From: Brachybacterium faecium DSM 4810
Lineage (GTDB): Bacteria > Actinomycetota > Actinomycetes > Actinomycetales > Dermabacteraceae
Length of the DNA: 64,000 nucleotides
Direction: 5' to 3'
Assembly (NCBI GenBank): GCA_000023405.1
Contig: CP001643.1
Coordinates: forward strand, 930,001 to 994,000
Shown: positions 1 to 64,000 of the stretch, piece after piece
Position numbering within the stretch: the first letter of the stretch is position 1
How the letters are laid out: every line of letters starts with the position of its first letter
Translations under genes and position numbers: made by a program
Notes under the pieces: model-generated
The model's input: the letters and a program-made list of their open reading frames with translations, nothing else
What the model was told of the DNA's origin: nothing
The model's database searches: none

Positions 1-585
1 GTAGGCCTCGAGGAAGACGACGGCCTCGCTGAGGGCCTGGATGTTGGCGGCGACGATGAGCTGGTTCGCGGCCTTGACGGTCTGGCCGGAGCCGGAGGGG
101 CCCACGTGCACGATCGTCTTCCCCACCCCCTCGAACACCTCGCGGGCGGCGTCGACGTCCGCCTTCTCGCCGCCGACCATGATCGACAGCGCCCCGGAGA
201 CCGCCCCGGCCTCGCCGCCGGAGACCGGCGCATCCAGAGGGCGCAGCCCGGCCTCGCGGGCCCGGTCGGCGAGCTGGACCGCGACGTCGGGGCGGATCGT
301 GGACGCGTCGATCCACAGGGCGCCCTCCGGCGCGTTCGCGAACACGCCGTCCTCACCGCCGACGACGGCTTCGACGTCGGGGGAGTCCGGGAGCATCGTG
401 AGGATGACCTCGGCCTCGCGCACGGCGTCGCGGACCGAGTCGGCGCCGGAACCTCCCGCCTCGACGAAGGCGTCGACCTTCCCGCGGGAACGGTTGTATC
501 CGGTGACCTCGTGGCCGGCGGCGACGAGGTTCTTGGCCATGGGCAGTCCCATGATGCCGAGTCCGATGACGGAAATGGTGGTCAT
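1..585 (-). CDS. glxR: 2-hydroxy-3-oxopropionate (tartronate semialdehyde) reductase, 3'-truncated by the window edge
   Basis: Only the first 195 residues are in the window; the family is about 295 residues, so the C-terminal helical domain is off the left edge. The enzyme reduces tartronate semialdehyde to D-glycerate with NAD(P)H in glyoxylate assimilation. Visible features are the dinucleotide-binding turn VIGLGIMG (residues 6-13), the substrate-binding DAPVSGG (118-124) and the catalytic-lysine region KAANQL (K171). The start is the ATG preceded by AAAGGACCCC. It lies 41 bp downstream of hyi on the same strand, the usual hyi-glxR order. The 3-hydroxyisobutyrate dehydrogenase family is broad, so the substrate assignment rests mainly on the hyi neighbour. 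Confidence 0.85.
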   Translation of the reverse strand, partial: MTTISVIGLGIMGLPMAKNLVAAGHEVTGYNRSRGKVDAFVEAGGSGADSVRDAVREAEVILTMLPDSPDVEAVVGGEDGVFANAPEGALWIDASTIRPDVAVQLADRAREAGLRPLDAPVSGGEAGAVSGALSIMVGGEKADVDAAREVFEGVGKTIVHVGPSGSGQTVKAANQLIVAANIQALSEAVVFLEAY

Positions 586-626
586 GAGGGGTCCTTTCGC
601 AAGGGGTGTGCAGAGGGGGCGGGGGA

Positions 627-1457
627 TCAGCCCGCGGTGACGGCGGGCTCGGCGAGCCAGTCGAAGGCGGTCGCGCGGTCCTGCTTGTACTCGAGGGCGA
701 CGTCGCCGCCGTACCCGAGAGCGCGAGAGCGCTCGATCCACTCGCGCAGGGGCAGGTCTCCGGTGCCGGGGGCGCCGCGGCCGGGGGCATCGGCGATCTG
801 GATGTGCCCGAACTCGGCGGCATGCTCCTCGATGACGGCTGCGACGTCGTCGCCGTTGACGGCGAGATGGTAGAAGTCCGCGAGCAGGCTGATGTTGTCG
901 GCTCCGGCCTCGCGCACCTTCGCGATGACGGCCAGGGCGTCGGCCGCGGTCTTCAGCGGGTACGACTCCGCCCCGGAGACCGGCTCGAGCAGGACGGTCC
1001 CGCCGATGCGGGCGAGCTCCTTCCCGGCGAGGGCGAGGTTGGCCAGCGCGGTCTCGTCCTGGGCCGCAGGGTCCTGGCCCTCGAGGCGCAGGCCGTACAG
1101 GGCGTTGAAGGCCCTGCAGCCGAGCCGCTCGCCGAGCGCGGCGACGACGGCGACGTTGTCGGCGAACTCCTTCTCGCGGCCGGGATGCGAGACGATCCCG
1201 CGCTCGCCGCCGGGCATGTCGCCGGCGAAGAGGTTCAGGCCCACGAGCTGCACGCCCGCTTCCTCGACCGACGCGACGAAGTCGTCGATCTCCTGCGGCG
1301 TGGGGGTGGGGCTGTCGAAGGGCCACCAGAATTCGATGCGCTCGAAGCCGGCGTCGCGGGCGGCCGTGGGGCGCTCCAGCACGGGCAGCTCGGTGAGCAG
1401 CGTCGAGCAGTTGAGGGCGACGTCGCGGGGCGAGGACGCGGGGCGAGGACGGGGCAT
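627..1457 (-). CDS. hyi: hydroxypyruvate isomerase
   Basis: 276-residue TIM-barrel protein of the AP-endonuclease-2 sugar isomerase family. It is expected to interconvert hydroxypyruvate and tartronate semialdehyde in the cytoplasm. Typical signatures are LNCSTLLTELP near the N-terminus, FNALYGLR and LLEPVSGAESYPL in the middle (metal-binding Glu), and ISLLADFYHLAVNGDD and GHIQIADAPGRGAPGTG towards the C-terminus. The ATG at 1457 is chosen because CGAAGGAGCAGTC precedes it; an upstream in-frame ATG adds 16 unlikely residues. It is the first gene before glxR. A three-half-site putative IclR operator sits 54 bp upstream (1511-1535). Glyoxylate carboligase, the usual partner, is not in the window. 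Confidence 0.88.
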   Translation of the reverse strand: MPRPRPASSPRDVALNCSTLLTELPVLERPTAARDAGFERIEFWWPFDSPTPTPQEIDDFVASVEEAGVQLVGLNLFAGDMPGGERGIVSHPGREKEFADNVAVVAALGERLGCRAFNALYGLRLEGQDPAAQDETALANLALAGKELARIGGTVLLEPVSGAESYPLKTAADALAVIAKVREAGADNISLLADFYHLAVNGDDVAAVIEEHAAEFGHIQIADAPGRGAPGTGDLPLREWIERSRALGYGGDVALEYKQDRATAFDWLAEPAVTAG

Positions 1458-1510
1458 GACTGCTCCTTCGAAGTCGTCGGGTGGGACGCCAAGGATTGTT
1501 CTCAAGATGC

Positions 1511-1535
1511 GGAAGAATCTTTCCTTGGTGCGGAA
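1511..1535 (+). promoter_or_regulatory. putative IclR-family operator, site A (upstream of hyi)
   Basis: The sequence reads GGAA-gaatct-TTCC-ttggtgc-GGAA, i.e. GGAA-N6-TTCC-N7-GGAA. The two GGAA blocks are 21 bp apart, two helical turns. The same spacing occurs at 7070, 14660 (opposite strand) and 15566. Binding by the IclR-family protein at 7209-7982 is inferred. Confidence 0.6.
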
Positions 1536-1587
1536 AGACTACGGGGTGTGCGCGGTGTCGTCAACCGCCGTGGACTGCCGTGGACCG

Positions 1588-1625
1588 CCGATCCCCGGCC
1601 GCTGCGCTCAGCGGCCGGGGATCGG
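1588..1625. terminator. hairpin terminator after the malic enzyme - ureidoglycine aminohydrolase operon
   Basis: A perfect 17-bp GC-rich stem (1588-1604 with 1609-1625) closes a CGCT tetraloop. It lies 16 bp past the stop codon of the gene ending at 1641. There is no T tract on either side. Confidence 0.75.
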
Positions 1626-1640
1626 CGGGGCGTGCCGGGC

Positions 1641-2483
1641 TCAGCCCGGGAACGGCATGTGCCGGTGCATGTCCTTGTACAGGAGGTAGCGGAACCGACC
1701 GGGCCCGCCGGCGTAGCACGCCTGGGGGCAGAACGCCCGCAGCCACATGAAGTCGCCGGCCTCCACCTCGACCCAGTCCTGGTTCAGCCGGTACACGGCC
1801 TTGCCCTCGAGCACGTACAGGCCGTGCTCCATGACATGGGTCTCCGCGAACGGGATCGAGCCGCCCGGCTCGAAGGAGACCACGGTGACGTGCATGTCGT
1901 GGCGGACGTCGTCGGGGTCCACGAAACGGGTCGTGGCCCAGGCGCCGTCGGTGTCCGGCATCGGGGTGGGGTCGATGTCCTTCTCGTTCGTCACCACCGC
2001 GGGGGGCGCGTCGATGCCCTCGACCCGCTGGTACCGCTTGCGGATCCACTGCCAGGTGGCGTTCTCGCCGCCGGTGCTCCGCACCGACCACGCGGACCGC
2101 GGGGGGATGTAGGCGAAGCCGCCCGGCTCGAGGAGGTGCGCGGTCCCGTCGATCACGACGGTCAGCTCCCCGGACATGACGAACAGGGCGCTCTCCGCCT
2201 CCGGATCGGTGTCGGGCCGGTCGCTGCCCCCGCCCGGGGCGACCTCCATCAGGTACTGCGAGAAGGTCTCGGCGAAACCGCTGAGCGGGCGCGCGAGCAC
2301 CCAGAGGCGGGTCTCGTCCCAGAAGGGGAGACGGCTGGTGACGATGTCCCGCAGGGTCCCGCGGGGGATCACGGCGTAGGACTCGGTGAACATCGCCCTG
2401 TCCGTGAGCAGATCCGTCTGCGGGGGGAGCCCGCCGGGCGGGAGCTGGTAGGTGGGCGTGCGGTCGGGGGCGGGCGGCGTCAT
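1641..2483 (-). CDS. (S)-ureidoglycine aminohydrolase (bicupin)
   Basis: 280-residue bicupin related to E. coli AllE/YlbA and plant UGlyAH. These enzymes release ammonia from (S)-ureidoglycine, giving (S)-ureidoglycolate in allantoin breakdown. The N-terminal cupin contains ALFVMSGELTVVIDG and EPGGFAYIPP. The C-terminal cupin contains FEPGGSIPFAETHVMEHGLY, with the metal-ligand Glu, His and Gln/His pattern, then LEGKAVYRL and EAGDFMWLRAFCPQ. The start at 2483 follows CCAGGAGGATCGCGCTC and overlaps the upstream stop by 4 bp (ATGA), so the two genes are translationally coupled. It is the last gene of the operon and is followed by a strong hairpin. Confidence 0.88.
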   Translation of the reverse strand: MTPPAPDRTPTYQLPPGGLPPQTDLLTDRAMFTESYAVIPRGTLRDIVTSRLPFWDETRLWVLARPLSGFAETFSQYLMEVAPGGGSDRPDTDPEAESALFVMSGELTVVIDGTAHLLEPGGFAYIPPRSAWSVRSTGGENATWQWIRKRYQRVEGIDAPPAVVTNEKDIDPTPMPDTDGAWATTRFVDPDDVRHDMHVTVVSFEPGGSIPFAETHVMEHGLYVLEGKAVYRLNQDWVEVEAGDFMWLRAFCPQACYAGGPGRFRYLLYKDMHRHMPFPG

Positions 2484-3865
2484 GAGCGCGATCCTCCTGG
2501 GGCGGCGAGAACGGGCGATGCCGGGGCGGGGGCCGCAGCACGGGGATGGGCCAGGGCGGACAGCGCCGAGGCGTCGAGGCCCGAGGCGCCCAGCAGGAGG
2601 TCCTCGTGGATCGCTCCGCACCGAACCCCGCGATGCACGAACCGGGCGAGGGCCCGGGCCGTCGCGGGCTCGTCCATCACCTCCGAGGAGAGGCCCTCGA
2701 CGTAGTTGCGCAGGCGCTCGGCTGCGGCCTCGAAACCGCCCACGTAGAACAGGTAGGTCGCCAGGAACCTCGTGGGCAGCTGCGCCGGATGCAGATCCCA
2801 TCCCTGGTAGTAGCCGCGCTCGAGGGAGCGACGGACCAGGCGGGCGTGGAGCTCCCAGGCCTTGCGGCGCTGAGCGGCATCGCCGAGGGGCAGGATGTTC
2901 GTCGACCCGTCCGAGAGCCGCACCCCGGTGCCGGCGACGGCGACCTGCATCACCGCCTTGGCGTGATCCGCCGCGGGGTGCTCCATGGACTGCTGCTCAG
3001 CGGGGATCTGCAGGCTGTCCGAGTAGTCGTAGGTGCCGTAATGGAGCGCCTCGACCCGACCGCCGGTGCGGTGGATGACGTCGCCGAGGGGCGAGCGGCC
3101 GTCCGCGCCGAAGATCAGGGGAGCCGTCTCCATCTGCACCTCGAAGCGCAGCCGGCCCGACGCCAGGCCGAGCTGCTGCTCGAGCTGCTCGCACGCGCTG
3201 ACCATGACCTGCACCTGCGCGAGGGTGCTGACCTTGGGCAGGGTGAGCACGAGGCCCGGGGGCAGCCCGTCGGTGCTGATGCCGGCCTCCGCGAGCCCTC
3301 CCCCGCGCACGAGGGTGCTCACGAAGAGGTCGAGGGTGCGCAGGGCACGTGCCCGGGTGGGGGCCTCGAGGCTCTTGAAGCGGATGCCGAGGAACGGCGG
3401 CGCGGTGCCCGCGATCACGGCGCGGGCGACGGCCCGTGCGGCGGCGACCGCCTGGCTGTCCTCCTCCGTGTCGGGGCGATCCCCGAAGCCGTCCTCGAAG
3501 TCGATCCGGAGATCCTCGATCGGCTCGGTGAGGAGCTTGCGCTCGACCGCCTGGACGACGGTGCCGAGGATCTGCGGGTCCGTGCCCGGGGGCGCGATGC
3601 GCCGGGCGAGCTCGTCCAGGCCGTCCTCGGCGACGGCCGCGAGGGCCCGCTCACCCCACGCCCGGGGGAGGTCCGGGGTGAAGTCGTCCGCGGGGACGTA
3701 CACGGTGTGCACCGGCTGCCGGGTCCCCGGATCACCCGGATAGCTCGTGGCGAGGAGCTCGTCGGTCGCGGCGAGCTGCTCGTCGGCGGAACGCAGGAAG
3801 TCCTCGGACAGCACCCCGCCGGTGGTGCAGGAGCAGTCCTCCTCGGGAAGGGAAGCGCTGGTCAT
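2480..3865 (-). CDS. DUF6986-type aldolase/citrate-lyase-like protein of purine catabolism clusters
   Basis: 461 residues, resembling the HpcH/HpaI aldolase / citrate lyase beta barrel superfamily and the group labelled DUF6986, whose reaction I do not know. Acidic and metal-binding-like segments are visible: LRIDFEDGFGDRPDTEED (about residues 110-130) and LRFEVQMETAPLIFGADG (about 235-255), then VEALHYGTYDYSD. It starts 4 bp inside the end of malate synthase and ends 4 bp inside the start of ureidoglycine aminohydrolase (ATGA overlaps on both sides). This ties its expression tightly to glyoxylate and ureidoglycine metabolism. A cysteine-containing N-terminal tail (EEDCSCTTGG) precedes the barrel. 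A role as a lyase acting on a ureido or glyoxylate-derived acid is inference only. Confidence 0.75.
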   Translation of the reverse strand: MTSASLPEEDCSCTTGGVLSEDFLRSADEQLAATDELLATSYPGDPGTRQPVHTVYVPADDFTPDLPRAWGERALAAVAEDGLDELARRIAPPGTDPQILGTVVQAVERKLLTEPIEDLRIDFEDGFGDRPDTEEDSQAVAAARAVARAVIAGTAPPFLGIRFKSLEAPTRARALRTLDLFVSTLVRGGGLAEAGISTDGLPPGLVLTLPKVSTLAQVQVMVSACEQLEQQLGLASGRLRFEVQMETAPLIFGADGRSPLGDVIHRTGGRVEALHYGTYDYSDSLQIPAEQQSMEHPAADHAKAVMQVAVAGTGVRLSDGSTNILPLGDAAQRRKAWELHARLVRRSLERGYYQGWDLHPAQLPTRFLATYLFYVGGFEAAAERLRNYVEGLSSEVMDEPATARALARFVHRGVRCGAIHEDLLLGASGLDASALSALAHPRAAAPAPASPVLAAPGGSRS

Positions 3866-5493
3866 CGGGCCTCCATGAACTCGTAGGCGGGCAGGGTCAG
3901 GAAGTCCTGGTACTCCTCGTCCAGCACGAGACGGGTCACCAGCTCGATCGCCGGCTCGATGTGCGCGGCGAGCTCCTCGATCCCGCCGAGCTCCCGGCGG
4001 ATCGTCTCGCTCTGCGCCGCGATGGCCTCCTCGACGAGCTCGCGGGTCGCGGTGTTCCCGGTGTCCCGGTAGACGACGCCGTTGTGGATCTGCTGCCAGA
4101 CCTGCGAGCGCGAGATCTCGGCGGTGGCCGCGTCCTCCATGAGGTTGTTGATCGCCACCGCTCCGTTGCCCGAGAGCCACACCGCGACGTAGCGGAAGGC
4201 GACGTAGAGGTTCAGGTGCAGCTCCTTCTCGGTCCGCACCTCTCCCGCGCTCGCGACGTCGAGCAGCTGATCGGCGGTGACCTCGACGTCCTCGCGGGTG
4301 CGGTCGATCTGGTGGGGTCGCTCGCCGAGCACGCCGTCGAACACCTCTCGGCAGATCTCGACGAGGTCGGGGTGGGCCACCCACGATCCGTCGAAGCCGT
4401 CCCGGGCCTCGCGGGTCTTGTCCTGGCGGACGCTCTCGAAGGCCGCGGCGGTGACCTCCGGCTCGCGGCGGTTGGGGATGAACGCGGCCATGCCTCCCAT
4501 GGCGACCGCGCCGCGACGGTGGCACGTGCGCACGAGCAGGTCCGTGTAGGCCCGCATGAGCGGGGCGGTCATCGTGACGGTCGAGCGGTCGGCGAGCTGG
4601 AACCTCTCCCCGGCATCGCGGAACGTCTTGATGATGCTGAAGAGGTAGTCCCAGCGGCCCGCGTTCAGGCCGGAGGCGTGCTCGCGCAGCTCGTAGAGGA
4701 TCTCCTCCATCTCGAAGGCGGCGGGGATGGTCTCGATGAGGACGGTGGCCCGGACGGTGCCGTGCGCGATCCCGAGGCGCTCCTCGGCGTAGGTGAACAC
4801 CTCGTTCCAGAGCTTCGCCTCGAGGTGGGACTCGAGCTTGGGCAGGTAGTAGTACGGGCCGCGGTCCTTCTCGGACAGCGCGGCGGCGGTGTGGAAGAAG
4901 TGCAGGCCGAAGTCGACCAGGGAGGCGGAGGCGGGTGCTCCGTCGATGCGCACGTTGTGCTCGGGCAGGTGCAGCCCGCGCGGGCGGGCGACGACCACGG
5001 CGGACGGCTCGTCCTCGCGCAGGCGGTACTGCTTCCCCTCCGGGGAGGTGAAGGCGAGCGTCCCGTGCGCGGCGTCGCGGAGGTTCAGGATGCCGCCGAC
5101 CTGGTTGAGCCAGGTCGGGCTCGAGGCGTCCTCGAGGTCCGCGAGCCAGACCTTCGCCCCGGAGTTCAGGGCGTTGATCGCCATCTTCGCGGGCATGGCC
5201 GGGCCGGTGATCTCGACGCGGCGGTCCCGGAGGGCGGGCGGCGCCTCGGGGACCGACCAGCTCTCGTCCTCGCGGATCGAGCGGGTCGACTCCAGGAAGT
5301 CGAGTCGGCCGCGCTCCGCGGCCTCGCGGCGCTTCTCGGTGCGCTGGGCGAGGAGCTCGAGGCGCCGCGCGTCGAAGCGGCGGTGCAGCTCGGCGACGAA
5401 GTCCAGCGCCTCGGCGCTGAGGATCTCCTCGGCCTGCGCGAGGCCCTCCGGTCTGGTGGCCTCGACGGCCGAGGGGGTGGTGATGGTGCTCAT
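3862..5493 (-). CDS. aceB: malate synthase A
   Basis: 543 residues, normal length for malate synthase A. It condenses glyoxylate with acetyl-CoA to malate. Recognisable elements are RVEITGPAMPAKMAINALN, KVWLADLEDASSPTW (metal/glyoxylate site), the family signature around KLESHLEAKLWNEVF, VLIETIPAAFEMEEILYE, and GLNAGRWDYLFSIIK. The catalytic-Asp region NNLMEDAATAEISRSQVW is near the C-terminus. In this operon the likely role is use of glyoxylate from ureidoglycolate rather than a classical glyoxylate shunt, since no isocitrate lyase is present. It lies 69 bp downstream of the malic enzyme gene and overlaps the next gene by 4 bp. Confidence 0.95.
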   Translation of the reverse strand: MSTITTPSAVEATRPEGLAQAEEILSAEALDFVAELHRRFDARRLELLAQRTEKRREAAERGRLDFLESTRSIREDESWSVPEAPPALRDRRVEITGPAMPAKMAINALNSGAKVWLADLEDASSPTWLNQVGGILNLRDAAHGTLAFTSPEGKQYRLREDEPSAVVVARPRGLHLPEHNVRIDGAPASASLVDFGLHFFHTAAALSEKDRGPYYYLPKLESHLEAKLWNEVFTYAEERLGIAHGTVRATVLIETIPAAFEMEEILYELREHASGLNAGRWDYLFSIIKTFRDAGERFQLADRSTVTMTAPLMRAYTDLLVRTCHRRGAVAMGGMAAFIPNRREPEVTAAAFESVRQDKTREARDGFDGSWVAHPDLVEICREVFDGVLGERPHQIDRTREDVEVTADQLLDVASAGEVRTEKELHLNLYVAFRYVAVWLSGNGAVAINNLMEDAATAEISRSQVWQQIHNGVVYRDTGNTATRELVEEAIAAQSETIRRELGGIEELAAHIEPAIELVTRLVLDEEYQDFLTLPAYEFMEAR

Positions 5494-5562
5494 GGTGTCT
5501 CCGTTCTCGGGGCGCCCGGTCGTGCCGGGCGATGGGGCGTGATCGGTCCCGCGCCGCGCCGC

Positions 5563-6987
5563 TCAGGCGCCGATCTCGGCGAGGGCGTGCTCGGGCTCCT
5601 GCGAGGTGACCTGGATGCTGCCCCGCACGGCGTCGGCGACGGCCGGGGAGACCGCCGCGTCGAAGACGCTGGGGATGATGTAGCTCGCGTTGAGCTCGCT
5701 CTCGCGCACGCAGCCGGCGATCGCGCTCGCCGCGGCGACGAGCATCTCGGTGCGGATCTCGGCCGCGCCCGCGTCGAGCAGCCCGCGGAACAGGCCCGGG
5801 AAGGCGAGGACGTTGTTGATCTGGTTGGGGAAGTCTGAGCGGCCGGTCGCGACCACGGCGGCGTGGCGCGAGGCGGCCACGGGATCGACCTCGGGGGTCG
5901 GGTTCGCCATCGCGAAGACGATCGCCTCGGGAGCCATCGCGGCGATGTCCTCCTCCTCGAGGATGTCCGGCCCGGAGACGCCGATGAAGACGTCCGCGTC
6001 GACCATCGCCTCCTTGAGGGTCCCGGAGAAGCCGTCGGCATTGGTGTTCTCCGCGATCCACCGCCGGTGCTCGTCGGCGAGGTCCCGGCCTCGGTGGATC
6101 GCGCCCTGGCGATCGCACGCGACGATCTTCCCGGCCCCCTCGTGGTGGAGGAGCTGGATGATCGCGTGCCCGGCGGCACCGACGCCGGAGACCACCACGC
6201 GGACGTCCGCGATGTCCTTGCCGACCACACGCAGCGCGTTGTAGAGGGCGGCCAGGGCGACGATCGCGGTGCCGTGCTGGTCGTCGTGGAAGACGGGGAT
6301 GTCCAGCTCCTCCTGGAGCCGGGCGAGGATCTCGAAGCAGCGGGGAGCGGCGATGTCCTCGAGGTTGATGCCGCCGTAGACGGGCGCGATCGCCTTGACG
6401 ATCTCGATGATCTGCTCGGTGTCGGTCGTGTCGAGGCAGACGGGCCATGCATCGACGTCCGCGAAGGATTTGAACAGGGCGGCCTTGCCCTCCATGACCG
6501 GGAGCGCTGCGGCCGGGCCGATGTCGCCGAGCCCGAGGACGGCGGTCCCGTCGGTCACGACGGCGACGGTGTTGCGCTTGATGGTCAGGCGGCGGGCGTC
6601 GGCGGGGTTGTCGTGGATCGCCATGCACACCCGCGCCACCCCCGGGGTGTAGGCGCGGGAGAGGTCGTCACGGTTGCGCAGGGAGACCCGCGGGGTGACC
6701 TCGATCTTGCCCCCGAGATGGATGAGGAAGGTGCGGTCGGAGACCTTGTGGACCTCGAGGCCGTCCTGGGACTCGAGCGAGGAGATCAGACGGTCCCGGT
6801 GGGCGTCGTCGCCCACGTTGCAGCTGACGTCGACGATCAGCATCTCGGGAGTCGACTCGACGACGTCGAGAGCCGTGACGATCGCGCCGACCGCGGCCAC
6901 GCTCGAGGCGATGGTGCTGGTCGCGTCCGTGGTGCTGGGCACCTGTACACGTAGGATCAATGAGTGTCCGGGGCTGGGGGCGGCCAT
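5563..6987 (-). CDS. NAD(P)-dependent malic enzyme with N-terminal ACT domain
   Basis: 474 residues; oxidatively decarboxylates malate to pyruvate. Residues about 8-85 form an ACT-like regulatory domain ([10 protein letters not shown]...[12 protein letters not shown]), as in many bacterial malic enzymes. The catalytic part follows: [51 protein letters not shown] (catalytic Lys) and [13 protein letters not shown] (metal-binding Asp pair). The Rossmann segment is [13 protein letters not shown]. The start follows CCCAGGAGGACCAGAC. It is the first gene of the leftward malate synthase operon and is divergent from the IclR regulator, with site B between them. With malate synthase it converts glyoxylate plus acetyl-CoA to pyruvate. 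Confidence 0.93.
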
Positions 6988-7069
6988 GTCTGGTCCTCCT
7001 GGGAGTGAAGAGTCGTCCGGTCGCTCTCCGCGGCGGTGCCCGGTGGGCCCTCCGCCGGAGGCTGGTTGT

Positions 7070-7094
7070 GGAAGTTTTATTCCGCATGATGGAT
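7070..7094 (+). promoter_or_regulatory. putative IclR-family operator, site B (malic enzyme / iclR intergenic)
   Basis: GGAA-gtttta-TTCC-gcatgat-GGAT, the same N6/N7 three-half-site layout as sites A and C with one change in the last half-site. It sits between divergent genes, 82 bp upstream of malic enzyme and 114 bp upstream of the regulator, a position suited to autoregulation and control of the operon. Confidence 0.6.
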
Positions 7095-7208
7095 AGTATG
7101 GTCGTCGAGGGGCGAACGCAAGAGCGACATCCTCCGGCGCATCACTCTCACTACAATCGAGTCGACCTCCCCGGGTCGACGAACGGCACGAACGAGGAGA
7201 CGCAGTAC

Positions 7209-7982
7209 ATGGCGGCCAAGCAGGGAACAGGCGCAGTGCAGTCGGTGGAGCGGGTCTTCCACCTGCTCGAGGTGGTCGCCGAGGCGGATCGGGAGATGTC
7301 CCTCAGCGAGCTCTCCCAGGCGGTCGAGCTGCCGCTGCCCACCATCCACCGCCTGCTGCGCACCCTCGTGGGGCCCGGCTACATCCGCCAGCTTCCCAAC
7401 CGCACGTACGTCCTGGGACCTCGGCTGATCTGGCTCGGCGAGGCGGCCACGCGCCAGCTCGGGCCGACGGGACGTCCCTTCCTCCAGCACCTCGCGGACG
7501 AGCTCGGGGAGTCGGCGAACATGGCTGCGCTCGACGGGCAGATGATCGTCTACGTCGGCCAGGTGCAGTCGAACCGCTCGATGCGCATGTTCACCGAGGT
7601 GGGCCGCCGCGCCTTCCCGCACGCCACCGGTGTGGGGAAGGCGCTGCTGGCCACGCTGCCCAACGCGGAGGTCGAGAAGATCGTGCGCGGCACCGGCATG
7701 CCGCAGCCGACGTCGAAGAGTGCCGCGTCGCTCGAGGAGCTCTTCGAGCGCCTGGACGTGGTGCGCGAGCAGGGATTCGCTATCGACGACGAGGAGCAGG
7801 AGCTCGGCGTGCGCTGCTACGCCATGGCCGTGCCCGGGGAGCGGTCCCGGATCGCGATCTCCGTGTCCGGCCCGTCCTCCCGCGTGGACGCGGACTTCGG
7901 CGAGCGCGCCGTGCCGCTGCTCCGCGAGGTCGCGCAGCAGGTGGCCGAGGAGATGGACCTGGTCCCGGGTCGGGAGAGCTGA
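7209..7982 (+). CDS. IclR-family transcriptional regulator, likely of urate/allantoin-glyoxylate genes
   Basis: 257 residues. The N-terminal winged helix-turn-helix spans about residues 8-70 (SVERVFHLLEVVAE, LSELSQAVELPLPTIHRLLR). The IclR effector domain runs from about 80 to 250 (FPHATGVGKALLATLP, GFAIDDEEQELGVRCYAMAV). The ATG at 7209 is chosen because the family begins just before the HTH and GAGGAGACGCAGTAC precedes it; the longer upstream reading frame has no family match. Family members such as AllR control allantoin and glyoxylate genes. The effector here is unknown; glyoxylate or an allantoin-derived compound is inference. Its putative operators are at 1511, 7070, 14660 and 15566. 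Confidence 0.88.
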   Translation: MAAKQGTGAVQSVERVFHLLEVVAEADREMSLSELSQAVELPLPTIHRLLRTLVGPGYIRQLPNRTYVLGPRLIWLGEAATRQLGPTGRPFLQHLADELGESANMAALDGQMIVYVGQVQSNRSMRMFTEVGRRAFPHATGVGKALLATLPNAEVEKIVRGTGMPQPTSKSAASLEELFERLDVVREQGFAIDDEEQELGVRCYAMAVPGERSRIAISVSGPSSRVDADFGERAVPLLREVAQQVAEEMDLVPGRES

Positions 7983-8012
7983 CGAGCCCGACGCCGCCGT
8001 CGCCATCCGCCC

Positions 8013-10814
8013 TCAGGCGTCCCCGCCGGAGACGCCGCTCGTGCCTGCCGCGGGATCGTCGAGCCGGTAGCGGCTGATCGCCTCGGCCGCCGCCGAGGCG
8101 GGAACCTCTCCGCGCCGGGTCAGGAGCTGCAGGGTGCGGACCACCACGCTGTGCGTGTCCGTGCCGAAGAACCGCCGTGCGCCCGCGCGGGTGTCGGAGA
8201 ACCCGAAGCCGTCGGCGCCGAGGGTCGCGAAGTCGTTCGGCAGCAGGTGTCGCACCTGGTCGGGAACATCGGAGCAGAAGTCGGAGACGGCGACCACCGG
8301 GCCCTCCGCCCCCGCGAGCTTCTGCGTCAGGTACGGGACCGGTGCGGGCTCGTCGGGATGGCGGAAGGCGTGCTTCTCCGCCTCGAGCCCGTCGCGACGC
8401 AGCTGGTTCCACGAGGTCACCGACCACACGGTCGCCGCGACCGACCATTCCTCGGCGAGGATCCGCTGGGCTTCGAGGGCCCAGGGGACGGCGACGCCCG
8501 AGGCGAGCAGCTGCGCCCGGGGGCGGCCTTGCTGCACCTCGGGGGCGGGAGAGACCCGGTGGATGCCCCGGAGGATCCCGTCCACGTCGACGTCCTCGGG
8601 CTCGGCCGGCTGCTGGACCGGCTCGTTGTACACGGTGAGGTAGTACATGACGTCGTGGTCCTCGTCCCCGGTGCCGTACATCTGCTCGATGCCGCGGCGG
8701 ACGATGTGCCCGATCTCGTACCCGTAGGCGGGGTCGTAGTGGATCACGGCGGGGTTCGTCGAGGCGAGGACGGGGGAGTGGCCGTCCATGTGCTGCAGCC
8801 CCTCCCCGGCGAGGGTGGTGCGCCCCGCGGTCGCCCCGATCACGAAGCCGCGGGCGAGCTGGTCGGCGGCTGCCCAGAAGGAGTCCCCCGTTCGCTGGAA
8901 CCCGAACATCGAGTAGAAGACGTACACCGGGATCATCGGCTCGCCGTGCGTCGCATAGGACGTCCCGGCCGCGGTGAACGCCGAGGTCGCGCCGGCCTCG
9001 TTGATGCCCGGGTGCAGGATCACGCCCTGTGCGGACTCCTTGTAGGACAGGAAGAGCTCGCGGTCCACCGAGAGGTATCTCTGGCCCGCGGGGTTGTAGA
9101 TCTTCGCGGTGGGGAAGAAGGCGTCCATGCCGAAGGTGCGGGACTCGTCGGGGACGATCGGGACGATCCGATGCCCGAAATCCGGCTCTTTCATGAGGTC
9201 CTTGAGCAGACGCACGAACGCCATCGTCGTCGCGGCGGCGTTCTTCCCGCTGCCGCGGGCGGCGGAGTCGTAGGCGCGTGGGCGGGGGAGGGCGATCCGG
9301 TCGCGTGAGGGGGCCCGGGCGGGCAGGAAGCCGCCCAGCTCGCGCCGTCGCTCGAGCAGGTAGTCGAGCTCGGGGGAGCCCGGGGCGGGCCGGTAGTAGG
9401 GCGGAGCGTGCGGATCGGCGTCGAGCTCCGCATCGGAGATCGGGATGCGCAGATGGTCGCGGAACGCCGTGAGATCCTCGAGGGTCAGCGTCTTCATCTG
9501 GTGGGTGGCGTTGCGGCTCTCGAAACGGGCCCCCAGCCCGTGCCCCTTGACGGACTTCGCCAGGATCACGGTGGGAGCGCCGGTGTGCTCGACGGCCGCC
9601 CGATAGGCCGCATACACCTTGCGGGGGTCGTGGGCGCCTCGCCGGAGCGCCCAGAGATCGTCGTCGGAGAGAGTGCTGACCAGGTCCTTCGTCACCGGGG
9701 AGCGGCCGAAGAAGTTGTCCCGCAGGAACCCGCCGGATTCGCCGCGGAACGTCTGGTAGTCGCCGTCGAGCGTCTCGTTCATGATGCGGACCAGCTCGCC
9801 GGTCTCATCCTGCGCCAGCAGCGGATCCCAGCCCCGGCCCCAGAGCACCTTGACGACGTTCCATCCGGCGCCGCGGAAGAAGCTCTCGAGCTCCTGCACG
9901 ATCTTGCCGTTGCCGCGCACGGGCCCGTCGAGCCGCTGGAGGTTGCAGTTGACCACGAAGGTGAGGTTGTCCAGCTGTTCGTTCGCCGCGTGGTGGAGGA
10001 GCCCGCGGCTCTCCGGCTCGTCCATCTCGCCGTCCCCGAGGAACGCCCACACCCGCTGCTGGGAGGTGTCCTTGATCCCGCGGCCGTGGAGGTATCGGTT
10101 GAACTGCGCCTGATAGATCGCGTTCATCGGGCCGAGGCCCATCGAGACCGTGGGGAACTGCCAGAAGTCGGAGAGGCCGCGCGGATGCGGGTAGGAGGGG
10201 AGCCCGTGACCGGGCATCGTCTTCTCCTGCCGGAAGCCGTTGAGGTCCGCCTCGCTCAGCCGCCCCTCGAGGAAGGCGCGGGCGTAGTTCCCGGGCGAGG
10301 AGTGGCCCTGCCAGAACACCTGGTCCCCGCCGCCGGGATGATCCGCTCCCCGGAAGAAGTGGTTCAGTCCCACCTCGTAGAGCGTAGAGATGCCCGCGTA
10401 GGAGGAGATGTGTCCGCCCACGCCCACGCCGGGGCGCTGGGCCCGATGCACCATGACGGCGGCGTTCCACCGGATGATCGCCCGGTACTTCCGCTCGAGC
10501 TCCTCATCCCCCGGGTATGCGGGCTCGAGCTCTGCGGGGATGGTGTTGACGTAGTCGGTGGCCCCGGCGGTCGGTGCGGAGACGCCGTGCAGGCGGGCGC
10601 GCTCGACCAGATCGGTGAGGATGCGCTGGGTCGTGACCGGTCCGCGCGCACGGACGAGCCCGTCCAGCGAGGCCGCCCACTCGTGGTCCTCCTCGAGGTC
10701 CGGTCCCTGATCCGCGTCGTGCTCCGGCGCGTGCCGTGAGGCCGGCGAGAGAGCGGGGGCGGGGGAGACCGGGGTCGTCCGCGGGAGGGCGTCGGCGGGG
10801 ACGATCGAGTTCAT
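8013..10814 (-). CDS. aceE: pyruvate dehydrogenase E1 component, homodimeric type
   Basis: 933 residues, typical of homodimeric AceE of proteobacteria and actinobacteria. It decarboxylates pyruvate and passes the acetyl group to the E2 lipoyl domain. The thiamine diphosphate motif appears as [16 protein letters not shown], with [17 protein letters not shown] downstream. The N-terminal part has [19 protein letters not shown] and NHFFRGADH. The central and C-terminal transketolase-like segments include [18 protein letters not shown] and [16 protein letters not shown]. The start follows a GAAAGGAC element. No E2 or E3 gene is adjacent. The gene lies between the malate synthase and urate blocks, which is suggestive because PDH regenerates the acetyl-CoA that malate synthase consumes. 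Confidence 0.95.
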
Positions 10815-10861
10815 GGGGGTCCTTTCAGGGCACCGCTGCGGTGCGGGTGGGCTCCTTGCAG

Positions 10862-10892
10862 GGGCCCGCCGGCGTCATGCGCCGACGGGCCC
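10862..10892. terminator. hairpin terminator downstream of the NCS2 permease
   Basis: Two 13-nt arms (10862-10874 and 10880-10892, one mismatch) flank a TCATG loop. They lie 61 bp past the permease stop and 48 bp before the aceE start. No T tract follows. Confidence 0.65.
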
Positions 10893-10952
10893 GGAGCGGA
10901 GGGTCGATGTCAGGTTCTCGGCGTCCGGCGATCGCGGGACGTCACGTTCTCC

Positions 10953-12653
10953 TCAGCGATCTCCCGGGCGCGGCAGCGCAGGATCCGCGCTCCCGCCCTC
11001 GCCGACCGCGGCGACGGGCGCGGCGCCCGGCCGGGAGGAGGGGACCGGGCCGGTCTCGAGCGGGGTGGTGACCGGGGCCGCGGAGCCGATCGGGTCCGCC
11101 TCGGCGGAGGGCATGGTCGGGTGCTCCGCAGGGCCGTCCAGCTCGCAGATGGGGACGTCGACGACCTCCCCCTCCGCGGTGATGACCGGGACCTCCTGGC
11201 CGTGGCAGTCCACGAGACGGCCGCCTTCGACGTGGTCGCCCTCCTGCAGGTGGTGGCTGAGGTGCTCGAGCGATTCGTAGGAGATGCCGCGCAGAGGCGC
11301 ACGGGCGAACACGGATCCCTCGCCGTCCGGCGGGTTCCCGGCCTTCAGCTCGTTGAACAGCAGGTTCAGCGTCACCGCGACGACCGCGGCGGAGCTGATC
11401 CCCGAGTGGAAGATGGTCTGGAACCAGGTGGGGAAGGCGTCGTAGACGTCGGGATTGACCACCGGCAGCATGCCGGCGCCGAGGGAGGCGGCGACGATGA
11501 CCATGTTTCCGGTCCCGTCGTAGCTCACCTTCCCCAGCGTGCGGATGCCCGAGACGGCCACCGTGCCGAACAGCACGATGCCTGCCCCGCCGAGCACCGG
11601 CGAGGGGATCGCCGAGACGACACGCCCCAGCACCGGCAGCAGGCCGAGGACCACCATGATCGCGCCGCCCGCGGTGACCACGAAACGGCTCTTCACCCCG
11701 GTGATCGCCACGAGGCCGACGTTCTGGGCGAAGGCGCTCTGCGTGAATCCGTTGAACAGGGGTGCGAGGAAGGAAGCGCCCATGTCGGCGCGCAGGCCGT
11801 CGGCGATGCGCCGTCTGTCGACCTCGGTGTCCACGATCTCGCCGACGGCGATGATGTCCGCCGTGGTCTCGGTGAGGATCACGATGACCACGATCAGCAT
11901 CGAGATGATGGCCGCGAACTCGAAGACCGGCGGGCCGAAGGCCAGCGGGCTCGGCAGGGCGAAGAGCGGGCCCTCGGCGAGGCCGCTGAAGTCCGCCTGC
12001 CCGGTGAAGGCGGCGAGGACCGTCCCCAGGACGATGCCCAGCAGGATCGAGAGCCGCGAGATCGCGGCATTGCCGAGCTTGGACAGCAGCAGGATGATGG
12101 CCAGCGTCGCGAACCCTAGGCCGACGTTCCCCGGGGAGGCGTAGTCGGGGGCCTCGGCGTCGTCGCCCATGATCCATCCCCCGGCGACGGGGAACAGGGA
12201 GAGCCCGATCGTGGCGATCACGACCCCGGTGACGACGGGTGGGAAGAATCTGACGATCCGCGCGAACAGCGGGGCGATCAGGAACCCGATCGCCGCGGAG
12301 ACCATCACGGCGCCGAACACGGCCTGGATGCCGCCGGGGCCTCCGACGATGGCGGTCATCGTCGCGACTCCCGCGAAGGAGGTTCCCTGCACCAGCGGCA
12401 GGCGCGAGCCGAAGAACGGGATCCCGAAGGATTGCAGGATCGTCGCCAATCCGCCGACGAACAGGCAGCAGGCGATGAGCAGTGCCTGTTCCTGCGGGGT
12501 GACGCCGGCTGCAGCACCGACGATCAGCGGCGGGGCGATGATCCCGCCGTACATGGTCAGGACATGCTGCAGGCCGTAGCTGACGTCCTTGCCGACGCCG
12601 AGGTGTTCGTCCTCGGGGCGGGCGGAGGCCGGGGCCGTCACGGTGACGCTCAT
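10953..12653 (-). CDS. NCS2-family xanthine/urate permease with long C-terminal tail
   Basis: 566-residue nucleobase:cation symporter-2 (NAT family) membrane protein with about 14 predicted transmembrane segments up to residue ~440. The NAT signature is QNVGLVAITGVKSR. The VQGTSFAGVATM segment and the acidic TM8-like ILTETTADIIAVGE are also present. The location directly after uricase points to urate or xanthine as substrate; the sequence alone does not separate these. The last ~123 residues form a soluble tail: a folded-looking part containing EGDHVEGGRLVDCHGQ, then about 60 residues rich in Pro, Ala and Gly. Uptake across the cytoplasmic membrane is coupled to protons or sodium in this family. 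The start ATG is within 12 bp of a CCTTACGAAGGAGTAAGTGA element. Confidence 0.9.
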   Translation of the reverse strand: MSVTVTAPASARPEDEHLGVGKDVSYGLQHVLTMYGGIIAPPLIVGAAAGVTPQEQALLIACCLFVGGLATILQSFGIPFFGSRLPLVQGTSFAGVATMTAIVGGPGGIQAVFGAVMVSAAIGFLIAPLFARIVRFFPPVVTGVVIATIGLSLFPVAGGWIMGDDAEAPDYASPGNVGLGFATLAIILLLSKLGNAAISRLSILLGIVLGTVLAAFTGQADFSGLAEGPLFALPSPLAFGPPVFEFAAIISMLIVVIVILTETTADIIAVGEIVDTEVDRRRIADGLRADMGASFLAPLFNGFTQSAFAQNVGLVAITGVKSRFVVTAGGAIMVVLGLLPVLGRVVSAIPSPVLGGAGIVLFGTVAVSGIRTLGKVSYDGTGNMVIVAASLGAGMLPVVNPDVYDAFPTWFQTIFHSGISSAAVVAVTLNLLFNELKAGNPPDGEGSVFARAPLRGISYESLEHLSHHLQEGDHVEGGRLVDCHGQEVPVITAEGEVVDVPICELDGPAEHPTMPSAEADPIGSAAPVTTPLETGPVPSSRPGAAPVAAVGEGGSADPALPRPGDR

Positions 12654-12682
12654 TCACTTACTCCTTCGTAAGGTGATGCGGG

Positions 12683-12712
12683 CCGGGGCCCGCCGTCCTC
12701 GGCGGGCCCCGG
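12683..12712. terminator. hairpin between uricase and the permease gene
   Basis: A perfect 13-bp GC stem (12683-12695 with 12700-12712) closes a TCCT loop. It lies 9 bp past the uricase stop and 29 bp upstream of the permease start. It could partly terminate transcription or protect the upstream mRNA, giving less permease than uricase. Confidence 0.65.
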
Positions 12713-12721
12713 TGAGAGGGA

Positions 12722-13666
12722 TCAGCAGAATCCGTTGATGCCCATCCAGGCATCGTCGGCCGTGGGGGCCCCCTTGCGCTGGAGAGTGGCCTCGATGAGG
12801 CCGAAGGGGCGGTCCGCCGCGTGGTGCGTCTCGAGGTTGTTCTCGATGCCGGCGAAGCCGAGGTCGTACACGAAATGGTGCTTGTTGGGGCAGGAGAACT
12901 TGATCTCGTCGATCTCCGGGTGGGCCGTGAGCACGGCGCTGCCCATGTGGTGGAGGGTCTCCTGCAGCGCACGGGAGTAGTGATCGGTGAACTTCGACAG
13001 GAGGATCTTCTTCACGCTGCGGTAGACCTCATCGAAGTCGACATCCGTGGTGCTGTAGCGCCAGCGGGTCGCGATGTCGGTCGAGAGGATGCGATCCTGG
13101 GTCTCCTGCAGGGTCGTGAACCGATCCTTCGGGTATCCCTCGAAGCCGGATCCGGTGGACTTCAGGACGGTCAGATCGTAGAAGCCGGAGATCACCGTGC
13201 GCTTCTCGCCGTCGGTGACCACCACCGCGGTGCGCTTCTCCTGCTTCGACTCGACGAAGCAGTGATCGTGATCGTCGATCCGCTCCCAGGCGTGCTCCTC
13301 GGCCTCCCAGCGGCCGCCGTGGATCCACTCGAACTCCGAGGTGAAATGGTCCGAGAGCGCCAGCAGGAGCTGCTCGGGCGACTTCACGCCGTGGGTCTGG
13401 GCGAAGCCGAACACGGTGTTCTTCTGGGTGTCGGTGGCGACGCAGTGGGCGTTGTCGCCCTCGGAATGCATTGCCTCCAGGTCACCGCGCAGTTGCGAGG
13501 TGACGGTGACGTCCCGGATCTCGTGGCGCGGCGTACCGCGCGTGATGCGCACGACGTGCGTCTCCGCCTTGCCGTACTGGGTGGGTCCGAGGACGATCTC
13601 GGCCTCGTTCGGGGGGCTCGCGGAGTCGGAGCGGTGGGTCGAAGGCTTGTCGAGGATGTCGGTCAT
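12722..13666 (-). CDS. urate oxidase (uricase)
   Basis: 314 residues, cofactor-free uricase made of tandem T-fold (tunnelling fold) domains. It oxidises urate with O2 to 5-hydroxyisourate and releases H2O2. Signatures visible are VLGPTQYGKAETHVVRITR near residue 25, the catalytic Thr region HCVATDTQKNTVFGFAQ (about residue 75-90), FTSEFEWIHGG, ISGFYDLTVLKSTGSGFEGY and TRWRYS. The C-terminal domain contains EIKFSCPNKHHFVYDLGF. It lies 68 bp downstream of uraH in the uraD-uraH-uricase-permease operon. The H2O2 by-product makes the nearby peroxiredoxin at 14817 functionally interesting. Confidence 0.95.
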   Translation of the reverse strand: MTDILDKPSTHRSDSASPPNEAEIVLGPTQYGKAETHVVRITRGTPRHEIRDVTVTSQLRGDLEAMHSEGDNAHCVATDTQKNTVFGFAQTHGVKSPEQLLLALSDHFTSEFEWIHGGRWEAEEHAWERIDDHDHCFVESKQEKRTAVVVTDGEKRTVISGFYDLTVLKSTGSGFEGYPKDRFTTLQETQDRILSTDIATRWRYSTTDVDFDEVYRSVKKILLSKFTDHYSRALQETLHHMGSAVLTAHPEIDEIKFSCPNKHHFVYDLGFAGIENNLETHHAADRPFGLIEATLQRKGAPTADDAWMGINGFC

Positions 13667-13734
13667 GGGGTCTTTCCTTCATCATTGGAGGGCGGGTGTG
13701 TCGGGGGAGCCGCCGGCCGCGGCCGACTCCTGTG

Positions 13735-14061
13735 TCAGCTCCCCCGATAGGTGGAGAACGCGAACGGGCTGAGCAGGAGGGGCACGTGGTAGTGCTCCTG
13801 CGTCGATCCGATCGTGAAGTCCACGGTGATGCGCGGGAAGAACGTCGCCTGATCGCTGGCGGCGAAGTAGTCTCCCGTCTCGAAGGTGATCCGGTAGTCA
13901 CCGGTATCCAGGGTCTGTGGGCCGAGGTCGCGCACGCGTCCGTCGGCATCGGTGGTCGCCGAGGCGATGTGCTCGCCCGAGGCGGTGCTGAGGGTCAGCT
14001 CGACGCCGGCGGCGGGCACGCCCCAGCGCGTGTCGAGGATGTGGGCGGAGAGGTGGCTCAT
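13735..14061 (-). CDS. uraH: 5-hydroxyisourate hydrolase
   Basis: 108 residues, transthyretin-like hydrolase that opens 5-hydroxyisourate to OHCU, step two after uricase. The N-terminal SHLSAHILDTRWGVPA carries the conserved His. HYHVPLLLSPFAFSTYRGS at the C-terminus carries further active-site residues and the diagnostic YRGS ending. Full length for the family, without an export signal, so it is cytoplasmic. It starts 4 bp inside the end of uraD (ATGA overlap), showing translational coupling. Confidence 0.95.
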   Translation of the reverse strand: MSHLSAHILDTRWGVPAAGVELTLSTASGEHIASATTDADGRVRDLGPQTLDTGDYRITFETGDYFAASDQATFFPRITVDFTIGSTQEHYHVPLLLSPFAFSTYRGS

Positions 14062-14555
14062 GGTGTGGTCATCCCTTCGAGTCGGCCGGTGGCGATCTGG
14101 CGGAGCTGCTGGGCGATGACCCTCAGCTCGCGCTCGGCGTCGTTGCCCATGCGCTCCTCGAGCGTTGCGAGGATCTCGGCGGGCGTGCGCCCTGCGGCCC
14201 GGATGAGGAAGACCCTCCCGAACCGCTCTTCGTAGGCGACGTTGCGGGCCCTCAGCTCGCGCTGGAGGTCAGCGTCGTCGGGGTCGATGCCTCCCTGCTC
14301 GGCGCGGGACAGCTCGGCCTCGGCGCCGTCGCCCTCGGCGCGGTCGCCGATGCGCGGGTGGTGCACGAGTGCCTGGTCGATCTCGGCTACCGTGAACGGC
14401 TCTGCAGCGGTGGCCGCGGTCCTCAAGAGCTGCTCCCGGGTCGCGAAGGGCCGGGCGGCGACGATCTCGTCGATCCAACGCGCGATGTCGAGAGCGGGAC
14501 GCAGGAACGCCGAGGCCGCCTCGGCGTCGAGGGAATTGAAGTCGTCGATGGTCAT
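14058..14555 (-). CDS. uraD: OHCU (2-oxo-4-hydroxy-4-carboxy-5-ureidoimidazoline) decarboxylase
   Basis: 165 residues, helical decarboxylase that produces (S)-allantoin, the last step of the uricase route. FNSLDAEAASAFLRPALDIARW at the N-terminus is replaced in wording here by its key parts, FNSLD and LRPAL. The catalytic His is in HHPRIGDRA (about residues 68-76), and the LRARNVAYEERFGRVFLIRA segment is represented by YEERFGRVFLIRAAGRT. The ATG at 14555 is preceded by AAGAAGTGGAGAT. It is the first gene of the urate operon; putative operator site D lies 105 bp upstream. Confidence 0.93.
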   Translation of the reverse strand: MTIDDFNSLDAEAASAFLRPALDIARWIDEIVAARPFATREQLLRTAATAAEPFTVAEIDQALVHHPRIGDRAEGDGAEAELSRAEQGGIDPDDADLQRELRARNVAYEERFGRVFLIRAAGRTPAEILATLEERMGNDAERELRVIAQQLRQIATGRLEGMTTP

Positions 14556-14659
14556 ATCTCCACTTCTTCGTGGTGGTCGCGGCCCTCGGTGAGCCGTGGG
14601 GGCGGTCCCCACCGGTGCCGTCTCTGGTCAGTCGGGGATGTGCACTGAAACGCCACTGT

Positions 14660-14684
14660 TTCCGCTAGATGAAAACTTGTTTTC
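14660..14684 (-). promoter_or_regulatory. putative IclR-family operator, site D (upstream of uraD)
   Basis: Read on the minus strand: GAAA-N6-TTTC-N7-GGAA, the layout of sites A-C with the first palindrome carrying A for the second G. The core TGAAAACTTGTTTTCA (14670-14685) is a 7-bp-armed palindrome in a locally AT-rich patch. A further GAAAC-N6-GTTTC repeat overlaps its upstream edge (14647-14662). Confidence 0.5.
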
Positions 14685-14816
14685 ATTCCGCGTCAGTCAA
14701 GCGGACTGTCCGATCGCTGTCAAGCCGCCCGGCCGGATCGCCGGCTGCGAGTCCTGGTCGCGATGCGGTCGAGGGCCCGGCGCTTGCGGGGGCGAGGTGA
14801 CGGCAGTCCTCGGGGG

Positions 14817-15290
14817 TCAGGGGCGACTCCCGAGTGTGTCGATGAGGGTGGCGACGTGCCCCGCGGCGCCGACTGCGTAGTCGGCCGCGAGGACGACGCC
14901 GTCCTCGTCCAGGACGATCGTCGAGCGCAGCGGGCCCTCGCTCCGCTCCCCGGCGATCTCCCGCTCTCCCCATGCTCCCCAGGCGCGGGCCGTCCGGGAG
15001 TCGGGGTCTGAGAGCAGGGTGAACGGCAGCTCGTAGGTCGTCGCGAAGTCGGCGAGCGTGTCGGGGGTGTCGGCGGAGATCCCGAGGATGCGATATCCGC
15101 GCTCGTCGAGGGCGGACTCGTGGTCGCGGAAGTCGCAGGCCTCGGTGGTGCACCCCGGGGTGAAGGCTTTCGGGTAGAAGTAGACGACGGTGCGGCGACC
15201 GTGCAGGTCAGCGAGGGTGACGCGGTCTCCGCGGGTGTCGGCGAGATCGAGGTCGGGGGCGCGATCTCCGGGGGAGAGCTGCTGGGGCAT
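14817..15290 (-). CDS. peroxiredoxin, BCP/thiol-peroxidase type
   Basis: 157 residues, thioredoxin-fold peroxidase reducing H2O2 and organic peroxides. The peroxidatic Cys is in FTPGCTTEACDFRD (about residues 43-56), and the second Cys five residues later is the resolving-Cys position of BCP-type 1-Cys/atypical 2-Cys enzymes. VVYFYPKAFTPGC and LLSDPDSRTARAWGAWG are typical. It lies downstream of a 60-residue membrane protein gene (31-bp gap), and the pair follows putative operator site C. Co-regulation with uricase, whose reaction produces H2O2, is inferred from the shared operator pattern. Confidence 0.9.
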   Translation of the reverse strand: MPQQLSPGDRAPDLDLADTRGDRVTLADLHGRRTVVYFYPKAFTPGCTTEACDFRDHESALDERGYRILGISADTPDTLADFATTYELPFTLLSDPDSRTARAWGAWGEREIAGERSEGPLRSTIVLDEDGVVLAADYAVGAAGHVATLIDTLGSRP

Positions 15291-15321
15291 CGGGGTTCTC
15301 CTATCGGCGGCGGGTGAGCGG

Positions 15322-15504
15322 TCAGGCGATTCGGTTCACGAGGAGCACCGCGCACGCGCTGGTCAGAGCGATCGAGGCGACGATCCAGGCGGGCAGCCGC
15401 GGCGGGCTCGAGGACCTGTCGGGCAGGACGAAGTCCGGGTCGCAGGTGATGGTCGCAGGCACAGCTGTATGAATCGATGCCGACGGGGGTGGTGGGGTGG
15501 TCAT
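15322..15504 (-). CDS. small single-span membrane protein of unknown function
   Basis: 60 residues. A Pro/Ser-rich N-terminus with one Cys (TITCDPDF) precedes one hydrophobic segment, WIVASIALTSACAVLLV (about residues 40-56). The protein ends almost directly after the membrane span, a C-tail-anchored layout. CCCGGAGGCAGCC gives a strong ribosome binding site, which supports a real gene despite its size. It precedes the peroxiredoxin by 31 bp and follows putative operator site C by 61 bp. I recognise no family. Confidence 0.55.
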   Translation of the reverse strand: MTTPPPPSASIHTAVPATITCDPDFVLPDRSSSPPRLPAWIVASIALTSACAVLLVNRIA

Positions 15505-15565
15505 GGCTGCCTCCGGGGTGCTGGCGAGCGGACGTGCCGCCCGGCGGGCTAGGAATCCATCTAGT

Positions 15566-15590
15566 GGAAGTGAACTTCCATAACATGGAA
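15566..15590 (+). promoter_or_regulatory. putative IclR-family operator, site C (upstream of the membrane protein-peroxiredoxin pair)
   Basis: GGAA-gtgaac-TTCC-ataacat-GGAA, an exact match to the N6/N7 layout of site A. GGAAGTGAACTTCC and TTCCATAACATGGAA are two overlapping palindromes sharing the middle TTCC. Rightward there is only the convergent end of the sialidase operon, so the likely target is the leftward gene at 15504. Confidence 0.6.
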
Positions 15591-15756
15591 ACTAGCGCAG
15601 AGGGTCGATGTCGTCAAGAGGTCCGGCACTTCTCCTGGGTGCCGCAGCCACCGTCCCGAGAGATCGCTGGCCTTCCCACTGCTGCGCCGGAGATCGCTCA
15701 ACCGCCGTGAGCTGTGCCGTCCGCTGCACTCGGCCGCCGGGATCCTCGGGAACGCA

Positions 15757-15796
15757 GAAGCGGGGGCATCCACCTGCTGGTGGATGCCCCCGCTTC
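15757..15796. terminator. terminator of the sialic-acid operon
   Basis: A perfect 18-bp stem (15757-15774 with 15779-15796) closes a TGCT loop, 57 bp past the last sialidase stop codon. No T run follows. Confidence 0.8.
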
Positions 15797-15853
15797 ACCT
15801 CTCGCACGTCACGGCAGGAACGATCTCGATCCACGCCGGCGAGCCGCTCTGCC

Positions 15854-16987
15854 TCAGAGCTGCTCGGCCTCGATCCGTGCGAAGCGGATCTCCCGGGCCT
15901 CGACCTCCCAGATCACGCCGACGGCACCGCGGTCCAGCGCCTGGACCACGGAGTAGTCCAGCGGGCCGGGCTCGAACACGAGCGCCTCCTGCCAGGTCTG
16001 CCCCTCGTCGTGCGAGGAGCTCAGCGTGCCGCGGCGGCGCGCGAAGCGGTCCCAGGCGTTGCTGAACAGCAGCTCGCGCGCCCGGGGATCGTCCTGGCCG
16101 GCCTCCGGATGCCGCGCCGCCAGCTGCGCGTTGTTCCCCGGGTCCACGAACTGGGGATCGATCCCGCGATCCTCCCAGCTCTGCCCGCCATCGGCCGAGA
16201 CGGCGATCCGGCGGTGCCCGCCGCGGGCGTGATCGCGCGAGTTCAGCAGCACCCGGCCGTCGGAGAGCTCCACGATCGTGGTCTCGTCCATGTCCTCGCC
16301 GACCGGCTCGCCCCGCTGCCAGGTCTCGCCGTGGTCGTCGGAGAACAGCACGTAGGAGCGCACCACCTCGCCGTCGGCCGGACCCTCCCCGGCGCTCCCG
16401 CCGGGGCGGAACCAGCCGCAGTAGGGCTGCAGCAGGCGCCCGGCGTGCGGGCCGCGGCGCAGCGTGATGCCGGCGCCCGAGGTGGGGAAGGCGGTGCGGA
16501 TCAGCGCCGGGGGAGCGGCCACCGCGGTCACCGAGCGGAACTGCCAGCTGCGGCCGTCATCGTCCGAGACGCCGACGGCCGAGCCCATCACGTCGCGGTC
16601 CGCGTCGTCGGTGCCGGCCACCGCGTCCCACACCCCGCGATCCTTCGCATGGGTGTGGAAGACGAACAGCCGGCCCGTGGCGGGGTCGCGCAGGTAGCTG
16701 GGGTCGCAGAACCACTCGCGGCCCTCGCGGTCCGCGTCCCGCAGCTCCTCGAAGGGGCCCCAGGTGCGGCCCCCGTCGCGGGAGCGGCGCTGCACGAGCC
16801 CCGTCGGGTCGGGGACGTCCTGGCCGGTCTCGCGGCCGTCGAAGCCCGCCAGCAGGTGCCCGTCGCCGAGGTGGAGCAGTCCCACGATCCGGTACCGCGG
16901 CCAGGGTCCCTCCCCGGCCCGGGCCAGCACGGTGTGGGGCACGGGCGCCTCGGGGACCGGGCCGGGGGAGAAGCCGAGATCGATCAT
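15854..16987 (-). CDS. exo-alpha-sialidase without signal peptide (second of a tandem pair)
   Basis: 377 residues, six-bladed beta-propeller of the GH33 type. Five Asp-boxes are visible: SRDGGRTW, SDDDGRSW, SDDHGETW, SADGGQSW and SHDEGQTW. The first arginine-triad residue is in YRIVGLL, a variant of the usual FRIP. The nucleophile Tyr is in PLDYSVVQAL near the C-terminus. There is no signal peptide or anchor, so it is predicted cytoplasmic, suited to cleaving imported sialosides. The start overlaps the upstream sialidase stop by 4 bp (ATGA). Similar spacing of Asp-boxes in the two proteins suggests an old tandem duplication. Confidence 0.85.
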   Translation of the reverse strand: MIDLGFSPGPVPEAPVPHTVLARAGEGPWPRYRIVGLLHLGDGHLLAGFDGRETGQDVPDPTGLVQRRSRDGGRTWGPFEELRDADREGREWFCDPSYLRDPATGRLFVFHTHAKDRGVWDAVAGTDDADRDVMGSAVGVSDDDGRSWQFRSVTAVAAPPALIRTAFPTSGAGITLRRGPHAGRLLQPYCGWFRPGGSAGEGPADGEVVRSYVLFSDDHGETWQRGEPVGEDMDETTIVELSDGRVLLNSRDHARGGHRRIAVSADGGQSWEDRGIDPQFVDPGNNAQLAARHPEAGQDDPRARELLFSNAWDRFARRRGTLSSSHDEGQTWQEALVFEPGPLDYSVVQALDRGAVGVIWEVEAREIRFARIEAEQL

Positions 16988-18210
16988 CGCGACAGGATCC
17001 AGTCCATGTCCAGGCGCGCGATCAGGAGCGTCTCGTCCTCGCCCTCGTAGGCGAGGAGGAACTCGTCGCGGGCCACGGGGATGAGCACCGAGTACTGGCA
17101 CGGCCCGGGCGCGAACACGCGCTTGCGCTCCCAGGTCGCGCCGTCGTCGGTCGAGATCTCGACGGTGCCGTTCACGCGGTCGTCCGGCTCGTGGTCCGCA
17201 TGCGAGAACAGCAGCACCTGCGCCTTCGCGGAACCCTGCGGGGCCTCCGGGTAGGCGCGGGTGAGGTGCGCGTTGTTGCCCGGGTCCACGAGGTGCGGAT
17301 CGCGGTGCAGATCCTCCCAGGTCTCTCCGCCGTCGTGGCTCAGCGCCACCCAGCGCCGGCCCGTGCGCACGTGCTCGCGGGAGTTCAGCATCACGGTGCC
17401 GTCGGAGAGCTCGGCGACCTTGTTCTCGTCCATCTCGGTGCCCACCGGGGTGCCCATGGTCCACGTCTCGCCGTGGTCGTCGGAGTAGACGGAGTATGCG
17501 GAGACGTCCTCCTCGCCGCCCTCGCCCCGGAACCAGCCCGCGTACTGCTGGATCAGGCGGCCCCGGTGCTTCCCGTAGCGCAGCTGGATGCCCGCGCCGG
17601 AGGTGGCGAACATGGCGCGGCAGTCCTCCGGCTTGACCACCTCGGTGAGGGAGCGGTGCTCCCAGGTCTCGCCCGAGTCATGGCTGACGCTGAGGTTCGC
17701 GCTCTGGATGCGGCGGTCCGCGTCATCGTTGCCGTACTCGCTGTCCCACACGCCGGTGTCCTTCGAGAACACGCAGAACAGGAAGAGGGTGCCGGTCTCG
17801 GTGTCGACCACGTACGAGGGGTCGGAGTAGCCGAGCTTCTCGCCGGGCTCCTCGGATTCGAGGCCCGCTCGCACCACCGTCGGCTCCTCCCAGGTGCGCC
17901 CACCGTCGCGGGAGCGGCGCTGCCAGATCGAGTTCGGGGCGGGGGAGTCGCCGTGCACGGGGCGCTTGTCGAAGGCGGCCAGCAGATCGCCGTTCGGGGC
18001 GACCGCGAGGGCGGGGATGCGGAAGTTCGGCACCCCCCAGTCGCCGGGAGCGGCGAGCACCTGCTCCTCGTAGCTGCCCTGGCGGCGGCCGTTGTCCTTG
18101 ATCGGGGGCAGGGCGGCGGCCGGGCTCGCGGCCGCGACGGCACCGGCGCCGGCGGCGGTGAGGGCGGCGGCGGTGCCGAGCAGGCCGCGGCGGGTCAGGG
18201 ACGGTTCCAT
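16984..18210 (-). CDS. secreted exo-alpha-sialidase (Tat signal)
   Basis: 408 residues. The N-terminus LTRRGLLGTAAALTAAGAG followed by an Ala-rich stretch is a twin-arginine signal peptide, so it is probably exported folded. The GH33 propeller shows FRIPALAVAPNGDLLAAFD (first Arg of the triad) and five Asp-boxes: SRDGGRTW, SHDSGETW, SDDHGETW, SHDGGETW, STDDGATW. PCQYSVLIPV carries the nucleophile Tyr and LAYEGEDE its Glu partner. I chose the ATG at 18210, with AAGGAGAG 9 nt upstream; an ATG six codons earlier overlaps that site. No LPXTG or carbohydrate-binding domain is present. It would release sialic acid from host or food glycans for the importer encoded upstream. Confidence 0.9.
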   Translation of the reverse strand: MEPSLTRRGLLGTAAALTAAGAGAVAAASPAAALPPIKDNGRRQGSYEEQVLAAPGDWGVPNFRIPALAVAPNGDLLAAFDKRPVHGDSPAPNSIWQRRSRDGGRTWEEPTVVRAGLESEEPGEKLGYSDPSYVVDTETGTLFLFCVFSKDTGVWDSEYGNDDADRRIQSANLSVSHDSGETWEHRSLTEVVKPEDCRAMFATSGAGIQLRYGKHRGRLIQQYAGWFRGEGGEEDVSAYSVYSDDHGETWTMGTPVGTEMDENKVAELSDGTVMLNSREHVRTGRRWVALSHDGGETWEDLHRDPHLVDPGNNAHLTRAYPEAPQGSAKAQVLLFSHADHEPDDRVNGTVEISTDDGATWERKRVFAPGPCQYSVLIPVARDEFLLAYEGEDETLLIARLDMDWILSR

Positions 18211-18295
18211 CGAGGATCTCTCCTTCATCGGGGGTTTCCTTCGGGGCTCGCGCCGTGGCGGTCACGGTGCGAGGGCTGGGGTGCCGGCGCTGCGG

Positions 18296-18988
18296 TCAGG
18301 GGCGGGACGCGCTGGTGACGGCGTCGTGGAACCAGCGGGTGAGGCTGGTGGGGTGGGTGATCGCGGTGCCGACGACGACGGCGTGCGCGCCGGCGGCGCG
18401 GGCGGCGGCGGCCTGGGCGATGGAGTGGACCCGGCCCTCGGCGACCAGCACGCTGGTGGAGGGCAGGGCGCCGGCGAGCTCGCCGAGCAGCTCCAGGTCC
18501 GGGCCGTCGACCGCCGGCCGTGCGGCGGTGTAGCCGGAGAGCGTGGTGCCGATGATCTCGATGCCGAGATCGGCGGCGAGCAGCGCGGACTCGACGCTGT
18601 CGCAGTCGGCCATCAACGGGCCGTCGAAGCGCTCGCGCACGGCAGCGACGGTCTGGGCGAGGGTGCGCCCGTCGGGGCGGGGCCGCGTGGTGCCGTCCAG
18701 GGCGAGGATGTCCGCGCCGGCGTCCACGACGGCGCGGCAGTGCTCGAGCGTGGGGGTGATGAACACTCCCTCCGCACCGTCCTTCCAGATGCCGATCACG
18801 GGGACGTCGACCGCCTGCTTCACGGCGCGGATGTCCTCGAGCCCCTGCGCGCGCACGGCCGAGGCGCCGCCGGCCTGCACGGCGGCCGCGACCTGCGCCA
18901 TGGTGCGCGGGTCGCGCATGGGCTCCCCGGGGTAGGCCTGGCAGGAGACGATCAGGGTGCCCTCGAGGGCGGAGACCAGGGGATGCAC
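18296..18988 (-). CDS. nanE: N-acetylmannosamine-6-phosphate 2-epimerase
   Basis: 230-residue TIM barrel; converts ManNAc-6-P to GlcNAc-6-P. Visible are LIVSCQAYPGEPMRDP at the N-terminus, VIGIWKDGAEGVFITPT (catalytic Lys region), ADILALDGTTRPRPDG, MADCDSVESA (catalytic acid region), GTTLSGYTA and VLVAEGRVHS. The length is normal. It lies 11 bp after nanK. nagA and nagB, needed to continue to fructose-6-P, are not in the window. Confidence 0.93.
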   Translation of the reverse strand: MHPLVSALEGTLIVSCQAYPGEPMRDPRTMAQVAAAVQAGGASAVRAQGLEDIRAVKQAVDVPVIGIWKDGAEGVFITPTLEHCRAVVDAGADILALDGTTRPRPDGRTLAQTVAAVRERFDGPLMADCDSVESALLAADLGIEIIGTTLSGYTAARPAVDGPDLELLGELAGALPSTSVLVAEGRVHSIAQAAAARAAGAHAVVVGTAITHPTSLTRWFHDAVTSASRP

Positions 18989-18998
18989 GGCGGTCCTT

Positions 18999-19955
18999 TC
19001 AGCGGGACGGGGAGTGTGGGGCGGGGGAGGAGAGCTCCTCGAGGGCGCGGGCGGCGGCGCCCAGCAGCGCGGCGTGGGAGCCGGCGCTCGCCGGCAGCAC
19101 GGCGGTGTCGGCGACGACGTCCATCGCCTCCTGCGCGATGCCGCGCGTGACCGCCTCGAACCAGCCGGCGCCGGCCTCGGCCACCCCGCCGGTGAGCGCC
19201 ACGACCTCGGGATCCAGCACGTTCAGCAGCCCTCCGAGGACGCGGCCGGTGGCGTGGCCCGCCACGCGGTACGCCTCGCGGGCGGTCTCGTCCCCCGCCG
19301 CGGCGGCCGCGGCGAGGGCCCGGCCCTCCCGCAGCGAGGGATCGGCGCCGAGCCGGGCGGCGAGCTGCACGATGCCCGGCCCGGAGGCGAGGCCCTCGAG
19401 GTGGCCGCTGCGCCCGCACGGGCAGGGGATCCCCTCGGCCTCCGGCACCGGCAGGTGGCCCACGTGACCGGCCGCCCCGTGGGCGCCGACGACGGCGTGG
19501 CCGCCGAGCACGTGGCAGCCGCCGATGCCGGTGCCCACCGCGACCAGCAGCAGGGAGGAGCGCCCGCGGCCCACACCGCAGCGGGCCTCGCCGAGGCCGT
19601 GGGCGTGCACGTCGTTCAGCACGCTGACGGGCACGCCGAACCGCTCCGCGAACGGGGTGAGCACGTCCGTGCCCGCCCAGCCGGTCAGCGAGGAGGTGGC
19701 GTGGGTGACGCGGCCGCGGCCGCTGTCGATCACCCCGGCCGAGGAGAGCCCCACGGCCCGCACGGCGGTGCCGGCGGCCACCTGCGCGGCGAGGTCGAGG
19801 GCGGCGCCGAGGATCGCCGCGGGCCCCGAGGTCGCCGGGGTCGCGACCTCGGCGACGTGCTCGAGGCGGGGCGTCGAGCCGCCCTCGCCCTCGTGGACCA
19901 GGGCGGCGCGGATCTTCGTGCCCCCGAGGTCGAGGGCGAGGACGGGATCAGGCAT
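18999..19955 (-). CDS. nanK: ROK-family N-acetylmannosamine kinase
   Basis: 318 residues, ATP-dependent kinase expected to phosphorylate ManNAc. LALDLGGTKIRAAL is the N-terminal phosphate-binding motif and VGTGIGGCHVLGG the second one. The ROK zinc motif is present as PCPCGRSGHLEGLASG, in which the usual third Cys is His. VLNDVHAHGLGEA contains the catalytic Asp. It overlaps nanA by 8 bp and precedes nanE. ROK specificity is hard to read from sequence; the assignment rests on its position between nanA and nanE. Confidence 0.88.
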   Translation of the reverse strand: MPDPVLALDLGGTKIRAALVHEGEGGSTPRLEHVAEVATPATSGPAAILGAALDLAAQVAAGTAVRAVGLSSAGVIDSGRGRVTHATSSLTGWAGTDVLTPFAERFGVPVSVLNDVHAHGLGEARCGVGRGRSSLLLVAVGTGIGGCHVLGGHAVVGAHGAAGHVGHLPVPEAEGIPCPCGRSGHLEGLASGPGIVQLAARLGADPSLREGRALAAAAAAGDETAREAYRVAGHATGRVLGGLLNVLDPEVVALTGGVAEAGAGWFEAVTRGIAQEAMDVVADTAVLPASAGSHAALLGAAARALEELSSPAPHSPSR

Positions 19956-20901
19956 CCGTGCCGGCCCGTGCCCCGTCGAGCAGCCCGGTCGCGCCGAGGA
20001 TCTCGCGGATGCGGTCCACCGCCGCGCCCTCGATCGGCGTCATCGGGGAGGCCATGGTGTTGGTCTCGACGATGCCCAGCTCGCGCAGGGCCGTCTTGAA
20101 GGCGCCCACCCCGGCGGCGGGACCCACCTTGTCGGTGGGCTGGAAGACGATCTCGAACAGCTGGGCGAGACGGTCCTGCTCGGCGCGCACCTGCTCCCAG
20201 TCTCCGGCCTGCGCCGCGCGGTGCATGCGCACGTACCCGGAGGGGTCCACGTTGCCGAGCCCGGGCACGGAGCCGTCGGCCCCGGCGAGGTACGCGCCGT
20301 CCACGACGATCTCGTGGCCGGTCAGCAGCGTCAGCGGGGAGCCGGCGGCGCGGTTGGCTGCGGCGAGCCGGCGGAAGCCGACGTCGTCGCCGCTGGAGTC
20401 CTTGACCCCGGTGATCACGCCGTCCGCGCCCAGGCGCAGCAGCTGTGCGGCGGGCAGCTTGGCATGCACGCACACCGGGATGTCGTAGGCCCACAGCGGC
20501 CGGTCCGTCGCGGCGGCGACGGCCCGGAAATGGGTGTCGATCTCCTCCGGGCCGGTGATCGCGTAGAACGGGGCGGTGACCACGTAGCCGGCGAGGTCGA
20601 AGCGCTCGGCGGCGCGCACGTGCTGGATCACCCGGTCGGTCTGCATGTCGATGACCCCGGCGATCACCGGCACCTGACCGGCGACGGTGCCGGTGACGGC
20701 CTCGAGCACGGCCGCGCGGCGGGCGTCGTCCCAGAAGGCGACCTCGCCGGAGGAGCCGAGGGCGAAGATCCCGTCGACGCCGCCGTCCAGGAGATGGCCG
20801 ATGAGCCGCTCGAGCGAGGGCAGGTCGACCTCGCCGTCGGCGGTCAGCGGGGTCAGCAGCGGGGGGACCACGCCGGTCAGCGGGGCGGAGGGGGTGCTCA
20901 T
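19948..20901 (-). CDS. nanA: N-acetylneuraminate lyase (DHDPS family)
   Basis: 317 residues, class I aldolase splitting sialic acid to ManNAc and pyruvate. It has the pyruvate-binding GSSGE motif (FALGSSGEVAFW), the catalytic Tyr region WAYDIPVCVHAKL and the Schiff-base Lys in ITGVKDSSGDD. The start at 20901 follows CCAAGGAGCATCCCCACC; the 20-residue upstream extension lacks family similarity. The DHDPS family includes many aldolases, and this protein resembles the actinobacterial nanA type more by context (nanK, nanE, sialidases) than by any decisive residue. Confidence 0.85.
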   Translation of the reverse strand: MSTPSAPLTGVVPPLLTPLTADGEVDLPSLERLIGHLLDGGVDGIFALGSSGEVAFWDDARRAAVLEAVTGTVAGQVPVIAGVIDMQTDRVIQHVRAAERFDLAGYVVTAPFYAITGPEEIDTHFRAVAAATDRPLWAYDIPVCVHAKLPAAQLLRLGADGVITGVKDSSGDDVGFRRLAAANRAAGSPLTLLTGHEIVVDGAYLAGADGSVPGLGNVDPSGYVRMHRAAQAGDWEQVRAEQDRLAQLFEIVFQPTDKVGPAAGVGAFKTALRELGIVETNTMASPMTPIEGAAVDRIREILGATGLLDGARAGTDA

Positions 20902-20957
20902 GGTGGGGATGCTCCTTGGAGAGTCGGTGGGTGGCGGGGTGCGCCGGCGCGGCGGGG

Positions 20958-21748
20958 TCACAGCAGTGACGGCGCCGCGGCCAGCAGGGTGCGGGTGTAT
21001 TCGTCCTCGGCCTCGGTGAAGATCTGCGCGGCGGAGCCGTGCTCGACGACCTTCCCGTGGTTCATGACGATGATCGAGTCGGAGATGAAGCGGACGGTGC
21101 TGATGTCGTGCGAGATGAACACCAGCCCCAGCCCCAGCTCCCGTTTGAGGTCCGTGAGCAGGTTGAGCACCTGCGCGCGGACGGAGACGTCCAGGGCGCT
21201 GGTGGGCTCGTCGGCGACGATGATCTCGGGTTCCAGGGCCAGGGCTCGGGCGATCGCGACGCGCTGGCGCTGCCCGCCGGAGAGCTGGCGGGGCAGCACC
21301 CCGATCGCGGACTGCGGCAGCCCCACCAGGTGCAGGAGGTCCTTCACCCGGGCCAGGCGCTCCCGCTCGGTGCCGATGTCGTGGACGCGCAGCGGGTCCA
21401 GGAGCGTCTCCCGCACCGCCAGGCGCGGGTTCAGCGCCGTGGAGGGGTCCTGGAAGACGACCGAGACCTTCCGGCCCAGCGTCTTGCGGGCGCTGCGGCC
21501 ACGCCGCAGCGGCTGCCCGTCGAAGACGACATCACCGCTGGTGACGGGCTGCAGGCCGGTCATCACGCGGGCCAGGGTGGACTTCCCCGAGCCGGATTCG
21601 CCGACCACCCCGAGCACCTCCCCGCGGCGCACGGAGACGCTCACGCCGTCGACGGCGCGGATGGTGTCCGGGTGCAGGAGGCCGCCGCTGCGCAGGCGGT
21701 GGACGACGTGCACGTCCCGCAGCTCGATCGTCGGCGTGGAACGGTCGG

Positions 21749-21752
<4 letters not shown>
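20958..21752 (-). CDS. ABC transporter ATP-binding protein, Dpp/OppF type (sialic acid importer)
   Basis: 264 residues, one nucleotide-binding domain. Walker A GESGSGKST, signature LSGGQRQRVAIARAL and Walker B IIVADEPTSALD are intact, followed by the switch His in FISHDIS. It pairs with the ATPase half of the fused protein encoded directly upstream, with which it overlaps by 4 bp. The importer belongs to the peptide/nickel (Dpp) class. Its operon with nanA, nanK, nanE and sialidases points to sialic acid or sialosides as cargo. Confidence 0.9.
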
Positions 21753-23770
<2,018 letters not shown>

Positions 23771-23771
23771 G

Positions 23772-24737
23772 TCAGATGCTCCTGATCCGGGGGTTGACGA
23801 CGACGTACAGCAGGTCCACGGCGATGTTCACGACGATGAAGGCGATCGCGACCACGAGGGTCACGCCCTGCACCAGGAACACGTCGTTGCGCGTGACGCC
23901 GTCGAGGATGAGCTGGCCCATGGCCTGGATGTTGAAGATGATCTCGATGATCACCGCACCGCCCATGAGGTAGCCCACCCGCAGGCCGAGCACCGTGATT
24001 GGGGTGATCAGGGCGTTGCGCAGCACGTTGCGGCTGACGACCACGGGGTAGGGGATCCCCGCGCCGACGGCGGTGCGCACGTAGTCGCGGTCGAGCTCCT
24101 CGACCATCGCGGTGCGGACCACCCGGGTCAGGGAGCCCGCCACCGGCACCCCGAGCGCGAGCGCCGGCAGGGCGACGTTGCGCAGGTAGGTGGCCGGGTC
24201 GTCGAAGAACCCGACCCAGCGGGTGATGAGGGCGGGGAACATCCCCCAGCCGCCGGGGATCTCGCCGAGCCACTGGATCATGAGGATCGCCAGCCAGAAC
24301 GACGGGGTGGCGAGCGCGGCGATGGTGAGCACGCGGATCACCTGGTCGACCCAGCGGTCGCGGAACAGGGCGGCGAGCACGCCGAGGATCGCGGAGAGCA
24401 CGATCGCGATCGCGAGGCCGAGGAAGGTGAGCTGCAGGGTGATCGGGAAGGCGTGGGCGACCATCTCGGTCACCGGCACGTTGCCGCTGCTGGTGCCGAG
24501 GTCGCCGCGGACCATGCCGGCGAGGAAGGTGAAGTAGCGCAGCCAGATCGGGTCGTTCAGACCGTTGGCCTCGCGGTAGTTCTCCAGCGCCTCCTGCGAG
24601 GCGGACTCGCCGAGGGCGAGCCGGGCGGGATCCGCGGGTGAGAACGACATGATGACGAACACCAGCAGCGTGACGCCGAGGATCATCAGCGGCAGTGCGA
24701 GCAGTCGTCGCCCGATCAGTCGGACGAGTTGGGACAC
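23772..24737 (-). CDS. ABC transporter permease, DppB type (sialic acid importer)
   Basis: 321 residues with about six membrane spans. The N-terminal LIGRRLLALPLMILGVTLLV is the usual first span. The EAA loop appears as DRDYVRTAVGAGIPYPVVV, followed by GGAVIIEIIFNIQAMGQLI. It forms the membrane channel with the permease half of the fused protein downstream. A stable hairpin lies between this gene and the binding-protein gene upstream. Confidence 0.92.
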   Translation of the reverse strand: MSQLVRLIGRRLLALPLMILGVTLLVFVIMSFSPADPARLALGESASQEALENYREANGLNDPIWLRYFTFLAGMVRGDLGTSSGNVPVTEMVAHAFPITLQLTFLGLAIAIVLSAILGVLAALFRDRWVDQVIRVLTIAALATPSFWLAILMIQWLGEIPGGWGMFPALITRWVGFFDDPATYLRNVALPALALGVPVAGSLTRVVRTAMVEELDRDYVRTAVGAGIPYPVVVSRNVLRNALITPITVLGLRVGYLMGGAVIIEIIFNIQAMGQLILDGVTRNDVFLVQGVTLVVAIAFIVVNIAVDLLYVVVNPRIRSI

Positions 24738-24782
24738 GAGGTCCTCCGTGACGTGACGGTGGGGTGGGACAGAGGTGGGCGC

Positions 24783-24809
24783 CGGGGCCGGCGGCGATGG
24801 CCGGCCCCG
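24783..24809. other. intercistronic hairpin between binding-protein and permease genes
   Basis: A perfect 10-bp stem (24783-24792 with 24800-24809) with a 7-nt loop, 11 bp after the binding-protein stop. Such hairpins often stabilise the upstream mRNA or partly terminate, giving an excess of binding protein. Confidence 0.55.
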
Positions 24810-24819
24810 ACGCGGCGGC

Positions 24820-26463
24820 TCAGGCGGACTCGGTGGTGCCGACGTCGACGAAGCTGAGCCCGGTCAGCGAGATCGGCTGGAAGTCCACGAGCGTGGTGGA
24901 ATCCCAGGCGGTCGGCGCATTGCGGTGGAACAGCGGGTACAGCGGCACCTCGTCGGAGAGCAGGTCGAACAGCTGCCCCCACGTCTCCTCCTGCTCGGCG
25001 GGGTCGATCGCCTCCAGGCCCTGCTCGAGCAGGGACTGCACCTCGTCGTAGGAGGGCTGGCCCTTCCAGTGCATGCGGCCCTCGGTCCAGACGTCGCCGC
25101 CGTACCACCAGCGCATCAGCAGATCGGGGTCGTTGCCGAACACCGACGGGTCGCCGGGGGCGATCACGACGTCGTAGGCCTCGGGGTTGCCGTCGATCGT
25201 CGTGTAGACGTCGGCGGACTGCTTCTGCTCGAACTTCACCTCGACGCCCGCGGCGCCCAGGGACTCCTGGATGATCGGGGTGCACTGGGCGACCCAGTCG
25301 TGATCCGTGCACAGCATCCGGAAGGAGGTCAGGCCCGTCTCCTCGAAGAGGCTCTTGGCCTTCTCGACGTCCAGCGAGTAGACGGTCGAGGCCTCCTTGT
25401 AGTTCGGATGCTCCTTCTGCACGAAGCAGCTGGCCGGCTCCGCCTGCCCCGCCAGGCCCGTCTCGATGACCTTGTCCATGTCGATCGCGTAGAGGAACGC
25501 CTGGCGGTTCTTCAGATCGTGGAAGGGGTTGTCCTCGCTGTTGTTGAACATCGCGAACAGCAGGCCGAACCCGCCCACGGACTCGACGCTGCCGGTGGCC
25601 TCCAGCTGGTCGATCGAGAGGTAGGGGACCGAGTCGATGGCCTGCACCGTCTGGGACTGCAGGGCGTTGGTGCGGGTCGAGGGATCCGGGATCACCTGCC
25701 AGCTCATCGTCGCGGCCTGCGCGGGCATCGGGCCGGTGTACTCCTCGTGGCGCTCGAACTCGACGATCTTCGAGGAGGCGGAGTTGTCCGTCATCCGCCA
25801 CGGCCCGGAGCCCACCGGGTTCGAGTCGAAGGCGTCCGGATCCTCCTCCACGGCGGCCTTGGGCACGATCTTCACCGTGGACAGCCGCTCGGCGAACACG
25901 CCGGTGGGGTGCTTGAGGGTGAAGGTGACCGTGGTGTCGTCCTTCTTCTCGACGGAGTCGATGAAGGGGATGAACTGCGAGTACAGCGAGGCGTTGTCCG
26001 GGTCCTGGACCCGCTCGAAGGAGAACACGACGTCGTCGGCGGTCACCGGGGAGCCGTCGTGGAAGACCGCGCCCTCGCGCAGCGTGACGTCGACGCTGTC
26101 GCTCTCGCCGGAGGGCAGCTCGGCGGCCAGCGCCGCATAGGCCTCGCGGGTCACGGGGTGCAGCTCGGTGAGGCCCTCGAGGGTGTGCCAGTTGACGGCG
26201 ACCGTCAGCGCGGCGGAGGTGGTCATCGGGTCGTAGCCGTTGGTGCCCAGCTCGTAGCTGATCGCGGCGCTGATGTGGCCGTCCGGGTTCGCCTCGCCGG
26301 CGGGCTCGCCGCCGCCGTCCGAACCGCCGGCACCGCCTGCGGAGCCGTTGTCGCGGGGCGCGCAGGCGCCGATCCCGGCGACGATCCCTGCGGCGCCCGC
26401 GAGGGCTGCCGTGCCGCGGAGGAAGCCGCGCCTGCCGAGCCGACCGGTGGAGTGTGTGATCAC
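24820..26463 (-). CDS. ABC transporter substrate-binding lipoprotein, family 5 (putative sialic acid binding)
   Basis: 547 residues, cluster C / family 5 extracytoplasmic binding protein. The N-terminus has twin arginines (LGRRGFLRGTAAL) and a lipobox (GIGAC, Cys at about residue 34), so it is a Tat-exported lipoprotein on the outer face of the membrane. A Gly/Ser-rich linker follows (NGSAGGAGGSDGGGEPAG). The mature domain contains VTREAYAALAAELPSGESDS, VTFTLKHPTGVFAERL and FDSNPVGSGPW. It is the first gene of the ~10.6-kb nan operon and is divergent from the GntR regulator. Peptides are the default ligand of this family; sialic acid is inferred from context, as for SatA-type importers. Confidence 0.87.
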   Translation of the reverse strand: MITHSTGRLGRRGFLRGTAALAGAAGIVAGIGACAPRDNGSAGGAGGSDGGGEPAGEANPDGHISAAISYELGTNGYDPMTTSAALTVAVNWHTLEGLTELHPVTREAYAALAAELPSGESDSVDVTLREGAVFHDGSPVTADDVVFSFERVQDPDNASLYSQFIPFIDSVEKKDDTTVTFTLKHPTGVFAERLSTVKIVPKAAVEEDPDAFDSNPVGSGPWRMTDNSASSKIVEFERHEEYTGPMPAQAATMSWQVIPDPSTRTNALQSQTVQAIDSVPYLSIDQLEATGSVESVGGFGLLFAMFNNSEDNPFHDLKNRQAFLYAIDMDKVIETGLAGQAEPASCFVQKEHPNYKEASTVYSLDVEKAKSLFEETGLTSFRMLCTDHDWVAQCTPIIQESLGAAGVEVKFEQKQSADVYTTIDGNPEAYDVVIAPGDPSVFGNDPDLLMRWWYGGDVWTEGRMHWKGQPSYDEVQSLLEQGLEAIDPAEQEETWGQLFDLLSDEVPLYPLFHRNAPTAWDSTTLVDFQPISLTGLSFVDVGTTESA

Positions 26464-26772
26464 CGTTGATCCATCCCTTCTCTGGGTGGTCCCGGCCTCT
26501 GTGGCGCCGGGGTCGTGGGGAGCCCGTCCTCGCGGCCCGGCGGGAGATCCGCCACGGCGCGAAGATCAGACGTATGATGTCTTATGGCTGGGGAGAGTAC
26601 ATCACGGATCGGGTGACCGCCACCACCGGCGGCCGCAGGTCGTGATCGATCGGCGACCTGGCGGCAGCTGCCGCGCAGGGCACGGGACTCCCCGGACCGC
26701 CCCCGGCACGGAGGGCGGTCACGGCAGAATGGGAGGGCCGCAGGTCGCGGCCCAAGCCCGGGAGGAGGGCGC
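26464..26772. other. divergent control region between the nan operon and its regulator
   Basis: 309 bp with no gene. It contains the candidate AGAC-N7-GTCT operator (26568-26582) and the ribosome binding site of the regulator. Nothing else recognisable was seen. Confidence 0.55.
26568..26582. promoter_or_regulatory. candidate operator of the GntR/FCD regulator
   Basis: AGAC-gtatgat-GTCT, an inverted repeat in the only AT-rich patch of the divergent region, 105 bp upstream of the first nan gene. Assignment to the adjacent regulator is inferred. Confidence 0.4.
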
Positions 26773-27486
26773 ATGATGCGCAGCAAGGGGACCGGCAACG
26801 TGGCCGTCGAGCGCATCCAGGAGCTGATCCTGGCCGAGGGGCTCACGCCGGGGGATCCGATGCCGACCGAGAGCGCGCTGTGCGAGCAGCTGGCGATCTC
26901 CCGCTCCTCGGTGCGGGAGGCGATGCGCACGCTCGCCTCGCTGGACATCGTCGAGGTGCGCCACGGCCACGGCACCTTCGTGGGCCAGCTCTCGCTGTCG
27001 CCGCTCGTGGACGGGCTGCTGTTCCGCGCACGGATGGACGACGGCAACGATCTGCGGGCGCTGCGGGAGGTGGTCGAGCTGCGGATCGCGATCGACCTCT
27101 CCGTCGCGGACCAGCTCGTGGAGCTCTACCGCGACTCGTCCAATCCCGACCTCGAGGAGCTGGTGGAGCAGATGCGCGAGCTCGCCTCCGCCGGCCGGCC
27201 CTTCCCCGACGCGGACGCCGCCTTCCACACGGCGCTCTTCTCGCGCCTGGACAACGGCCTGCTGCGGCAGCTCGCGCAGGCCTTCTGGGAGATCCACACC
27301 GTCGCGGTGCCGCTGCTGCAGGTGCCGCCCGCCGAGGACATCCTCGACACGGTCGACGCCCACCAGGCGATGCTCAGCGCCCTCGAGGACGGGGACGCGG
27401 AGGCCTACCGCGCCGCCGTCATCGAGCACTACCGGCCGCTGGGCCGGGTGCTGGACGCCGCCGCGTCGGTGGAGGGGCCCGCCTGA
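26773..27486 (+). CDS. GntR-family (FadR/FCD subfamily) regulator of the sialic acid operon
   Basis: 237 residues. The winged helix domain covers about residues 8-75 (VERIQELILAEGLTPGDPMP, ISRSSVREAMRTL, VEVRHGHGTFVG). An all-helical FCD ligand domain follows (about 95-225) with LREVVELRIAIDLSVAD, DAAFHTALFSRLDN and DTVDAHQAMLSALEDGD. The conserved Asp/His residues fit the metal site seen in many FCD regulators. AGGAGGGCGC precedes the start. It is divergently transcribed from the nan operon, so it is probably a NanR-like repressor. The ligand is not readable from sequence. Confidence 0.85.
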   Translation: MMRSKGTGNVAVERIQELILAEGLTPGDPMPTESALCEQLAISRSSVREAMRTLASLDIVEVRHGHGTFVGQLSLSPLVDGLLFRARMDDGNDLRALREVVELRIAIDLSVADQLVELYRDSSNPDLEELVEQMRELASAGRPFPDADAAFHTALFSRLDNGLLRQLAQAFWEIHTVAVPLLQVPPAEDILDTVDAHQAMLSALEDGDAEAYRAAVIEHYRPLGRVLDAAASVEGPA

Positions 27487-27492
27487 CCCGGG

Positions 27493-27535
27493 CGACATCC
27501 CCACGGCCTGCGCACCGGTGTCCTCGGGGATGTCG
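27493..27535. repeat. long-spaced inverted repeat after the regulator gene
   Basis: Two perfect 10-nt arms, CGACATCCCC (27493-27502) and GGGGATGTCG (27526-27535), 23 nt apart. They begin 7 bp past the regulator stop and end 3 bp before the -10 element of the next gene. This could be a weak terminator or an operator. Confidence 0.4.
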
Positions 27536-27538
27536 ACG

Positions 27539-27544
27539 TACCGT
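27539..27544 (+). promoter_or_regulatory. -10 element of a leaderless transcript (ArsD-like gene)
   Basis: TACCGT, six bases before the ATG at 27551, with no ribosome binding site in between. Confidence 0.5.
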
Positions 27545-27550
27545 GGGGGG

Positions 27551-28096
27551 ATGACCGACGCCGACGAGACCGCCGAGCTGGCGGCTCTGGACATCTTCCT
27601 GCCCTCCCCGCCGCCGGACCACGCCGCGCAGGAGGCCTTCCTCGACGAGGCCGCCGCGCTCGCCCTGGACGGACACCCCATCACCGTGTATCTCCAGGAC
27701 GAGGACGCCTGGGCCTTCGAGGAGTGCGAACCGGTGCGTGCGCTGCTGGACTCGGCCGGGGACGCGGTGCTGCCGGTGACGCTGCTGGGCCTGGACATCG
27801 TGGTCAGCTCCGTCTACCCGACCACCGCGCAGATGGAGCGCTTCGCCCGGGAGGGCGGGGCGCCGCGCCCGCGCCCGTCGGCCGCCGCGGCGGCCTGCGG
27901 CCCCGGAGGGGCGCCGGCCGGTGGTGCCGCGCCCCTGCCTCGCGAGGCCGGCGGATTCGCCGCGCAGCTGCTGGGCGCCGCCCCGGCCGCGCCGCGGCCC
28001 GAGGGCGGGCCCGACATCGGCGGGCGGCGCAACCTCATGGGCGGGGACATCGGCGACGGCCTGCCGGAGCCCGGCACGGGCCGCGCCACCGGCTGA
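27551..28096 (+). CDS. ArsD-like thioredoxin-fold protein lacking the arsenic-binding cysteines
   Basis: 181 residues. Residues about 5-95 resemble ArsD, the arsenite metallochaperone: a hydrophobic first strand (LAALDIFLPSP), WAFEECEPVRALLDSAGD, and the diagnostic VLPVTLLGLDIVVSSVYPTT. The Cys-Cys and downstream Cys of ArsD near residues 12-18 are absent; the first strand leads into Pro-rich sequence. The C-terminal ~85 residues are rich in Ala, Gly and Pro and look disordered. No arsA, arsB or arsR gene is nearby. The start at 27551 is supported by a -10 hexamer six bases upstream. Function is unknown; arsenic binding seems unlikely. Confidence 0.6.
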   Translation: MTDADETAELAALDIFLPSPPPDHAAQEAFLDEAAALALDGHPITVYLQDEDAWAFEECEPVRALLDSAGDAVLPVTLLGLDIVVSSVYPTTAQMERFAREGGAPRPRPSAAAAACGPGGAPAGGAAPLPREAGGFAAQLLGAAPAAPRPEGGPDIGGRRNLMGGDIGDGLPEPGTGRATG

Positions 28097-28114
28097 GCGG
28101 CAGGGCCGCGGGTC

Positions 28115-28807
28115 TCAGAGCGAGCAGGCCACCCCGTTGAAGCCGTGGTTGCAGTAGCCGCCGGGGTTCTTCGCGAGGAACTGCTGATGCTCGGGCTCGG
28201 CCGTGTAGTAGACGCCGTCCCCGGCCTCGGACAGGGGCCGCAGCTCGGTGGTGATGGCACCGCGGCCGGCCTCGTCCAGCGCCCGCTGGTAGCGGCTCGC
28301 CGAGTCGCGCACCACCTCGCCCTGGGCCGCAGCGGTCCAGTACACCGCGCTGCGGTACTCGGTGCCCACGTCGTTGCCCTGCCGGTTCGCGGTGGTGGGA
28401 TCGTGCTGCTCCCAGAACTGCGAGAGCAGGGCGCGCAGGGTCTCCTCGCCGCCCGCGTAGATCACGCGCACCGCTTCGGCGTGGCCCGTGCGGGCGGAGA
28501 ACACCTCCTCGTAGGTGGGGTGCGGGGTGAAGCCGCCCGCGTAGCCGGAGGAGGTGGTGTGCACGCCCGGGACCTGCCAGGCGATCCGCTCGATGCCCCA
28601 GAAGCAGCCGCCGGCGAGGATGAGCTCCTCGGTCCCGGCCGGCCAGGGCCGCGGATCCACCGGCGCCTCGGGGCCGAGCATGTCCGTGCCGAGCACGAGA
28701 TGCTCTCGCGCGAGCGCATAGGGATAGCCGGCACGACCGGGGAGGGCGTCCTCCGGCGCGACCATGTCCTTCTTGTGCGCGTACAGGAGGTCCATCATCT
28801 GCCACAT
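28115..28807 (-). CDS. msrA: peptide-methionine (S)-S-oxide reductase
   Basis: 230 residues; repairs oxidised methionine in proteins. The catalytic Cys is in LAGGCFWGIERIAWQ, with TSSGYAGGFTPHPTYEEV, VGTEYRSAVYW and the C-terminal GGYCNHGFNGVACSL holding likely recycling cysteines. About 65 residues precede the catalytic motif, including LLYAHKKDMVAPEDALPGR, a conserved N-terminal extension in actinobacterial MsrA. I chose the ATG at 28807 because TACCGT lies seven bases upstream, a leaderless arrangement. An in-frame ATG at 28837 with an AGGA element would add 10 residues. It converges with the ArsD-like gene, 18 bp apart. Confidence 0.9.
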   Translation of the reverse strand: MWQMMDLLYAHKKDMVAPEDALPGRAGYPYALAREHLVLGTDMLGPEAPVDPRPWPAGTEELILAGGCFWGIERIAWQVPGVHTTSSGYAGGFTPHPTYEEVFSARTGHAEAVRVIYAGGEETLRALLSQFWEQHDPTTANRQGNDVGTEYRSAVYWTAAAQGEVVRDSASRYQRALDEAGRGAITTELRPLSEAGDGVYYTAEPEHQQFLAKNPGGYCNHGFNGVACSL

Positions 28808-28814
28808 GGGGGTC

Positions 28815-28820
28815 ACGGTA
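28815..28820 (-). promoter_or_regulatory. -10 element of a leaderless transcript (msrA)
   Basis: TACCGT on the minus strand, seven bases before the ATG at 28807. Confidence 0.45.
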
Positions 28821-28899
28821 GTCCCGGCACGCTCCATCCGCCGCGTCCTGTGTCACTCGTTCACGCTCAGCACACCCGTCGATGCCGGCGACGAATCTC

Positions 28900-29454
28900 T
28901 CATCGATCCCTCGGCAGGATCGCTGCGCACAGGCCGATGACTGCGAGCACCCCCGCCACGATCATCCACGGCCCCAGCCGGACCCCGGACAGGACGATCA
29001 CCACCGTCGAGCCCAGGAGGCTCGCCACGAGCGCGAGCAGCGCCGCACGGCCCGTGAGCGCCCAGGCCGCGGCCGAGAAGGAGCCGTGCGCCGGGATCGT
29101 CGCCGCGAGAGCCCAGGCCATGTGGGCGGCGAGGAGGGCGAACCCCACGGCGAGGCCACGCGGCACGGACAGATCGGGCTGCCCGGCGAGCGCCAGGATC
29201 ACCGCCAACGGGGGCAGCATCCCGATGTCGAGATCCGGGCGGATGCTCTGGATCAGGACGCCGATCCCGGCCACGACGGTGAGGGCGCCGGCTCCGGCGT
29301 GTGCGAACAGGCCGTCCGGCAGGGTCAGGACCAGTGCGGCGGTCATCGCGAGTGCGGCGACCCCTCGCAGCAGCCATTGGGTGCCGCTGACGAGACGCAG
29401 ACCCAGCAGGCGCTCGGCGATCAGGTCGACCAGGGCGGGTAGGGCGCGGGCCAT
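28900..29454 (-). CDS. multi-span membrane protein at the end of the MoxR-DUF58 operon
   Basis: 184 residues, mostly hydrophobic, with about five predicted spans (for example VAALAMTAALVLTLPDGLFA, GLAVGFALLAAHMAWALAAT, ALLALVASLLGSTVVIVLSG, PWMIVAGVLAVIGLCAAIL). No family recognised. The ATG overlaps the DUF58 stop by one base (TGATG), so it is coupled to it. I chose it over an in-frame start 27 codons upstream inside the DUF58 gene. Confidence 0.75.
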   Translation of the reverse strand: MARALPALVDLIAERLLGLRLVSGTQWLLRGVAALAMTAALVLTLPDGLFAHAGAGALTVVAGIGVLIQSIRPDLDIGMLPPLAVILALAGQPDLSVPRGLAVGFALLAAHMAWALAATIPAHGSFSAAAWALTGRAALLALVASLLGSTVVIVLSGVRLGPWMIVAGVLAVIGLCAAILPRDR

Positions 29455-30806
29455 CAGGACCTCCTCATGCGCGGTGCCGTGCGCGCGGCCTTGAGCGACA
29501 GCAGGATCGGGGCGAGGGAGGAGGGCCCTTCCCACGGGGTCACCGGCACGCCGGCCTCCTCCAGTTCGCGCACCGTGCGCTCCCGCAGCAGCCGGCGCAG
29601 CGCCCAGGCTTCCGGCCAGAACCGGTCCGGGGAGAGTCCTGGGGCCCTGGGCGCCCTGCCGGTGAGCACCGAGACGTCACCGATGCTCGCGGGGAGGGTG
29701 TCGACCACGATCACCTCGGCCCCCCGGGAGACCAGCTCACCGATCTGGGTGATCGCGGCCTTCTCCAGCAGGGGTGAGCACACCACGGTCAACGTGCCCG
29801 GCCGCACCCTCTGCAGACGGCGGGTGGCGCGCAGGGTGCTGTCCCGACGGCCGGCCCGGGAGAGGGCATCGGTGAGGACACGCAGCTGTCGGGGGCCGGT
29901 TCCCGCGCGTACCGGGCCGATCAGGTGGCCGATGTCGAACAGGGAGACCCGGTCGCCGGCGGTCAGGTAATGCCGGGCGACCGCCGTGGTCGCGCGGATG
30001 GTCAGGTCGAGGCTGGTCGGTTCCGTCGCCGCGGTCCAGGGCGCGGGCTGGATGTCCGAGATCGTGTCGGTGACGATCAGCACGTCGGTGTCCTGCTCGG
30101 TGAAGGTCGCATTGGTGTGGAGCTTCCCCGTGCGGCTGGTGACGCGCCAGTTGATCCTGTGCAGCCGGTCGCCGGGACGGAACTCGCGCACCTCGGACAG
30201 CGCCGTGCCGTCCCCGTGCCGCGCGGAGAGGTGCGCGCCGCTGACGCCGATCGGGCTCGGCACTGTCACCGGTGCATCGAGGATGGAGGCGGAAGGCACC
30301 ACCTTCACCCCGAGCGTCGGCAGGGTCTGCTGGGCGCGGACCGCGCCGAAGGAGTCGCTGACCAGCACATGGGCAGGACCGACGGGGACCAGTCCCCAGC
30401 GATGGGCCGTGATCCGGATCCGTGCCGAACCGTCACCCGCCAGCGAGCCGCAGGGCGGGGCGAGGTCGACGTGCGGCGCGCGCGGCAGCGTCACGGAGGT
30501 CAGCACTCCCGGAGCCGTGGTCACGACGGCCGCAGAGGTCCCGCCCTCCTCGACGGTCGGGCGGGTCACGCGCATGTGCGCGCCTCCCACGTCGTTCTCC
30601 TCCGCGCGCGCCGTCCGGCGCGCGAGCGAGACCGCGCACCAGGCCAGCAGCGGAAGACCGGCCGCGATCAGGGCGGGCGAACCGCGCAGCACCGCGAGGG
30701 TCAGCGCCGCCCCGGCGATCGCGACCGCACGGAAGAGCGCCGGCGTGGGCCGGAGCCGCAGCGTCCGATCACGGCGCACGGCGCTCAGCGGCGGGGCAGA
30801 GCTCAC
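29454..30806 (-). CDS. DUF58 domain protein
   Basis: 450 residues. Two hydrophobic segments near the N-terminus ([36 protein letters not shown]) anchor it in the membrane. The DUF58 signature is [20 protein letters not shown] (about residues 215-234) and is followed by a von Willebrand-A-like region ([12 protein letters not shown]). The start is a GTG overlapping the MoxR stop (GTGA). MoxR-DUF58 pairs are a conserved AAA+/adaptor module whose clients are often cell-envelope or secreted proteins; the target here is not known. Confidence 0.88.
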
Positions 30807-31801
30807 GCCCGACCACCGACGGCGGCCGGGGCCTCCGTCGCGGCCGGCACGGGGACCTGCGAGAGCACCGACTCGACCACGCCGGCACCCGTGGCGTTCT
30901 GCAGCCACAGCTCGGGCTTGACCGTCACGCGATGATCGAGGGCCGGGTGGGCGAGGGCCTTGATGTCCTCGGGCACCACGTAGGTCCGGCCGCGGATCAC
31001 GGCGAGGGCGCGTGCGCACGTGATGAGGGCGAGGGTCCCTCGGGGGGACGCGCCGACCAGGGAGTGCTGATGGGTTCGCGTCGCGGCGACCAGCTCGACG
31101 GCGTAATGGCCGATGGCGTCCTCGACATGGACGTCCTCGACGGCCTCCTGCACCGCGAGGAGGCCCTCTCTGTCGAGCACCTCCGTGACGGACTGCTCCT
31201 CACGGCGGCGGTCCAGACGCCGCGAGACCACGTCCCACTCGTCTGCGGCGGTCGGATAGCCGAAGGACAGCCGCAGCAGGAAGCGATCCAGCTGCGCCTC
31301 CGGCAGGGGATAGGTGCCCTCATGCTCGATAGGGTTGGCGGTGGCGAGCACGTGGAACGGGCGCGGCAGAGCGCGGGTCGTGCCCTCCACGGTGACCTGT
31401 CGCTCCTGCATCGCCTCGAGCAGGGCGGACTGTGTCTTCGGCGGTGTGCGGTTGACCTCGTCGGCCAGCAGCAGCCCCGTGAACACCGGACCGGGCCGGA
31501 AGAGGAACTCGCCGTTGCGCTGATCGAACACCTCGGCACCGGTGAGATCGCTCGGGAGCAGATCCGGGGTGAACTGAGCACGAGTGAAGGGAAGCCCGAG
31601 CGCCTGAGCGAAGGAGCGGGCGGCCAGGGTCTTGCCCAGCCCCGGGAGGTCCTCGATCAGCACGTGGCCGCCGGCCAGGATCCCGGCCAGCACCAGCTCG
31701 AGTGAATCTCGTTTGCCGACCACTGCGCGCTCGACGGTGTCGAGGACAGCAGTCGCGGCGCGAGTGGCTTCGGTGGGATCCACCGGGGTGGGATGGGTCA
31801 T
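30803..31801 (-). CDS. MoxR-family AAA+ ATPase
   Basis: 332 residues. Walker A is [15 protein letters not shown] (about residues 50-64) and Walker [15 protein letters not shown]. The MoxR-specific [20 protein letters not shown] and the C-terminal lid ([19 protein letters not shown]) are present. The start at 31801 follows CAGGAGAGGGGCCCG. It is the first gene of the local MoxR-DUF58-membrane protein unit; the DUF4129 gene usually found with it is at 39302, beyond an ABC transporter island. Confidence 0.92.
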
Positions 31802-32126
31802 CGGGCCCCTCTCCTGGGCGTGTCTCGGCATAGGTCCTCATCGCGGAGGAACAGGGCGTTGTGCGGCTGTGCCACTCGTCGACTCTACGTGACCCAGATC
31901 GCTCGTGAGCCCTGTCGAGGCGGCGTCCGCCGCAGCTCCGTCCTGAGGGAGGTCACGGTTCGATCAGGAACCGATGGGTTGCCGGGGTGCTCCGCGCGGA
32001 TGCCGGGGGAGAGGATAGGCTTGCGCCCGACCCTCGTCATTCGCGTCAGTTCGTCGTGCAAGGAAGCGCTGACCGCCCCGAAGCATCGGTCGACGCCGCC
32101 TCGTCGACAGACACAGAGGTATGAAC
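31802..32126. other. divergent intergenic region between moxR and the peptide ABC ATPase
   Basis: 325 bp without a credible gene. It should hold both divergent promoters; a TAGGCT hexamer at 32016-32021 could be a -10 for the rightward gene. It is also the left boundary of the putative ABC island. No direct repeat or integrase trace was seen. Confidence 0.4.
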
Positions 32127-33926
32127 ATGTCCGAACCCATCCTGACCGTCGCAGATCTGAACGTCACCTTCCCGTCGGAAGCCGGTCCGATCCATGCCGT
32201 GACCGATCTGAGCTACGAGGTCAGAAAGGGCGAGGCCCTCGCCATCGTCGGCGAGTCCGGATCCGGGAAGTCGGTCAGCTCGCTCGCGGTGATGGGGCTG
32301 CTCCCCCAGACGGCGACGATCACGGGCCAGATCGACTTCATGGGCAACGACATGTTCGCCATGAACGACCGTCAGCTCTCCACCCTGCGCGGTGACAAGA
32401 TCTCGATGGTGTTCCAGGACCCTCTCTCGGCGCTGACTCCCGTGTACACGATCGGTGATCAGGTCGCCGAGGCCGTGCGGCTCCACAACCCGAGCATGAC
32501 GAAGGCGGCCGCGGCGGGACGTGCCGTCGAGCTGCTCGATTCCGTCGGCATCCCGGAGCCGCGACGGCGGGCGCGCCAGTTCCCGCACGAATTCTCCGGC
32601 GGCATGCGACAGCGCGTGATGATCGCGATGGCGATCGCCAACGAGCCCGAGCTGATCATCGCCGACGAGCCGACGACCGCCCTGGACGTGACGATCCAGG
32701 CGCAGGTTATGGAGCTGCTCAAGGCCGCGCAGGAGATGGTGGACGCGGCCACCATCCTCATCACCCACGATCTCGGCGTGGTCGCGGGGTTCGCCGACCG
32801 CGTGCTCGTGATGGAGAAGTCGAAGCTGGTGGAGCAGGGGGGCATCGACGAGATTTTCTACCACCCCCAGGAGGCGTATACGCAGAAGCTGCTCTCCGCG
32901 GTGCCTCGCGTGGACGGCCAGGTCACCGCCGCCGAACGTCTCGCGATCGAGCGCGGTGAGATGGAGGCGAGCGACGCCGGTGCCGTCGGCGGCATCACGC
33001 CCGACGCGATCGCGGACGGTGCCGAGGACACCACCGAGGCGCCGAAGATCCTCGAGGTCGAGGAGCTCGAGCGGATCTTCCCGATCACCAAGGGCATGGT
33101 GCTGCGCCGGAAGATCGGCGAGCAGCGCGCCGTCGACGGCATCTCCTTCGACATCCACAAGGGCGAGTGCTTCGCACTGGTCGGGGAGTCCGGCTGTGGG
33201 AAGACGACCACGCTCATGGAGATCATGAAGCTCGAGAAGCTCCAGGGAGGTCGGATCCGCTTCAACGGCACCGACACCTCTCAGCTGACGAAGGAGGACC
33301 GCAAGAAGCTCCGCGCCGAGATCTCGATCGTGTTCCAGGACCCGATGGCCTCGCTCGACCCGCGGCTGCCGATCTCCGACACGCTGCGTGAGCCGATGCG
33401 CGTCCAGGGCTATTCCCGCACCCGCATGGACGAGCGGATCTCGTGGCTCCTGGACACGGTGGGTCTTCTGCCCGAACATGCCGATCGGTACCCCCATGAG
33501 TTCTCCGGCGGCCAGCGCCAGCGCATCGGCGTGGCCCGGGCCCTGGCCTGCGAGCCGAAGCTGATCGTCCTCGACGAGCCCACCTCCGCGCTCGACGTCA
33601 CGATCCAGGCCGGTGTGCTGAACCTGCTCGAGAAGCTCAAGCGCGAGCTCGACATCAGCTACCTCTTCGTCTCCCACGACCTCTCTGTGGTGCGCAACAT
33701 CTCGGACCGCATCGCGGTGATGTACAAGGGACGCATCGTGGAGTCGGGACGCACCCAGGACGTCTTCGACGATCCTCAGCACGACTACACGCGCGTGCTC
33801 CTCTCCGCGGTGCCGATCCCCGACCCGCAGATCGAGCGCACCCGCGAGCGGATCCTCCTGGACCGTGACGAGCTCGACGCGAAGATCGCGGCGGGGACGG
33901 CCGATCACGCTGCGGAGAGCGCCTGA
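32127..33926 (+). CDS. peptide/nickel-type ABC transporter ATPase with two nucleotide-binding domains
   Basis: 599 residues, a DppD-DppF fusion as in GsiA/YejF. Domain 1 (about residues 5-260) has Walker A GESGSGKSV, signature FSGGMRQRVMIAMAI and Walker B IIADEPTTALD. Domain 2 (about 310-580) has Walker A GESGCGKTT, signature FSGGQRQRIGVARAL and Walker B IVLDEPTSALD. An acidic linker joins them. The start at 32127 has GAGG 7 nt upstream; an ATG two codons earlier is too close to it. It should power the permeases at 36554 and 37499, which lie on the opposite strand in a separate transcription unit. Confidence 0.92.
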   Translation: MSEPILTVADLNVTFPSEAGPIHAVTDLSYEVRKGEALAIVGESGSGKSVSSLAVMGLLPQTATITGQIDFMGNDMFAMNDRQLSTLRGDKISMVFQDPLSALTPVYTIGDQVAEAVRLHNPSMTKAAAAGRAVELLDSVGIPEPRRRARQFPHEFSGGMRQRVMIAMAIANEPELIIADEPTTALDVTIQAQVMELLKAAQEMVDAATILITHDLGVVAGFADRVLVMEKSKLVEQGGIDEIFYHPQEAYTQKLLSAVPRVDGQVTAAERLAIERGEMEASDAGAVGGITPDAIADGAEDTTEAPKILEVEELERIFPITKGMVLRRKIGEQRAVDGISFDIHKGECFALVGESGCGKTTTLMEIMKLEKLQGGRIRFNGTDTSQLTKEDRKKLRAEISIVFQDPMASLDPRLPISDTLREPMRVQGYSRTRMDERISWLLDTVGLLPEHADRYPHEFSGGQRQRIGVARALACEPKLIVLDEPTSALDVTIQAGVLNLLEKLKRELDISYLFVSHDLSVVRNISDRIAVMYKGRIVESGRTQDVFDDPQHDYTRVLLSAVPIPDPQIERTRERILLDRDELDAKIAAGTADHAAESA

Positions 33927-33931
33927 GCGCG

Positions 33932-34579
33932 GTGACGCGGCCGGCTGGGGCATCTCGCCGCGAGGGATCCACACACATCCGACCCGCCGGGGCCCTCGTG
34001 TTGTGCCTGATCGTCTGGGTGTTCTGCGCCGCGACGATCGTCGAATCCTTCTGGGTGCTCGGCGTGCACGGCTGGAGGTACGCCGTCCTGCCCCTCGTCG
34101 CGAGCACCGTCGTGTGGGCGTTGCTGTGGATGCCCCGGGTCGTGGTGCGCCCTGAGCGTCTCGAGGTCCGCAACGTGCTCATCACCCATGTGGTGCCATA
34201 CGCGCTCATCGAGGACGTGCGCCTGGGCGCGATGCTGCGGATCGTGCTGGCCCCGCGGGTCGAGGGCGGAACGCCGGAGGTGCTCACGGCATGGAACGCA
34301 CCGGGCGTCGGCAAGGACAGGCCGCTGGACAGAGTCGCTCGTGGGGGTGTACGCCGCTCCCCGCGTGAGGCGGCGGGCCTCGAGCGGGCGTCATGGTCCG
34401 AGCGCCTGGTGCGGGACCAGCGCTCGAGTCCCAGTGCTGCCGTGGTCGAGGCTTGGCGGAGAAATGCCGATCATGCCGGGAGCGGCGCCGACGCCGAGGT
34501 GACGCGTCACCTCAACGTCGAGGTGATGTGCGCGGTCGGCGCCTCGATGCTGCTCCTGCTGGTCAGAGTGCTCTCCTAG
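33932..34579 (+). CDS. PH-like (bPH-type) membrane protein
   Basis: 215 residues from a GTG 5 bp after the ATPase stop. Two adjacent hydrophobic segments (LVLCLIVWVFCAATIVESFW, YAVLPLVASTVVWALLWMP) precede RPERLEVRNVLITHVVPYAL, a pattern typical of bacterial PH-like domains. A charged region follows, then a final span (VMCAVGASMLLLLVRVL). No transport signature. It appears co-transcribed with the ATPase but its role is unknown. It converges on the binding-protein gene at 34690 with a strong hairpin between. Confidence 0.55.
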   Translation: MTRPAGASRREGSTHIRPAGALVLCLIVWVFCAATIVESFWVLGVHGWRYAVLPLVASTVVWALLWMPRVVVRPERLEVRNVLITHVVPYALIEDVRLGAMLRIVLAPRVEGGTPEVLTAWNAPGVGKDRPLDRVARGGVRRSPREAAGLERASWSERLVRDQRSSPSAAVVEAWRRNADHAGSGADAEVTRHLNVEVMCAVGASMLLLLVRVLS

Positions 34580-34615
34580 GAGCCCGCACTCACGCGAGCT
34601 GCGCAGCGCACGGCG

Positions 34616-34659
34616 GCGGGAAGGGCCCCGCCGCCCGGTGGCGGCGGGGCCCTTCCCGC
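34616..34659. terminator. bidirectional hairpin terminator between convergent genes
   Basis: A perfect 20-bp stem (34616-34635 with 34640-34659) closes a CGGT loop. It sits between the PH-like gene and the binding-protein gene and can serve both strands. Confidence 0.85.
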
Positions 34660-34689
34660 TCGGCTGAGTCCTGTCAGCTCAGAAGGAGG

Positions 34690-36429
34690 TCATTCCTTCG
34701 CGTAGCCGACCTGGGTCCAGTCGATGGACTCGAAGAGGGACGCGCCGTAGTTCACGATCCCCTCCTTGACCGCGAAGATTTTCGGGGTCGCGTAGAGCGG
34801 GATCGTCGAGAACGTCTCGGCGACGGCCTTCGAGAAACGGTTCGTGGCCTCGAGTCGCACGGCCTCGTCCGTCTCGCTCTTCATCGTGTTCACATCGTCG
34901 GCGACCTCGTCATCCAGGTTGATCCCGGTGTAGTTCTGGGCCGAGGAATGCGGGTAGTAGATGTTCGACGACGACGTCTCGGGGAAGTTGGTCCCCTGCC
35001 AGCCCGGCGTGATGAGATCGAAGTTGCCCACGTGGATGTACTCGTCGAAGTAGGCATCCGCGGGGACGGTCTGCAGCTCGACCTCGAAGCCGATCTCGTT
35101 GAGATCCGACTGGATCTGACGCGCACGGTCGGAGTTGGACTTCACATCCGCCGGGATGAGGAAGGACAGAGCGAGCTTGTCGCCGTCCTTCGTGCGGACG
35201 CCTCCGTCGCCGAGCTCCCAGCCGGCATCATCGAGGATCTGCTCGGCCCGTTCGGGATCGAAGGTGAGCGGATCCCCGAACGCGGCCTCGTAGGAGTCCT
35301 CGTAGCCCTCCTGACCGGGCATGAACACGAAGTGGTCCTTGAGGATCACCGGGGAGTCCAGCGGGCCCACCACGGCCTCGCCCACGGCCTCACGGTTGGT
35401 GCCGCGGGCGATCGCCTCACGGACCTTCTCGTCCGCGAGGATGCCCTTGCCGCCCTCGAGGTTGATCCCGAGCCAGTTCCAGGTCACACCGTTGGACTTC
35501 TGGATCTCGACGTCGTCCCGAGCTGCCGCCTGGGAGTAGGTGTCGCCGTCGGCGATGCCGTCGAGCGCATCGAGCTCCCCGTTCGCGAATGCCGAGGGCA
35601 GCTGCTGCTGGCTGACCACCGAGAAGATGATCTTCTCGAGCTTCGGTGCGCGGCCCCACCACTTGTCGTTCTGCGTGAGGGTGACGACGCCGGCGGAGTT
35701 GTCGATGCTCTCCACCCTGAAGGGGCCGTTGCTCGGGGTGTTCTCGTCGACGTACCCCTTGTTGAACTCCTCGGGGTCGTCGGAGATCCCGTGGGGGAAC
35801 TCGGGGTAGATGAGGGTGATCCAGTCCGCATACGGGGAGTCGAACTCGATCTCGCCGGTGAACTCGTCGTCGGTCTGGCGGACCTCCTTCACCTGTTCCC
35901 AGCCCACGGTGCTCGCGACCTGGAAGGCGTCGTCGTCCCCCTTGAGCGCCTTCGAATAGGCGATCAGGTCCTCGATGGTGATCGGATCGCCCGTCTCCCA
36001 CACCGCATCCGGGTTGTACTTCACCGTCACGATCTGAGGATCCTCGCTCGTGACCTCGGCCGAGACGACGTAGTCCGGGTCGAGCTCCCACTCGCCTTCC
36101 TCGGTGAAGCGGATGCCGGAGGCGCTCATCGAATCGACGATCGTGCTGCGGTCCACGAGAGCACCGTCCGCGTGGCTGCCGTTCCAGTTGTTCGGCAGCT
36201 GGGACACGGCCAGGCGGAGGGTCCCGCCCTCCTCGACATCGTCGTACTCGGCACGCGTCCACGCGGTCGACGGCAGCTCAGACGCTTCGTCCGCCTTCTT
36301 CTTGTTCTCCTCGGCGGCCTCGTCGGCCTGCTCCTCGGACGACTTCTGTCCGCAGGCGGCGAGAGCACCCGCTCCGCCGAGGAGGGCCGTCCCCTGGAGG
36401 AAGCGGCGGCGATTGGTGCTGAGGGTCAT
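34690..36429 (-). CDS. ABC transporter substrate-binding lipoprotein, family 5 (peptide type)
   Basis: 579 residues. The signal region has twin arginines (NRRRFLQGTALLGG) and a lipobox LAAC (Cys at about residue 25), followed by a charged linker rich in Glu, Lys and Ala. The mature domain shows FTEEGEWELDPDYVVSAE, IYPEFPHGIS, TPSNGPFRVESID and FDPERAEQILDDAGWELGDG. The start at 36429 follows ATTCAAAGGAGATACTC. It is the last gene of the leftward permease-permease-binding protein unit. The ligand is probably an oligopeptide. Confidence 0.9.
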   Translation of the reverse strand: MTLSTNRRRFLQGTALLGGAGALAACGQKSSEEQADEAAEENKKKADEASELPSTAWTRAEYDDVEEGGTLRLAVSQLPNNWNGSHADGALVDRSTIVDSMSASGIRFTEEGEWELDPDYVVSAEVTSEDPQIVTVKYNPDAVWETGDPITIEDLIAYSKALKGDDDAFQVASTVGWEQVKEVRQTDDEFTGEIEFDSPYADWITLIYPEFPHGISDDPEEFNKGYVDENTPSNGPFRVESIDNSAGVVTLTQNDKWWGRAPKLEKIIFSVVSQQQLPSAFANGELDALDGIADGDTYSQAAARDDVEIQKSNGVTWNWLGINLEGGKGILADEKVREAIARGTNREAVGEAVVGPLDSPVILKDHFVFMPGQEGYEDSYEAAFGDPLTFDPERAEQILDDAGWELGDGGVRTKDGDKLALSFLIPADVKSNSDRARQIQSDLNEIGFEVELQTVPADAYFDEYIHVGNFDLITPGWQGTNFPETSSSNIYYPHSSAQNYTGINLDDEVADDVNTMKSETDEAVRLEATNRFSKAVAETFSTIPLYATPKIFAVKEGIVNYGASLFESIDWTQVGYAKE

Positions 36430-36481
36430 GAGTATCTCCTTTGAATATGACGTCGCTCCGAGGAGAAGCGAACGTGCCAGA

Positions 36482-36500
36482 CGCCGGTGGTGGACCGGCG
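36482..36500. other. short hairpin upstream of the binding-protein gene
   Basis: 7-bp arms CGCCGGT/ACCGGCG with a GGTGG loop, in the 124-bp gap after the permease gene. It may mark RNA processing that uncouples binding-protein levels from the permeases. Confidence 0.3.
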
Positions 36501-36553
36501 AAGCGATGTGGTGGCGTTCGGATGCCGGGCCGCGAGGCCCTGCAGCGAGCCGC

Positions 36554-37495
36554 TCAGACCTTCGATGTGCCGCTGGTCGGGTCGAGGGCATCGCGCAGCG
36601 CATCTCCGATGAGGGAGACGGAGGTGAGCAGCATGATGAGGAACGCCGCAGGGAAGAGGAACAGCCACGGGCGCGAGACGACCGCGGGGGTGCCGTCCTG
36701 CAGCAGGGTGCCCAGCGAGACGTCCGGCGGTTGGATGCCGAGGCCGAAGTAGGACAGGGAGGTCTCCGCGATGATCGCCCCGCACACGCCGATCGTCGCG
36801 TCGACGATGAGGAGCGAGGACACGTTGGGAACGATATGGCGGGTGAGGATGGAGAACGTGCTCACCCCGCTGAACCGTGCCGCCAGGACGAACTCCCGCT
36901 CGCGCAGGGACTTCGTCTGGTTCTTGACGATCTGCGACATGATCATCCAGCTGAATCCCGCGATCGCGACCACGAGGACGATCCACGACATGCTCGACAG
37001 GAGCGGCGAGACGATCATGAGCACGTAGAACACGGGCAGCACCAGCAGCAGGTTCACGAGCCAGCCGTGGAACAGTTCGGTCACACCGCCCACGTAGCCG
37101 GCGAGGGCGCCGAAGAGCGCTGCGATGACGGTCGCGGCGGGAGCCGCTATGAAGCCGATGAGCAGCGACTTCCGCAGCGCGGCGGTGAGCGAGGCATAGA
37201 GGTCGATGCCGATCGCGTCGGCGCCGAACCAGTGCTGGGCTCCCGGCGGAGCGTTGAACCCGTAGGGGTCCCTCTGATTCAGCGCATAGATGTTCGGGAG
37301 GTTGCCCACCAGCGCGAAGACGACGATGACCAGGAGGATGGCGCTGCCGATCCAGAAGTTCGGCTTGCGCTTCAGGCGTCGCCAGACCAGCTGGGTGCGG
37401 GTGATGGACCTGGTCCGACGGGTGCCGGTGTCATCCTCGGTGACGGGATCCAGCTCTTCGGGGGCGTCGGACGGAGGGGAGGAAAGCAATGACAT
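36554..37495 (-). CDS. ABC transporter permease, DppC type
   Basis: 313 residues with a cytoplasmic N-terminus and about six spans. The family N-terminal domain contains RLKRKPNFWIGSAILLVIVV. HWFGADAIGIDLYASLTAAL and the EAA loop AARFSGVSTFSILTRHIVP are visible. GAIIAETSLSYFGLGIQPP is the diagnostic C-terminal motif. It lies 3 bp downstream of its partner permease. Confidence 0.92.
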   Translation of the reverse strand: MSLLSSPPSDAPEELDPVTEDDTGTRRTRSITRTQLVWRRLKRKPNFWIGSAILLVIVVFALVGNLPNIYALNQRDPYGFNAPPGAQHWFGADAIGIDLYASLTAALRKSLLIGFIAAPAATVIAALFGALAGYVGGVTELFHGWLVNLLLVLPVFYVLMIVSPLLSSMSWIVLVVAIAGFSWMIMSQIVKNQTKSLREREFVLAARFSGVSTFSILTRHIVPNVSSLLIVDATIGVCGAIIAETSLSYFGLGIQPPDVSLGTLLQDGTPAVVSRPWLFLFPAAFLIMLLTSVSLIGDALRDALDPTSGTSKV

Positions 37496-37498
37496 GGG

Positions 37499-38533
37499 TC
37501 ATACCCTCACTCTCGGGTCGAGGGCGGCATACAGCACTTCCGAGAGGGTGGAAGCGAACAGGATGATCACCGCGGAGAACAAGACGTTTCCGGTCACTGC
37601 GTTGATGTCCGAGGTCTGCACCGCCTGGATGCCGTACTGACCCATCCCCGACCAGGAGAACACGATCTCGAGGAAGGCCGAGCCGGCCACGAGCGTGCCG
37701 AAGCTGTAGGCGAAGTAGGTCGACATCGGGATCAGCGCCACGCGCAGACCGTGCTTGACGAGTGCGCGGGTGCGCGTCGTGCCTTTCGCGCGAGCGGTGC
37801 GGATGAAATCCGATCCCAGGACGTCGAGCATGACGGAACGCTGATACCGCGAGTAGCCGGCAGCACCGAACAGCACCAGCGCTATCGTGGGCAGGAGCAG
37901 ATGCGACAACCAGTCCCATATCCCCGCCCAGAACCCGGTGATCCCGGCGGTGTAGGCACCGGTGAATCGGATCAGCTGGAATCCGAGGGCGCTGTTGAGC
38001 TTGGTCGCCAGGATCATCAGCAGGACACCGCCGACGAAGGTGGGCGTCGAGATGAGGACGTAGGACGCATAGGAGATGACCTGGTCCGAGGCCTTGTACT
38101 GGCGCACGGCGCCCCATACGCCGGCGGCGACGCCGAGGACCGCGGCGAGGACGGCGCCGATGATGAGCAGGCGCAGGCTCACGCCGGCGCGGCCCATCCA
38201 CCCCTGCTCCCAGAAGAAGAGCCAACGGGTGGGGTCGCCCAGCATCTCGGGCAGGACCCATTTGTTCGTGAGGTCCTGTCCCAGCTTCTCGGGGAGCGGG
38301 GCGGTGACGATCCGTTCGAGCCATTCCCAGGTGCGCAGCAGCACCGGGTCTTTGTCGTTGACGCCGTAGTCGCTGAGGATGGCATCGATCGATGACTCGG
38401 AGATCGGCGGCTGGATGCCTTCGTAGCGGTTCCGCGGACGGAAGAACGAACTGGCTGCGATGTATGCGAACACCGTGGCGAGCGCTGTGAGGATCGCGTA
38501 GCTGACGAACCGGCGCAGGAGGTACTTCGTCAT
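37499..38533 (-). CDS. ABC transporter permease, DppB type
   Basis: 344 residues. KYLLRRFVSYAILTALATVF is the first span. An extracytoplasmic insertion of about 120 residues separates span 1 from span 2, longer than in most DppB proteins. The EAA loop appears as DFIRTARAKGTTRTRALVKH, followed by GSAFLEIVFSWSGMGQYGI. The ATG at 38533 follows CGCAGGAGTCCGTGC; the longer in-frame extension upstream lacks family similarity. It is the first gene of the unit; a TACGAT hexamer about 195 bp upstream (38728-38733, minus strand) could be its -10. Confidence 0.9.
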   Translation of the reverse strand: MTKYLLRRFVSYAILTALATVFAYIAASSFFRPRNRYEGIQPPISESSIDAILSDYGVNDKDPVLLRTWEWLERIVTAPLPEKLGQDLTNKWVLPEMLGDPTRWLFFWEQGWMGRAGVSLRLLIIGAVLAAVLGVAAGVWGAVRQYKASDQVISYASYVLISTPTFVGGVLLMILATKLNSALGFQLIRFTGAYTAGITGFWAGIWDWLSHLLLPTIALVLFGAAGYSRYQRSVMLDVLGSDFIRTARAKGTTRTRALVKHGLRVALIPMSTYFAYSFGTLVAGSAFLEIVFSWSGMGQYGIQAVQTSDINAVTGNVLFSAVIILFASTLSEVLYAALDPRVRV

Positions 38534-38810
38534 GCACGGACTCCTGCGCGGCACGCGTGGTGATTTTCCTGCCCGGGCACTGTGTCCCGTGGGATGAAGG
38601 GGCGACCCGTCATACCGGGGGATCGCGGCAAGGTCGAGAAGAGCACAGGCATTCCTCACGTGGTCTGTCGACGTGCGCTCATCGCTGAGCGCCGTCCACC
38701 GTCGTCGGCTCAGGGGCCGATTCCTGCATCGTAGAGCACATGTGAGAGCTGGATCGCACGGACCCCGGCGCCATGACCGAATCGTTATCGGCCGGCGGTG
38801 GGATCGCGTC

Positions 38811-39305
38811 TCAATGGGATCGGCGGGAGAGCTCCCGCAGATACCGGTGGAGCGTGCGACGGTCGACCGGCGCGACGGGATGGTTCTCCGCGTCGGGATG
38901 ACCCGCCTCGGCGATCCGGGAACGCAGGTCTCGGCTGAGCTCGGGAAGGTCCGGGTCGTGGGAGCGGTCCTCGGCGATCTCGCCCAGCATGCGCATGAGG
39001 CCGCGGGAGGTCATCCGACGGTGGGGCTGAGCGCTGTAGATCAGGTCCTCGAGCCTCCGCACCCGCTGGTCCTGTGCGTGCGGGAGGGCATAGCCGGGAT
39101 CCAGCTCGAGATCAGGGGCGGAGAGGCGCTCGGCCGGAGGCACGCCGATCTGTGCGACCCACAGCAGCGCCCCGGCCACGAGGCCCACCGCGATCGGCAG
39201 CGGCAGCGCGAGACGCAGGCCGGTCAGCGCGCAGACTCCCACGAGTGCGAGTGCGGCAGCGACGCAGAGAGCCATCCGCAGGAGCAGCGGCCACATCCTG
39301 CTCAT
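38811..39305 (-). CDS. membrane protein between DUF4129 and MoxR genes
   Basis: 164 residues. Two N-terminal spans (LLRMALCVAAALALVGVCAL, LPIAVGLVAGALLWVAQIG) precede a soluble domain of about 95 residues rich in Arg and Asp with LEDLIYSAQPHRRMTSRGLM. The ATG overlaps the DUF4129 stop by 3 bp (ATGA-type coupling). No family recognised. Its usual downstream partner would be MoxR, which is now 7 kb away. Confidence 0.75.
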   Translation of the reverse strand: MSRMWPLLLRMALCVAAALALVGVCALTGLRLALPLPIAVGLVAGALLWVAQIGVPPAERLSAPDLELDPGYALPHAQDQRVRRLEDLIYSAQPHRRMTSRGLMRMLGEIAEDRSHDPDLPELSRDLRSRIAEAGHPDAENHPVAPVDRRTLHRYLRELSRRSH

Positions 39306-40084
39306 GATCGTGCCTCCCCCGCCCGCACGGAATCGAGATCCTGCGTGAGCAGGTCCAGACAGGCGAGCGCGCTCTCTCTCGCACGTTCGTCCAACGGCTG
39401 GGCGTCGAACAGAGCGCGCCGGTAGAGGTGGGAGAGCTGGTCCAGCGCCTCCGCGTCGAGGTGGAGGTCGCTCAGCTCGCCCTGGACGAACTCCAAGGTG
39501 GTCTGCGAAGGGCGGCGCCGGATCCCCGCTGCGGCGATCGTCCTCTCGAGGGCCAGCCATGCGGCGATCACCGCGTCATGCGCATCCACCACCGTGGACA
39601 GCCGGGCGCGGGCGTCGTCGAGTGCGGCACGTGCCTGCTGCGTGGTCAGCTCCTCCTCCGCGTCCTCGGAGTCCTCGGTGTCCGCGGCGGTGTCCGGTCG
39701 GCGTCTGCTCAGCGCCCGCATCCGCAGCGCTATCCAGACCACCCCTGCGAGGAGCACCGCAGCGGCCAGGCCCATGAGGAGGTACGGGACCCATCCGTCG
39801 CCGTCGTCCCCCACCTGCTCAGGCGGCTCCAGGGGTGGCGTCTGCGACGGGAGTTCGAGCTCGTCCTCCGGCTCGGGGGTGCTCTCCCACTCGATGCCGT
39901 CCCCGCGTTCCTCGGTGAAGACGGCGATCTCGCCGCGGTCGGCACCTGCACCCAAGGTCACGAGTGCGAGGGCACCCAGCATGGCGCAGAGCACCACGAC
40001 GACCACGATGCGGTGGTCGCCGACGTCGCCCCGGGAGCTCCGGCGCCCCTGCTGCGTGCGCACCGGGAGCCGTGCTCCGCTCAT
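39302..40084 (-). CDS. DUF4129 domain membrane protein
   Basis: 260 residues. One span near residue 35 (IVVVVVLCAMLGALALVTLG), an acidic Pro-rich external segment, then a second span (YLLMGLAAAVLLAGVVWIAL) at about residue 110. The cytoplasmic C-terminus carries the DUF4129 domain, with AWLALERTIAAAGIRRRPSQ, TLEFVQ and LSHLYRRALFDAQPLDERAR. DUF4129 genes typically accompany MoxR, DUF58 and transglutaminase genes. It overlaps the methyltransferase by 4 bp and the next gene by 4 bp. Confidence 0.85.
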   Translation of the reverse strand: MSGARLPVRTQQGRRSSRGDVGDHRIVVVVVLCAMLGALALVTLGAGADRGEIAVFTEERGDGIEWESTPEPEDELELPSQTPPLEPPEQVGDDGDGWVPYLLMGLAAAVLLAGVVWIALRMRALSRRRPDTAADTEDSEDAEEELTTQQARAALDDARARLSTVVDAHDAVIAAWLALERTIAAAGIRRRPSQTTLEFVQGELSDLHLDAEALDQLSHLYRRALFDAQPLDERARESALACLDLLTQDLDSVRAGEARS

Positions 40085-41349
40085 GCCGCGCTCACCGAGT
40101 GCACGTCACGGTGCGGCGAGGCGACGATCACCGACTGCTCGCCGTCGATCCGGGTGAGGATCAGCGTCGCGGACTCCTCGCCGAAACGGCGTGGTCGCAG
40201 CTTGCGGCGCAGCTCCTCGGGCTCGACCGCGGTGCCCCGCTTCTTGATCTCGAGCACGCCCAGATGGTGCTCCCGGAGGTACGCGGTCAGGCGCTTGAGG
40301 CCGAAGGGCATCACGTCCCGCACGGTGTAGCCGCGTGCGAAGGGGGTGTCGACGCGGCGGTCGGAGGTCAGGTAGGCGATCGTGGGGTCGAGCGTGCGGG
40401 CGTCGAGATCCGCGGCGAGGCGTCCGATCAGCCCGGCCCGGATCACGGCGCCGTCGGGTTCGTAGAGGTGCTCGCCCAGCGGGCCCGGCGCCGGGTCCGG
40501 GTGGCCCTCCTCCCCGCGGCCGAGCCGATGGTCGCCGTCGCGGTCGACCACGAGCGCCGAGGAGGAGACGCCCTCGGCGGCGAGCGGGCCGCACCACAGG
40601 ACCGCCTCGAGCACCTTCCCGTGCCAGGAGAGCCACTGCACCTCCGCCTCGGCGGGGAGCAGGGCGCGGTCCACATCGGGGCCGAGCTTGGCGCCCAGCG
40701 GGCCCGCGGCGCCGTCGGCCCCGAGCCGGTGGGCGAGGTCGAGCACGGTCGAGAGCGGGGGCGCGTACTCCTCGGGGTCGCGCACGCGCCGGGACCCGGA
40801 ACGGGAGGCGGCCCGGCGCGCCGGGTCCATCCAGATGCCCTCGGTGGAGCGCGGGTCGTGGTCCTCGACGCTGCCCAGCTGGACCTGGGAGCCGGGGAAC
40901 GGGCGGAGGTTCACGATCGCCACGGCGACGGCCACCGGGTCGCGGTCCACGGCGTGCACGTCGAGGCCGAGGCCGGCCAGGGCCATGGCGTCACCGCCGA
41001 TGCCGCAGCCCAGATCCGCCACCGAGGAGACGCCGGCGCGACGGAAGCGCTGGGCGTGCAGGGCCGCCACCGGGAGGCGCGTGGCCTGCTCGAGGCCGTC
41101 CGGGGTGAAGAGCATCGAATCCGCGAACTCGCCGAACTTCTCGCGGGCCCGGGCCCGCAGCCGGGACTGCGTGAGCACCGCCGAGACCAGGTCGGCAGAG
41201 TGGCCGGCCTCCCGCAGCGAGGCGCCGCGGCGCAGCGCATCGGCCTCCTCGTAGGGAGGCAGGGAATCCAGCAGCGCGAGACCGCCGGGGTGCAGCACCG
41301 GCTCGACCGCGCGGGCGGCGGCGGTGTCGTCTCTCAGCGGTGCGGACAT
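40081..41349 (-). CDS. class I SAM-dependent methyltransferase with C-terminal THUMP-like domain
   Basis: 422 residues. The SAM-binding motif I is VADLGCGIGGDAMALAG (about residues 110-126) with DVHAVDRDPVAVAVA as motif II. WMDPARRAASR resembles the catalytic DPAR of this group. The C-terminal ~70 residues (LTAYLREHHLGVLEIKKRGT, LRRKLRPRRF, ATLILTRID) match the THUMP-like domain often joined to it. The substrate is unknown, probably RNA. The ATG at 41349 has TAGTCT seven bases upstream, a leaderless arrangement. The DUF4129 gene starts 4 bp inside its end. Confidence 0.85.
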   Translation of the reverse strand: MSAPLRDDTAAARAVEPVLHPGGLALLDSLPPYEEADALRRGASLREAGHSADLVSAVLTQSRLRARAREKFGEFADSMLFTPDGLEQATRLPVAALHAQRFRRAGVSSVADLGCGIGGDAMALAGLGLDVHAVDRDPVAVAVAIVNLRPFPGSQVQLGSVEDHDPRSTEGIWMDPARRAASRSGSRRVRDPEEYAPPLSTVLDLAHRLGADGAAGPLGAKLGPDVDRALLPAEAEVQWLSWHGKVLEAVLWCGPLAAEGVSSSALVVDRDGDHRLGRGEEGHPDPAPGPLGEHLYEPDGAVIRAGLIGRLAADLDARTLDPTIAYLTSDRRVDTPFARGYTVRDVMPFGLKRLTAYLREHHLGVLEIKKRGTAVEPEELRRKLRPRRFGEESATLILTRIDGEQSVIVASPHRDVHSVSAA

Positions 41350-41356
41350 GCCAGCG

Positions 41357-41362
41357 AGACTA
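41357..41362 (-). promoter_or_regulatory. -10 element of a leaderless transcript (methyltransferase)
   Basis: TAGTCT on the minus strand, seven bases before the ATG at 41349. Confidence 0.5.
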
Positions 41363-41392
41363 CCCGCTGCACCTCGCGCGGGGCCCGGAGGA

Positions 41393-42385
41393 TCAGGAAC
41401 GCACGTCCACCACGAGCTTGCCGCGGGTGTGGCCGTCCTCGAGCAGGCGATGCGCCTCGGCGATCTGGGACAGCGGCAGCACCCGGGAGGCCTCGAGCGG
41501 GTAGGCGCCCGAGCGCATCCCGTGGACGAGACGGTCCAGCCGGTCGCGGCCGGTGACGATGCGGGGGATGCGGGCGGTGATCCCGCGCTCGCGGGCCGGG
41601 GTGAGATCCGCGAGCGAGGGCAGGACCACGATCAGGCTGTCCCCGCCCGGGCGCAGCAGGTCCAGGCTCGGCTCGAAGGTGGAGAAGTAGTGGGTGTCCA
41701 GGACGACGTCGACGCCCTCGCCGCCGGTCGCCTCACGGAGGGCCTCGCGCCAGTCGACCTCGTCGTACGGGATCGGCTCGGCCCCGAGCTCGCGGATCCG
41801 CTCGGCGTTGGCGGCGCGGCCGGTGGCCCAGACGCGGGAGGCGCCGGCCTCGAGCGCCATCGGGATCAGCAGCTGGCCCACCCCGCCGCTGCCGCCGTGG
41901 ATCAGCACGCTGCGGCCCTCGCCGAGCTCGGCCGCGTCCTGCACGGTCGCGATGGCGGTGAGCCCGGCCAGGGCGAGACCGGCCCAGCGCGGGAGGTCCT
42001 GCGAGGAGACCTCGTCGGGGACCGGGGAGAGATCGTCCGCCGCGATCGCGATGACCTCGGCGGCGACTCCGCGACGATCCTCCGGACGGCGCATGCCGAA
42101 CACGCGCGTTCCCGGTGCGAGGCCCCGTGAGGCGAGCTCGGCGAGGTCGAGGTCCGCTCCGGCCCCGAGCACGGTGCCGGTCATCTCGCGTCCGGTCCCG
42201 GCGGGGAGGGGGAGGCCCTCGGCCATGCCGGAGGAGCCGTCGCGGATCTTGAAGTCCAGGGGGTTCAGCCCCGCGTAGGACACCTCGACGAGCACCTCGC
42301 CCTCCGCCGGCTCGGGGCGCGGCGAGTCGGTGTGGAGGGTCAGGACGTCGGGACCGCCGAAGCGGTCGAAGAGGATCTCGCGCAT
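41393..42385 (-). CDS. zinc-independent MDR-family NADPH:quinone reductase-like oxidoreductase
   Basis: 330 residues, medium-chain dehydrogenase/reductase. The N-terminal GroES-like domain has VSYAGLNPLDFKIRDGSSG and GREMTGTVLGAGADLDLAEL. The nucleotide-binding segment is VLIHGGSGGVGQLLIPMALE (about residues 150-170). Zinc-ligand cysteines are missing, as in quinone reductases. The C-terminus LLEDGHTRGKLVVDV is typical. The start at 42385 has GGAGG only one base away, too close to work normally, so translation may be leaderless. The physiological substrate is unknown. Confidence 0.85.
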   Translation of the reverse strand: MREILFDRFGGPDVLTLHTDSPRPEPAEGEVLVEVSYAGLNPLDFKIRDGSSGMAEGLPLPAGTGREMTGTVLGAGADLDLAELASRGLAPGTRVFGMRRPEDRRGVAAEVIAIAADDLSPVPDEVSSQDLPRWAGLALAGLTAIATVQDAAELGEGRSVLIHGGSGGVGQLLIPMALEAGASRVWATGRAANAERIRELGAEPIPYDEVDWREALREATGGEGVDVVLDTHYFSTFEPSLDLLRPGGDSLIVVLPSLADLTPARERGITARIPRIVTGRDRLDRLVHGMRSGAYPLEASRVLPLSQIAEAHRLLEDGHTRGKLVVDVRS

Positions 42386-42517
42386 GCCTCCATGATGCAC
42401 CCCGGACGCGGTCCCCGACAGGGGCGACGATCGTCCCGCGGGGCGTGCGGCGGGCGTGGGATCATCGGGACGATGCCCGTTCCGCGCCCGGGACGGCGAA
42501 CCCCGGTGAGGAGGGCC

Positions 42518-43774
42518 ATGAGCACGCACCACTCGGACCCGTGGCGGTGGCGGGAGCTGGTGGCCCGCGAGCTCCGCCTCGCCCCCGCCGTGCACGAGGT
42601 GCCGGTGCGGGAGGCGGCCGGGCGGGTGCTCGCCTCCGCGGTGCGCAGCCCGGAGGACGTCCCCGCCGTCGCGGTCTCCGCGATGGACGGCTTCGCGGTG
42701 CGGCGCGCGGACCTCCTCGCCCCTGCGCCGACCCGTCTGCCGGTCGCGATGGACCTGCCGGCCCGCCTCGGCGCGGTGGGGGCGCTGGCTCCGGGCAGCG
42801 CCGCGCGGATCATGACCGGTGCGCCCGTGCCCGCCGGCGCCGACCTGATCGTCGAGGTGGAGGCCACCGACGCGGACCCCCGCGGCGCCGCCCCCGCAGA
42901 GGTGGTGCTCGCCCCGCGCGCCCTGCCCGAGCCGCTGCGGCATGTGCGCGGCCCGGGAGAGGAGATCGCCCGCGGGGCGGTGCTCGCGCAGGCGGGGGAC
43001 CGGGTGGGGGCCGGCCTCATCGGGCTCGCCTGCACCCTCGGGATCCCGGGCCTGCCGGTGCACGGCGCGGTGCGGGTGGGGGTCGTCGTCACCGGCGACG
43101 AACTGGTCGGCGAACCTGCCGCAGCCGGCGCGGACCACGCGGCCGGGACTGCGGACGAGGCGCCGGGCGCGGTGCGCGAGTCGAACGGGGCGATGCTCGC
43201 CGCGGCGCTCGAGGCGGATGGCTGCACCGTGCGGATCCTGCGCAGCGGGGACGAGCCCGCACAGCTGGAGGCGGTGCTCGACGAGGCCGCCGACGGTGCG
43301 GACCTCGTGCTCACCACCGGCGGCATCGGCCACGGCGCCTACGACGTCGTCAAGGAGCTGCTGGGCCCGCACGGCCGGGACACCTCCCGCTTCAGCCACC
43401 TCGCCCTGCGCCCCGGCGGCCCGCAGGGCCTGGGCGTGCTGCGCGGCGGCGTGCCCGTGGTGCACCTGCCCGGCACGCCCGTCGGCGCGCTCGTCGGCCT
43501 CCATCTCTTCGTCCGCCCGCTGCTGCCGGGCGCCGACGCCGCCCCGCGAGGGATGCTGCTCGAGGACCCGCACGGCCGGATCGCCCGCAGCCGCGCCCGC
43601 GACGGGCTCGTCGTCGAACCCGGCCGCACCGTGCACGGCCCCGACGGCAGCACCCGCGCGGTCCTCCAGGACGGCCGGCGCCTGGCCCCCTACGGGCGGG
43701 CGGACCTGCTCGTGCTCGGCGGGGCGGGCGCGCAGACCGCGCAGGCGGACACGGCGCTGGTGGTGCCGCTGTGA
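42518..43774 (+). CDS. moeA: molybdopterin molybdenumtransferase, divergent MoeA paralogue
   Basis: 418 residues. MoeA inserts molybdate into adenylylated molybdopterin. Conserved parts: VAVSAMDGFAV, ARIMTGAPVPAGADLIVEVE, VVVTGDELVG, ESNGAMLAAALEADGC, GGPQGLGVLRG and LPGTPVGALVGLHLF. The central loop reads LTTGGIGHGAYD, whereas the second copy at 46775 has the usual TSGGVSMG, so this copy is the more divergent. The start follows GGTGAGGAGGGCC; an ATG 15 codons upstream lacks a ribosome binding site. moeB follows with a GTGA overlap. Confidence 0.87.
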   Translation: MSTHHSDPWRWRELVARELRLAPAVHEVPVREAAGRVLASAVRSPEDVPAVAVSAMDGFAVRRADLLAPAPTRLPVAMDLPARLGAVGALAPGSAARIMTGAPVPAGADLIVEVEATDADPRGAAPAEVVLAPRALPEPLRHVRGPGEEIARGAVLAQAGDRVGAGLIGLACTLGIPGLPVHGAVRVGVVVTGDELVGEPAAAGADHAAGTADEAPGAVRESNGAMLAAALEADGCTVRILRSGDEPAQLEAVLDEAADGADLVLTTGGIGHGAYDVVKELLGPHGRDTSRFSHLALRPGGPQGLGVLRGGVPVVHLPGTPVGALVGLHLFVRPLLPGADAAPRGMLLEDPHGRIARSRARDGLVVEPGRTVHGPDGSTRAVLQDGRRLAPYGRADLLVLGGAGAQTAQADTALVVPL

Positions 43775-44982
43775 CCGGCCCGACGCCGTGCGGGGGCGCT
43801 CCCGTCTCGCTGCGCGAGCGCGCCGTGCCCGCGGACCGGGTCGAGCAGCTCGGCGAGGACGCGCAGCGCTATCTGCGCCAGCAGCGCCTCCCGCAGCTCG
43901 GGGAGACCGGGCAGCGCCGGCTCGCCGGCGCGCGGGTCGCCGTGATCGGGGCCGGCGGCCTCGGCGCTCCGGTCCTGTCCTATCTCGCCGCCGCGGGCGT
44001 CGGGGAGATCACGCTCTTCGACCCCGACACCGTGGACGAGACGAACCTGCACCGCCAGGTGCTGTTCACCACCGCGGACGTGGGCCTCGCCAAGGCGGTC
44101 GCCGCCGCCGCGCACCTGCACGCCCAGAACCCGGGCGTCGTGGTGCGGGCCGTGGTCGACACCCTCACCCCCGCCACCGCCCTCGAGGAGCTCGCCGGGC
44201 ACGACCTGGTGCTCGACGGCACCGACAACTTCCCCACCCGCTATCTCGCCTCCGACGCCTGCGAGATCCTCGACATCCCGCTGGTCTGGGGCTCGATCCT
44301 CGCCTTCTCCGGGCAGGTCAGCGTGTTCTGGGGCGCGGGCGGGCGCGGGGTGACCTACCGCGACGTGCACCCGGTGCCGCCGCAGCCCGGCGAGGTGCCC
44401 AGCTGCTCCGAGGCCGGGGTGCTCGGGATGCTGTGCGGGGTGATCGGCTCGACCATGGCGATGGAGGCGGTCAAGGTCCTCGCCGGGATGGGGGAGGTGC
44501 TGTTCGGCCGGCTCGCCCTCTACGACGCGCTGCGGGCCCGCTGGGACGAGATCCCCGTGGCCCGGGATCCCGCCCGCCGACCCGTCGACTCCCTCGAGGA
44601 CGTCGCGCTCACCTGCGGCCTGCCGGGTCCGACCGGGCCGGCCCTCGACGAGGTGACCGCCGCCGAGCTGCCCGGCCTGCTCGAGGCCGGGGCGCGGGTG
44701 ATCGACATCCGCGAGGAGCACGAGCTCGGCGGCGGCATGCTCCGCGGCGCCGAGCACGTGCCGATGCGGCAGCTGCTCGCAGGGGCCGCCGCGCAGGCGG
44801 CGGGGGAGCTCGGCGACCTCGAGGGGGCGGTGCTGTACTGCGCCGCCGGCACCCGCTCGGCGAGTGCGCAGCGGCAGCTGGCCGAGCACGGGATCAGGGT
44901 GACCTCGCTGCGGGGAGGCTTCGACGGGCTGGCCCGCCTCGGAGCTTCCGGGACCGGGCTGGTGACGGGCGCGCCGCGCTGA
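43771..44982 (+). CDS. moeB: MoeB/MoeZ-type sulfur-carrier adenylyltransferase with rhodanese domain
   Basis: 403 residues from a GTG overlapping the moeA stop. The ThiF/E1 domain (about residues 25-275) has VIGAGGLGAPVLSYLAAAGV, the DETNLHRQ motif and DNFPTRYLASDAC. SCSEAGVLGMLCG contains the conserved Cys region. The rhodanese domain (about 300-400) has VIDIREEHELGGG and the active-site Cys in LYCAAGTRSASA. It adenylates and can thiolate the MoaD C-terminus. The first CxxC zinc pair of E. coli MoeB is not evident, as in MoeZ-type proteins. Confidence 0.9.
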   Translation: MTGPTPCGGAPVSLRERAVPADRVEQLGEDAQRYLRQQRLPQLGETGQRRLAGARVAVIGAGGLGAPVLSYLAAAGVGEITLFDPDTVDETNLHRQVLFTTADVGLAKAVAAAAHLHAQNPGVVVRAVVDTLTPATALEELAGHDLVLDGTDNFPTRYLASDACEILDIPLVWGSILAFSGQVSVFWGAGGRGVTYRDVHPVPPQPGEVPSCSEAGVLGMLCGVIGSTMAMEAVKVLAGMGEVLFGRLALYDALRARWDEIPVARDPARRPVDSLEDVALTCGLPGPTGPALDEVTAAELPGLLEAGARVIDIREEHELGGGMLRGAEHVPMRQLLAGAAAQAAGELGDLEGAVLYCAAGTRSASAQRQLAEHGIRVTSLRGGFDGLARLGASGTGLVTGAPR

Positions 44983-45025
44983 GCAGGAGCCGGTGCGGCT
45001 GCCCGCTCAGCCGTCCGCGACAGGC

Positions 45026-45328
45026 TCAGCCGCCCGCGAAGGGCGGCAGCACGTCCACGCGGTCCCCGTCCGCCAGCTGCCGTGCACGATCGGTGCAGGC
45101 CACGGCGTTGACCAGGAAGCTGGAGCGGTCGATCACGCGCCCGGCCTCCGCAGAGCCGTCGCGGCGCAGCACGGCGATCGCCTCCTCGAGGGTGGCGGCA
45201 TGCACGGTCGCGGCGTCGGCCCCGAACGCGGCGGCGGCCCCGGCGAACAGGTGCACGGCGATCCGCGGCGCAGCGGTGCGGGACGTCTCGGGCGCGGTCT
45301 CTGCGGTGGTCATCTCGTCGGTGGTCAT
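45026..45328 (-). CDS. moaD: molybdopterin synthase small subunit MoaD
   Basis: 100 residues, beta-grasp sulfur carrier. RIAVHLFAGAAAAFGADAAT is the first strand region, RSSFLVNAVACTDRA the middle, and LADGDRVDVLPPFAGG the C-terminus with the essential Gly-Gly. About 15 Thr-rich residues precede the fold (MTTDEMTTAET). I chose the outer ATG, with GAGAGGACGAG upstream. It follows moaA by 11 bp. Confidence 0.9.
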   Translation of the reverse strand: MTTDEMTTAETAPETSRTAAPRIAVHLFAGAAAAFGADAATVHAATLEEAIAVLRRDGSAEAGRVIDRSSFLVNAVACTDRARQLADGDRVDVLPPFAGG

Positions 45329-45339
45329 CTCGTCCTCTC

Positions 45340-46440
45340 TCACCCGCCGATGGCGCTCATCGGCCGTTCGGGCTGCACGAAGTCCGCACGATCCATGCCG
45401 TGGCCGGCCTTCTTCCCCCACTGCGCGGCGCGCCAGATCCCCGCGATCGCCTCGTCGTCGGCCCCCGAGCGCAGCGCACCGCGCAGATCCGTCTCCTCGC
45501 GGGAGAACAGGCAGGTGCGCACACGCCCCTCGGCGGTGAGCCGGGTGCGGCGGCAGTCGGCGCAGAACGGGCGCGTCACCGAGGCGATGACCCCGACCCG
45601 GCCCCGATGGCGTCCGGTGGCGCGGTCGGCCACCTCGAACAGCTCGGCCGGGGCGCCCTCGCGGGCCTCGGTCACGGGGGTGAGGACATAGCGGGGCGCG
45701 AGCATCTCGTGCACGTCCCCGGCGGTGATCATCGAGCTGCGGTCCCAGATGTGGTCCGCATCCAGCGGCATCTGCTCGATCACCCGCAGCTGGAGTTCCC
45801 GCTCCAGGCACCAGTCCAGCAGGTCCGGCAGCTCCTGGTCGTTGACCCCGGGCAGCAGCACGGCATTGACCTTGATCGGGTCGAGCCCCGCGGCACGGGC
45901 GCCGTCGATGCCGGCCAGCACCCGGTGCAGCAGCGGGCGCCGGCTGAGGCGCTCGAAGGTCTCCGAGACCACCGAGTCCAGGGAGACGTTGATCCGGTCC
46001 AGCCCGGCCGCGCGCAGCCGCGCCGCGCGATGGTCCAAGCCGATCGCATTGGTGGTCAGGGAGATGTCCGGGCGCGGATCGAGCGAGGCGACCCCGGCGA
46101 TGATCTCCTCGAGATCGGGGCGGGTCAGCGGCTCGCCGCCGGTGAAGCGCACCTGCTCGATGCCCAGGCGCTCCACGCCGATGCGCACCAGGCGCACCAC
46201 CTCGTCCACGCTCAGCAGCTGCTTCTTGCCCAGGAAGGTCAGCCCCGAGGCGGGCATGCAGTAGGTGCAGCGCAGGTTGCAGAAGTCGGTGAGGGACAGG
46301 CGCAGGTCGGTGGCCTCGCGGCCGAAGCGGTCGGCGAGGGCGGGGGTGTCCGGACGCTCCGAGGTGTCCGGCAGCTCGGTCGCCGTCTCGTCGGTCCTGC
46401 GCGGCGTCGGCATCCCCAGGGAGATGCGGCGCGAAGCCAT
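45340..46440 (-). CDS. moaA: GTP 3',8-cyclase MoaA
   Basis: 366 residues, radical SAM enzyme for the first step of molybdenum cofactor synthesis. The N-terminal cluster is in DFCNLRCTYCMPASG and the C-terminal cluster in RPFCADCRRTRLTAEGRVRT plus a following Cys. FTGGEPLTRPDLEEI binds SAM. The chain ends in SAIGG, the conserved Gly-Gly. The ATG at 46440 follows GGAAGAAGGTGAGCAG. It is divergent from moeA2 and followed by moaD. Confidence 0.95.
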   Translation of the reverse strand: MASRRISLGMPTPRRTDETATELPDTSERPDTPALADRFGREATDLRLSLTDFCNLRCTYCMPASGLTFLGKKQLLSVDEVVRLVRIGVERLGIEQVRFTGGEPLTRPDLEEIIAGVASLDPRPDISLTTNAIGLDHRAARLRAAGLDRINVSLDSVVSETFERLSRRPLLHRVLAGIDGARAAGLDPIKVNAVLLPGVNDQELPDLLDWCLERELQLRVIEQMPLDADHIWDRSSMITAGDVHEMLAPRYVLTPVTEAREGAPAELFEVADRATGRHRGRVGVIASVTRPFCADCRRTRLTAEGRVRTCLFSREETDLRGALRSGADDEAIAGIWRAAQWGKKAGHGMDRADFVQPERPMSAIGG

Positions 46441-46774
46441 CTGCTCACCTTCTTCCGCTGCGGCCCGGCCGGAGCCGGGGCTGCGTCCAGGATAGGCCCG
46501 GCACGGACCGGCGGGGCGGGACCGATGGCGCGGCGACGGAGACGGCGATGCCGGAGGATGTGTCCTCGACGGACCGATGGTGAGGTGAGCCGGCAGATAT
46601 GCCACCTCACCGCACCAGCAGGCCAGCGGGAACAGGCCTCCGTCCGGGCGCGCCGCGACGGGCAGGCGCGCCATACTGGGAGAGGACCGGCGGGCGGGCC
46701 CCGTGCACGGAGCCGCAGGGCACCGGGTACAGCAGCCCAGCACCACCGCATCAGGGAACAGGAGTGAGCGCGAG
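46441..46774. other. divergent control region between moaA and moeA2
   Basis: 334 bp with no credible gene. A CATACT hexamer at 46672-46677 may be a -10 for the rightward operon. I saw no molybdenum-cofactor riboswitch-like structure that I could support. Confidence 0.35.
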
Positions 46775-48040
46775 ATGTCCGATGCCCAGCGGATCCCCCT
46801 GGCCGATCACGTCGCCGACGCCGTCGCGCTGCTGGCGCCGGTGCGCGGGGTCGAGGTGGTGCCGCTGGACGGACGTGCTGCCGGCCGCGTGGCCGCCACC
46901 GCGCAGCGCTCCCGCGTGGACGTGCCCGGCCTCGACAACTCGCAGATGGACGGCTTCGCGCTCGCCGCCGCGGACCTCGCCGGCGCCGGCGAGGCCGCGA
47001 CCCTGCCGCTCGGGCCGATGATCGCCGCCGGCGATGCGCCCGACGCCCTCGCGCCCGGCACGGCCCGCCCGATCATGACCGGCGCCCCGATCCCGGCCGG
47101 CGCCGATCTCGTGGTGCCCGTCGAGGAGAGCGCCGCGGGGCGCTTCGACCCGGCCGGCGGCGGGGACGCGGCCGCGGAGGTCACCCTCGTCCCCACCTCC
47201 GTCGCGAGCGGACGGTTCGTGCGCACCCGAGGCTCGGACACCCGGCGCGGGGACACCGTGCTGCGCGAGGGGCGGCGGCTCACCCCGGCGCGGATCGCGC
47301 ACCTCGCCGCCTGCGGGGTGCGCGACGTCGAGGTCGCGGCACCCGTGCGCACCCTCGTGCTCTCCACCGGCACCGAGGTCCGCACCGCCGGGGAGGGCAC
47401 CCTCGCACCCGGCACCCTGTTCGACGCCAACGGGCCCGGGCTCGCCGCGGCCCTCACCGAGGCGGGGGCCGAGGTGATGCACGTCGGCGCCGTCCCCGAC
47501 GACGCCGACGCCCTGCTGGAGCACCTGCGCGCGCAGATCCTCGCCCACGACGCCGACCTCGTCGTCACCAGCGGCGGGGTGAGCATGGGCGCGTTCGAGG
47601 TGGTGCGGCACGCCGCCGCGCGCGAGGGGGCGGTGCTCGCCTTCCCGAAGGTCGCGGTGCAGCCCGGCGGGCCGCAGGGCATCGGCACGCTCGCCGTCGA
47701 GGACCGCCGCGTCCCCTGGCTCGCGTTCCCCGGCAACCCGGTCTCCGCGCTCCTCAGCTGCGAGCTCATCGCACGGCCCGCCCTCGGCGCCCCGGCCCGG
47801 CGCCGCCTGCGCCTGCCCCTGCAGCTCGAGGCGGAGGAGACCTCACCGCCGGCCCTCGAGCAGTACCGGCGCGCCCGCGTGCTGCCCTCGGGACGGGTGC
47901 GCCTGGTGGGCGGCCCGTCCTCGCACCTGATCGGCGGATACGCCGCCGCCGATGCCCTCGTGGTCGTCCCCGCCGGCACCGCGACCGTGCGCGACGGCGA
48001 CCTGCTCGAGACCCTGCTGATCCCCGGAGGAGACTCATGA
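46775..48040 (+). CDS. moeA: molybdopterin molybdenumtransferase MoeA, canonical copy
   Basis: 421 residues. VDVPGLDNSQMDGFALAAAD, IMTGAPIPAGADLVVPVEES, VLSTGTEVRTAGEG and FDANGPGLAAAL are all standard. LVVTSGGVSMGAFEVVRHA matches the canonical catalytic loop, as does VQPGGPQGIGTL and FPGNPVSALLSCEL. An AGGAG element is about 10 bp upstream of the ATG. It leads the moeA2-moaC-mog-moaE operon and overlaps moaC by 4 bp. Confidence 0.93.
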   Translation: MSDAQRIPLADHVADAVALLAPVRGVEVVPLDGRAAGRVAATAQRSRVDVPGLDNSQMDGFALAAADLAGAGEAATLPLGPMIAAGDAPDALAPGTARPIMTGAPIPAGADLVVPVEESAAGRFDPAGGGDAAAEVTLVPTSVASGRFVRTRGSDTRRGDTVLREGRRLTPARIAHLAACGVRDVEVAAPVRTLVLSTGTEVRTAGEGTLAPGTLFDANGPGLAAALTEAGAEVMHVGAVPDDADALLEHLRAQILAHDADLVVTSGGVSMGAFEVVRHAAAREGAVLAFPKVAVQPGGPQGIGTLAVEDRRVPWLAFPGNPVSALLSCELIARPALGAPARRRLRLPLQLEAEETSPPALEQYRRARVLPSGRVRLVGGPSSHLIGGYAAADALVVVPAGTATVRDGDLLETLLIPGGDS

Positions 48041-48606
48041 ACCAGACCGCGCCGCACCAGACCGCGACCGACGTGACCGCGACGAGCAGCGCTGACGGCG
48101 ACCTCTCCCACGTGCGCACGGACGGCAGCGCCCACATGGTCGACGTCACCGACAAGCCCGTCACCTCCCGCGAGGCGACCGCCCGGGCGGTGCTGCGCAC
48201 CCGGCCCGACGTCATCGACCGCCTCGCCAGCGGGGACCTGCCCAAGGGGGAGGCGCTCGCGACCGCGCGGATCGCCGGGATCATGGGCGCCAAGCGCACC
48301 GCGGACCTCATCCCCCTGTGCCATCCGCTGCCGCTGTCCGGGGTGGAGCTGGACCTCGCGCCGCGCGGGGACCGGGTGGAGATCACCGCCCGGGTGCGCA
48401 CCCGGGGCGTCACCGGCGTCGAGATGGAGGCCCTCACCGCCGCGAGCGTCGCCGCGCTGACGGTCTACGACATGATCAAGGCCGTGGACCATCTGGCGCG
48501 GATCGACGGCATCGAGGTGCTCGCGAAGTCCGGCGGGAAGAGCGGGGACTGGCACCGCCGGCCGACGGACGCGCCGGAGGCGTCGGACGTGAAGGGGGAG
48601 GACTGA
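48037..48606 (+). CDS. moaC: cyclic pyranopterin monophosphate synthase MoaC
   Basis: 189 residues. HMVDVTDKPVTSREATARA, PKGEALATARIAGIMGAKRT, LIPLCHPLPLSGVELDL and GVEMEALTAASVAALTVYDM are the family motifs. The Lys and Asp of the active site are in VYDMIKAVD, and KSGGKSGDW ends the core. About 20 Thr/Ala-rich residues precede the fold. It overlaps moeA2 by 4 bp and mog by 1 bp. Confidence 0.95.
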   Translation: MNQTAPHQTATDVTATSSADGDLSHVRTDGSAHMVDVTDKPVTSREATARAVLRTRPDVIDRLASGDLPKGEALATARIAGIMGAKRTADLIPLCHPLPLSGVELDLAPRGDRVEITARVRTRGVTGVEMEALTAASVAALTVYDMIKAVDHLARIDGIEVLAKSGGKSGDWHRRPTDAPEASDVKGED

Positions 48607-49172
48607 TGGTCAGGCAGATGCCGGCGCGGCGCACCGACGCGGACTGCACCGTGCGCGAGGACCCGGCGCATGCGCCGCTCCTCACGGGGACCGCCGAGGT
48701 GATCATCGCCTCCACCCGCGCCGCGGACGGCACCTACGAGGACCGCACCGGGCCGCTCCTGGTCGCGTGGCTCGAGGAGCGCGGGCTCGAGCCCGTGCAG
48801 CGTCGCGTGGTCGGCGACGGGCCCGCGGTCGGGCAGGCGCTCGCCGCCGCGATCGCGGCCGGCGCGGACGTCGTGATCACCTCCGGCGGCACCGGCATCA
48901 GCCCCAGCGACGCCACCCCGGAGCAGACGGCCCCGCTCCTCGAACGGGAGATGCCCGGCATCCTCGAGGAGGTGCGGCGGCGCGGCGCCGCGAAGATCCC
49001 CACCGCACTGCTCAGCCGCGGTCTCGCGGGCATGGCCGGCCGCAGCTTCGTGGTCAACCTGCCCGGCTCCCGGGGAGGGGTGAAGGACGGCATCGCGGTG
49101 CTCGACCCGCTCCTCGACCATCTGCTGGACCAGCGCGACGGAGGAGACCACGACGGAGGAGACCACCCATGA
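48606..49172 (+). CDS. mog: molybdopterin adenylyltransferase, MogA/MoaB type
   Basis: 188 residues. The molybdopterin-binding fold shows VIIASTRAADGTYEDRTGPL, ADVVITSGGTGISPSDATPE and SFVVNLPGSRGGVKDGIAVL. Single domain, so MogA/MoaB rather than MoeA. The first ~30 residues are an unconserved extension and the tail is Asp/Gly/His rich (RDGGDHDGGDHP). The ATG shares its A with the moaC stop (TGATG). It overlaps moaE by 4 bp. Confidence 0.92.
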   Translation: MVRQMPARRTDADCTVREDPAHAPLLTGTAEVIIASTRAADGTYEDRTGPLLVAWLEERGLEPVQRRVVGDGPAVGQALAAAIAAGADVVITSGGTGISPSDATPEQTAPLLEREMPGILEEVRRRGAAKIPTALLSRGLAGMAGRSFVVNLPGSRGGVKDGIAVLDPLLDHLLDQRDGGDHDGGDHP

Positions 49173-49780
49173 ACCGCACGACGGACCGGCCGACGGATTC
49201 GGCCGCCGAGCAGACGCCGCCGGCCCAGACACCGCCGGCCCAGACACCGACGCCCCCACGCGGCCCGGGAGAGGACCCCGGGCCCGGTCCCACCCCCTTC
49301 GCCGCCGACCCCGAGAGGCTGCGCGTCGCCGGGGACCCCGCGATGGGCCCGCCCGCCCAGCGCGTGCGCCGCGCGGCCCTGAGCGAGCAGCCCCTGACGG
49401 TCGCCGACATGGTCGAGGCCGTCACCGACCCGCGCTGCGGCGCGGTGGTGACCTTCGACGGGGTGGTGCGCGACCACGACGACGGTCGCGGGGTCGAACG
49501 TCTCGAATACACGGCCCATCCCACGGCCACCGCAGCGATCACCGCCGTGGCCCACGAGATCGCCGGCCGCTACCCGGATGTGCTCGTCGCCGTCGCGCAC
49601 CGCCACGGACCGCTCGAGATCGGGGACTCCGCACTGGTGTGCGCGGTGGCCGCCCCGCATCGCAAACAGGCCTTCGTCGCATGCGACGACCTGGTGGACA
49701 CCGTCAAGCAGCAGGTCCCGATCTGGAAGCACCAGATCTTCGAGGGCGGGGACTCGGAATGGGTGGGGGCGCTCGGCTGA
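49169..49780 (+). CDS. moaE: molybdopterin synthase large subunit MoaE with disordered N-terminal extension
   Basis: 203 residues, where MoaE is usually about 140-150. The first ~65 residues are Pro/Thr/Gly-rich, with a short internal repeat TPPAQ. The catalytic domain begins near VRRAALSEQPL and has GAVVTFDGVVRDHDDGRGVE, LEYTAHP, AVAHRHGPLEIGDSALVCAV, HRKQAFVACDDLVDTVKQ and VPIWKHQIF. The extension is encoded in frame from the ATG overlapping the mog stop. Confidence 0.92.
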   Translation: MNRTTDRPTDSAAEQTPPAQTPPAQTPTPPRGPGEDPGPGPTPFAADPERLRVAGDPAMGPPAQRVRRAALSEQPLTVADMVEAVTDPRCGAVVTFDGVVRDHDDGRGVERLEYTAHPTATAAITAVAHEIAGRYPDVLVAVAHRHGPLEIGDSALVCAVAAPHRKQAFVACDDLVDTVKQQVPIWKHQIFEGGDSEWVGALG

Positions 49781-49808
49781 GCGTCATCTGCCGGACACCT
49801 CGGATCGC

Positions 49809-49814
49809 TACGGT
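49809..49814 (+). promoter_or_regulatory. -10 element of a leaderless transcript (metallophosphoesterase)
   Basis: TACGGT, six bases before the ATG at 49821; no ribosome binding site lies between. Confidence 0.5.
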
Positions 49815-49820
49815 GCTGCC

Positions 49821-50675
49821 ATGCGCCTCCTGCACCTGACCGACACTCACCTGTACGGCGACCCGGCCGCCCGCCACTACGACAGGATCGACACCGCCGC
49901 CGCCCTGCGCGGCCTGCTCGACAGGCTCGGCACCCTGCGGGACATCGACGCCGTGGTCCACACCGGGGACGCCTCCGAGGACGGCACCGCGCAGAGCTAC
50001 CGCCTGCTGCACGAGATCCTCGATCCCTTCGCGGCCTCCCTGGACGCCCCGCTGGCCGTGGTGATGGGCAACCATGACGTCTCCGCCGTCTACGGCGAGA
50101 CCGTCGTCCCGGGCGAGCGCCTCCCCGCCGCGCAGGACAGGGTGGTGCCGCTGCCGCGCGACGGCCGCCTGATCGTGCTGGACTCGAGCGTCCCGGGCGC
50201 CGGCTACGGGCACCTCGCGCCGGAGCAGCTGGACTGGCTGCGCGAGCAGCTGGCCGTCCCGGCCGCCGGCGGCAGCGTGCTGGCGATCCACCATCCGCCG
50301 CTGGTCGCCGCGACAGCCCTGCTGCGGGGCCTGGACCTGGACGGCCTCGACGCGCTCGCCGCCGTGCTCGCGGGCTCGGACGTCTCCATCGTGCTCTCGG
50401 GGCACTACCACCACGAGATGAGCGGGGAGATCGCCGGGATCCCGGTGCATGTGGCCCCGGGCATCACCAACGTGGTCGACCCGCTCGGCGGCGGCGCGGA
50501 CGAGCGGGCGCTCGCCCTGTCGGGGGCGAGCCTCATCGAGTTGGGCGGGGGAGCGCCGCGCGTGATCAGCACCGTGCTCCCGAACGCCGGGGACGTGCTG
50601 GAGGATCCGGAACGACCCGTCTACCGCTTCGACCCCGCGCAGGTCGCCCGGATCCTCGAGGCCGCCGGGCGCTGA
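49821..50675 (+). CDS. calcineurin-like metallophosphoesterase, CpdA/Icc type
   Basis: 284 residues. The five metal-binding blocks are visible: LLHLTDTHLYG, AVVHTGDASEDG, AVVMGNHDVSA, LAIHHPPLV and IVLSGHYHHE. The layout matches class III cyclic-nucleotide phosphodiesterases (CpdA) but also other phosphoesterases. Cytoplasmic, no signal peptide. The start is supported by a -10 hexamer six bases upstream. A hairpin follows the stop. Cyclic AMP as substrate is an inference. Confidence 0.82.
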   Translation: MRLLHLTDTHLYGDPAARHYDRIDTAAALRGLLDRLGTLRDIDAVVHTGDASEDGTAQSYRLLHEILDPFAASLDAPLAVVMGNHDVSAVYGETVVPGERLPAAQDRVVPLPRDGRLIVLDSSVPGAGYGHLAPEQLDWLREQLAVPAAGGSVLAIHHPPLVAATALLRGLDLDGLDALAAVLAGSDVSIVLSGHYHHEMSGEIAGIPVHVAPGITNVVDPLGGGADERALALSGASLIELGGGAPRVISTVLPNAGDVLEDPERPVYRFDPAQVARILEAAGR

Positions 50676-50704
50676 GGCGGCAGCGCGCGCCCGGACATGA
50701 CAGA

Positions 50705-50731
50705 GCCCCCGCGGTTCCTCACCGCAGGGGC
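50705..50731. terminator. hairpin between convergent metallophosphoesterase and small gene
   Basis: 11-nt arms (50705-50715 and 50721-50731, one mismatch) with a TCCTC loop, 30 bp past the phosphoesterase stop. Confidence 0.65.
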
Positions 50732-50780
50732 GTCAGCTGAATGCGTGGGCCGGGATCCGGGGCCCGGGCCCGGCGAGGTC

Positions 50781-50951
50781 TCAGCGCCCGAGACCGACCG
50801 GGCCGATGCCCTGGCTGTGGTGCGAGCGCATGATCGCCGCATGGTCGGCGCCGCGACGGACCTCCGGAGCCGCGCTGCGCTCGACATCCTGGCCCTGCAG
50901 ACGGTCGGCGAGGCCGGCGAGCGCGCGGTTGAGCGTGCGGAAGAACTCCAT
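50781..50951 (-). CDS. 56-residue protein of unknown function
   Basis: A small protein beginning with an amphipathic stretch, EFFRTLNRALAGLADRLQGQ, and ending in a His/Gly-rich tail (RSHHSQGIGPVGLGR). The ATG follows CCGAAGGGGACACATCC. A strong-looking promoter lies 80-110 bp upstream on the same strand, which supports expression. It is divergent from groES. No family recognised; the absence of a membrane span suggests a cytosolic or membrane-associated peptide. Confidence 0.55.
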   Translation of the reverse strand: MEFFRTLNRALAGLADRLQGQDVERSAAPEVRRGADHAAIMRSHHSQGIGPVGLGR

Positions 50952-51030
50952 GGATGTGTCCCCTTCGGTTCGGTGCGACATGAGCCCTCCGGACCTGGAT
51001 CGCAGGTTCCGGGCAGGTTCTCCTCCTTCT

Positions 51031-51059
51031 GTTATAGCGTGCGGGGAGACGGACGGTCA
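51031..51059 (-). promoter_or_regulatory. promoter of the 56-residue gene
   Basis: Minus strand -35 TGACCG (51059-51054), 17-bp spacer, -10 TATAAC (51036-51031). This is one of the closest matches to the housekeeping consensus in the window. The -35 lies in an arm of the GGTCACG/CGTGACC inverted repeat (51055-51061 and 51100-51106). Confidence 0.55.
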
Positions 51060-51106
51060 CGCCTTACGACACGACTGGTTTCCAGCTTCACAATAAGTGC
51101 GTGACC
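51055..51106. repeat. inverted repeat flanking the upstream region of the small gene
   Basis: GGTCACG (51055-51061) and CGTGACC (51100-51106) are perfect inverted copies 38 bp apart in an AT-richer stretch. The left copy overlaps the promoter -35 of the 56-residue gene, suggesting a looping or two-site operator. Confidence 0.35.
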
Positions 51107-51215
51107 TGCGACTCCTCCAGGTGTCCGGGAGGATTTCCGCGCAGTGCGGGGCGGGGAGGCGCGAGCCGCCTGGCGGGGTGCGGACGGGGTGGGGGCGGGT
51201 TGGCAGAGGCCGGGA

Positions 51216-51242
51216 TTAGCACTCGTGTTGCGTGAGTGCCAG
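51216..51242. promoter_or_regulatory. CIRCE element 1 (HrcA operator)
   Basis: TTAGCACTC-N9-GAGTGCCAG; the left arm is exact and the right arm has two changes from GAGTGCTAA. It overlaps the -35 of the groES promoter. Confidence 0.9.
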
Positions 51243-51257
51243 CGGAGGTCCTAGAGT
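51228..51257 (+). promoter_or_regulatory. groESL promoter
   Basis: -35 TTGCGT (51228-51233), 18-bp spacer, -10 TAGAGT (51252-51257). It is flanked by the two CIRCE elements. Confidence 0.55.
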
Positions 51258-51265
51258 TGGCGTCG

Positions 51266-51292
51266 TTGGCAGTCGACGGCCGAGAGTGCCAG
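51266..51292. promoter_or_regulatory. CIRCE element 2 (HrcA operator)
   Basis: TTGGCAGTC-N9-GAGTGCCAG, 50 bp downstream of element 1, covering the start of the expected transcript. It is more degenerate than element 1 but has the exact N9 spacing. Confidence 0.75.
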
Positions 51293-51397
51293 AGGCTGCC
51301 GCGAGGGATCACCTCCGGTCGGCACCGCGACGACGATCGGAACCGCATCCCGTCCCCGAACTCAAGCAGAGTCATCTCTTATGAAGGAGTGAGCCGC

Positions 51398-51694
51398 ATG
51401 TCGGTCTCCATCAAGCCCCTCGAGGATCGTGTCGTCGTCAAGCCGCTCGAGGCCGAGCAGACCACGGCCTCCGGCCTGGTCATCCCGGACACCGCGAAGG
51501 AGAAGCCCCAGGAGGGCGAGGTCGTCGCCGTCGGCGCCGGCCGCTTCAACGACAAGGGCGAGCGCGTCCCCATGGACGTCCAGGTCGGCGACAAGGTCGT
51601 CTTCTCCAAGTACGGCGGCACCGAGCTGAAGTACGGCAACGAGGAGTTCCTCGTCCTCGGCACCCGCGACATCCTCGCCGTCATCAACGACTGA
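51398..51694 (+). CDS. groES: co-chaperonin GroES
   Basis: 98 residues. [40 protein letters not shown] (mobile loop region) and [20 protein letters not shown] are standard. The ATG at 51398 is preceded by ATGAAGGAGTGAGCCGC. It forms the heptameric lid for GroEL, encoded 22 bp downstream. Heat-shock control by HrcA is indicated by two CIRCE elements. Confidence 0.97.
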
Positions 51695-51698
51695 GTGA

Positions 51699-53300
<1,602 letters not shown>

Positions 53301-53345
53301 GGTGGTGAGCCGCTGCTCGGCATCGCGCTGAGCCGGCTCGCACCA

Positions 53346-53388
53346 CAGGGGCGGGCGTCCCGGGCCAGACCCGGGCCGCCCGCCCCTG
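53346..53388. terminator. groESL terminator
   Basis: 19-nt arms (53346-53364 and 53370-53388, one mismatch) with a CCAGA loop, 46 bp past the groEL stop. Confidence 0.75.
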
Positions 53389-53496
53389 TCGTCCTCCCGG
53401 GCCGTCCCGCAGGCCGGTCATCGTCGCTGGTCGTGCGCGCCCTACCAGGGTGTCCGTCCGGCGGCGCGTCGCTCCTGGGAAGGGCGTCGTCGGCCT

Positions 53497-53502
53497 AAGA
53501 TG
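53497..53502 (+). promoter_or_regulatory. -10 element upstream of the PH-like / pseudouridine synthase operon
   Basis: TAAGAT 36-44 bp upstream of the GTG starts; unlike the leaderless genes, GGAGGAG lies between it and the start. Confidence 0.4.
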
Positions 53503-53537
53503 TCCTGAGTCACATCGGACCGTCAGCCGGAGGAGCA

Positions 53538-54242
53538 GTGGTGATCAGCAGCCCGGACACCCCGACCCCGGCGCCCGAGGGCGATCTCCCCACGCGCACC
53601 TTCGGGCCACCCGCCGCCGTCGTCGTCGGCACCCTGGTGGTCAGCATCGTCTTCCTCGTGGTGCTCGAGTTCCTGGTGATCATCAGCTTCGTGGGCCAGA
53701 AGCTGTGGCGGGACCCGCAGCTGATGCACGATCTGGTGTTCACCCTCCCGCTGATCGTCTGGGTGCTCATCGCGGTCGCCGTGACCGTGGCGAGCCTGCG
53801 CGTGCTCACCTCGTGGCTGCATCTGGACGAGGACGGCTTCGTGCTGCGCAGCCTGTTCCGGCGCACCCGCCCCGTCCGCTGGGAGGAGGTGGGCCAGGTG
53901 ATCGCGGCGCGCGACATCGACCGCGGCTCGGCCTTCTCCTCGACGAGCGAGGTCTCCGAGACCACCTACGACGGCGTGTACGTCATGGACCCGGCGGGCC
54001 GGCGCATCCTCGCCGTCTCCAGCCGCTTCTTCGGCCCGCGCGCCCAGGAGATGACGCTGCACAGGGCCCGGGAGGCCGGGGTGCGCATCGAGCACATCGA
54101 CGCGATCACCCCCGCCGAGCTGCGCCAGCAGGCCCCGCAGGCCATGAGCTTCGTGGACCGGCACCCCACGCCCCTCGTCATCGCGCTGATCCTCTTCTAC
54201 ATCGGCCACAACGTCCTCACCTTCATCGTGTGGGGGCTGTGA
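53538..54242 (+). CDS. PH-like membrane protein
   Basis: 234 residues from a GTG; an adjacent GTG at 53541 has better spacing to GGAGGAG. Two spans at about residues 27-50 and 67-90 (VVSIVFLVVLEFLVIISFVG, TLPLIVWVLIAVAVTVASL) are followed by LHLDEDGFVLRSLFRRTRPV and WEEVGQVIA, a bacterial PH-like pattern. A C-terminal span ends the chain (LVIALILFYIGHNVLTFIVW). The function is unknown. The downstream pseudouridine synthase starts in its stop codon. Confidence 0.6.
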   Translation: MVISSPDTPTPAPEGDLPTRTFGPPAAVVVGTLVVSIVFLVVLEFLVIISFVGQKLWRDPQLMHDLVFTLPLIVWVLIAVAVTVASLRVLTSWLHLDEDGFVLRSLFRRTRPVRWEEVGQVIAARDIDRGSAFSSTSEVSETTYDGVYVMDPAGRRILAVSSRFFGPRAQEMTLHRAREAGVRIEHIDAITPAELRQQAPQAMSFVDRHPTPLVIALILFYIGHNVLTFIVWGL

Positions 54243-55261
54243 GCGGCCCCTCCGGCGCCGCCGCACCGCGCCCGGGACGGGCGGCTCGACGGCGCGCACG
54301 CCGACGACCTCCGCCGCTGCCGCAGCGCGACGGCCTTGACGCCGTGAGCTGGCAGCTGCCGCCCGGCTCCGCTCCCGGCCGCAGCGCCCTCGCGGCGCTC
54401 CAGGAGCGGTTCCCCGCTCTCGCCGATCCCGCGGCGACCCCGCTGCCCGCCCGGTTCGCGGCAGGGGAGATCGTCGACGCCGAGGGACGGCCGTGGCGGG
54501 CCGAGGAGCCCGTCGGCCCCGGGGACGAGATGTGGTTCCATCGCGAGCTGCGCCCCGAGCACGTGCCTGCTGCGGAGCTGCGGATCCTGCACCGGGACGC
54601 GCATCTGCTCGTGCTCGACAAGCCCCATGACATGGCGACGATGCCGCGCGGCGCGCACGTCCTCTCCAGCGCCCTGGTGCGGCTGCGCCGCGCCACCGGG
54701 ATCAGCACGCTCGTGCCCCTGCACCGCCTGGATCGCCGCACGGCCGGCGTGCTCGCCTTCGGGATCCGGCCCGAGGAGCGCTCCGCCTACCAGCAGCTGT
54801 TCGCCCGCCAGGAGGTGGACAAGGAGTACGAGGCCCTGCTCGTCCTCGGCCCCGGCACGTCCCTCCCCACTGCGGTGGGGGAGCGGGCCGTGCTGCGCGA
54901 CCGGCTCGACAAGCGCCGCGGGGAGCTGACCACCCGGGTGCTGGACGGCCCGCCGAACGCCGAGACCGCGCTCGAGGTGCGTGCCGCCGGGGAGGGACTC
55001 CTGCAGGTCCGGCTGCACCCGCGCACCGGGCGCACCCATCAGCTGCGGGCCCAGCTCGCCGCGCGCGGCGCACCGATCCTGGGGGAGGACCTGTACCGGC
55101 CGGCGCAGGATCCGCCGCCTCCCGCGGACGCCGGCGGGCCGGACCTGCCGCTGCAGCTGCTGTCCCGCACGCTCCGCTTCGCGGACCCGCACACCGGCGT
55201 GCGCCGGGAGTTCACCAGCGCGCAGGAGCTCGCCGGCAGGTCTCGTACCCTGGGGCGGTGA
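54239..55261 (+). CDS. RluA-family RNA pseudouridine synthase
   Basis: 340 residues from a GTG overlapping the upstream stop (GTGA). The catalytic Asp is in LVPLHRLDRRTAGVLAF (about residue 165). LVLDKPHDMATMPRG and VRLHPRTGRTHQLRAQLAAR are the other family motifs. An Arg-rich N-terminal tail (about 40 residues) precedes the domain and may bind RNA. The target (23S rRNA or tRNA) is not clear from sequence. It overlaps the next gene by 4 bp. Confidence 0.88.
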   Translation: MSGPSGAAAPRPGRAARRRARRRPPPLPQRDGLDAVSWQLPPGSAPGRSALAALQERFPALADPAATPLPARFAAGEIVDAEGRPWRAEEPVGPGDEMWFHRELRPEHVPAAELRILHRDAHLLVLDKPHDMATMPRGAHVLSSALVRLRRATGISTLVPLHRLDRRTAGVLAFGIRPEERSAYQQLFARQEVDKEYEALLVLGPGTSLPTAVGERAVLRDRLDKRRGELTTRVLDGPPNAETALEVRAAGEGLLQVRLHPRTGRTHQLRAQLAARGAPILGEDLYRPAQDPPPPADAGGPDLPLQLLSRTLRFADPHTGVRREFTSAQELAGRSRTLGR

Positions 55262-56076
55262 CAGTCCCGCCCGCCTCCGAGAGCGACGCCCCGGCGCCCG
55301 CGCCGCGCCGCACCCGGGCCGGGGCGGTGATCATCGGCCCCACCGTCCGCTCCCGCTATCTGCCCGGGGCGCTCATCGGACTCCCTCTGGTCTCGCTCCT
55401 GCTCAGCCCCTTCGCCGCGGCCGCGCTCCAGCAGTGGCGGCACAGCCGGCTGCGCGAGGGGCACGAGGGGATGCTCGAGCAGCTCCTCGCCCTCGCCGCG
55501 ATGCAGCTGCTGTTCGGGGTGCTCGCCCTGTGGGCGCTGTTCTGCCTGTGGGCGCTCGTGCCGCTCGTGCTGACCCGCCGGGTGGTGCTGTTCGACGAGC
55601 GCAGCGGGAGCCTCGTCCTGCGGCGCGGCCTGCGCATCGCCGACCGCGCCACCCTGGCCCAGGTGCGCTACGCGACCGGGGACGCCGAGCGGGGAGGGAT
55701 GGGACTGATCGGGCTGAGCGGACAGCCGCGCCCCGGCGGGGCACCCGACGGCGACATGGCGGATCCGGCGCGGGCCGAGGCGCCGGAGCGGCGCTGGGTC
55801 GTGCCGGAGAGCGGCTGGGACGACGCCGCGTTCGACGGGCTGCGGGTGCTGCAGGCGGCGGCCGGGCTGCGCCCCGCCCCGCCGCGGAGGCAGCTGGTCC
55901 AGGAGAACCGCCGGGCCCGGCGCGAGCAGAACCATCGCGCGCTCGCCCGCCGGCTCGGGATGCCCTGGCGGGAGGAGTACGCGCACGACGAGGCGGCGTT
56001 CCAGGCCGAGTTCGACCGGGTGCGCCGCGTGCTCGGCGGCCGCGCACCCCGCCGGGACGGGGACCCGCGTCCCTGA
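55258..56076 (+). CDS. two-span membrane protein of unknown function
   Basis: 272 residues from a GTG inside the upstream stop. Two spans at about residues 38-60 and 80-105 (ALIGLPLVSLLLSPFAAAAL, FGVLALWALFCLWALVPLVL). VVLFDERSGSLVLRRGLRIA afterwards resembles a PH-like strand pair. The C-terminal ~70 residues are Arg/Glu-rich and probably cytoplasmic. No family recognised; it shares the operon with the pseudouridine synthase. Confidence 0.6.
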   Translation: MTVPPASESDAPAPAPRRTRAGAVIIGPTVRSRYLPGALIGLPLVSLLLSPFAAAALQQWRHSRLREGHEGMLEQLLALAAMQLLFGVLALWALFCLWALVPLVLTRRVVLFDERSGSLVLRRGLRIADRATLAQVRYATGDAERGGMGLIGLSGQPRPGGAPDGDMADPARAEAPERRWVVPESGWDDAAFDGLRVLQAAAGLRPAPPRRQLVQENRRARREQNHRALARRLGMPWREEYAHDEAAFQAEFDRVRRVLGGRAPRRDGDPRP

Positions 56077-56086
56077 CGCGGCGGCG

Positions 56087-57721
56087 TCAGAACATGGCGC
56101 GCAGCACCAGGACCACCACGGCACCGATGCTGGCGGCGGCGGGCAGGGTGATGATCCAGGCCAGGAAGATCGGCCGCATCAGCTTCCAGTTCGCGGCGTG
56201 GTTCACGATGCCGACGCCGAGGACGGCGCCGATGAGGATGTGCGTGGAGGAGACCGGCAGACCCAGCACCGAGGCCAGCAGCACGATCGTGGCGGCGGCG
56301 AGCTCCGCGGCGAAGCCCGAGGAGGGGTGCATCGCCGTCAGCCCGGTGCCGACGGTGTGGATCACCTTGCGGCCCACGAACCACAGCCCGGAGATCAGGG
56401 CGACGCCGAAGGCGGCCAGCACGGCGGTGGGCACGGCCGCCTCCGAGGAGATCGCACCGGTGCGCAGCACGTCCAGCACGGCGGCGAAGGGGCCGACGGC
56501 GTTGGCGATGTCGTTGGCGCCGTGGCTGAAGGCGAAGGCGCAGGCGGTGAACACCTGCATCCAGCTGAACATGATGAACGTGGCGCGGGAGATGGACTGC
56601 TTCTTGAGCGCGCGGGCGAAGACGGTGGTGGCGATCCACACCCCGATCGCCAGCATGATCAGCATCAGCACGCCGCCGCCCGTCGAGATCGTCAGGCCGG
56701 TGTTGTCCAGGCCCTTGAACACGAGCATCGCGGCCAGCAGCACGGCGCCGACCGCGGCGAGCGGGGGCACGCGCTTCTCGAGCGCGTGGTAGGCGGCGCG
56801 GCGCTCGACCTTGCGGGCCGCCTTGCGCTCCTTCTTCGACAGGTGCGAGGCCTGCTCGGCGAGCTCCGCCCCCGGGCTGCCGGGGGTGAGATCCAGCGCG
56901 GCGGACTCGGCGAAGGCGGACTGCTGCAGCTCGGTGACGCGCTCGTAGCCGGGCACGTGGCGGCCGGTGCCGTCCTCGTCGCCGTCGTCCTCGTCGTCCT
57001 CGGCATCGTCGAAACCGCGGGAGCCGAGGACGATGGCCCGCGCCGCCGGCGTGAGGATGTGGCGCTTGATGAGGCCGAACAGCAGATAGGCGGCGACACC
57101 GCCGAGGAGCGGGGAGAGGACCCAGGAGATCGCGATCTGGCCGATCTCGCCCCACTGCACCATCTCGAAGCCGCCGCTGCCGGTGACCACACCGGTCGTG
57201 ACCGCGGCGCCGACGATGCCGCCGATGATCGCGTGGGTGGTCGAGACGGGCCAGCCCATCCGGGTGGCGAGCAGCAGCCACACCGCCGCACCCAGCAGCG
57301 CCGCCATCATGATGTACGCGAAGGAGAAGGGGTCGACGTCCATCGCCTCGATGTCGACGATGCCGCTGCGCACGGTCTCGGTGACGGAGCCGCCGGCGAG
57401 GACCGCGCCGGAGACCTCGAAGACCGCGGCCACCACGAGCGCCTGCTTCATGGTGAGGGTGCCCGCGCCGACGCTGGTGCCGAAGGAGTTCGCCACATCG
57501 TTGCCGCCGATGTTGAAGGCCATGAACAGCCCGAAGGCGATCGCGAGGATCAGCAGCAGCACGTTGATGTCCGTGCCGGTGTGGGTGAACGCCCAGATCG
57601 TGAAGGCGACGGCAGTCGCCGCGGTCATCAGACCGGCGCCGAGGTGCCAGTTGCGGTCAGGTCCGAGGAAGCCGGTGGGCGCGGGGGCGTCAGCGGACTT
57701 CCGAGAGGGCATGCCAGGCAT
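56087..57721 (-). CDS. inorganic phosphate transporter, PiT family
   Basis: 544 residues with about 11 spans. The duplicated PiT signatures are FNIGGNDVANSFGTSVGAGT in the N-terminal half and SHGANDIANAVGPFAAVLD in the C-terminal half; WPVSTTHAIIGGIVGAAV and LPVSSTHILIGAVLGVGI are repeated as well. A hydrophilic central loop of about 90 residues contains an acidic run (DDAEDDEDDGDEDG). It imports phosphate with H+ or Na+. The start is uncertain: ATGs at 57721 and 57712 both lack a clear ribosome binding site. A TTCACG/TAGAGT promoter candidate lies at 57802-57832 on this strand. Confidence 0.9.
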   Translation of the reverse strand: MPGMPSRKSADAPAPTGFLGPDRNWHLGAGLMTAATAVAFTIWAFTHTGTDINVLLLILAIAFGLFMAFNIGGNDVANSFGTSVGAGTLTMKQALVVAAVFEVSGAVLAGGSVTETVRSGIVDIEAMDVDPFSFAYIMMAALLGAAVWLLLATRMGWPVSTTHAIIGGIVGAAVTTGVVTGSGGFEMVQWGEIGQIAISWVLSPLLGGVAAYLLFGLIKRHILTPAARAIVLGSRGFDDAEDDEDDGDEDGTGRHVPGYERVTELQQSAFAESAALDLTPGSPGAELAEQASHLSKKERKAARKVERRAAYHALEKRVPPLAAVGAVLLAAMLVFKGLDNTGLTISTGGGVLMLIMLAIGVWIATTVFARALKKQSISRATFIMFSWMQVFTACAFAFSHGANDIANAVGPFAAVLDVLRTGAISSEAAVPTAVLAAFGVALISGLWFVGRKVIHTVGTGLTAMHPSSGFAAELAAATIVLLASVLGLPVSSTHILIGAVLGVGIVNHAANWKLMRPIFLAWIITLPAAASIGAVVVLVLRAMF

Positions 57722-59529
<1,808 letters not shown>

Positions 59530-59543
59530 GGTGCGGCCCGGGT

Positions 59544-59567
59544 GGGCCCGCGCCGCGGCGCGGGCCC
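59544..59567. terminator. guaB terminator
   Basis: GGGCCCGCGCC (59544-59554) pairs with GGCGCGGGCCC (59557-59567), 14 bp past the stop and followed by a short C run. Confidence 0.6.
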
Positions 59568-59661
59568 CCCCGGACCTGCGCGGCCGCGTCGCCGACCGGC
59601 GGGGGATACCCCCCCGTGAGCTGGGGGAGCGGGCCCGGTCGCCCGTGGGCGGGGCGGTTCC

Positions 59662-59667
59662 TAGCAT
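59662..59667 (+). promoter_or_regulatory. -10 element of a leaderless transcript (158-residue membrane protein)
   Basis: TAGCAT, six bases before the ATG at 59674. Confidence 0.45.
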
Positions 59668-59673
59668 CGAGGC

Positions 59674-60150
59674 ATGAGCATGCAGAGCGCGCCCTCCCTC
59701 GCCCGCCCCTTGTCCCCGCGGGACCCGTCGGCCGGCGCCCTCGCCCACGAGCCGCCCCTGTCAGCCTCTGCCCCGTCACCCTCCGCCGCCCCGTCGCGGC
59801 CCCGCGCCGCAGCCTCGACCTGGGCCCTGGTGCTCGCGCTGGTCGCCCTGCTCGGCTCGGTCGCGGCGATGGCCTTCGTGGGGTTGACGGTGGTGCCGAT
59901 GGAGACGGCCTCGGGCTACTACCTCACGGACACCCCGGCGCCTTACCAGGCCGCCGTGTTCACCGCCTTCGGGACGCTCCTGCTGTGGTCCGCCCTGGGC
60001 ATCGCCGCGCTCGTGCTCGGCATCGTCGCCCTGGTCGCGCGTCGCGGCACGGCGCGGGCGATCGCGGCGATCGCGCTCGCGACGGCCGCTCCCGTGCTGC
60101 TGCCGCTCGTGCTGCTGGGCGCCATGGCCGTGGACATCGCCCGCTTCTGA
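59674..60150 (+). CDS. DUF4190-like membrane protein
   Basis: 158 residues. A Pro/Ser/Ala-rich cytoplasmic N-terminus of about 45 residues is followed by three spans (TWALVLALVALLGSVAAMAF, LLLWSALGIAALVLGIVALV, AAPVLLPLVLLGAMAVDIA). The arrangement resembles small DUF4190 proteins. Function is unknown. An ATG two codons in is an alternative start, but the -10 spacing fits the first one. Confidence 0.6.
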   Translation: MSMQSAPSLARPLSPRDPSAGALAHEPPLSASAPSPSAAPSRPRAAASTWALVLALVALLGSVAAMAFVGLTVVPMETASGYYLTDTPAPYQAAVFTAFGTLLLWSALGIAALVLGIVALVARRGTARAIAAIALATAAPVLLPLVLLGAMAVDIARF

Positions 60151-60181
60151 CCGCTCGCGGGCACCCGGCCTGCGGCATCCC

Positions 60182-60616
60182 TCAGCCCACGGAGGTCGCG
60201 GCCTGTCCCGCCGTGTCGGTGCCGTGCTCGTAGCCGATCAGCCACAGCAGCCCGAAGCGGTCGCGCACCTGCCCGTCGGAGGCGCCCCAGGGCCGGCGCT
60301 GCAGCGGATCGACCACGTCGCCGCCCTCGGCGAGCGCCGCGAACCAGGTGCGCAGCGTCGTGGGCTCCGCAGCGCCCAGGAGCGCCACCATGAAGCCGCG
60401 GGCGGAGAACGGCTCGTCGTGCTCGCCGGCGTCGGAGGCGTACAGCTCCACCGGTCCGTGCAGCACGCCGTGGGCGATCGCGGCGCCCGGCCCGTCGGTC
60501 CGCTCGAACTGCGCGAAGGTGTGCTGCTCCACGGTGCCGCCGAACACGCCGCGGTAGTACTCGAGGGCCTCGGCGGCGGTGCCGGGCAGGTGCAGGTAGA
60601 TCTTCGGTGCGGGCAT
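60182..60616 (-). CDS. VOC-family (PhnB/glyoxalase-like) protein
   Basis: 144 residues with a single PhnB-like vicinal oxygen chelate domain: PKIYLHLPGTAAEALEYYRG, VFGGTVEQHTFAQF, LYASDAGEHDEPFSARGFMV and DRFGLLWLIGYE. The metal-ligand His is changed in parts, so catalysis is doubtful. The ATG at 60616 follows CCAGAGGAGCCCCCC. It converges with the DUF4190-like gene. Role unknown. Confidence 0.8.
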   Translation of the reverse strand: MPAPKIYLHLPGTAAEALEYYRGVFGGTVEQHTFAQFERTDGPGAAIAHGVLHGPVELYASDAGEHDEPFSARGFMVALLGAAEPTTLRTWFAALAEGGDVVDPLQRRPWGASDGQVRDRFGLLWLIGYEHGTDTAGQAATSVG

Positions 60617-60740
60617 GGGGGGCTCCTCTGGGGTCGTGCCCGACGCGGCGGCCGGGAGGGCGGTCGGGGTGATCATTCCTCCCCAGCGGCCCCACGTCCA
60701 CAGCGCCGGCCCTCCGGCGCCGACGGTCGGTGCGCGCGCC

Positions 60741-60746
60741 TAAGCT
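60741..60746 (+). promoter_or_regulatory. -10 element of a leaderless transcript (exonuclease)
   Basis: TAAGCT, seven bases before the ATG at 60754. Confidence 0.45.
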
Positions 60747-60753
60747 GGGGGCC

Positions 60754-61470
60754 ATGAGCGTGAGCACCCTGTCCTGGACCGATGCCCCCCTGCTCGGCTT
60801 CGACACCGAGACCACCGGGACGAACGTCGCGCGCGACCGGATCGTCACCGTCGCGCTGGTCCACTCGGTGGGCCCGGGGCGGGAGGGCGAGACGGTCGCG
60901 ACCTGGCTCATCGACCCCGAGATGGAGATCCCGGAGCCCGCCCAGCGGGTGCACGGGATCAGCACCGAGCACGCCCGCGCGCACGGGATGAAGGCGGCCG
61001 AGGCGCTCGACGAGGTCGCCGCCCTGATCGCGGAGGCGCTCGCGAAGGAGGTCCCGCTGGTCGCCTTCAACATCAGCTTCGACCTCGCGATCCTCGAGAA
61101 CGAGCTCACCCGGCTCGGGCTGCCCACTCTCGCCCAGCGGCTCGGGCACGACATCGCCCCGGTCATCGACGCGCTCGTGATCGATCGCGGCGTGGACCGG
61201 TACCGCAAGGGCAAGCGCACCCTCACCGACGTGCTCGCCCACTACGGCCTCGAGCAGGACGGCCGCCTCCACACCGCCGATGTCGACGTCTCCGCCACCC
61301 TCGACGTGCTGCGCGCGATCACCCTGAAGTACCCGAAGATCGCGGCCTCGCCGCTTGAGGAGCTGCACCGGGAGCAGACCGGCTGGCACCGGCGCTGGGC
61401 CGAGGGGATGAACGAATGGCTGACGAAGAAGGGCAAGACGGCGGACGTCAACCCCGTCTGGCCTCTCTGA
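60754..61470 (+). CDS. DnaQ-like 3'-5' exonuclease (DNA polymerase III epsilon type)
   Basis: 238 residues, DEDD family. ExoI is LLGFDTETTGTNVARDRIV (Asp-Glu), ExoII FNISFDLAILENEL and ExoIII HTADVDVSATLDV, where the conserved His is in LHTADVD, a DEDDh arrangement. VHGISTEHARAHG is the usual intermediate motif. The C-terminal ~50 residues (LEELHREQTGWHRRWAEGMN) are shared by actinobacterial exonuclease-domain proteins. It may be a stand-alone proofreading or repair nuclease. Confidence 0.9.
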   Translation: MSVSTLSWTDAPLLGFDTETTGTNVARDRIVTVALVHSVGPGREGETVATWLIDPEMEIPEPAQRVHGISTEHARAHGMKAAEALDEVAALIAEALAKEVPLVAFNISFDLAILENELTRLGLPTLAQRLGHDIAPVIDALVIDRGVDRYRKGKRTLTDVLAHYGLEQDGRLHTADVDVSATLDVLRAITLKYPKIAASPLEELHREQTGWHRRWAEGMNEWLTKKGKTADVNPVWPL

Positions 61471-61482
61471 CAGCTCGAGGCA

Positions 61483-62025
61483 TCACCCCGGGCGCTGCCC
61501 CGGCGCCGGTCGGCGGCTCATTCGAGGTCCCCCCGCCGCGCGCCAGCAGGCGGAGATCTGCACGCGCAGCAGATGCACCCCGAGCGCGACGGCACCGCCG
61601 GCCAGCAGCAGCGGCCAGCCGGGCTCGAGACCGGAGGGCCTGCCATCGGCGAGGGACCACAGGCCGAGCAGCCCCATGAGCGCCACCGACGCCCCGACCC
61701 CGATCACCCAGATCGCGTGCAGGGAATGCGCATCGGGGAGCTGCCAGGGCACCTCGTCCAGAGCCGCCCCCGCGGCGCGCCGCCGCGCACGGGCGGTGGC
61801 GAGCACCAGCAGCTGCAGCACGCGGGTGAGGGAGAAGCCGCCGAGGGCGAGCGCCGCGGTGAGCACCAGAGCGCTCATCGGCCGGGCCTGGCCCGCGGCG
61901 GGGGAGGCCCGCAGCACCTCCGCCAGCTCGAGCGCCGCGAGGGCCGTGCCGGCCACGGCCACCAGCACCGGCAGCAGCGACGACGGGCCGCTCGCCCGGG
62001 CGAGGGGGACGCGGGCAGAGCTCAT
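61483..62025 (-). CDS. four-span membrane protein of unknown function
   Basis: 180 residues with about four spans (LLPVLVAVAGTALAALELAE, ALVLTAALALGGFSLTRVLQ, AIWVIGVGASVALMGLLGLW, WPLLLAGGAVALGVHLLRVQ). No family recognised. The ATG at 62025 has TACCGT six bases upstream. It converges with the exonuclease gene (12 bp gap) and is divergent from guaB3. Confidence 0.6.
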   Translation of the reverse strand: MSSARVPLARASGPSSLLPVLVAVAGTALAALELAEVLRASPAAGQARPMSALVLTAALALGGFSLTRVLQLLVLATARARRRAAGAALDEVPWQLPDAHSLHAIWVIGVGASVALMGLLGLWSLADGRPSGLEPGWPLLLAGGAVALGVHLLRVQISACWRAAGGPRMSRRPAPGQRPG

Positions 62026-62031
62026 CGCCCC

Positions 62032-62037
62032 ACGGTA
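62032..62037 (-). promoter_or_regulatory. -10 element of a leaderless transcript (four-span protein)
   Basis: TACCGT on the minus strand, six bases before the ATG at 62025. Confidence 0.45.
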
Positions 62038-62118
62038 GCCCGCCGAGTCCCACGGAGCCCTCTCGGCCCGCGACGCGCCCGCCGGCGCCGCGCGGGCCGG
62101 GGCGGTCGGCGCCGACGG

Positions 62119-62124
62119 TAGACT
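62119..62124 (+). promoter_or_regulatory. -10 element of a leaderless transcript (guaB3)
   Basis: TAGACT, seven bases before the GTG at 62132. A perfect 12-bp palindrome, GTCGGCGCCGAC (62105-62116), sits just upstream. Confidence 0.5.
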
Positions 62125-62131
62125 CCCCGGT

Positions 62132-63244
62132 GTGATGAGCGAGATCGAGATCGGCCGCAACAAGCGGGGACGGCGCAGCTACAGCCTGGACGACGTGGCG
62201 GTGGTCCCCTCCCGCCGCACCCGGGACCCGGAGGACGTCGCCACCACCTGGCAGGTGGACGCGTACCACTTCGACATCCCGATCTTCGCCGCCCCCATGG
62301 ACTCCCTGATGTCGCCCGAGACCGCGATCGAGCTCGGTCGGCTCGGCGGCCTCGGCGTGCTCGACCTCGAGGGCCTGTGGACCCGCTACGAGGATCCCAC
62401 CGCCCAGTTCGCCCGCATCGCCGACGCCTCCGACGACGAGGTCGTGGGCGTGATGCGCTCGATCTACGACGAACCGGTCAAGGCCGAGCTGATCCGCGAC
62501 CGGCTCCAGCAGCTGCGGGATGCGGGCGTCACCGCCGCCGGTGCGCTGTCGCCGCAGCGCACGCAGGAGCACTGGAAGACGGTCGTGGACGCCGGCGTGG
62601 ACCTGTTCTTCATCCGCGGCACCACCGTCTCCGCGGAGCACGTCTCCACCGGGCGGGAGCCGCTGAACCTCAAGCGATTCATCTACGAGCTCGATGTGCC
62701 GGTGATCGTGGGCGGCTGCGCCACCTACACCGCCGCCCTGCACCTCATGCGCACCGGCGCGGCCGGTGTGCTGGTGGGCTTCGGCGGCGGCGCCTCCCAG
62801 ACCACCGAGGAGACCCTCGGGATCTCGGTGCCGCTGGCCAGCGCGGTGGCCGACGTCGCGGCCGCGCGCCGCGACTACATGGACGAATCCGGCGGCCGCT
62901 ACGTGCACGTCATCGCCGACGGCGGCCTGGGCCGCTCCGGCGACCTGGTCAAGGCCATCGCGTGCGGCGCCGACGGGCTGATGGTCGGGGCGGCGCTCGC
63001 CCGCGCCGAGGAGGCGCCGGGGCGCGGCCACCACTGGGGCAGCGAGGCCCATCACCCCACGCTCACCCGCGGCCACCGCGTGCCGGTGGGCACGGTGGCC
63101 CCGCTCGAGCAGATCCTGTTCGGCCCTTCGATCGCGGCCGACGGCACCACCAACCTCGTCGGTGCCCTGCGCCACGCCATGGCCACCACCGGGTACCTCG
63201 AGCTGAAGGAGTTCCAGCGCGTCGAGGTCGTCACCACGGCGTGA
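62132..63244 (+). CDS. guaB3: GuaB3-family IMP dehydrogenase-like protein
   Basis: 370 residues, the actinobacterial GuaB-related paralogue (M. tuberculosis Rv3410c type). It is a TIM barrel without CBS domains. SLDDVAVVPSRRTRDPEDVA, IPIFAAPMDSLMSPETAIEL, GGCATYTAALHLMRTGAAGV, GRYVHVIADGGLGRSGDLVK and DGLMVGAALARAEEAPGRG are characteristic. The region equivalent to the GuaB catalytic-Cys loop reads IRGTTVSAEHVS, with no Cys. GTG at 62132 and ATG at 62135 are alternative starts; the -10 spacing favours the GTG. Its exact activity is unsettled. Confidence 0.9.
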   Translation: MMSEIEIGRNKRGRRSYSLDDVAVVPSRRTRDPEDVATTWQVDAYHFDIPIFAAPMDSLMSPETAIELGRLGGLGVLDLEGLWTRYEDPTAQFARIADASDDEVVGVMRSIYDEPVKAELIRDRLQQLRDAGVTAAGALSPQRTQEHWKTVVDAGVDLFFIRGTTVSAEHVSTGREPLNLKRFIYELDVPVIVGGCATYTAALHLMRTGAAGVLVGFGGGASQTTEETLGISVPLASAVADVAAARRDYMDESGGRYVHVIADGGLGRSGDLVKAIACGADGLMVGAALARAEEAPGRGHHWGSEAHHPTLTRGHRVPVGTVAPLEQILFGPSIAADGTTNLVGALRHAMATTGYLELKEFQRVEVVTTA

Positions 63245-63466
63245 CGCCCGCCGGACGCTGAACGACCCGGGCAGGCGGGAGTGGCGGCTGGGCCGCGCCG
63301 TCCGGCCCGGAGGGGCCGCGCCCACCGCTGACCGCCGCCGCGCTGTGGGCGGCCTCATATGACACGCCGACGCCGAGGCGAACACGCTGGTGACGCACCG
63401 CGCCCCGCCTCGTCGTCACGGCGTGTCAGGTCGATGACGGGCTCACCGGGATGCCGCGACGCGTGG

Positions 63467-63485
63467 TGAGGGTTGCCTTACCTGA
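63467..63485. promoter_or_regulatory. DtxR/IdeR-type iron box
   Basis: TGAGGGTTGCCTTACCTGA matches 14 of 19 positions of the DtxR consensus TTAGGTTAGCCTAACCTAA, including the central GCC. It overlaps the -35 of the heme oxygenase promoter, so iron-loaded repressor would block transcription. Confidence 0.75.
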
Positions 63486-63501
63486 CCTCGGGCCGCATAC
63501 T
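63473..63501 (+). promoter_or_regulatory. heme oxygenase promoter
   Basis: -35 TTGCCT (63473-63478), 17-bp spacer, -10 CATACT (63496-63501). The -35 is inside the iron box. Confidence 0.55.
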
Positions 63502-63608
63502 CGAGACGACACCGTGTCAGAAACAGTGCGGTCCCGGCCGCGCCCGACGCTCCCCGGGTCCCGGCGCCTGCCCGGCCCCGGCCCGTCAGCCCCGACCCCA
63601 GGAGACCC

Positions 63609-64000
63609 GTGACGACCACCACCTCGCCCTCCGCGCAGGCCGCTTCGCAGGATCCAGCTGCGCTCTCCGCCGCGTCGTTCTCCGTCGTGCTGCGGGACGC
63701 CACCCGCGAGGAGCACACCGCCGCCGAGGAGAGGGGCTTCATCACGCAGCTCATGGGCGGTGAGCTCTCCGAGGCGGACTACTGGCGACTGCTCGCCCAG
63801 TACCTGCCGCTGTACGAGGCGCTCGAGCAGGCGATCGAGGCGGCCGCGGCGGAGGATGACCTCGCCGCCGCCTTCCACGACCCGCGCTTCGCCCGCGTCG
63901 CCGCGATCCGCGCCGACCTCGCCGCCCGTTTCGGCGCGGACCACGAGATCGATGCGCCGCTGCCCATCACCGCCCGCTACGCGCACCGCATCCGCACGGC
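63609..64000 (+). CDS. hmuO: heme oxygenase (biliverdin-producing), 3'-truncated by the window edge
   Basis: About 130 residues are visible of an expected ~215. It starts at a GTG preceded by AGGAGACCC. The heme-ligand His is in LRDATREEHTAAEERGFI (about residue 36), as in HmuO. DYWRLLAQYLPLYEALEQAI is the next conserved helix. Some 20 residues of Ser/Ala-rich sequence precede the fold. The enzyme opens heme to biliverdin, iron and CO. The iron box upstream indicates induction during iron starvation. Neighbouring heme-uptake genes, if any, are beyond the right edge. Confidence 0.88.
   Translation, partial: MTTTTSPSAQAASQDPAALSAASFSVVLRDATREEHTAAEERGFITQLMGGELSEADYWRLLAQYLPLYEALEQAIEAAAAEDDLAAAFHDPRFARVAAIRADLAARFGADHEIDAPLPITARYAHRIRT

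Follow-up and report, generated by a model that had tools for sequence, protein, structure and literature searches.

The window analyzed here, a 64,000-nucleotide stretch of the Brachybacterium faecium DSM 4810 genome, carries in its left part a gene cluster for urate, allantoin and glyoxylate metabolism, interspersed with four candidate operator sites (S1 to S4) and a single regulator gene of the IclR family. The features, with positions counted from the first letter of the window, are as follows.

1..585, minus strand: glxR-like tartronate semialdehyde reductase, cut by the window edge; the partial protein scores below the cut-off
627..1457, minus strand: hyi, hydroxypyruvate isomerase-like, below the equivalog cut-off
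1500..1535, minus strand: candidate operator S1, in the hyi/ureidoglycine aminohydrolase intergenic region; three exact boxes and a weak left box
1641..2393 (start approximate), minus strand: (S)-ureidoglycine aminohydrolase (cupin), above cut-offs
2483..3862, minus strand: DUF6986 protein, with a predicted fold resembling malate synthase A/malyl-CoA lyase
3862..5493, minus strand: malate synthase A (aceB), above cut-off
5563..6987, minus strand: malic enzyme, subfamily match below cut-off
7070..7094, no strand given: candidate operator S2, in the intergenic region shared by the divergently oriented malic-enzyme and iclR genes; its last box reads GGAT
7209..7982, plus strand: IclR-family regulator of 257 aa, AllR/IclR/BhcR-like (NCBIfam, IclR_C, PDB homologues including E. 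coli IclR and AllR, orthologues)
8013..10814, minus strand: second pyruvate dehydrogenase E1 (aceE paralogue; another copy lies elsewhere in the genome)
10953..12653, minus strand: xanthine/urate permease (NCS2, pbuX type), above cut-off
12722..13666, minus strand: urate oxidase, above cut-off
13735..14061, minus strand: 5-hydroxyisourate hydrolase (uraH, transthyretin-like)
14058..14555, minus strand: OHCU decarboxylase (uraD); the mechanical ORF extends to 14612, with an ATG at 14555
14660..14684, minus strand: candidate operator S3, before uraD; GAAA-N6-TTTC-N7-GGAA
14817..15290, minus strand: peroxiredoxin (AhpC/TSA, Bcp-like)
15322..15504, minus strand: small membrane-type protein of 60 aa with a conserved TCDPDFVLxDR segment
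15555..15590, minus strand: candidate operator S4, upstream of the genes for the small membrane protein and the peroxiredoxin; four boxes in alternation, with ATCC on the far left

To the left of the window, gcl, glycerate kinase and allB continue the cluster. Together, the genes cover the conversion of urate to allantoin, the route from allantoin towards glyoxylate, and the conversion of glyoxylate to glycerate or pyruvate. This content fits the single pathway from urate through glyoxylate to pyruvate that an initial annotation of this DNA had drawn, but one step falls short of it: a search of the B. faecium genome for AllC gave no match, so the allantoate step is left without a gene assignment.

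The same annotation had described the four sites as copies or close variants of GGAA-N6-TTCC-N7-GGAA, and their coordinates, their letters and the 21-bp distance between the outer GGAA boxes all hold on re-reading. S1 has the exact pattern at 1511-1535, ~60 bp upstream of hyi, and S4 has it at 15566-15590, where the further left box (ATCC) causes matches on both strands. S2 shows three boxes, with the fourth not clear, and S3 is the weakest site in the B. faecium genome (9.8 bits), its counterparts in relatives being nearer to consensus (one mismatch in 11 letters). Start codons lie ~60-130 bp downstream of the sites, a distance that suits an activator or a repressor alike. Further pattern matches at 7237-7270, inside the iclR coding region and present in relatives too, were taken as a coding coincidence.

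The exact pattern is rare. With 11 fixed letters, GGAA-N6-TTCC-N7-GGA has four strand matches in the whole 3.61-Mb genome, corresponding to three places, all inside the window's purine/glyoxylate cluster, as the initial annotation had anticipated for a genome-wide scan; the reversed control pattern has none. Among the 38 genomes of the genus, the 34 that lack a close orthologue of the regulator contain 30 exact matches (0.88 per genome), a background count for which the match neighborhood was inspected for one match only, in G023. The Poisson probability of three places within 14 kb is near 7e-9, a figure that is uncorrected for the motif having been picked after looking. Relaxing the pattern to two mismatches gives 19 matches in the window, where 10.4 are expected; 3 of 100 shuffles reach this count, which is only mildly above chance. 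This mild enrichment would speak for fortuitous resemblance in A+T-richer intergenic DNA, an explanation left with a vanishingly small probability by the exact-pattern rarity, by conservation and, as described below, by the spacing specificity outside the genus and a held-out genome scan. On the exact scan of the genome, the conservation and the spacing tests together, we reject a chance origin; the strength of the case lies in the exact pattern and its conservation, not in the two-mismatch enrichment.

Conservation follows the regulator. A close orthologue of the IclR protein (82% identity or more) is present in 4 of the 38 genus genomes, and the same four carry the conserved sites. All of S1-S4, including the weak uraD site, are kept in the three other orthologue-bearing genomes (G003, G030 and G037), which bears out the comparison with relatives that had been proposed earlier. 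The sites stand as conserved blocks amid diverged intergenic DNA, and the 25-nt S2 site does not differ by a single letter among the four genomes. Two of the relatives also have exact 11-letter matches beyond the cluster, two in G030 and one in G037. A sequence-only covariance model (R1), built from 31 of the 46 sites in other actinobacteria and from none in the genus, recovers S1, S2 and S4 as its only matches at E≤10 in the B. faecium genome and misses S3. In G003 and G037 it returns exactly the four sites of each, and in G030 the four plus one before an xdhA-type (xanthine-dehydrogenase-type) gene; eight genomes without the orthologue give two weak matches. The R1 scan scores only candidates from a loose first look, with no more than 150 of them taken in 6 of the 12 genomes. 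Near-consensus sites also occur at unrelated genes in G023 and G008.

Outside the genus, the 46 sites (at most one mismatch) come from a set of 43 actinobacterial loci that carry an orthologue of the regulator. In these loci the 6/7 spacing has 54 matches, compared with 0-15 for 63 other spacings. Upstream regions of iclR contain a match with at most one mismatch in 13 of 43 cases versus 1.3% of 2190 control stretches, while four shifted spacings give 0, 5, 0 and 3 of 43. Forty-one of the 46 sites fall within 400 nt before a homologue of a regulon (purine/glyoxylate) gene versus 11.7% of random positions, a comparison with a small circularity in that the NCS1 permease, malate synthase G and guanine-deaminase-like queries were taken from site neighbors. 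No site with at most one mismatch was found in 15 of the 43 loci, among them that of Brevibacterium (L047); L046 and L049-L052 likewise lack one. The genome of L044 has six matches, only two of them in the iclR locus, and that of L045 has four, only one of them there.

These loci also clarify the architecture of the operator. A fourth, left box is enriched at positions that were not seeded, with at least three of four letters in 19 of 43 distinct flanks at -11 and 15 of 43 at -12, compared with 2-14% at seven other registers tried; RY flanks likewise appear at unseeded positions. The repeat is most aptly seen as a series of alternating half-sites, with N6 linking one TTCC-N7-GGAA palindrome to the next and some sites having a fourth box. 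A simple two-box operator is ruled out as a full description by the spacing-specific third box and the enriched left fourth box. The N6/N7 spacing, specific in the 43 loci, fits three-box IclR operators, and alternating boxes are shared with those of PcaU, PobR, HmgR and 32 predicted groups in Suvorova and Gelfand (2021, PMC8222616). That source gives group 1 (GKTYCRYW3-4RYGRAMC) and group 2 (TGRAACAN1-2TGTTYCA) motifs, both of whose spacings occur here; the RY flanks of group 1 are kept, and group 2's inner CA..TG is absent. The 21-bp repeat resembles the tandem sites (18-22 nt) listed there, and the fourth box at some sites and the association with purine genes appear to set the present operators apart from the three-box operators described. 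The three-repeat architecture likened earlier to PcaU and PobR agrees with these three-box and tandem IclR sites, but AllR is the nearer analogue, since the ligand pocket of the regulator is of the glyoxylate type.

The proposed reader of S1-S4 is the 7209-7982 protein. Its membership in the IclR family is clear, with an N-terminal HTH and an IclR_C effector domain, a PF01614 score of 134.8 bits, over the cut-off, and NCBIfam and PDB matches along about residues 9-250. The best NCBIfam models, namely BhcR (NF045644, 177.8 of 350 bits, half of the curated cut-off), IclR (148.8 of 380), PcaR/PcaU/PobR (TIGR02431, 145 of 284.75), KdgR and E. coli AllR (NF007548, 105.2 of 406), all score below cut-off, so that no curated equivalog applies. 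Among 49 orthologues, recognition-helix residues P44, T45, H47 and R48 are present in 47, 48, 48 and 49, respectively. A table in PMC11323563 lists five IclR residues in contact with glyoxylate oxygens; four are kept and shared with E. coli AllR/IclR (160 G, 212 D, 239 S and 241 S), and 161 is V rather than A. Pocket residues 143, 154, 161 and 220 differ from both E. coli proteins; a branched residue at 161 and an altered hydrophobic patch also characterize BhcR of Paracoccus denitrificans. In a functional sense the regulator is probably of the AllR type, with sites before allantoin and glyoxylate genes and its own gene and with four of the five glyoxylate-contacting residues. It is also, as first annotated, the only IclR-family gene in the window and one of five IclR_C genes in the genome. 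The other four, together with a half-site consensus common across the family, would allow the sites to be operators of an IclR-family protein encoded elsewhere. We regard this as highly improbable, given that none of those genes lies near the sites, that the conserved sites are found together with this orthologue in 4 of the 38 genomes of the genus, and that a site lies in the iclR promoter region itself, both in B. faecium and in many loci outside the genus.

The sites, their rarity and conservation, the genes they accompany and their co-occurrence with the regulator are direct observations. From these we infer that the 7209-7982 protein binds the sites, where the operons end, that control is by repression and which ligand is read, and we put the probability of the whole reading, an AllR-type repressor acting on alternating half-site arrays at S1-S4 and released by a pathway intermediate, at roughly 80%. 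The protein would be an IclR-family regulator of the actinobacterial AllR type that, as a dimer or tetramer, sits on TTCC-N7-GGAA palindromes joined by GGAA-N6-TTCC with a repeat of 21 bp. The S1 array would serve hyi-glxR-gcl-glxK-allB; S2, malic enzyme-aceB-DUF6986-ureidoglycine aminohydrolase as well as iclR itself; S3, uraD-uraH-uox-pbuX-aceE2; and S4, the membrane protein-peroxiredoxin pair. The regulator would repress these targets until its effector domain takes up a pathway intermediate, either glyoxylate or allantoate. A promoter consensus scan of positions 1-16000 gave one match, away from the sites, so that promoter occlusion is no more than a putative mechanism of repression here.

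The sign of regulation is probably negative. PcaU and PobR are activators, and the regulator could bind the sites but act mainly as an activator, or activate its targets while repressing itself. PcaU-type three-box operators are named in PMC8222616, and BhcR, the best NCBIfam match albeit below cut-off, is described in PMC11323563 as an activator of the bhc operon, with glyoxylate lowering its DNA binding in vitro. Activation nevertheless seems unlikely, as the two E. coli proteins with a similar pocket, IclR and AllR, act by repression, and a passage of PMC12772271 names the S. coelicolor homologue as a repressor of the allantoin pathway.

A repressor of this type has a counterpart in Streptomyces coelicolor, whose AllR is reportedly an IclR-family protein described by Navone et al. 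in 2015. The B. faecium regulator is 55-59% identical to proteins of a family and genus (f26/g36) taken as Streptomyces, and in nine loci of this group a site with at most one mismatch precedes aceB in eight and lies between iclR and allB in five. The literature searched on AllR, IclR, allantoin and glyoxylate regulation yielded no statement of a Streptomyces AllR box. Unlike the S. coelicolor AllR system, the B. faecium cluster adds uox-uraH-uraD, malic enzyme, the second aceE, peroxiredoxin, ureidoglycine aminohydrolase and DUF6986. E. coli AllR/IclR have similar target genes and, in the table of PMC8222616, GGAA..TTCC operators too, whereas in B. faecium three or four boxes make up the operator array. 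Because three-box IclR operators have been described and Streptomyces AllR has been published, the control circuit is of an already known kind; one regulator reading a repeated DNA tag appears to control the urate-to-glyoxylate genes, which is a well-supported new example of it. What it adds to the known AllR picture is the second pyruvate dehydrogenase E1, the peroxiredoxin and DUF6986 with its predicted malate-synthase-like fold. A regulator, an operator and a target list for purine catabolism are obtained from sequence alone, and the second aceE, DUF6986, the 60-aa membrane-type protein and the peroxiredoxin, whose roles were unclear before, are tied to the purine pathway.

A more speculative joint reading, to which we attach less than even odds, is a closed glyoxylate-burning cycle on purine breakdown under one AllR-type regulator with a pocket widened for allantoate and glyoxylate. 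Malate synthase and the malate-synthase-like DUF6986 would condense glyoxylate with acetyl-CoA, malic enzyme would yield pyruvate, with acetyl-CoA regenerated by a second, dedicated pyruvate dehydrogenase E1. The peroxiredoxin may deal with hydrogen peroxide produced by urate oxidase, and the widened pocket could read allantoate as well as glyoxylate. The sites also provide a natural three-/four-box operator set for testing IclR dimerization on alternating half-sites, a question raised in PMC8222616.

The proposed control of purine and glyoxylate genes through the putative operators S1 to S4 is a well-supported further case of a known kind of regulation, with an extended gene list. The IclR-family protein AllR reportedly regulates allantoin genes in Streptomyces, according to a published study. 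Three-box IclR operators and tandem sites have also been described already, in PMC8222616. All four sites claimed by the initial annotation, built from GGAA/TTCC half-sites (boxes), are found at their window positions as described. Its proposal of a regulon is supported by a scan of the whole Brachybacterium faecium DSM 4810 genome (3.61 Mb, one contig). GGAA-N6-TTCC-N7-GGA, with all 11 letters exact, turns up at 3 places there, all inside the purine/glyoxylate cluster, and a reversed control pattern gives 0 matches. Of the 38 genus genomes, 34 lack a close orthologue of the regulator, and together these hold 30 exact matches. Because this amounts to only ~0.9 per genome, three places within 14 kb are very unlikely by chance (~7e-9, a figure that takes the motif as given, the choice of motif aside). 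With two mismatches allowed, the enrichment within the window is slight.

The regulator is encoded on the plus strand, beside S2. Minus-strand genes follow each site, with operon limits estimated from strand and spacing. After S3 come uraD, uraH, urate oxidase, an NCS2 xanthine/urate permease and an aceE-type pyruvate dehydrogenase E1; after S2, malic enzyme, malate synthase A, a DUF6986 protein and (S)-ureidoglycine aminohydrolase; after S1, hyi and glxR, with gcl, glycerate kinase and allB left of the window; and after S4, a 60-aa membrane-type protein and a peroxiredoxin. The aminohydrolase also scores over the cut-off of the model NF040771 (bifunctional allantoicase/(S)-ureidoglycine aminohydrolase), and AllC has no match in this genome. 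Right of ~16 kb the gene content switches to BNR (sialidase-like) proteins, a ROK kinase, a DHDPS-family lyase and ABC transporter parts, which, judged by gene content, looks like a cluster for sialic acid uptake and breakdown.

2483-3862, minus strand: DUF6986 protein
8013-10814, minus strand: second aceE (pyruvate dehydrogenase E1)
15322-15504, minus strand: 60-aa membrane-type protein upstream of the peroxiredoxin, with a TCDPDFVLxDR segment kept in four genomes
15854-26463, minus strand: apparent sialic acid uptake and breakdown cluster with BNR (sialidase-like) proteins, ROK kinase, DHDPS-family lyase and peptide-type ABC transporter

A search of 38 genus genomes found an orthologue with 82% identity or more in four (G000, G003, G030 and G037), the same four in which the conserved sites occur; G014 has a relative at 33%. 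Aligned orthologous intergenic regions show the sites as conserved blocks, an outcome that the initial annotation had named as support. The 25-nt S2 site is identical across all four genomes, and conservation at S1, S3 and S4 lies mainly in the boxes, with diverged flanks. Beyond the cluster, G000 and G003 hold 0 exact matches, G030 two and G037 one. Three genomes (G011, G016 and G019) have a urate oxidase (51-54%) and no such regulator; the exact pattern has 0 matches in G011 and G016, and 1 in G019, far from the urate oxidase gene. In the fragmented G026, urate oxidase is present (82%) and the regulator was not found.

At E<=1e-60, 111 of the 394 class genomes carry orthologue-like genes. 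We compared 43 loci (838 kb), 40 hand-picked from orthologue-bearing class genomes plus Tsukamurella L044, Enemella L045 and Brevibacterium L047. Among 64 spacing combinations of three boxes at <=1 mismatch, the 6/7 spacing has 54 matches, compared with 0-15 for each of the others. Taken alone, TTCC-N7-GGAA has 104 exact strand matches versus 2-22 for the other 20 spacings, and GGAA-N6-TTCC has 60 versus 4-26. The 46 distinct sites collected also show features outside the search pattern, namely R-Y beside the boxes and a left fourth box enriched in T-T, which resemble the IclR group 1 consensus given in PMC8222616. For 41 of the 46, the estimated start of a regulon homologue lies no more than 400 nt downstream or 40 nt upstream, versus 11.7% of 9200 random positions; the homologues include iclR (14), aceB (13), allB (9), uraD (4) and an NCS1 permease (4). 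Upstream of iclR, 13 of 43 regions match at <=1 mismatch and 25 at <=2, versus 1.3% and 3.6% of 2190 control stretches, and the counts for four shifted spacings at one mismatch are 0, 5, 0 and 3 of 43. Counting against this reading, a site at <=1 mismatch is absent from 15 of the 43 loci, and of the exact matches across the full genomes that L044 and L045 come from, the iclR locus holds only 2/6 and 1/4.

R1, a sequence-only model of 39 positions trained on 31 sites, all outside the genus, was run on 12 genus genomes, scoring candidates from a loose first pass (150 in 6 of the 12). Among candidates scored at E up to 10, the only B. faecium matches are S1, S2 and S4 (both strands); S3 scores only 9.8 bits. 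Among those scored elsewhere, G003 and G037 yield exactly the four orthologous sites, G030 these four plus one extra, and the 8 genomes without an orthologue 2 weak matches in total: one with E 0.6 ahead of an enolase-superfamily gene in G023 and one with E 1.1 close to a membrane-transporter-like frame in G008, both named by eye. The extra G030 site lies ~0.2 kb before a gene with the xanthine-dehydrogenase small-subunit domains Fer2, Fer2_2 and FAD_binding_5. G003 and G037 carry this gene too, and at the same distance a sequence that resembles the site far less closely (3 mismatches), a level reached at other places in the same stretches too. A search with the G030 gene type found no xdhA-type homologue in B. 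faecium.

The closest curated models to the regulator are BhcR, IclR, PcaR/PcaU, KdgR and AllR, none above cut-off. Aligned with E. coli IclR, for which PMC11323563 tabulates glyoxylate contacts, it keeps four of five glyoxylate-oxygen contacts (160 Gly, 212 Asp, 239 Ser and 241 Ser), the fifth, 161, being Val instead of Ala; the patch near the pyruvate methyl group consists of 143 Ser, 146 Met, 154 Ala and 220 Val. Across 49 orthologous sequences (own included), the counts are 160 Gly 45, 161 Val 48, 212 Asp 48, 220 Val 49, 239 Ser 45 and 241 Ser 49. Allantoate is an effector of Streptomyces AllR, and the smaller side chains at 143 and 154 may leave room for a bulkier ligand of this kind in the regulator pocket. 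The recognition helix is nearly invariant among orthologues (P44, T45, H47, R48), in line with the conserved boxes. Dimers or a tetramer would occupy alternating half-sites 21 bp apart and would repress the targets until glyoxylate or allantoate builds up. Malate synthase, malic enzyme and a pyruvate dehydrogenase E1 may form a closed cycle oxidising glyoxylate. Hydrogen peroxide is a product of urate oxidase, and this would account for joint control of a peroxiredoxin.

Six cluster-bearing genomes have two copies of aceE, and three genus genomes lacking the regulator have one; outside the genus, one genome (L099) has an aceE copy with its own site ~40 nt before the frame. The DUF6986 protein, of which no mention by that name was found in the literature searched, is a candidate malate-synthase-like enzyme on the basis of its AlphaFold model (mean pLDDT 81). 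A profile of five relatives gives 0 matches to PDB sequences at E up to 1. The best PDB matches of the model are malate synthase A and malyl-CoA lyases (Foldseek E ~2e-6, TM-score to model ~0.48, identity 13-16%), and aceB is absent from the stretch available at 11 of 20 DUF6986-carrying loci.
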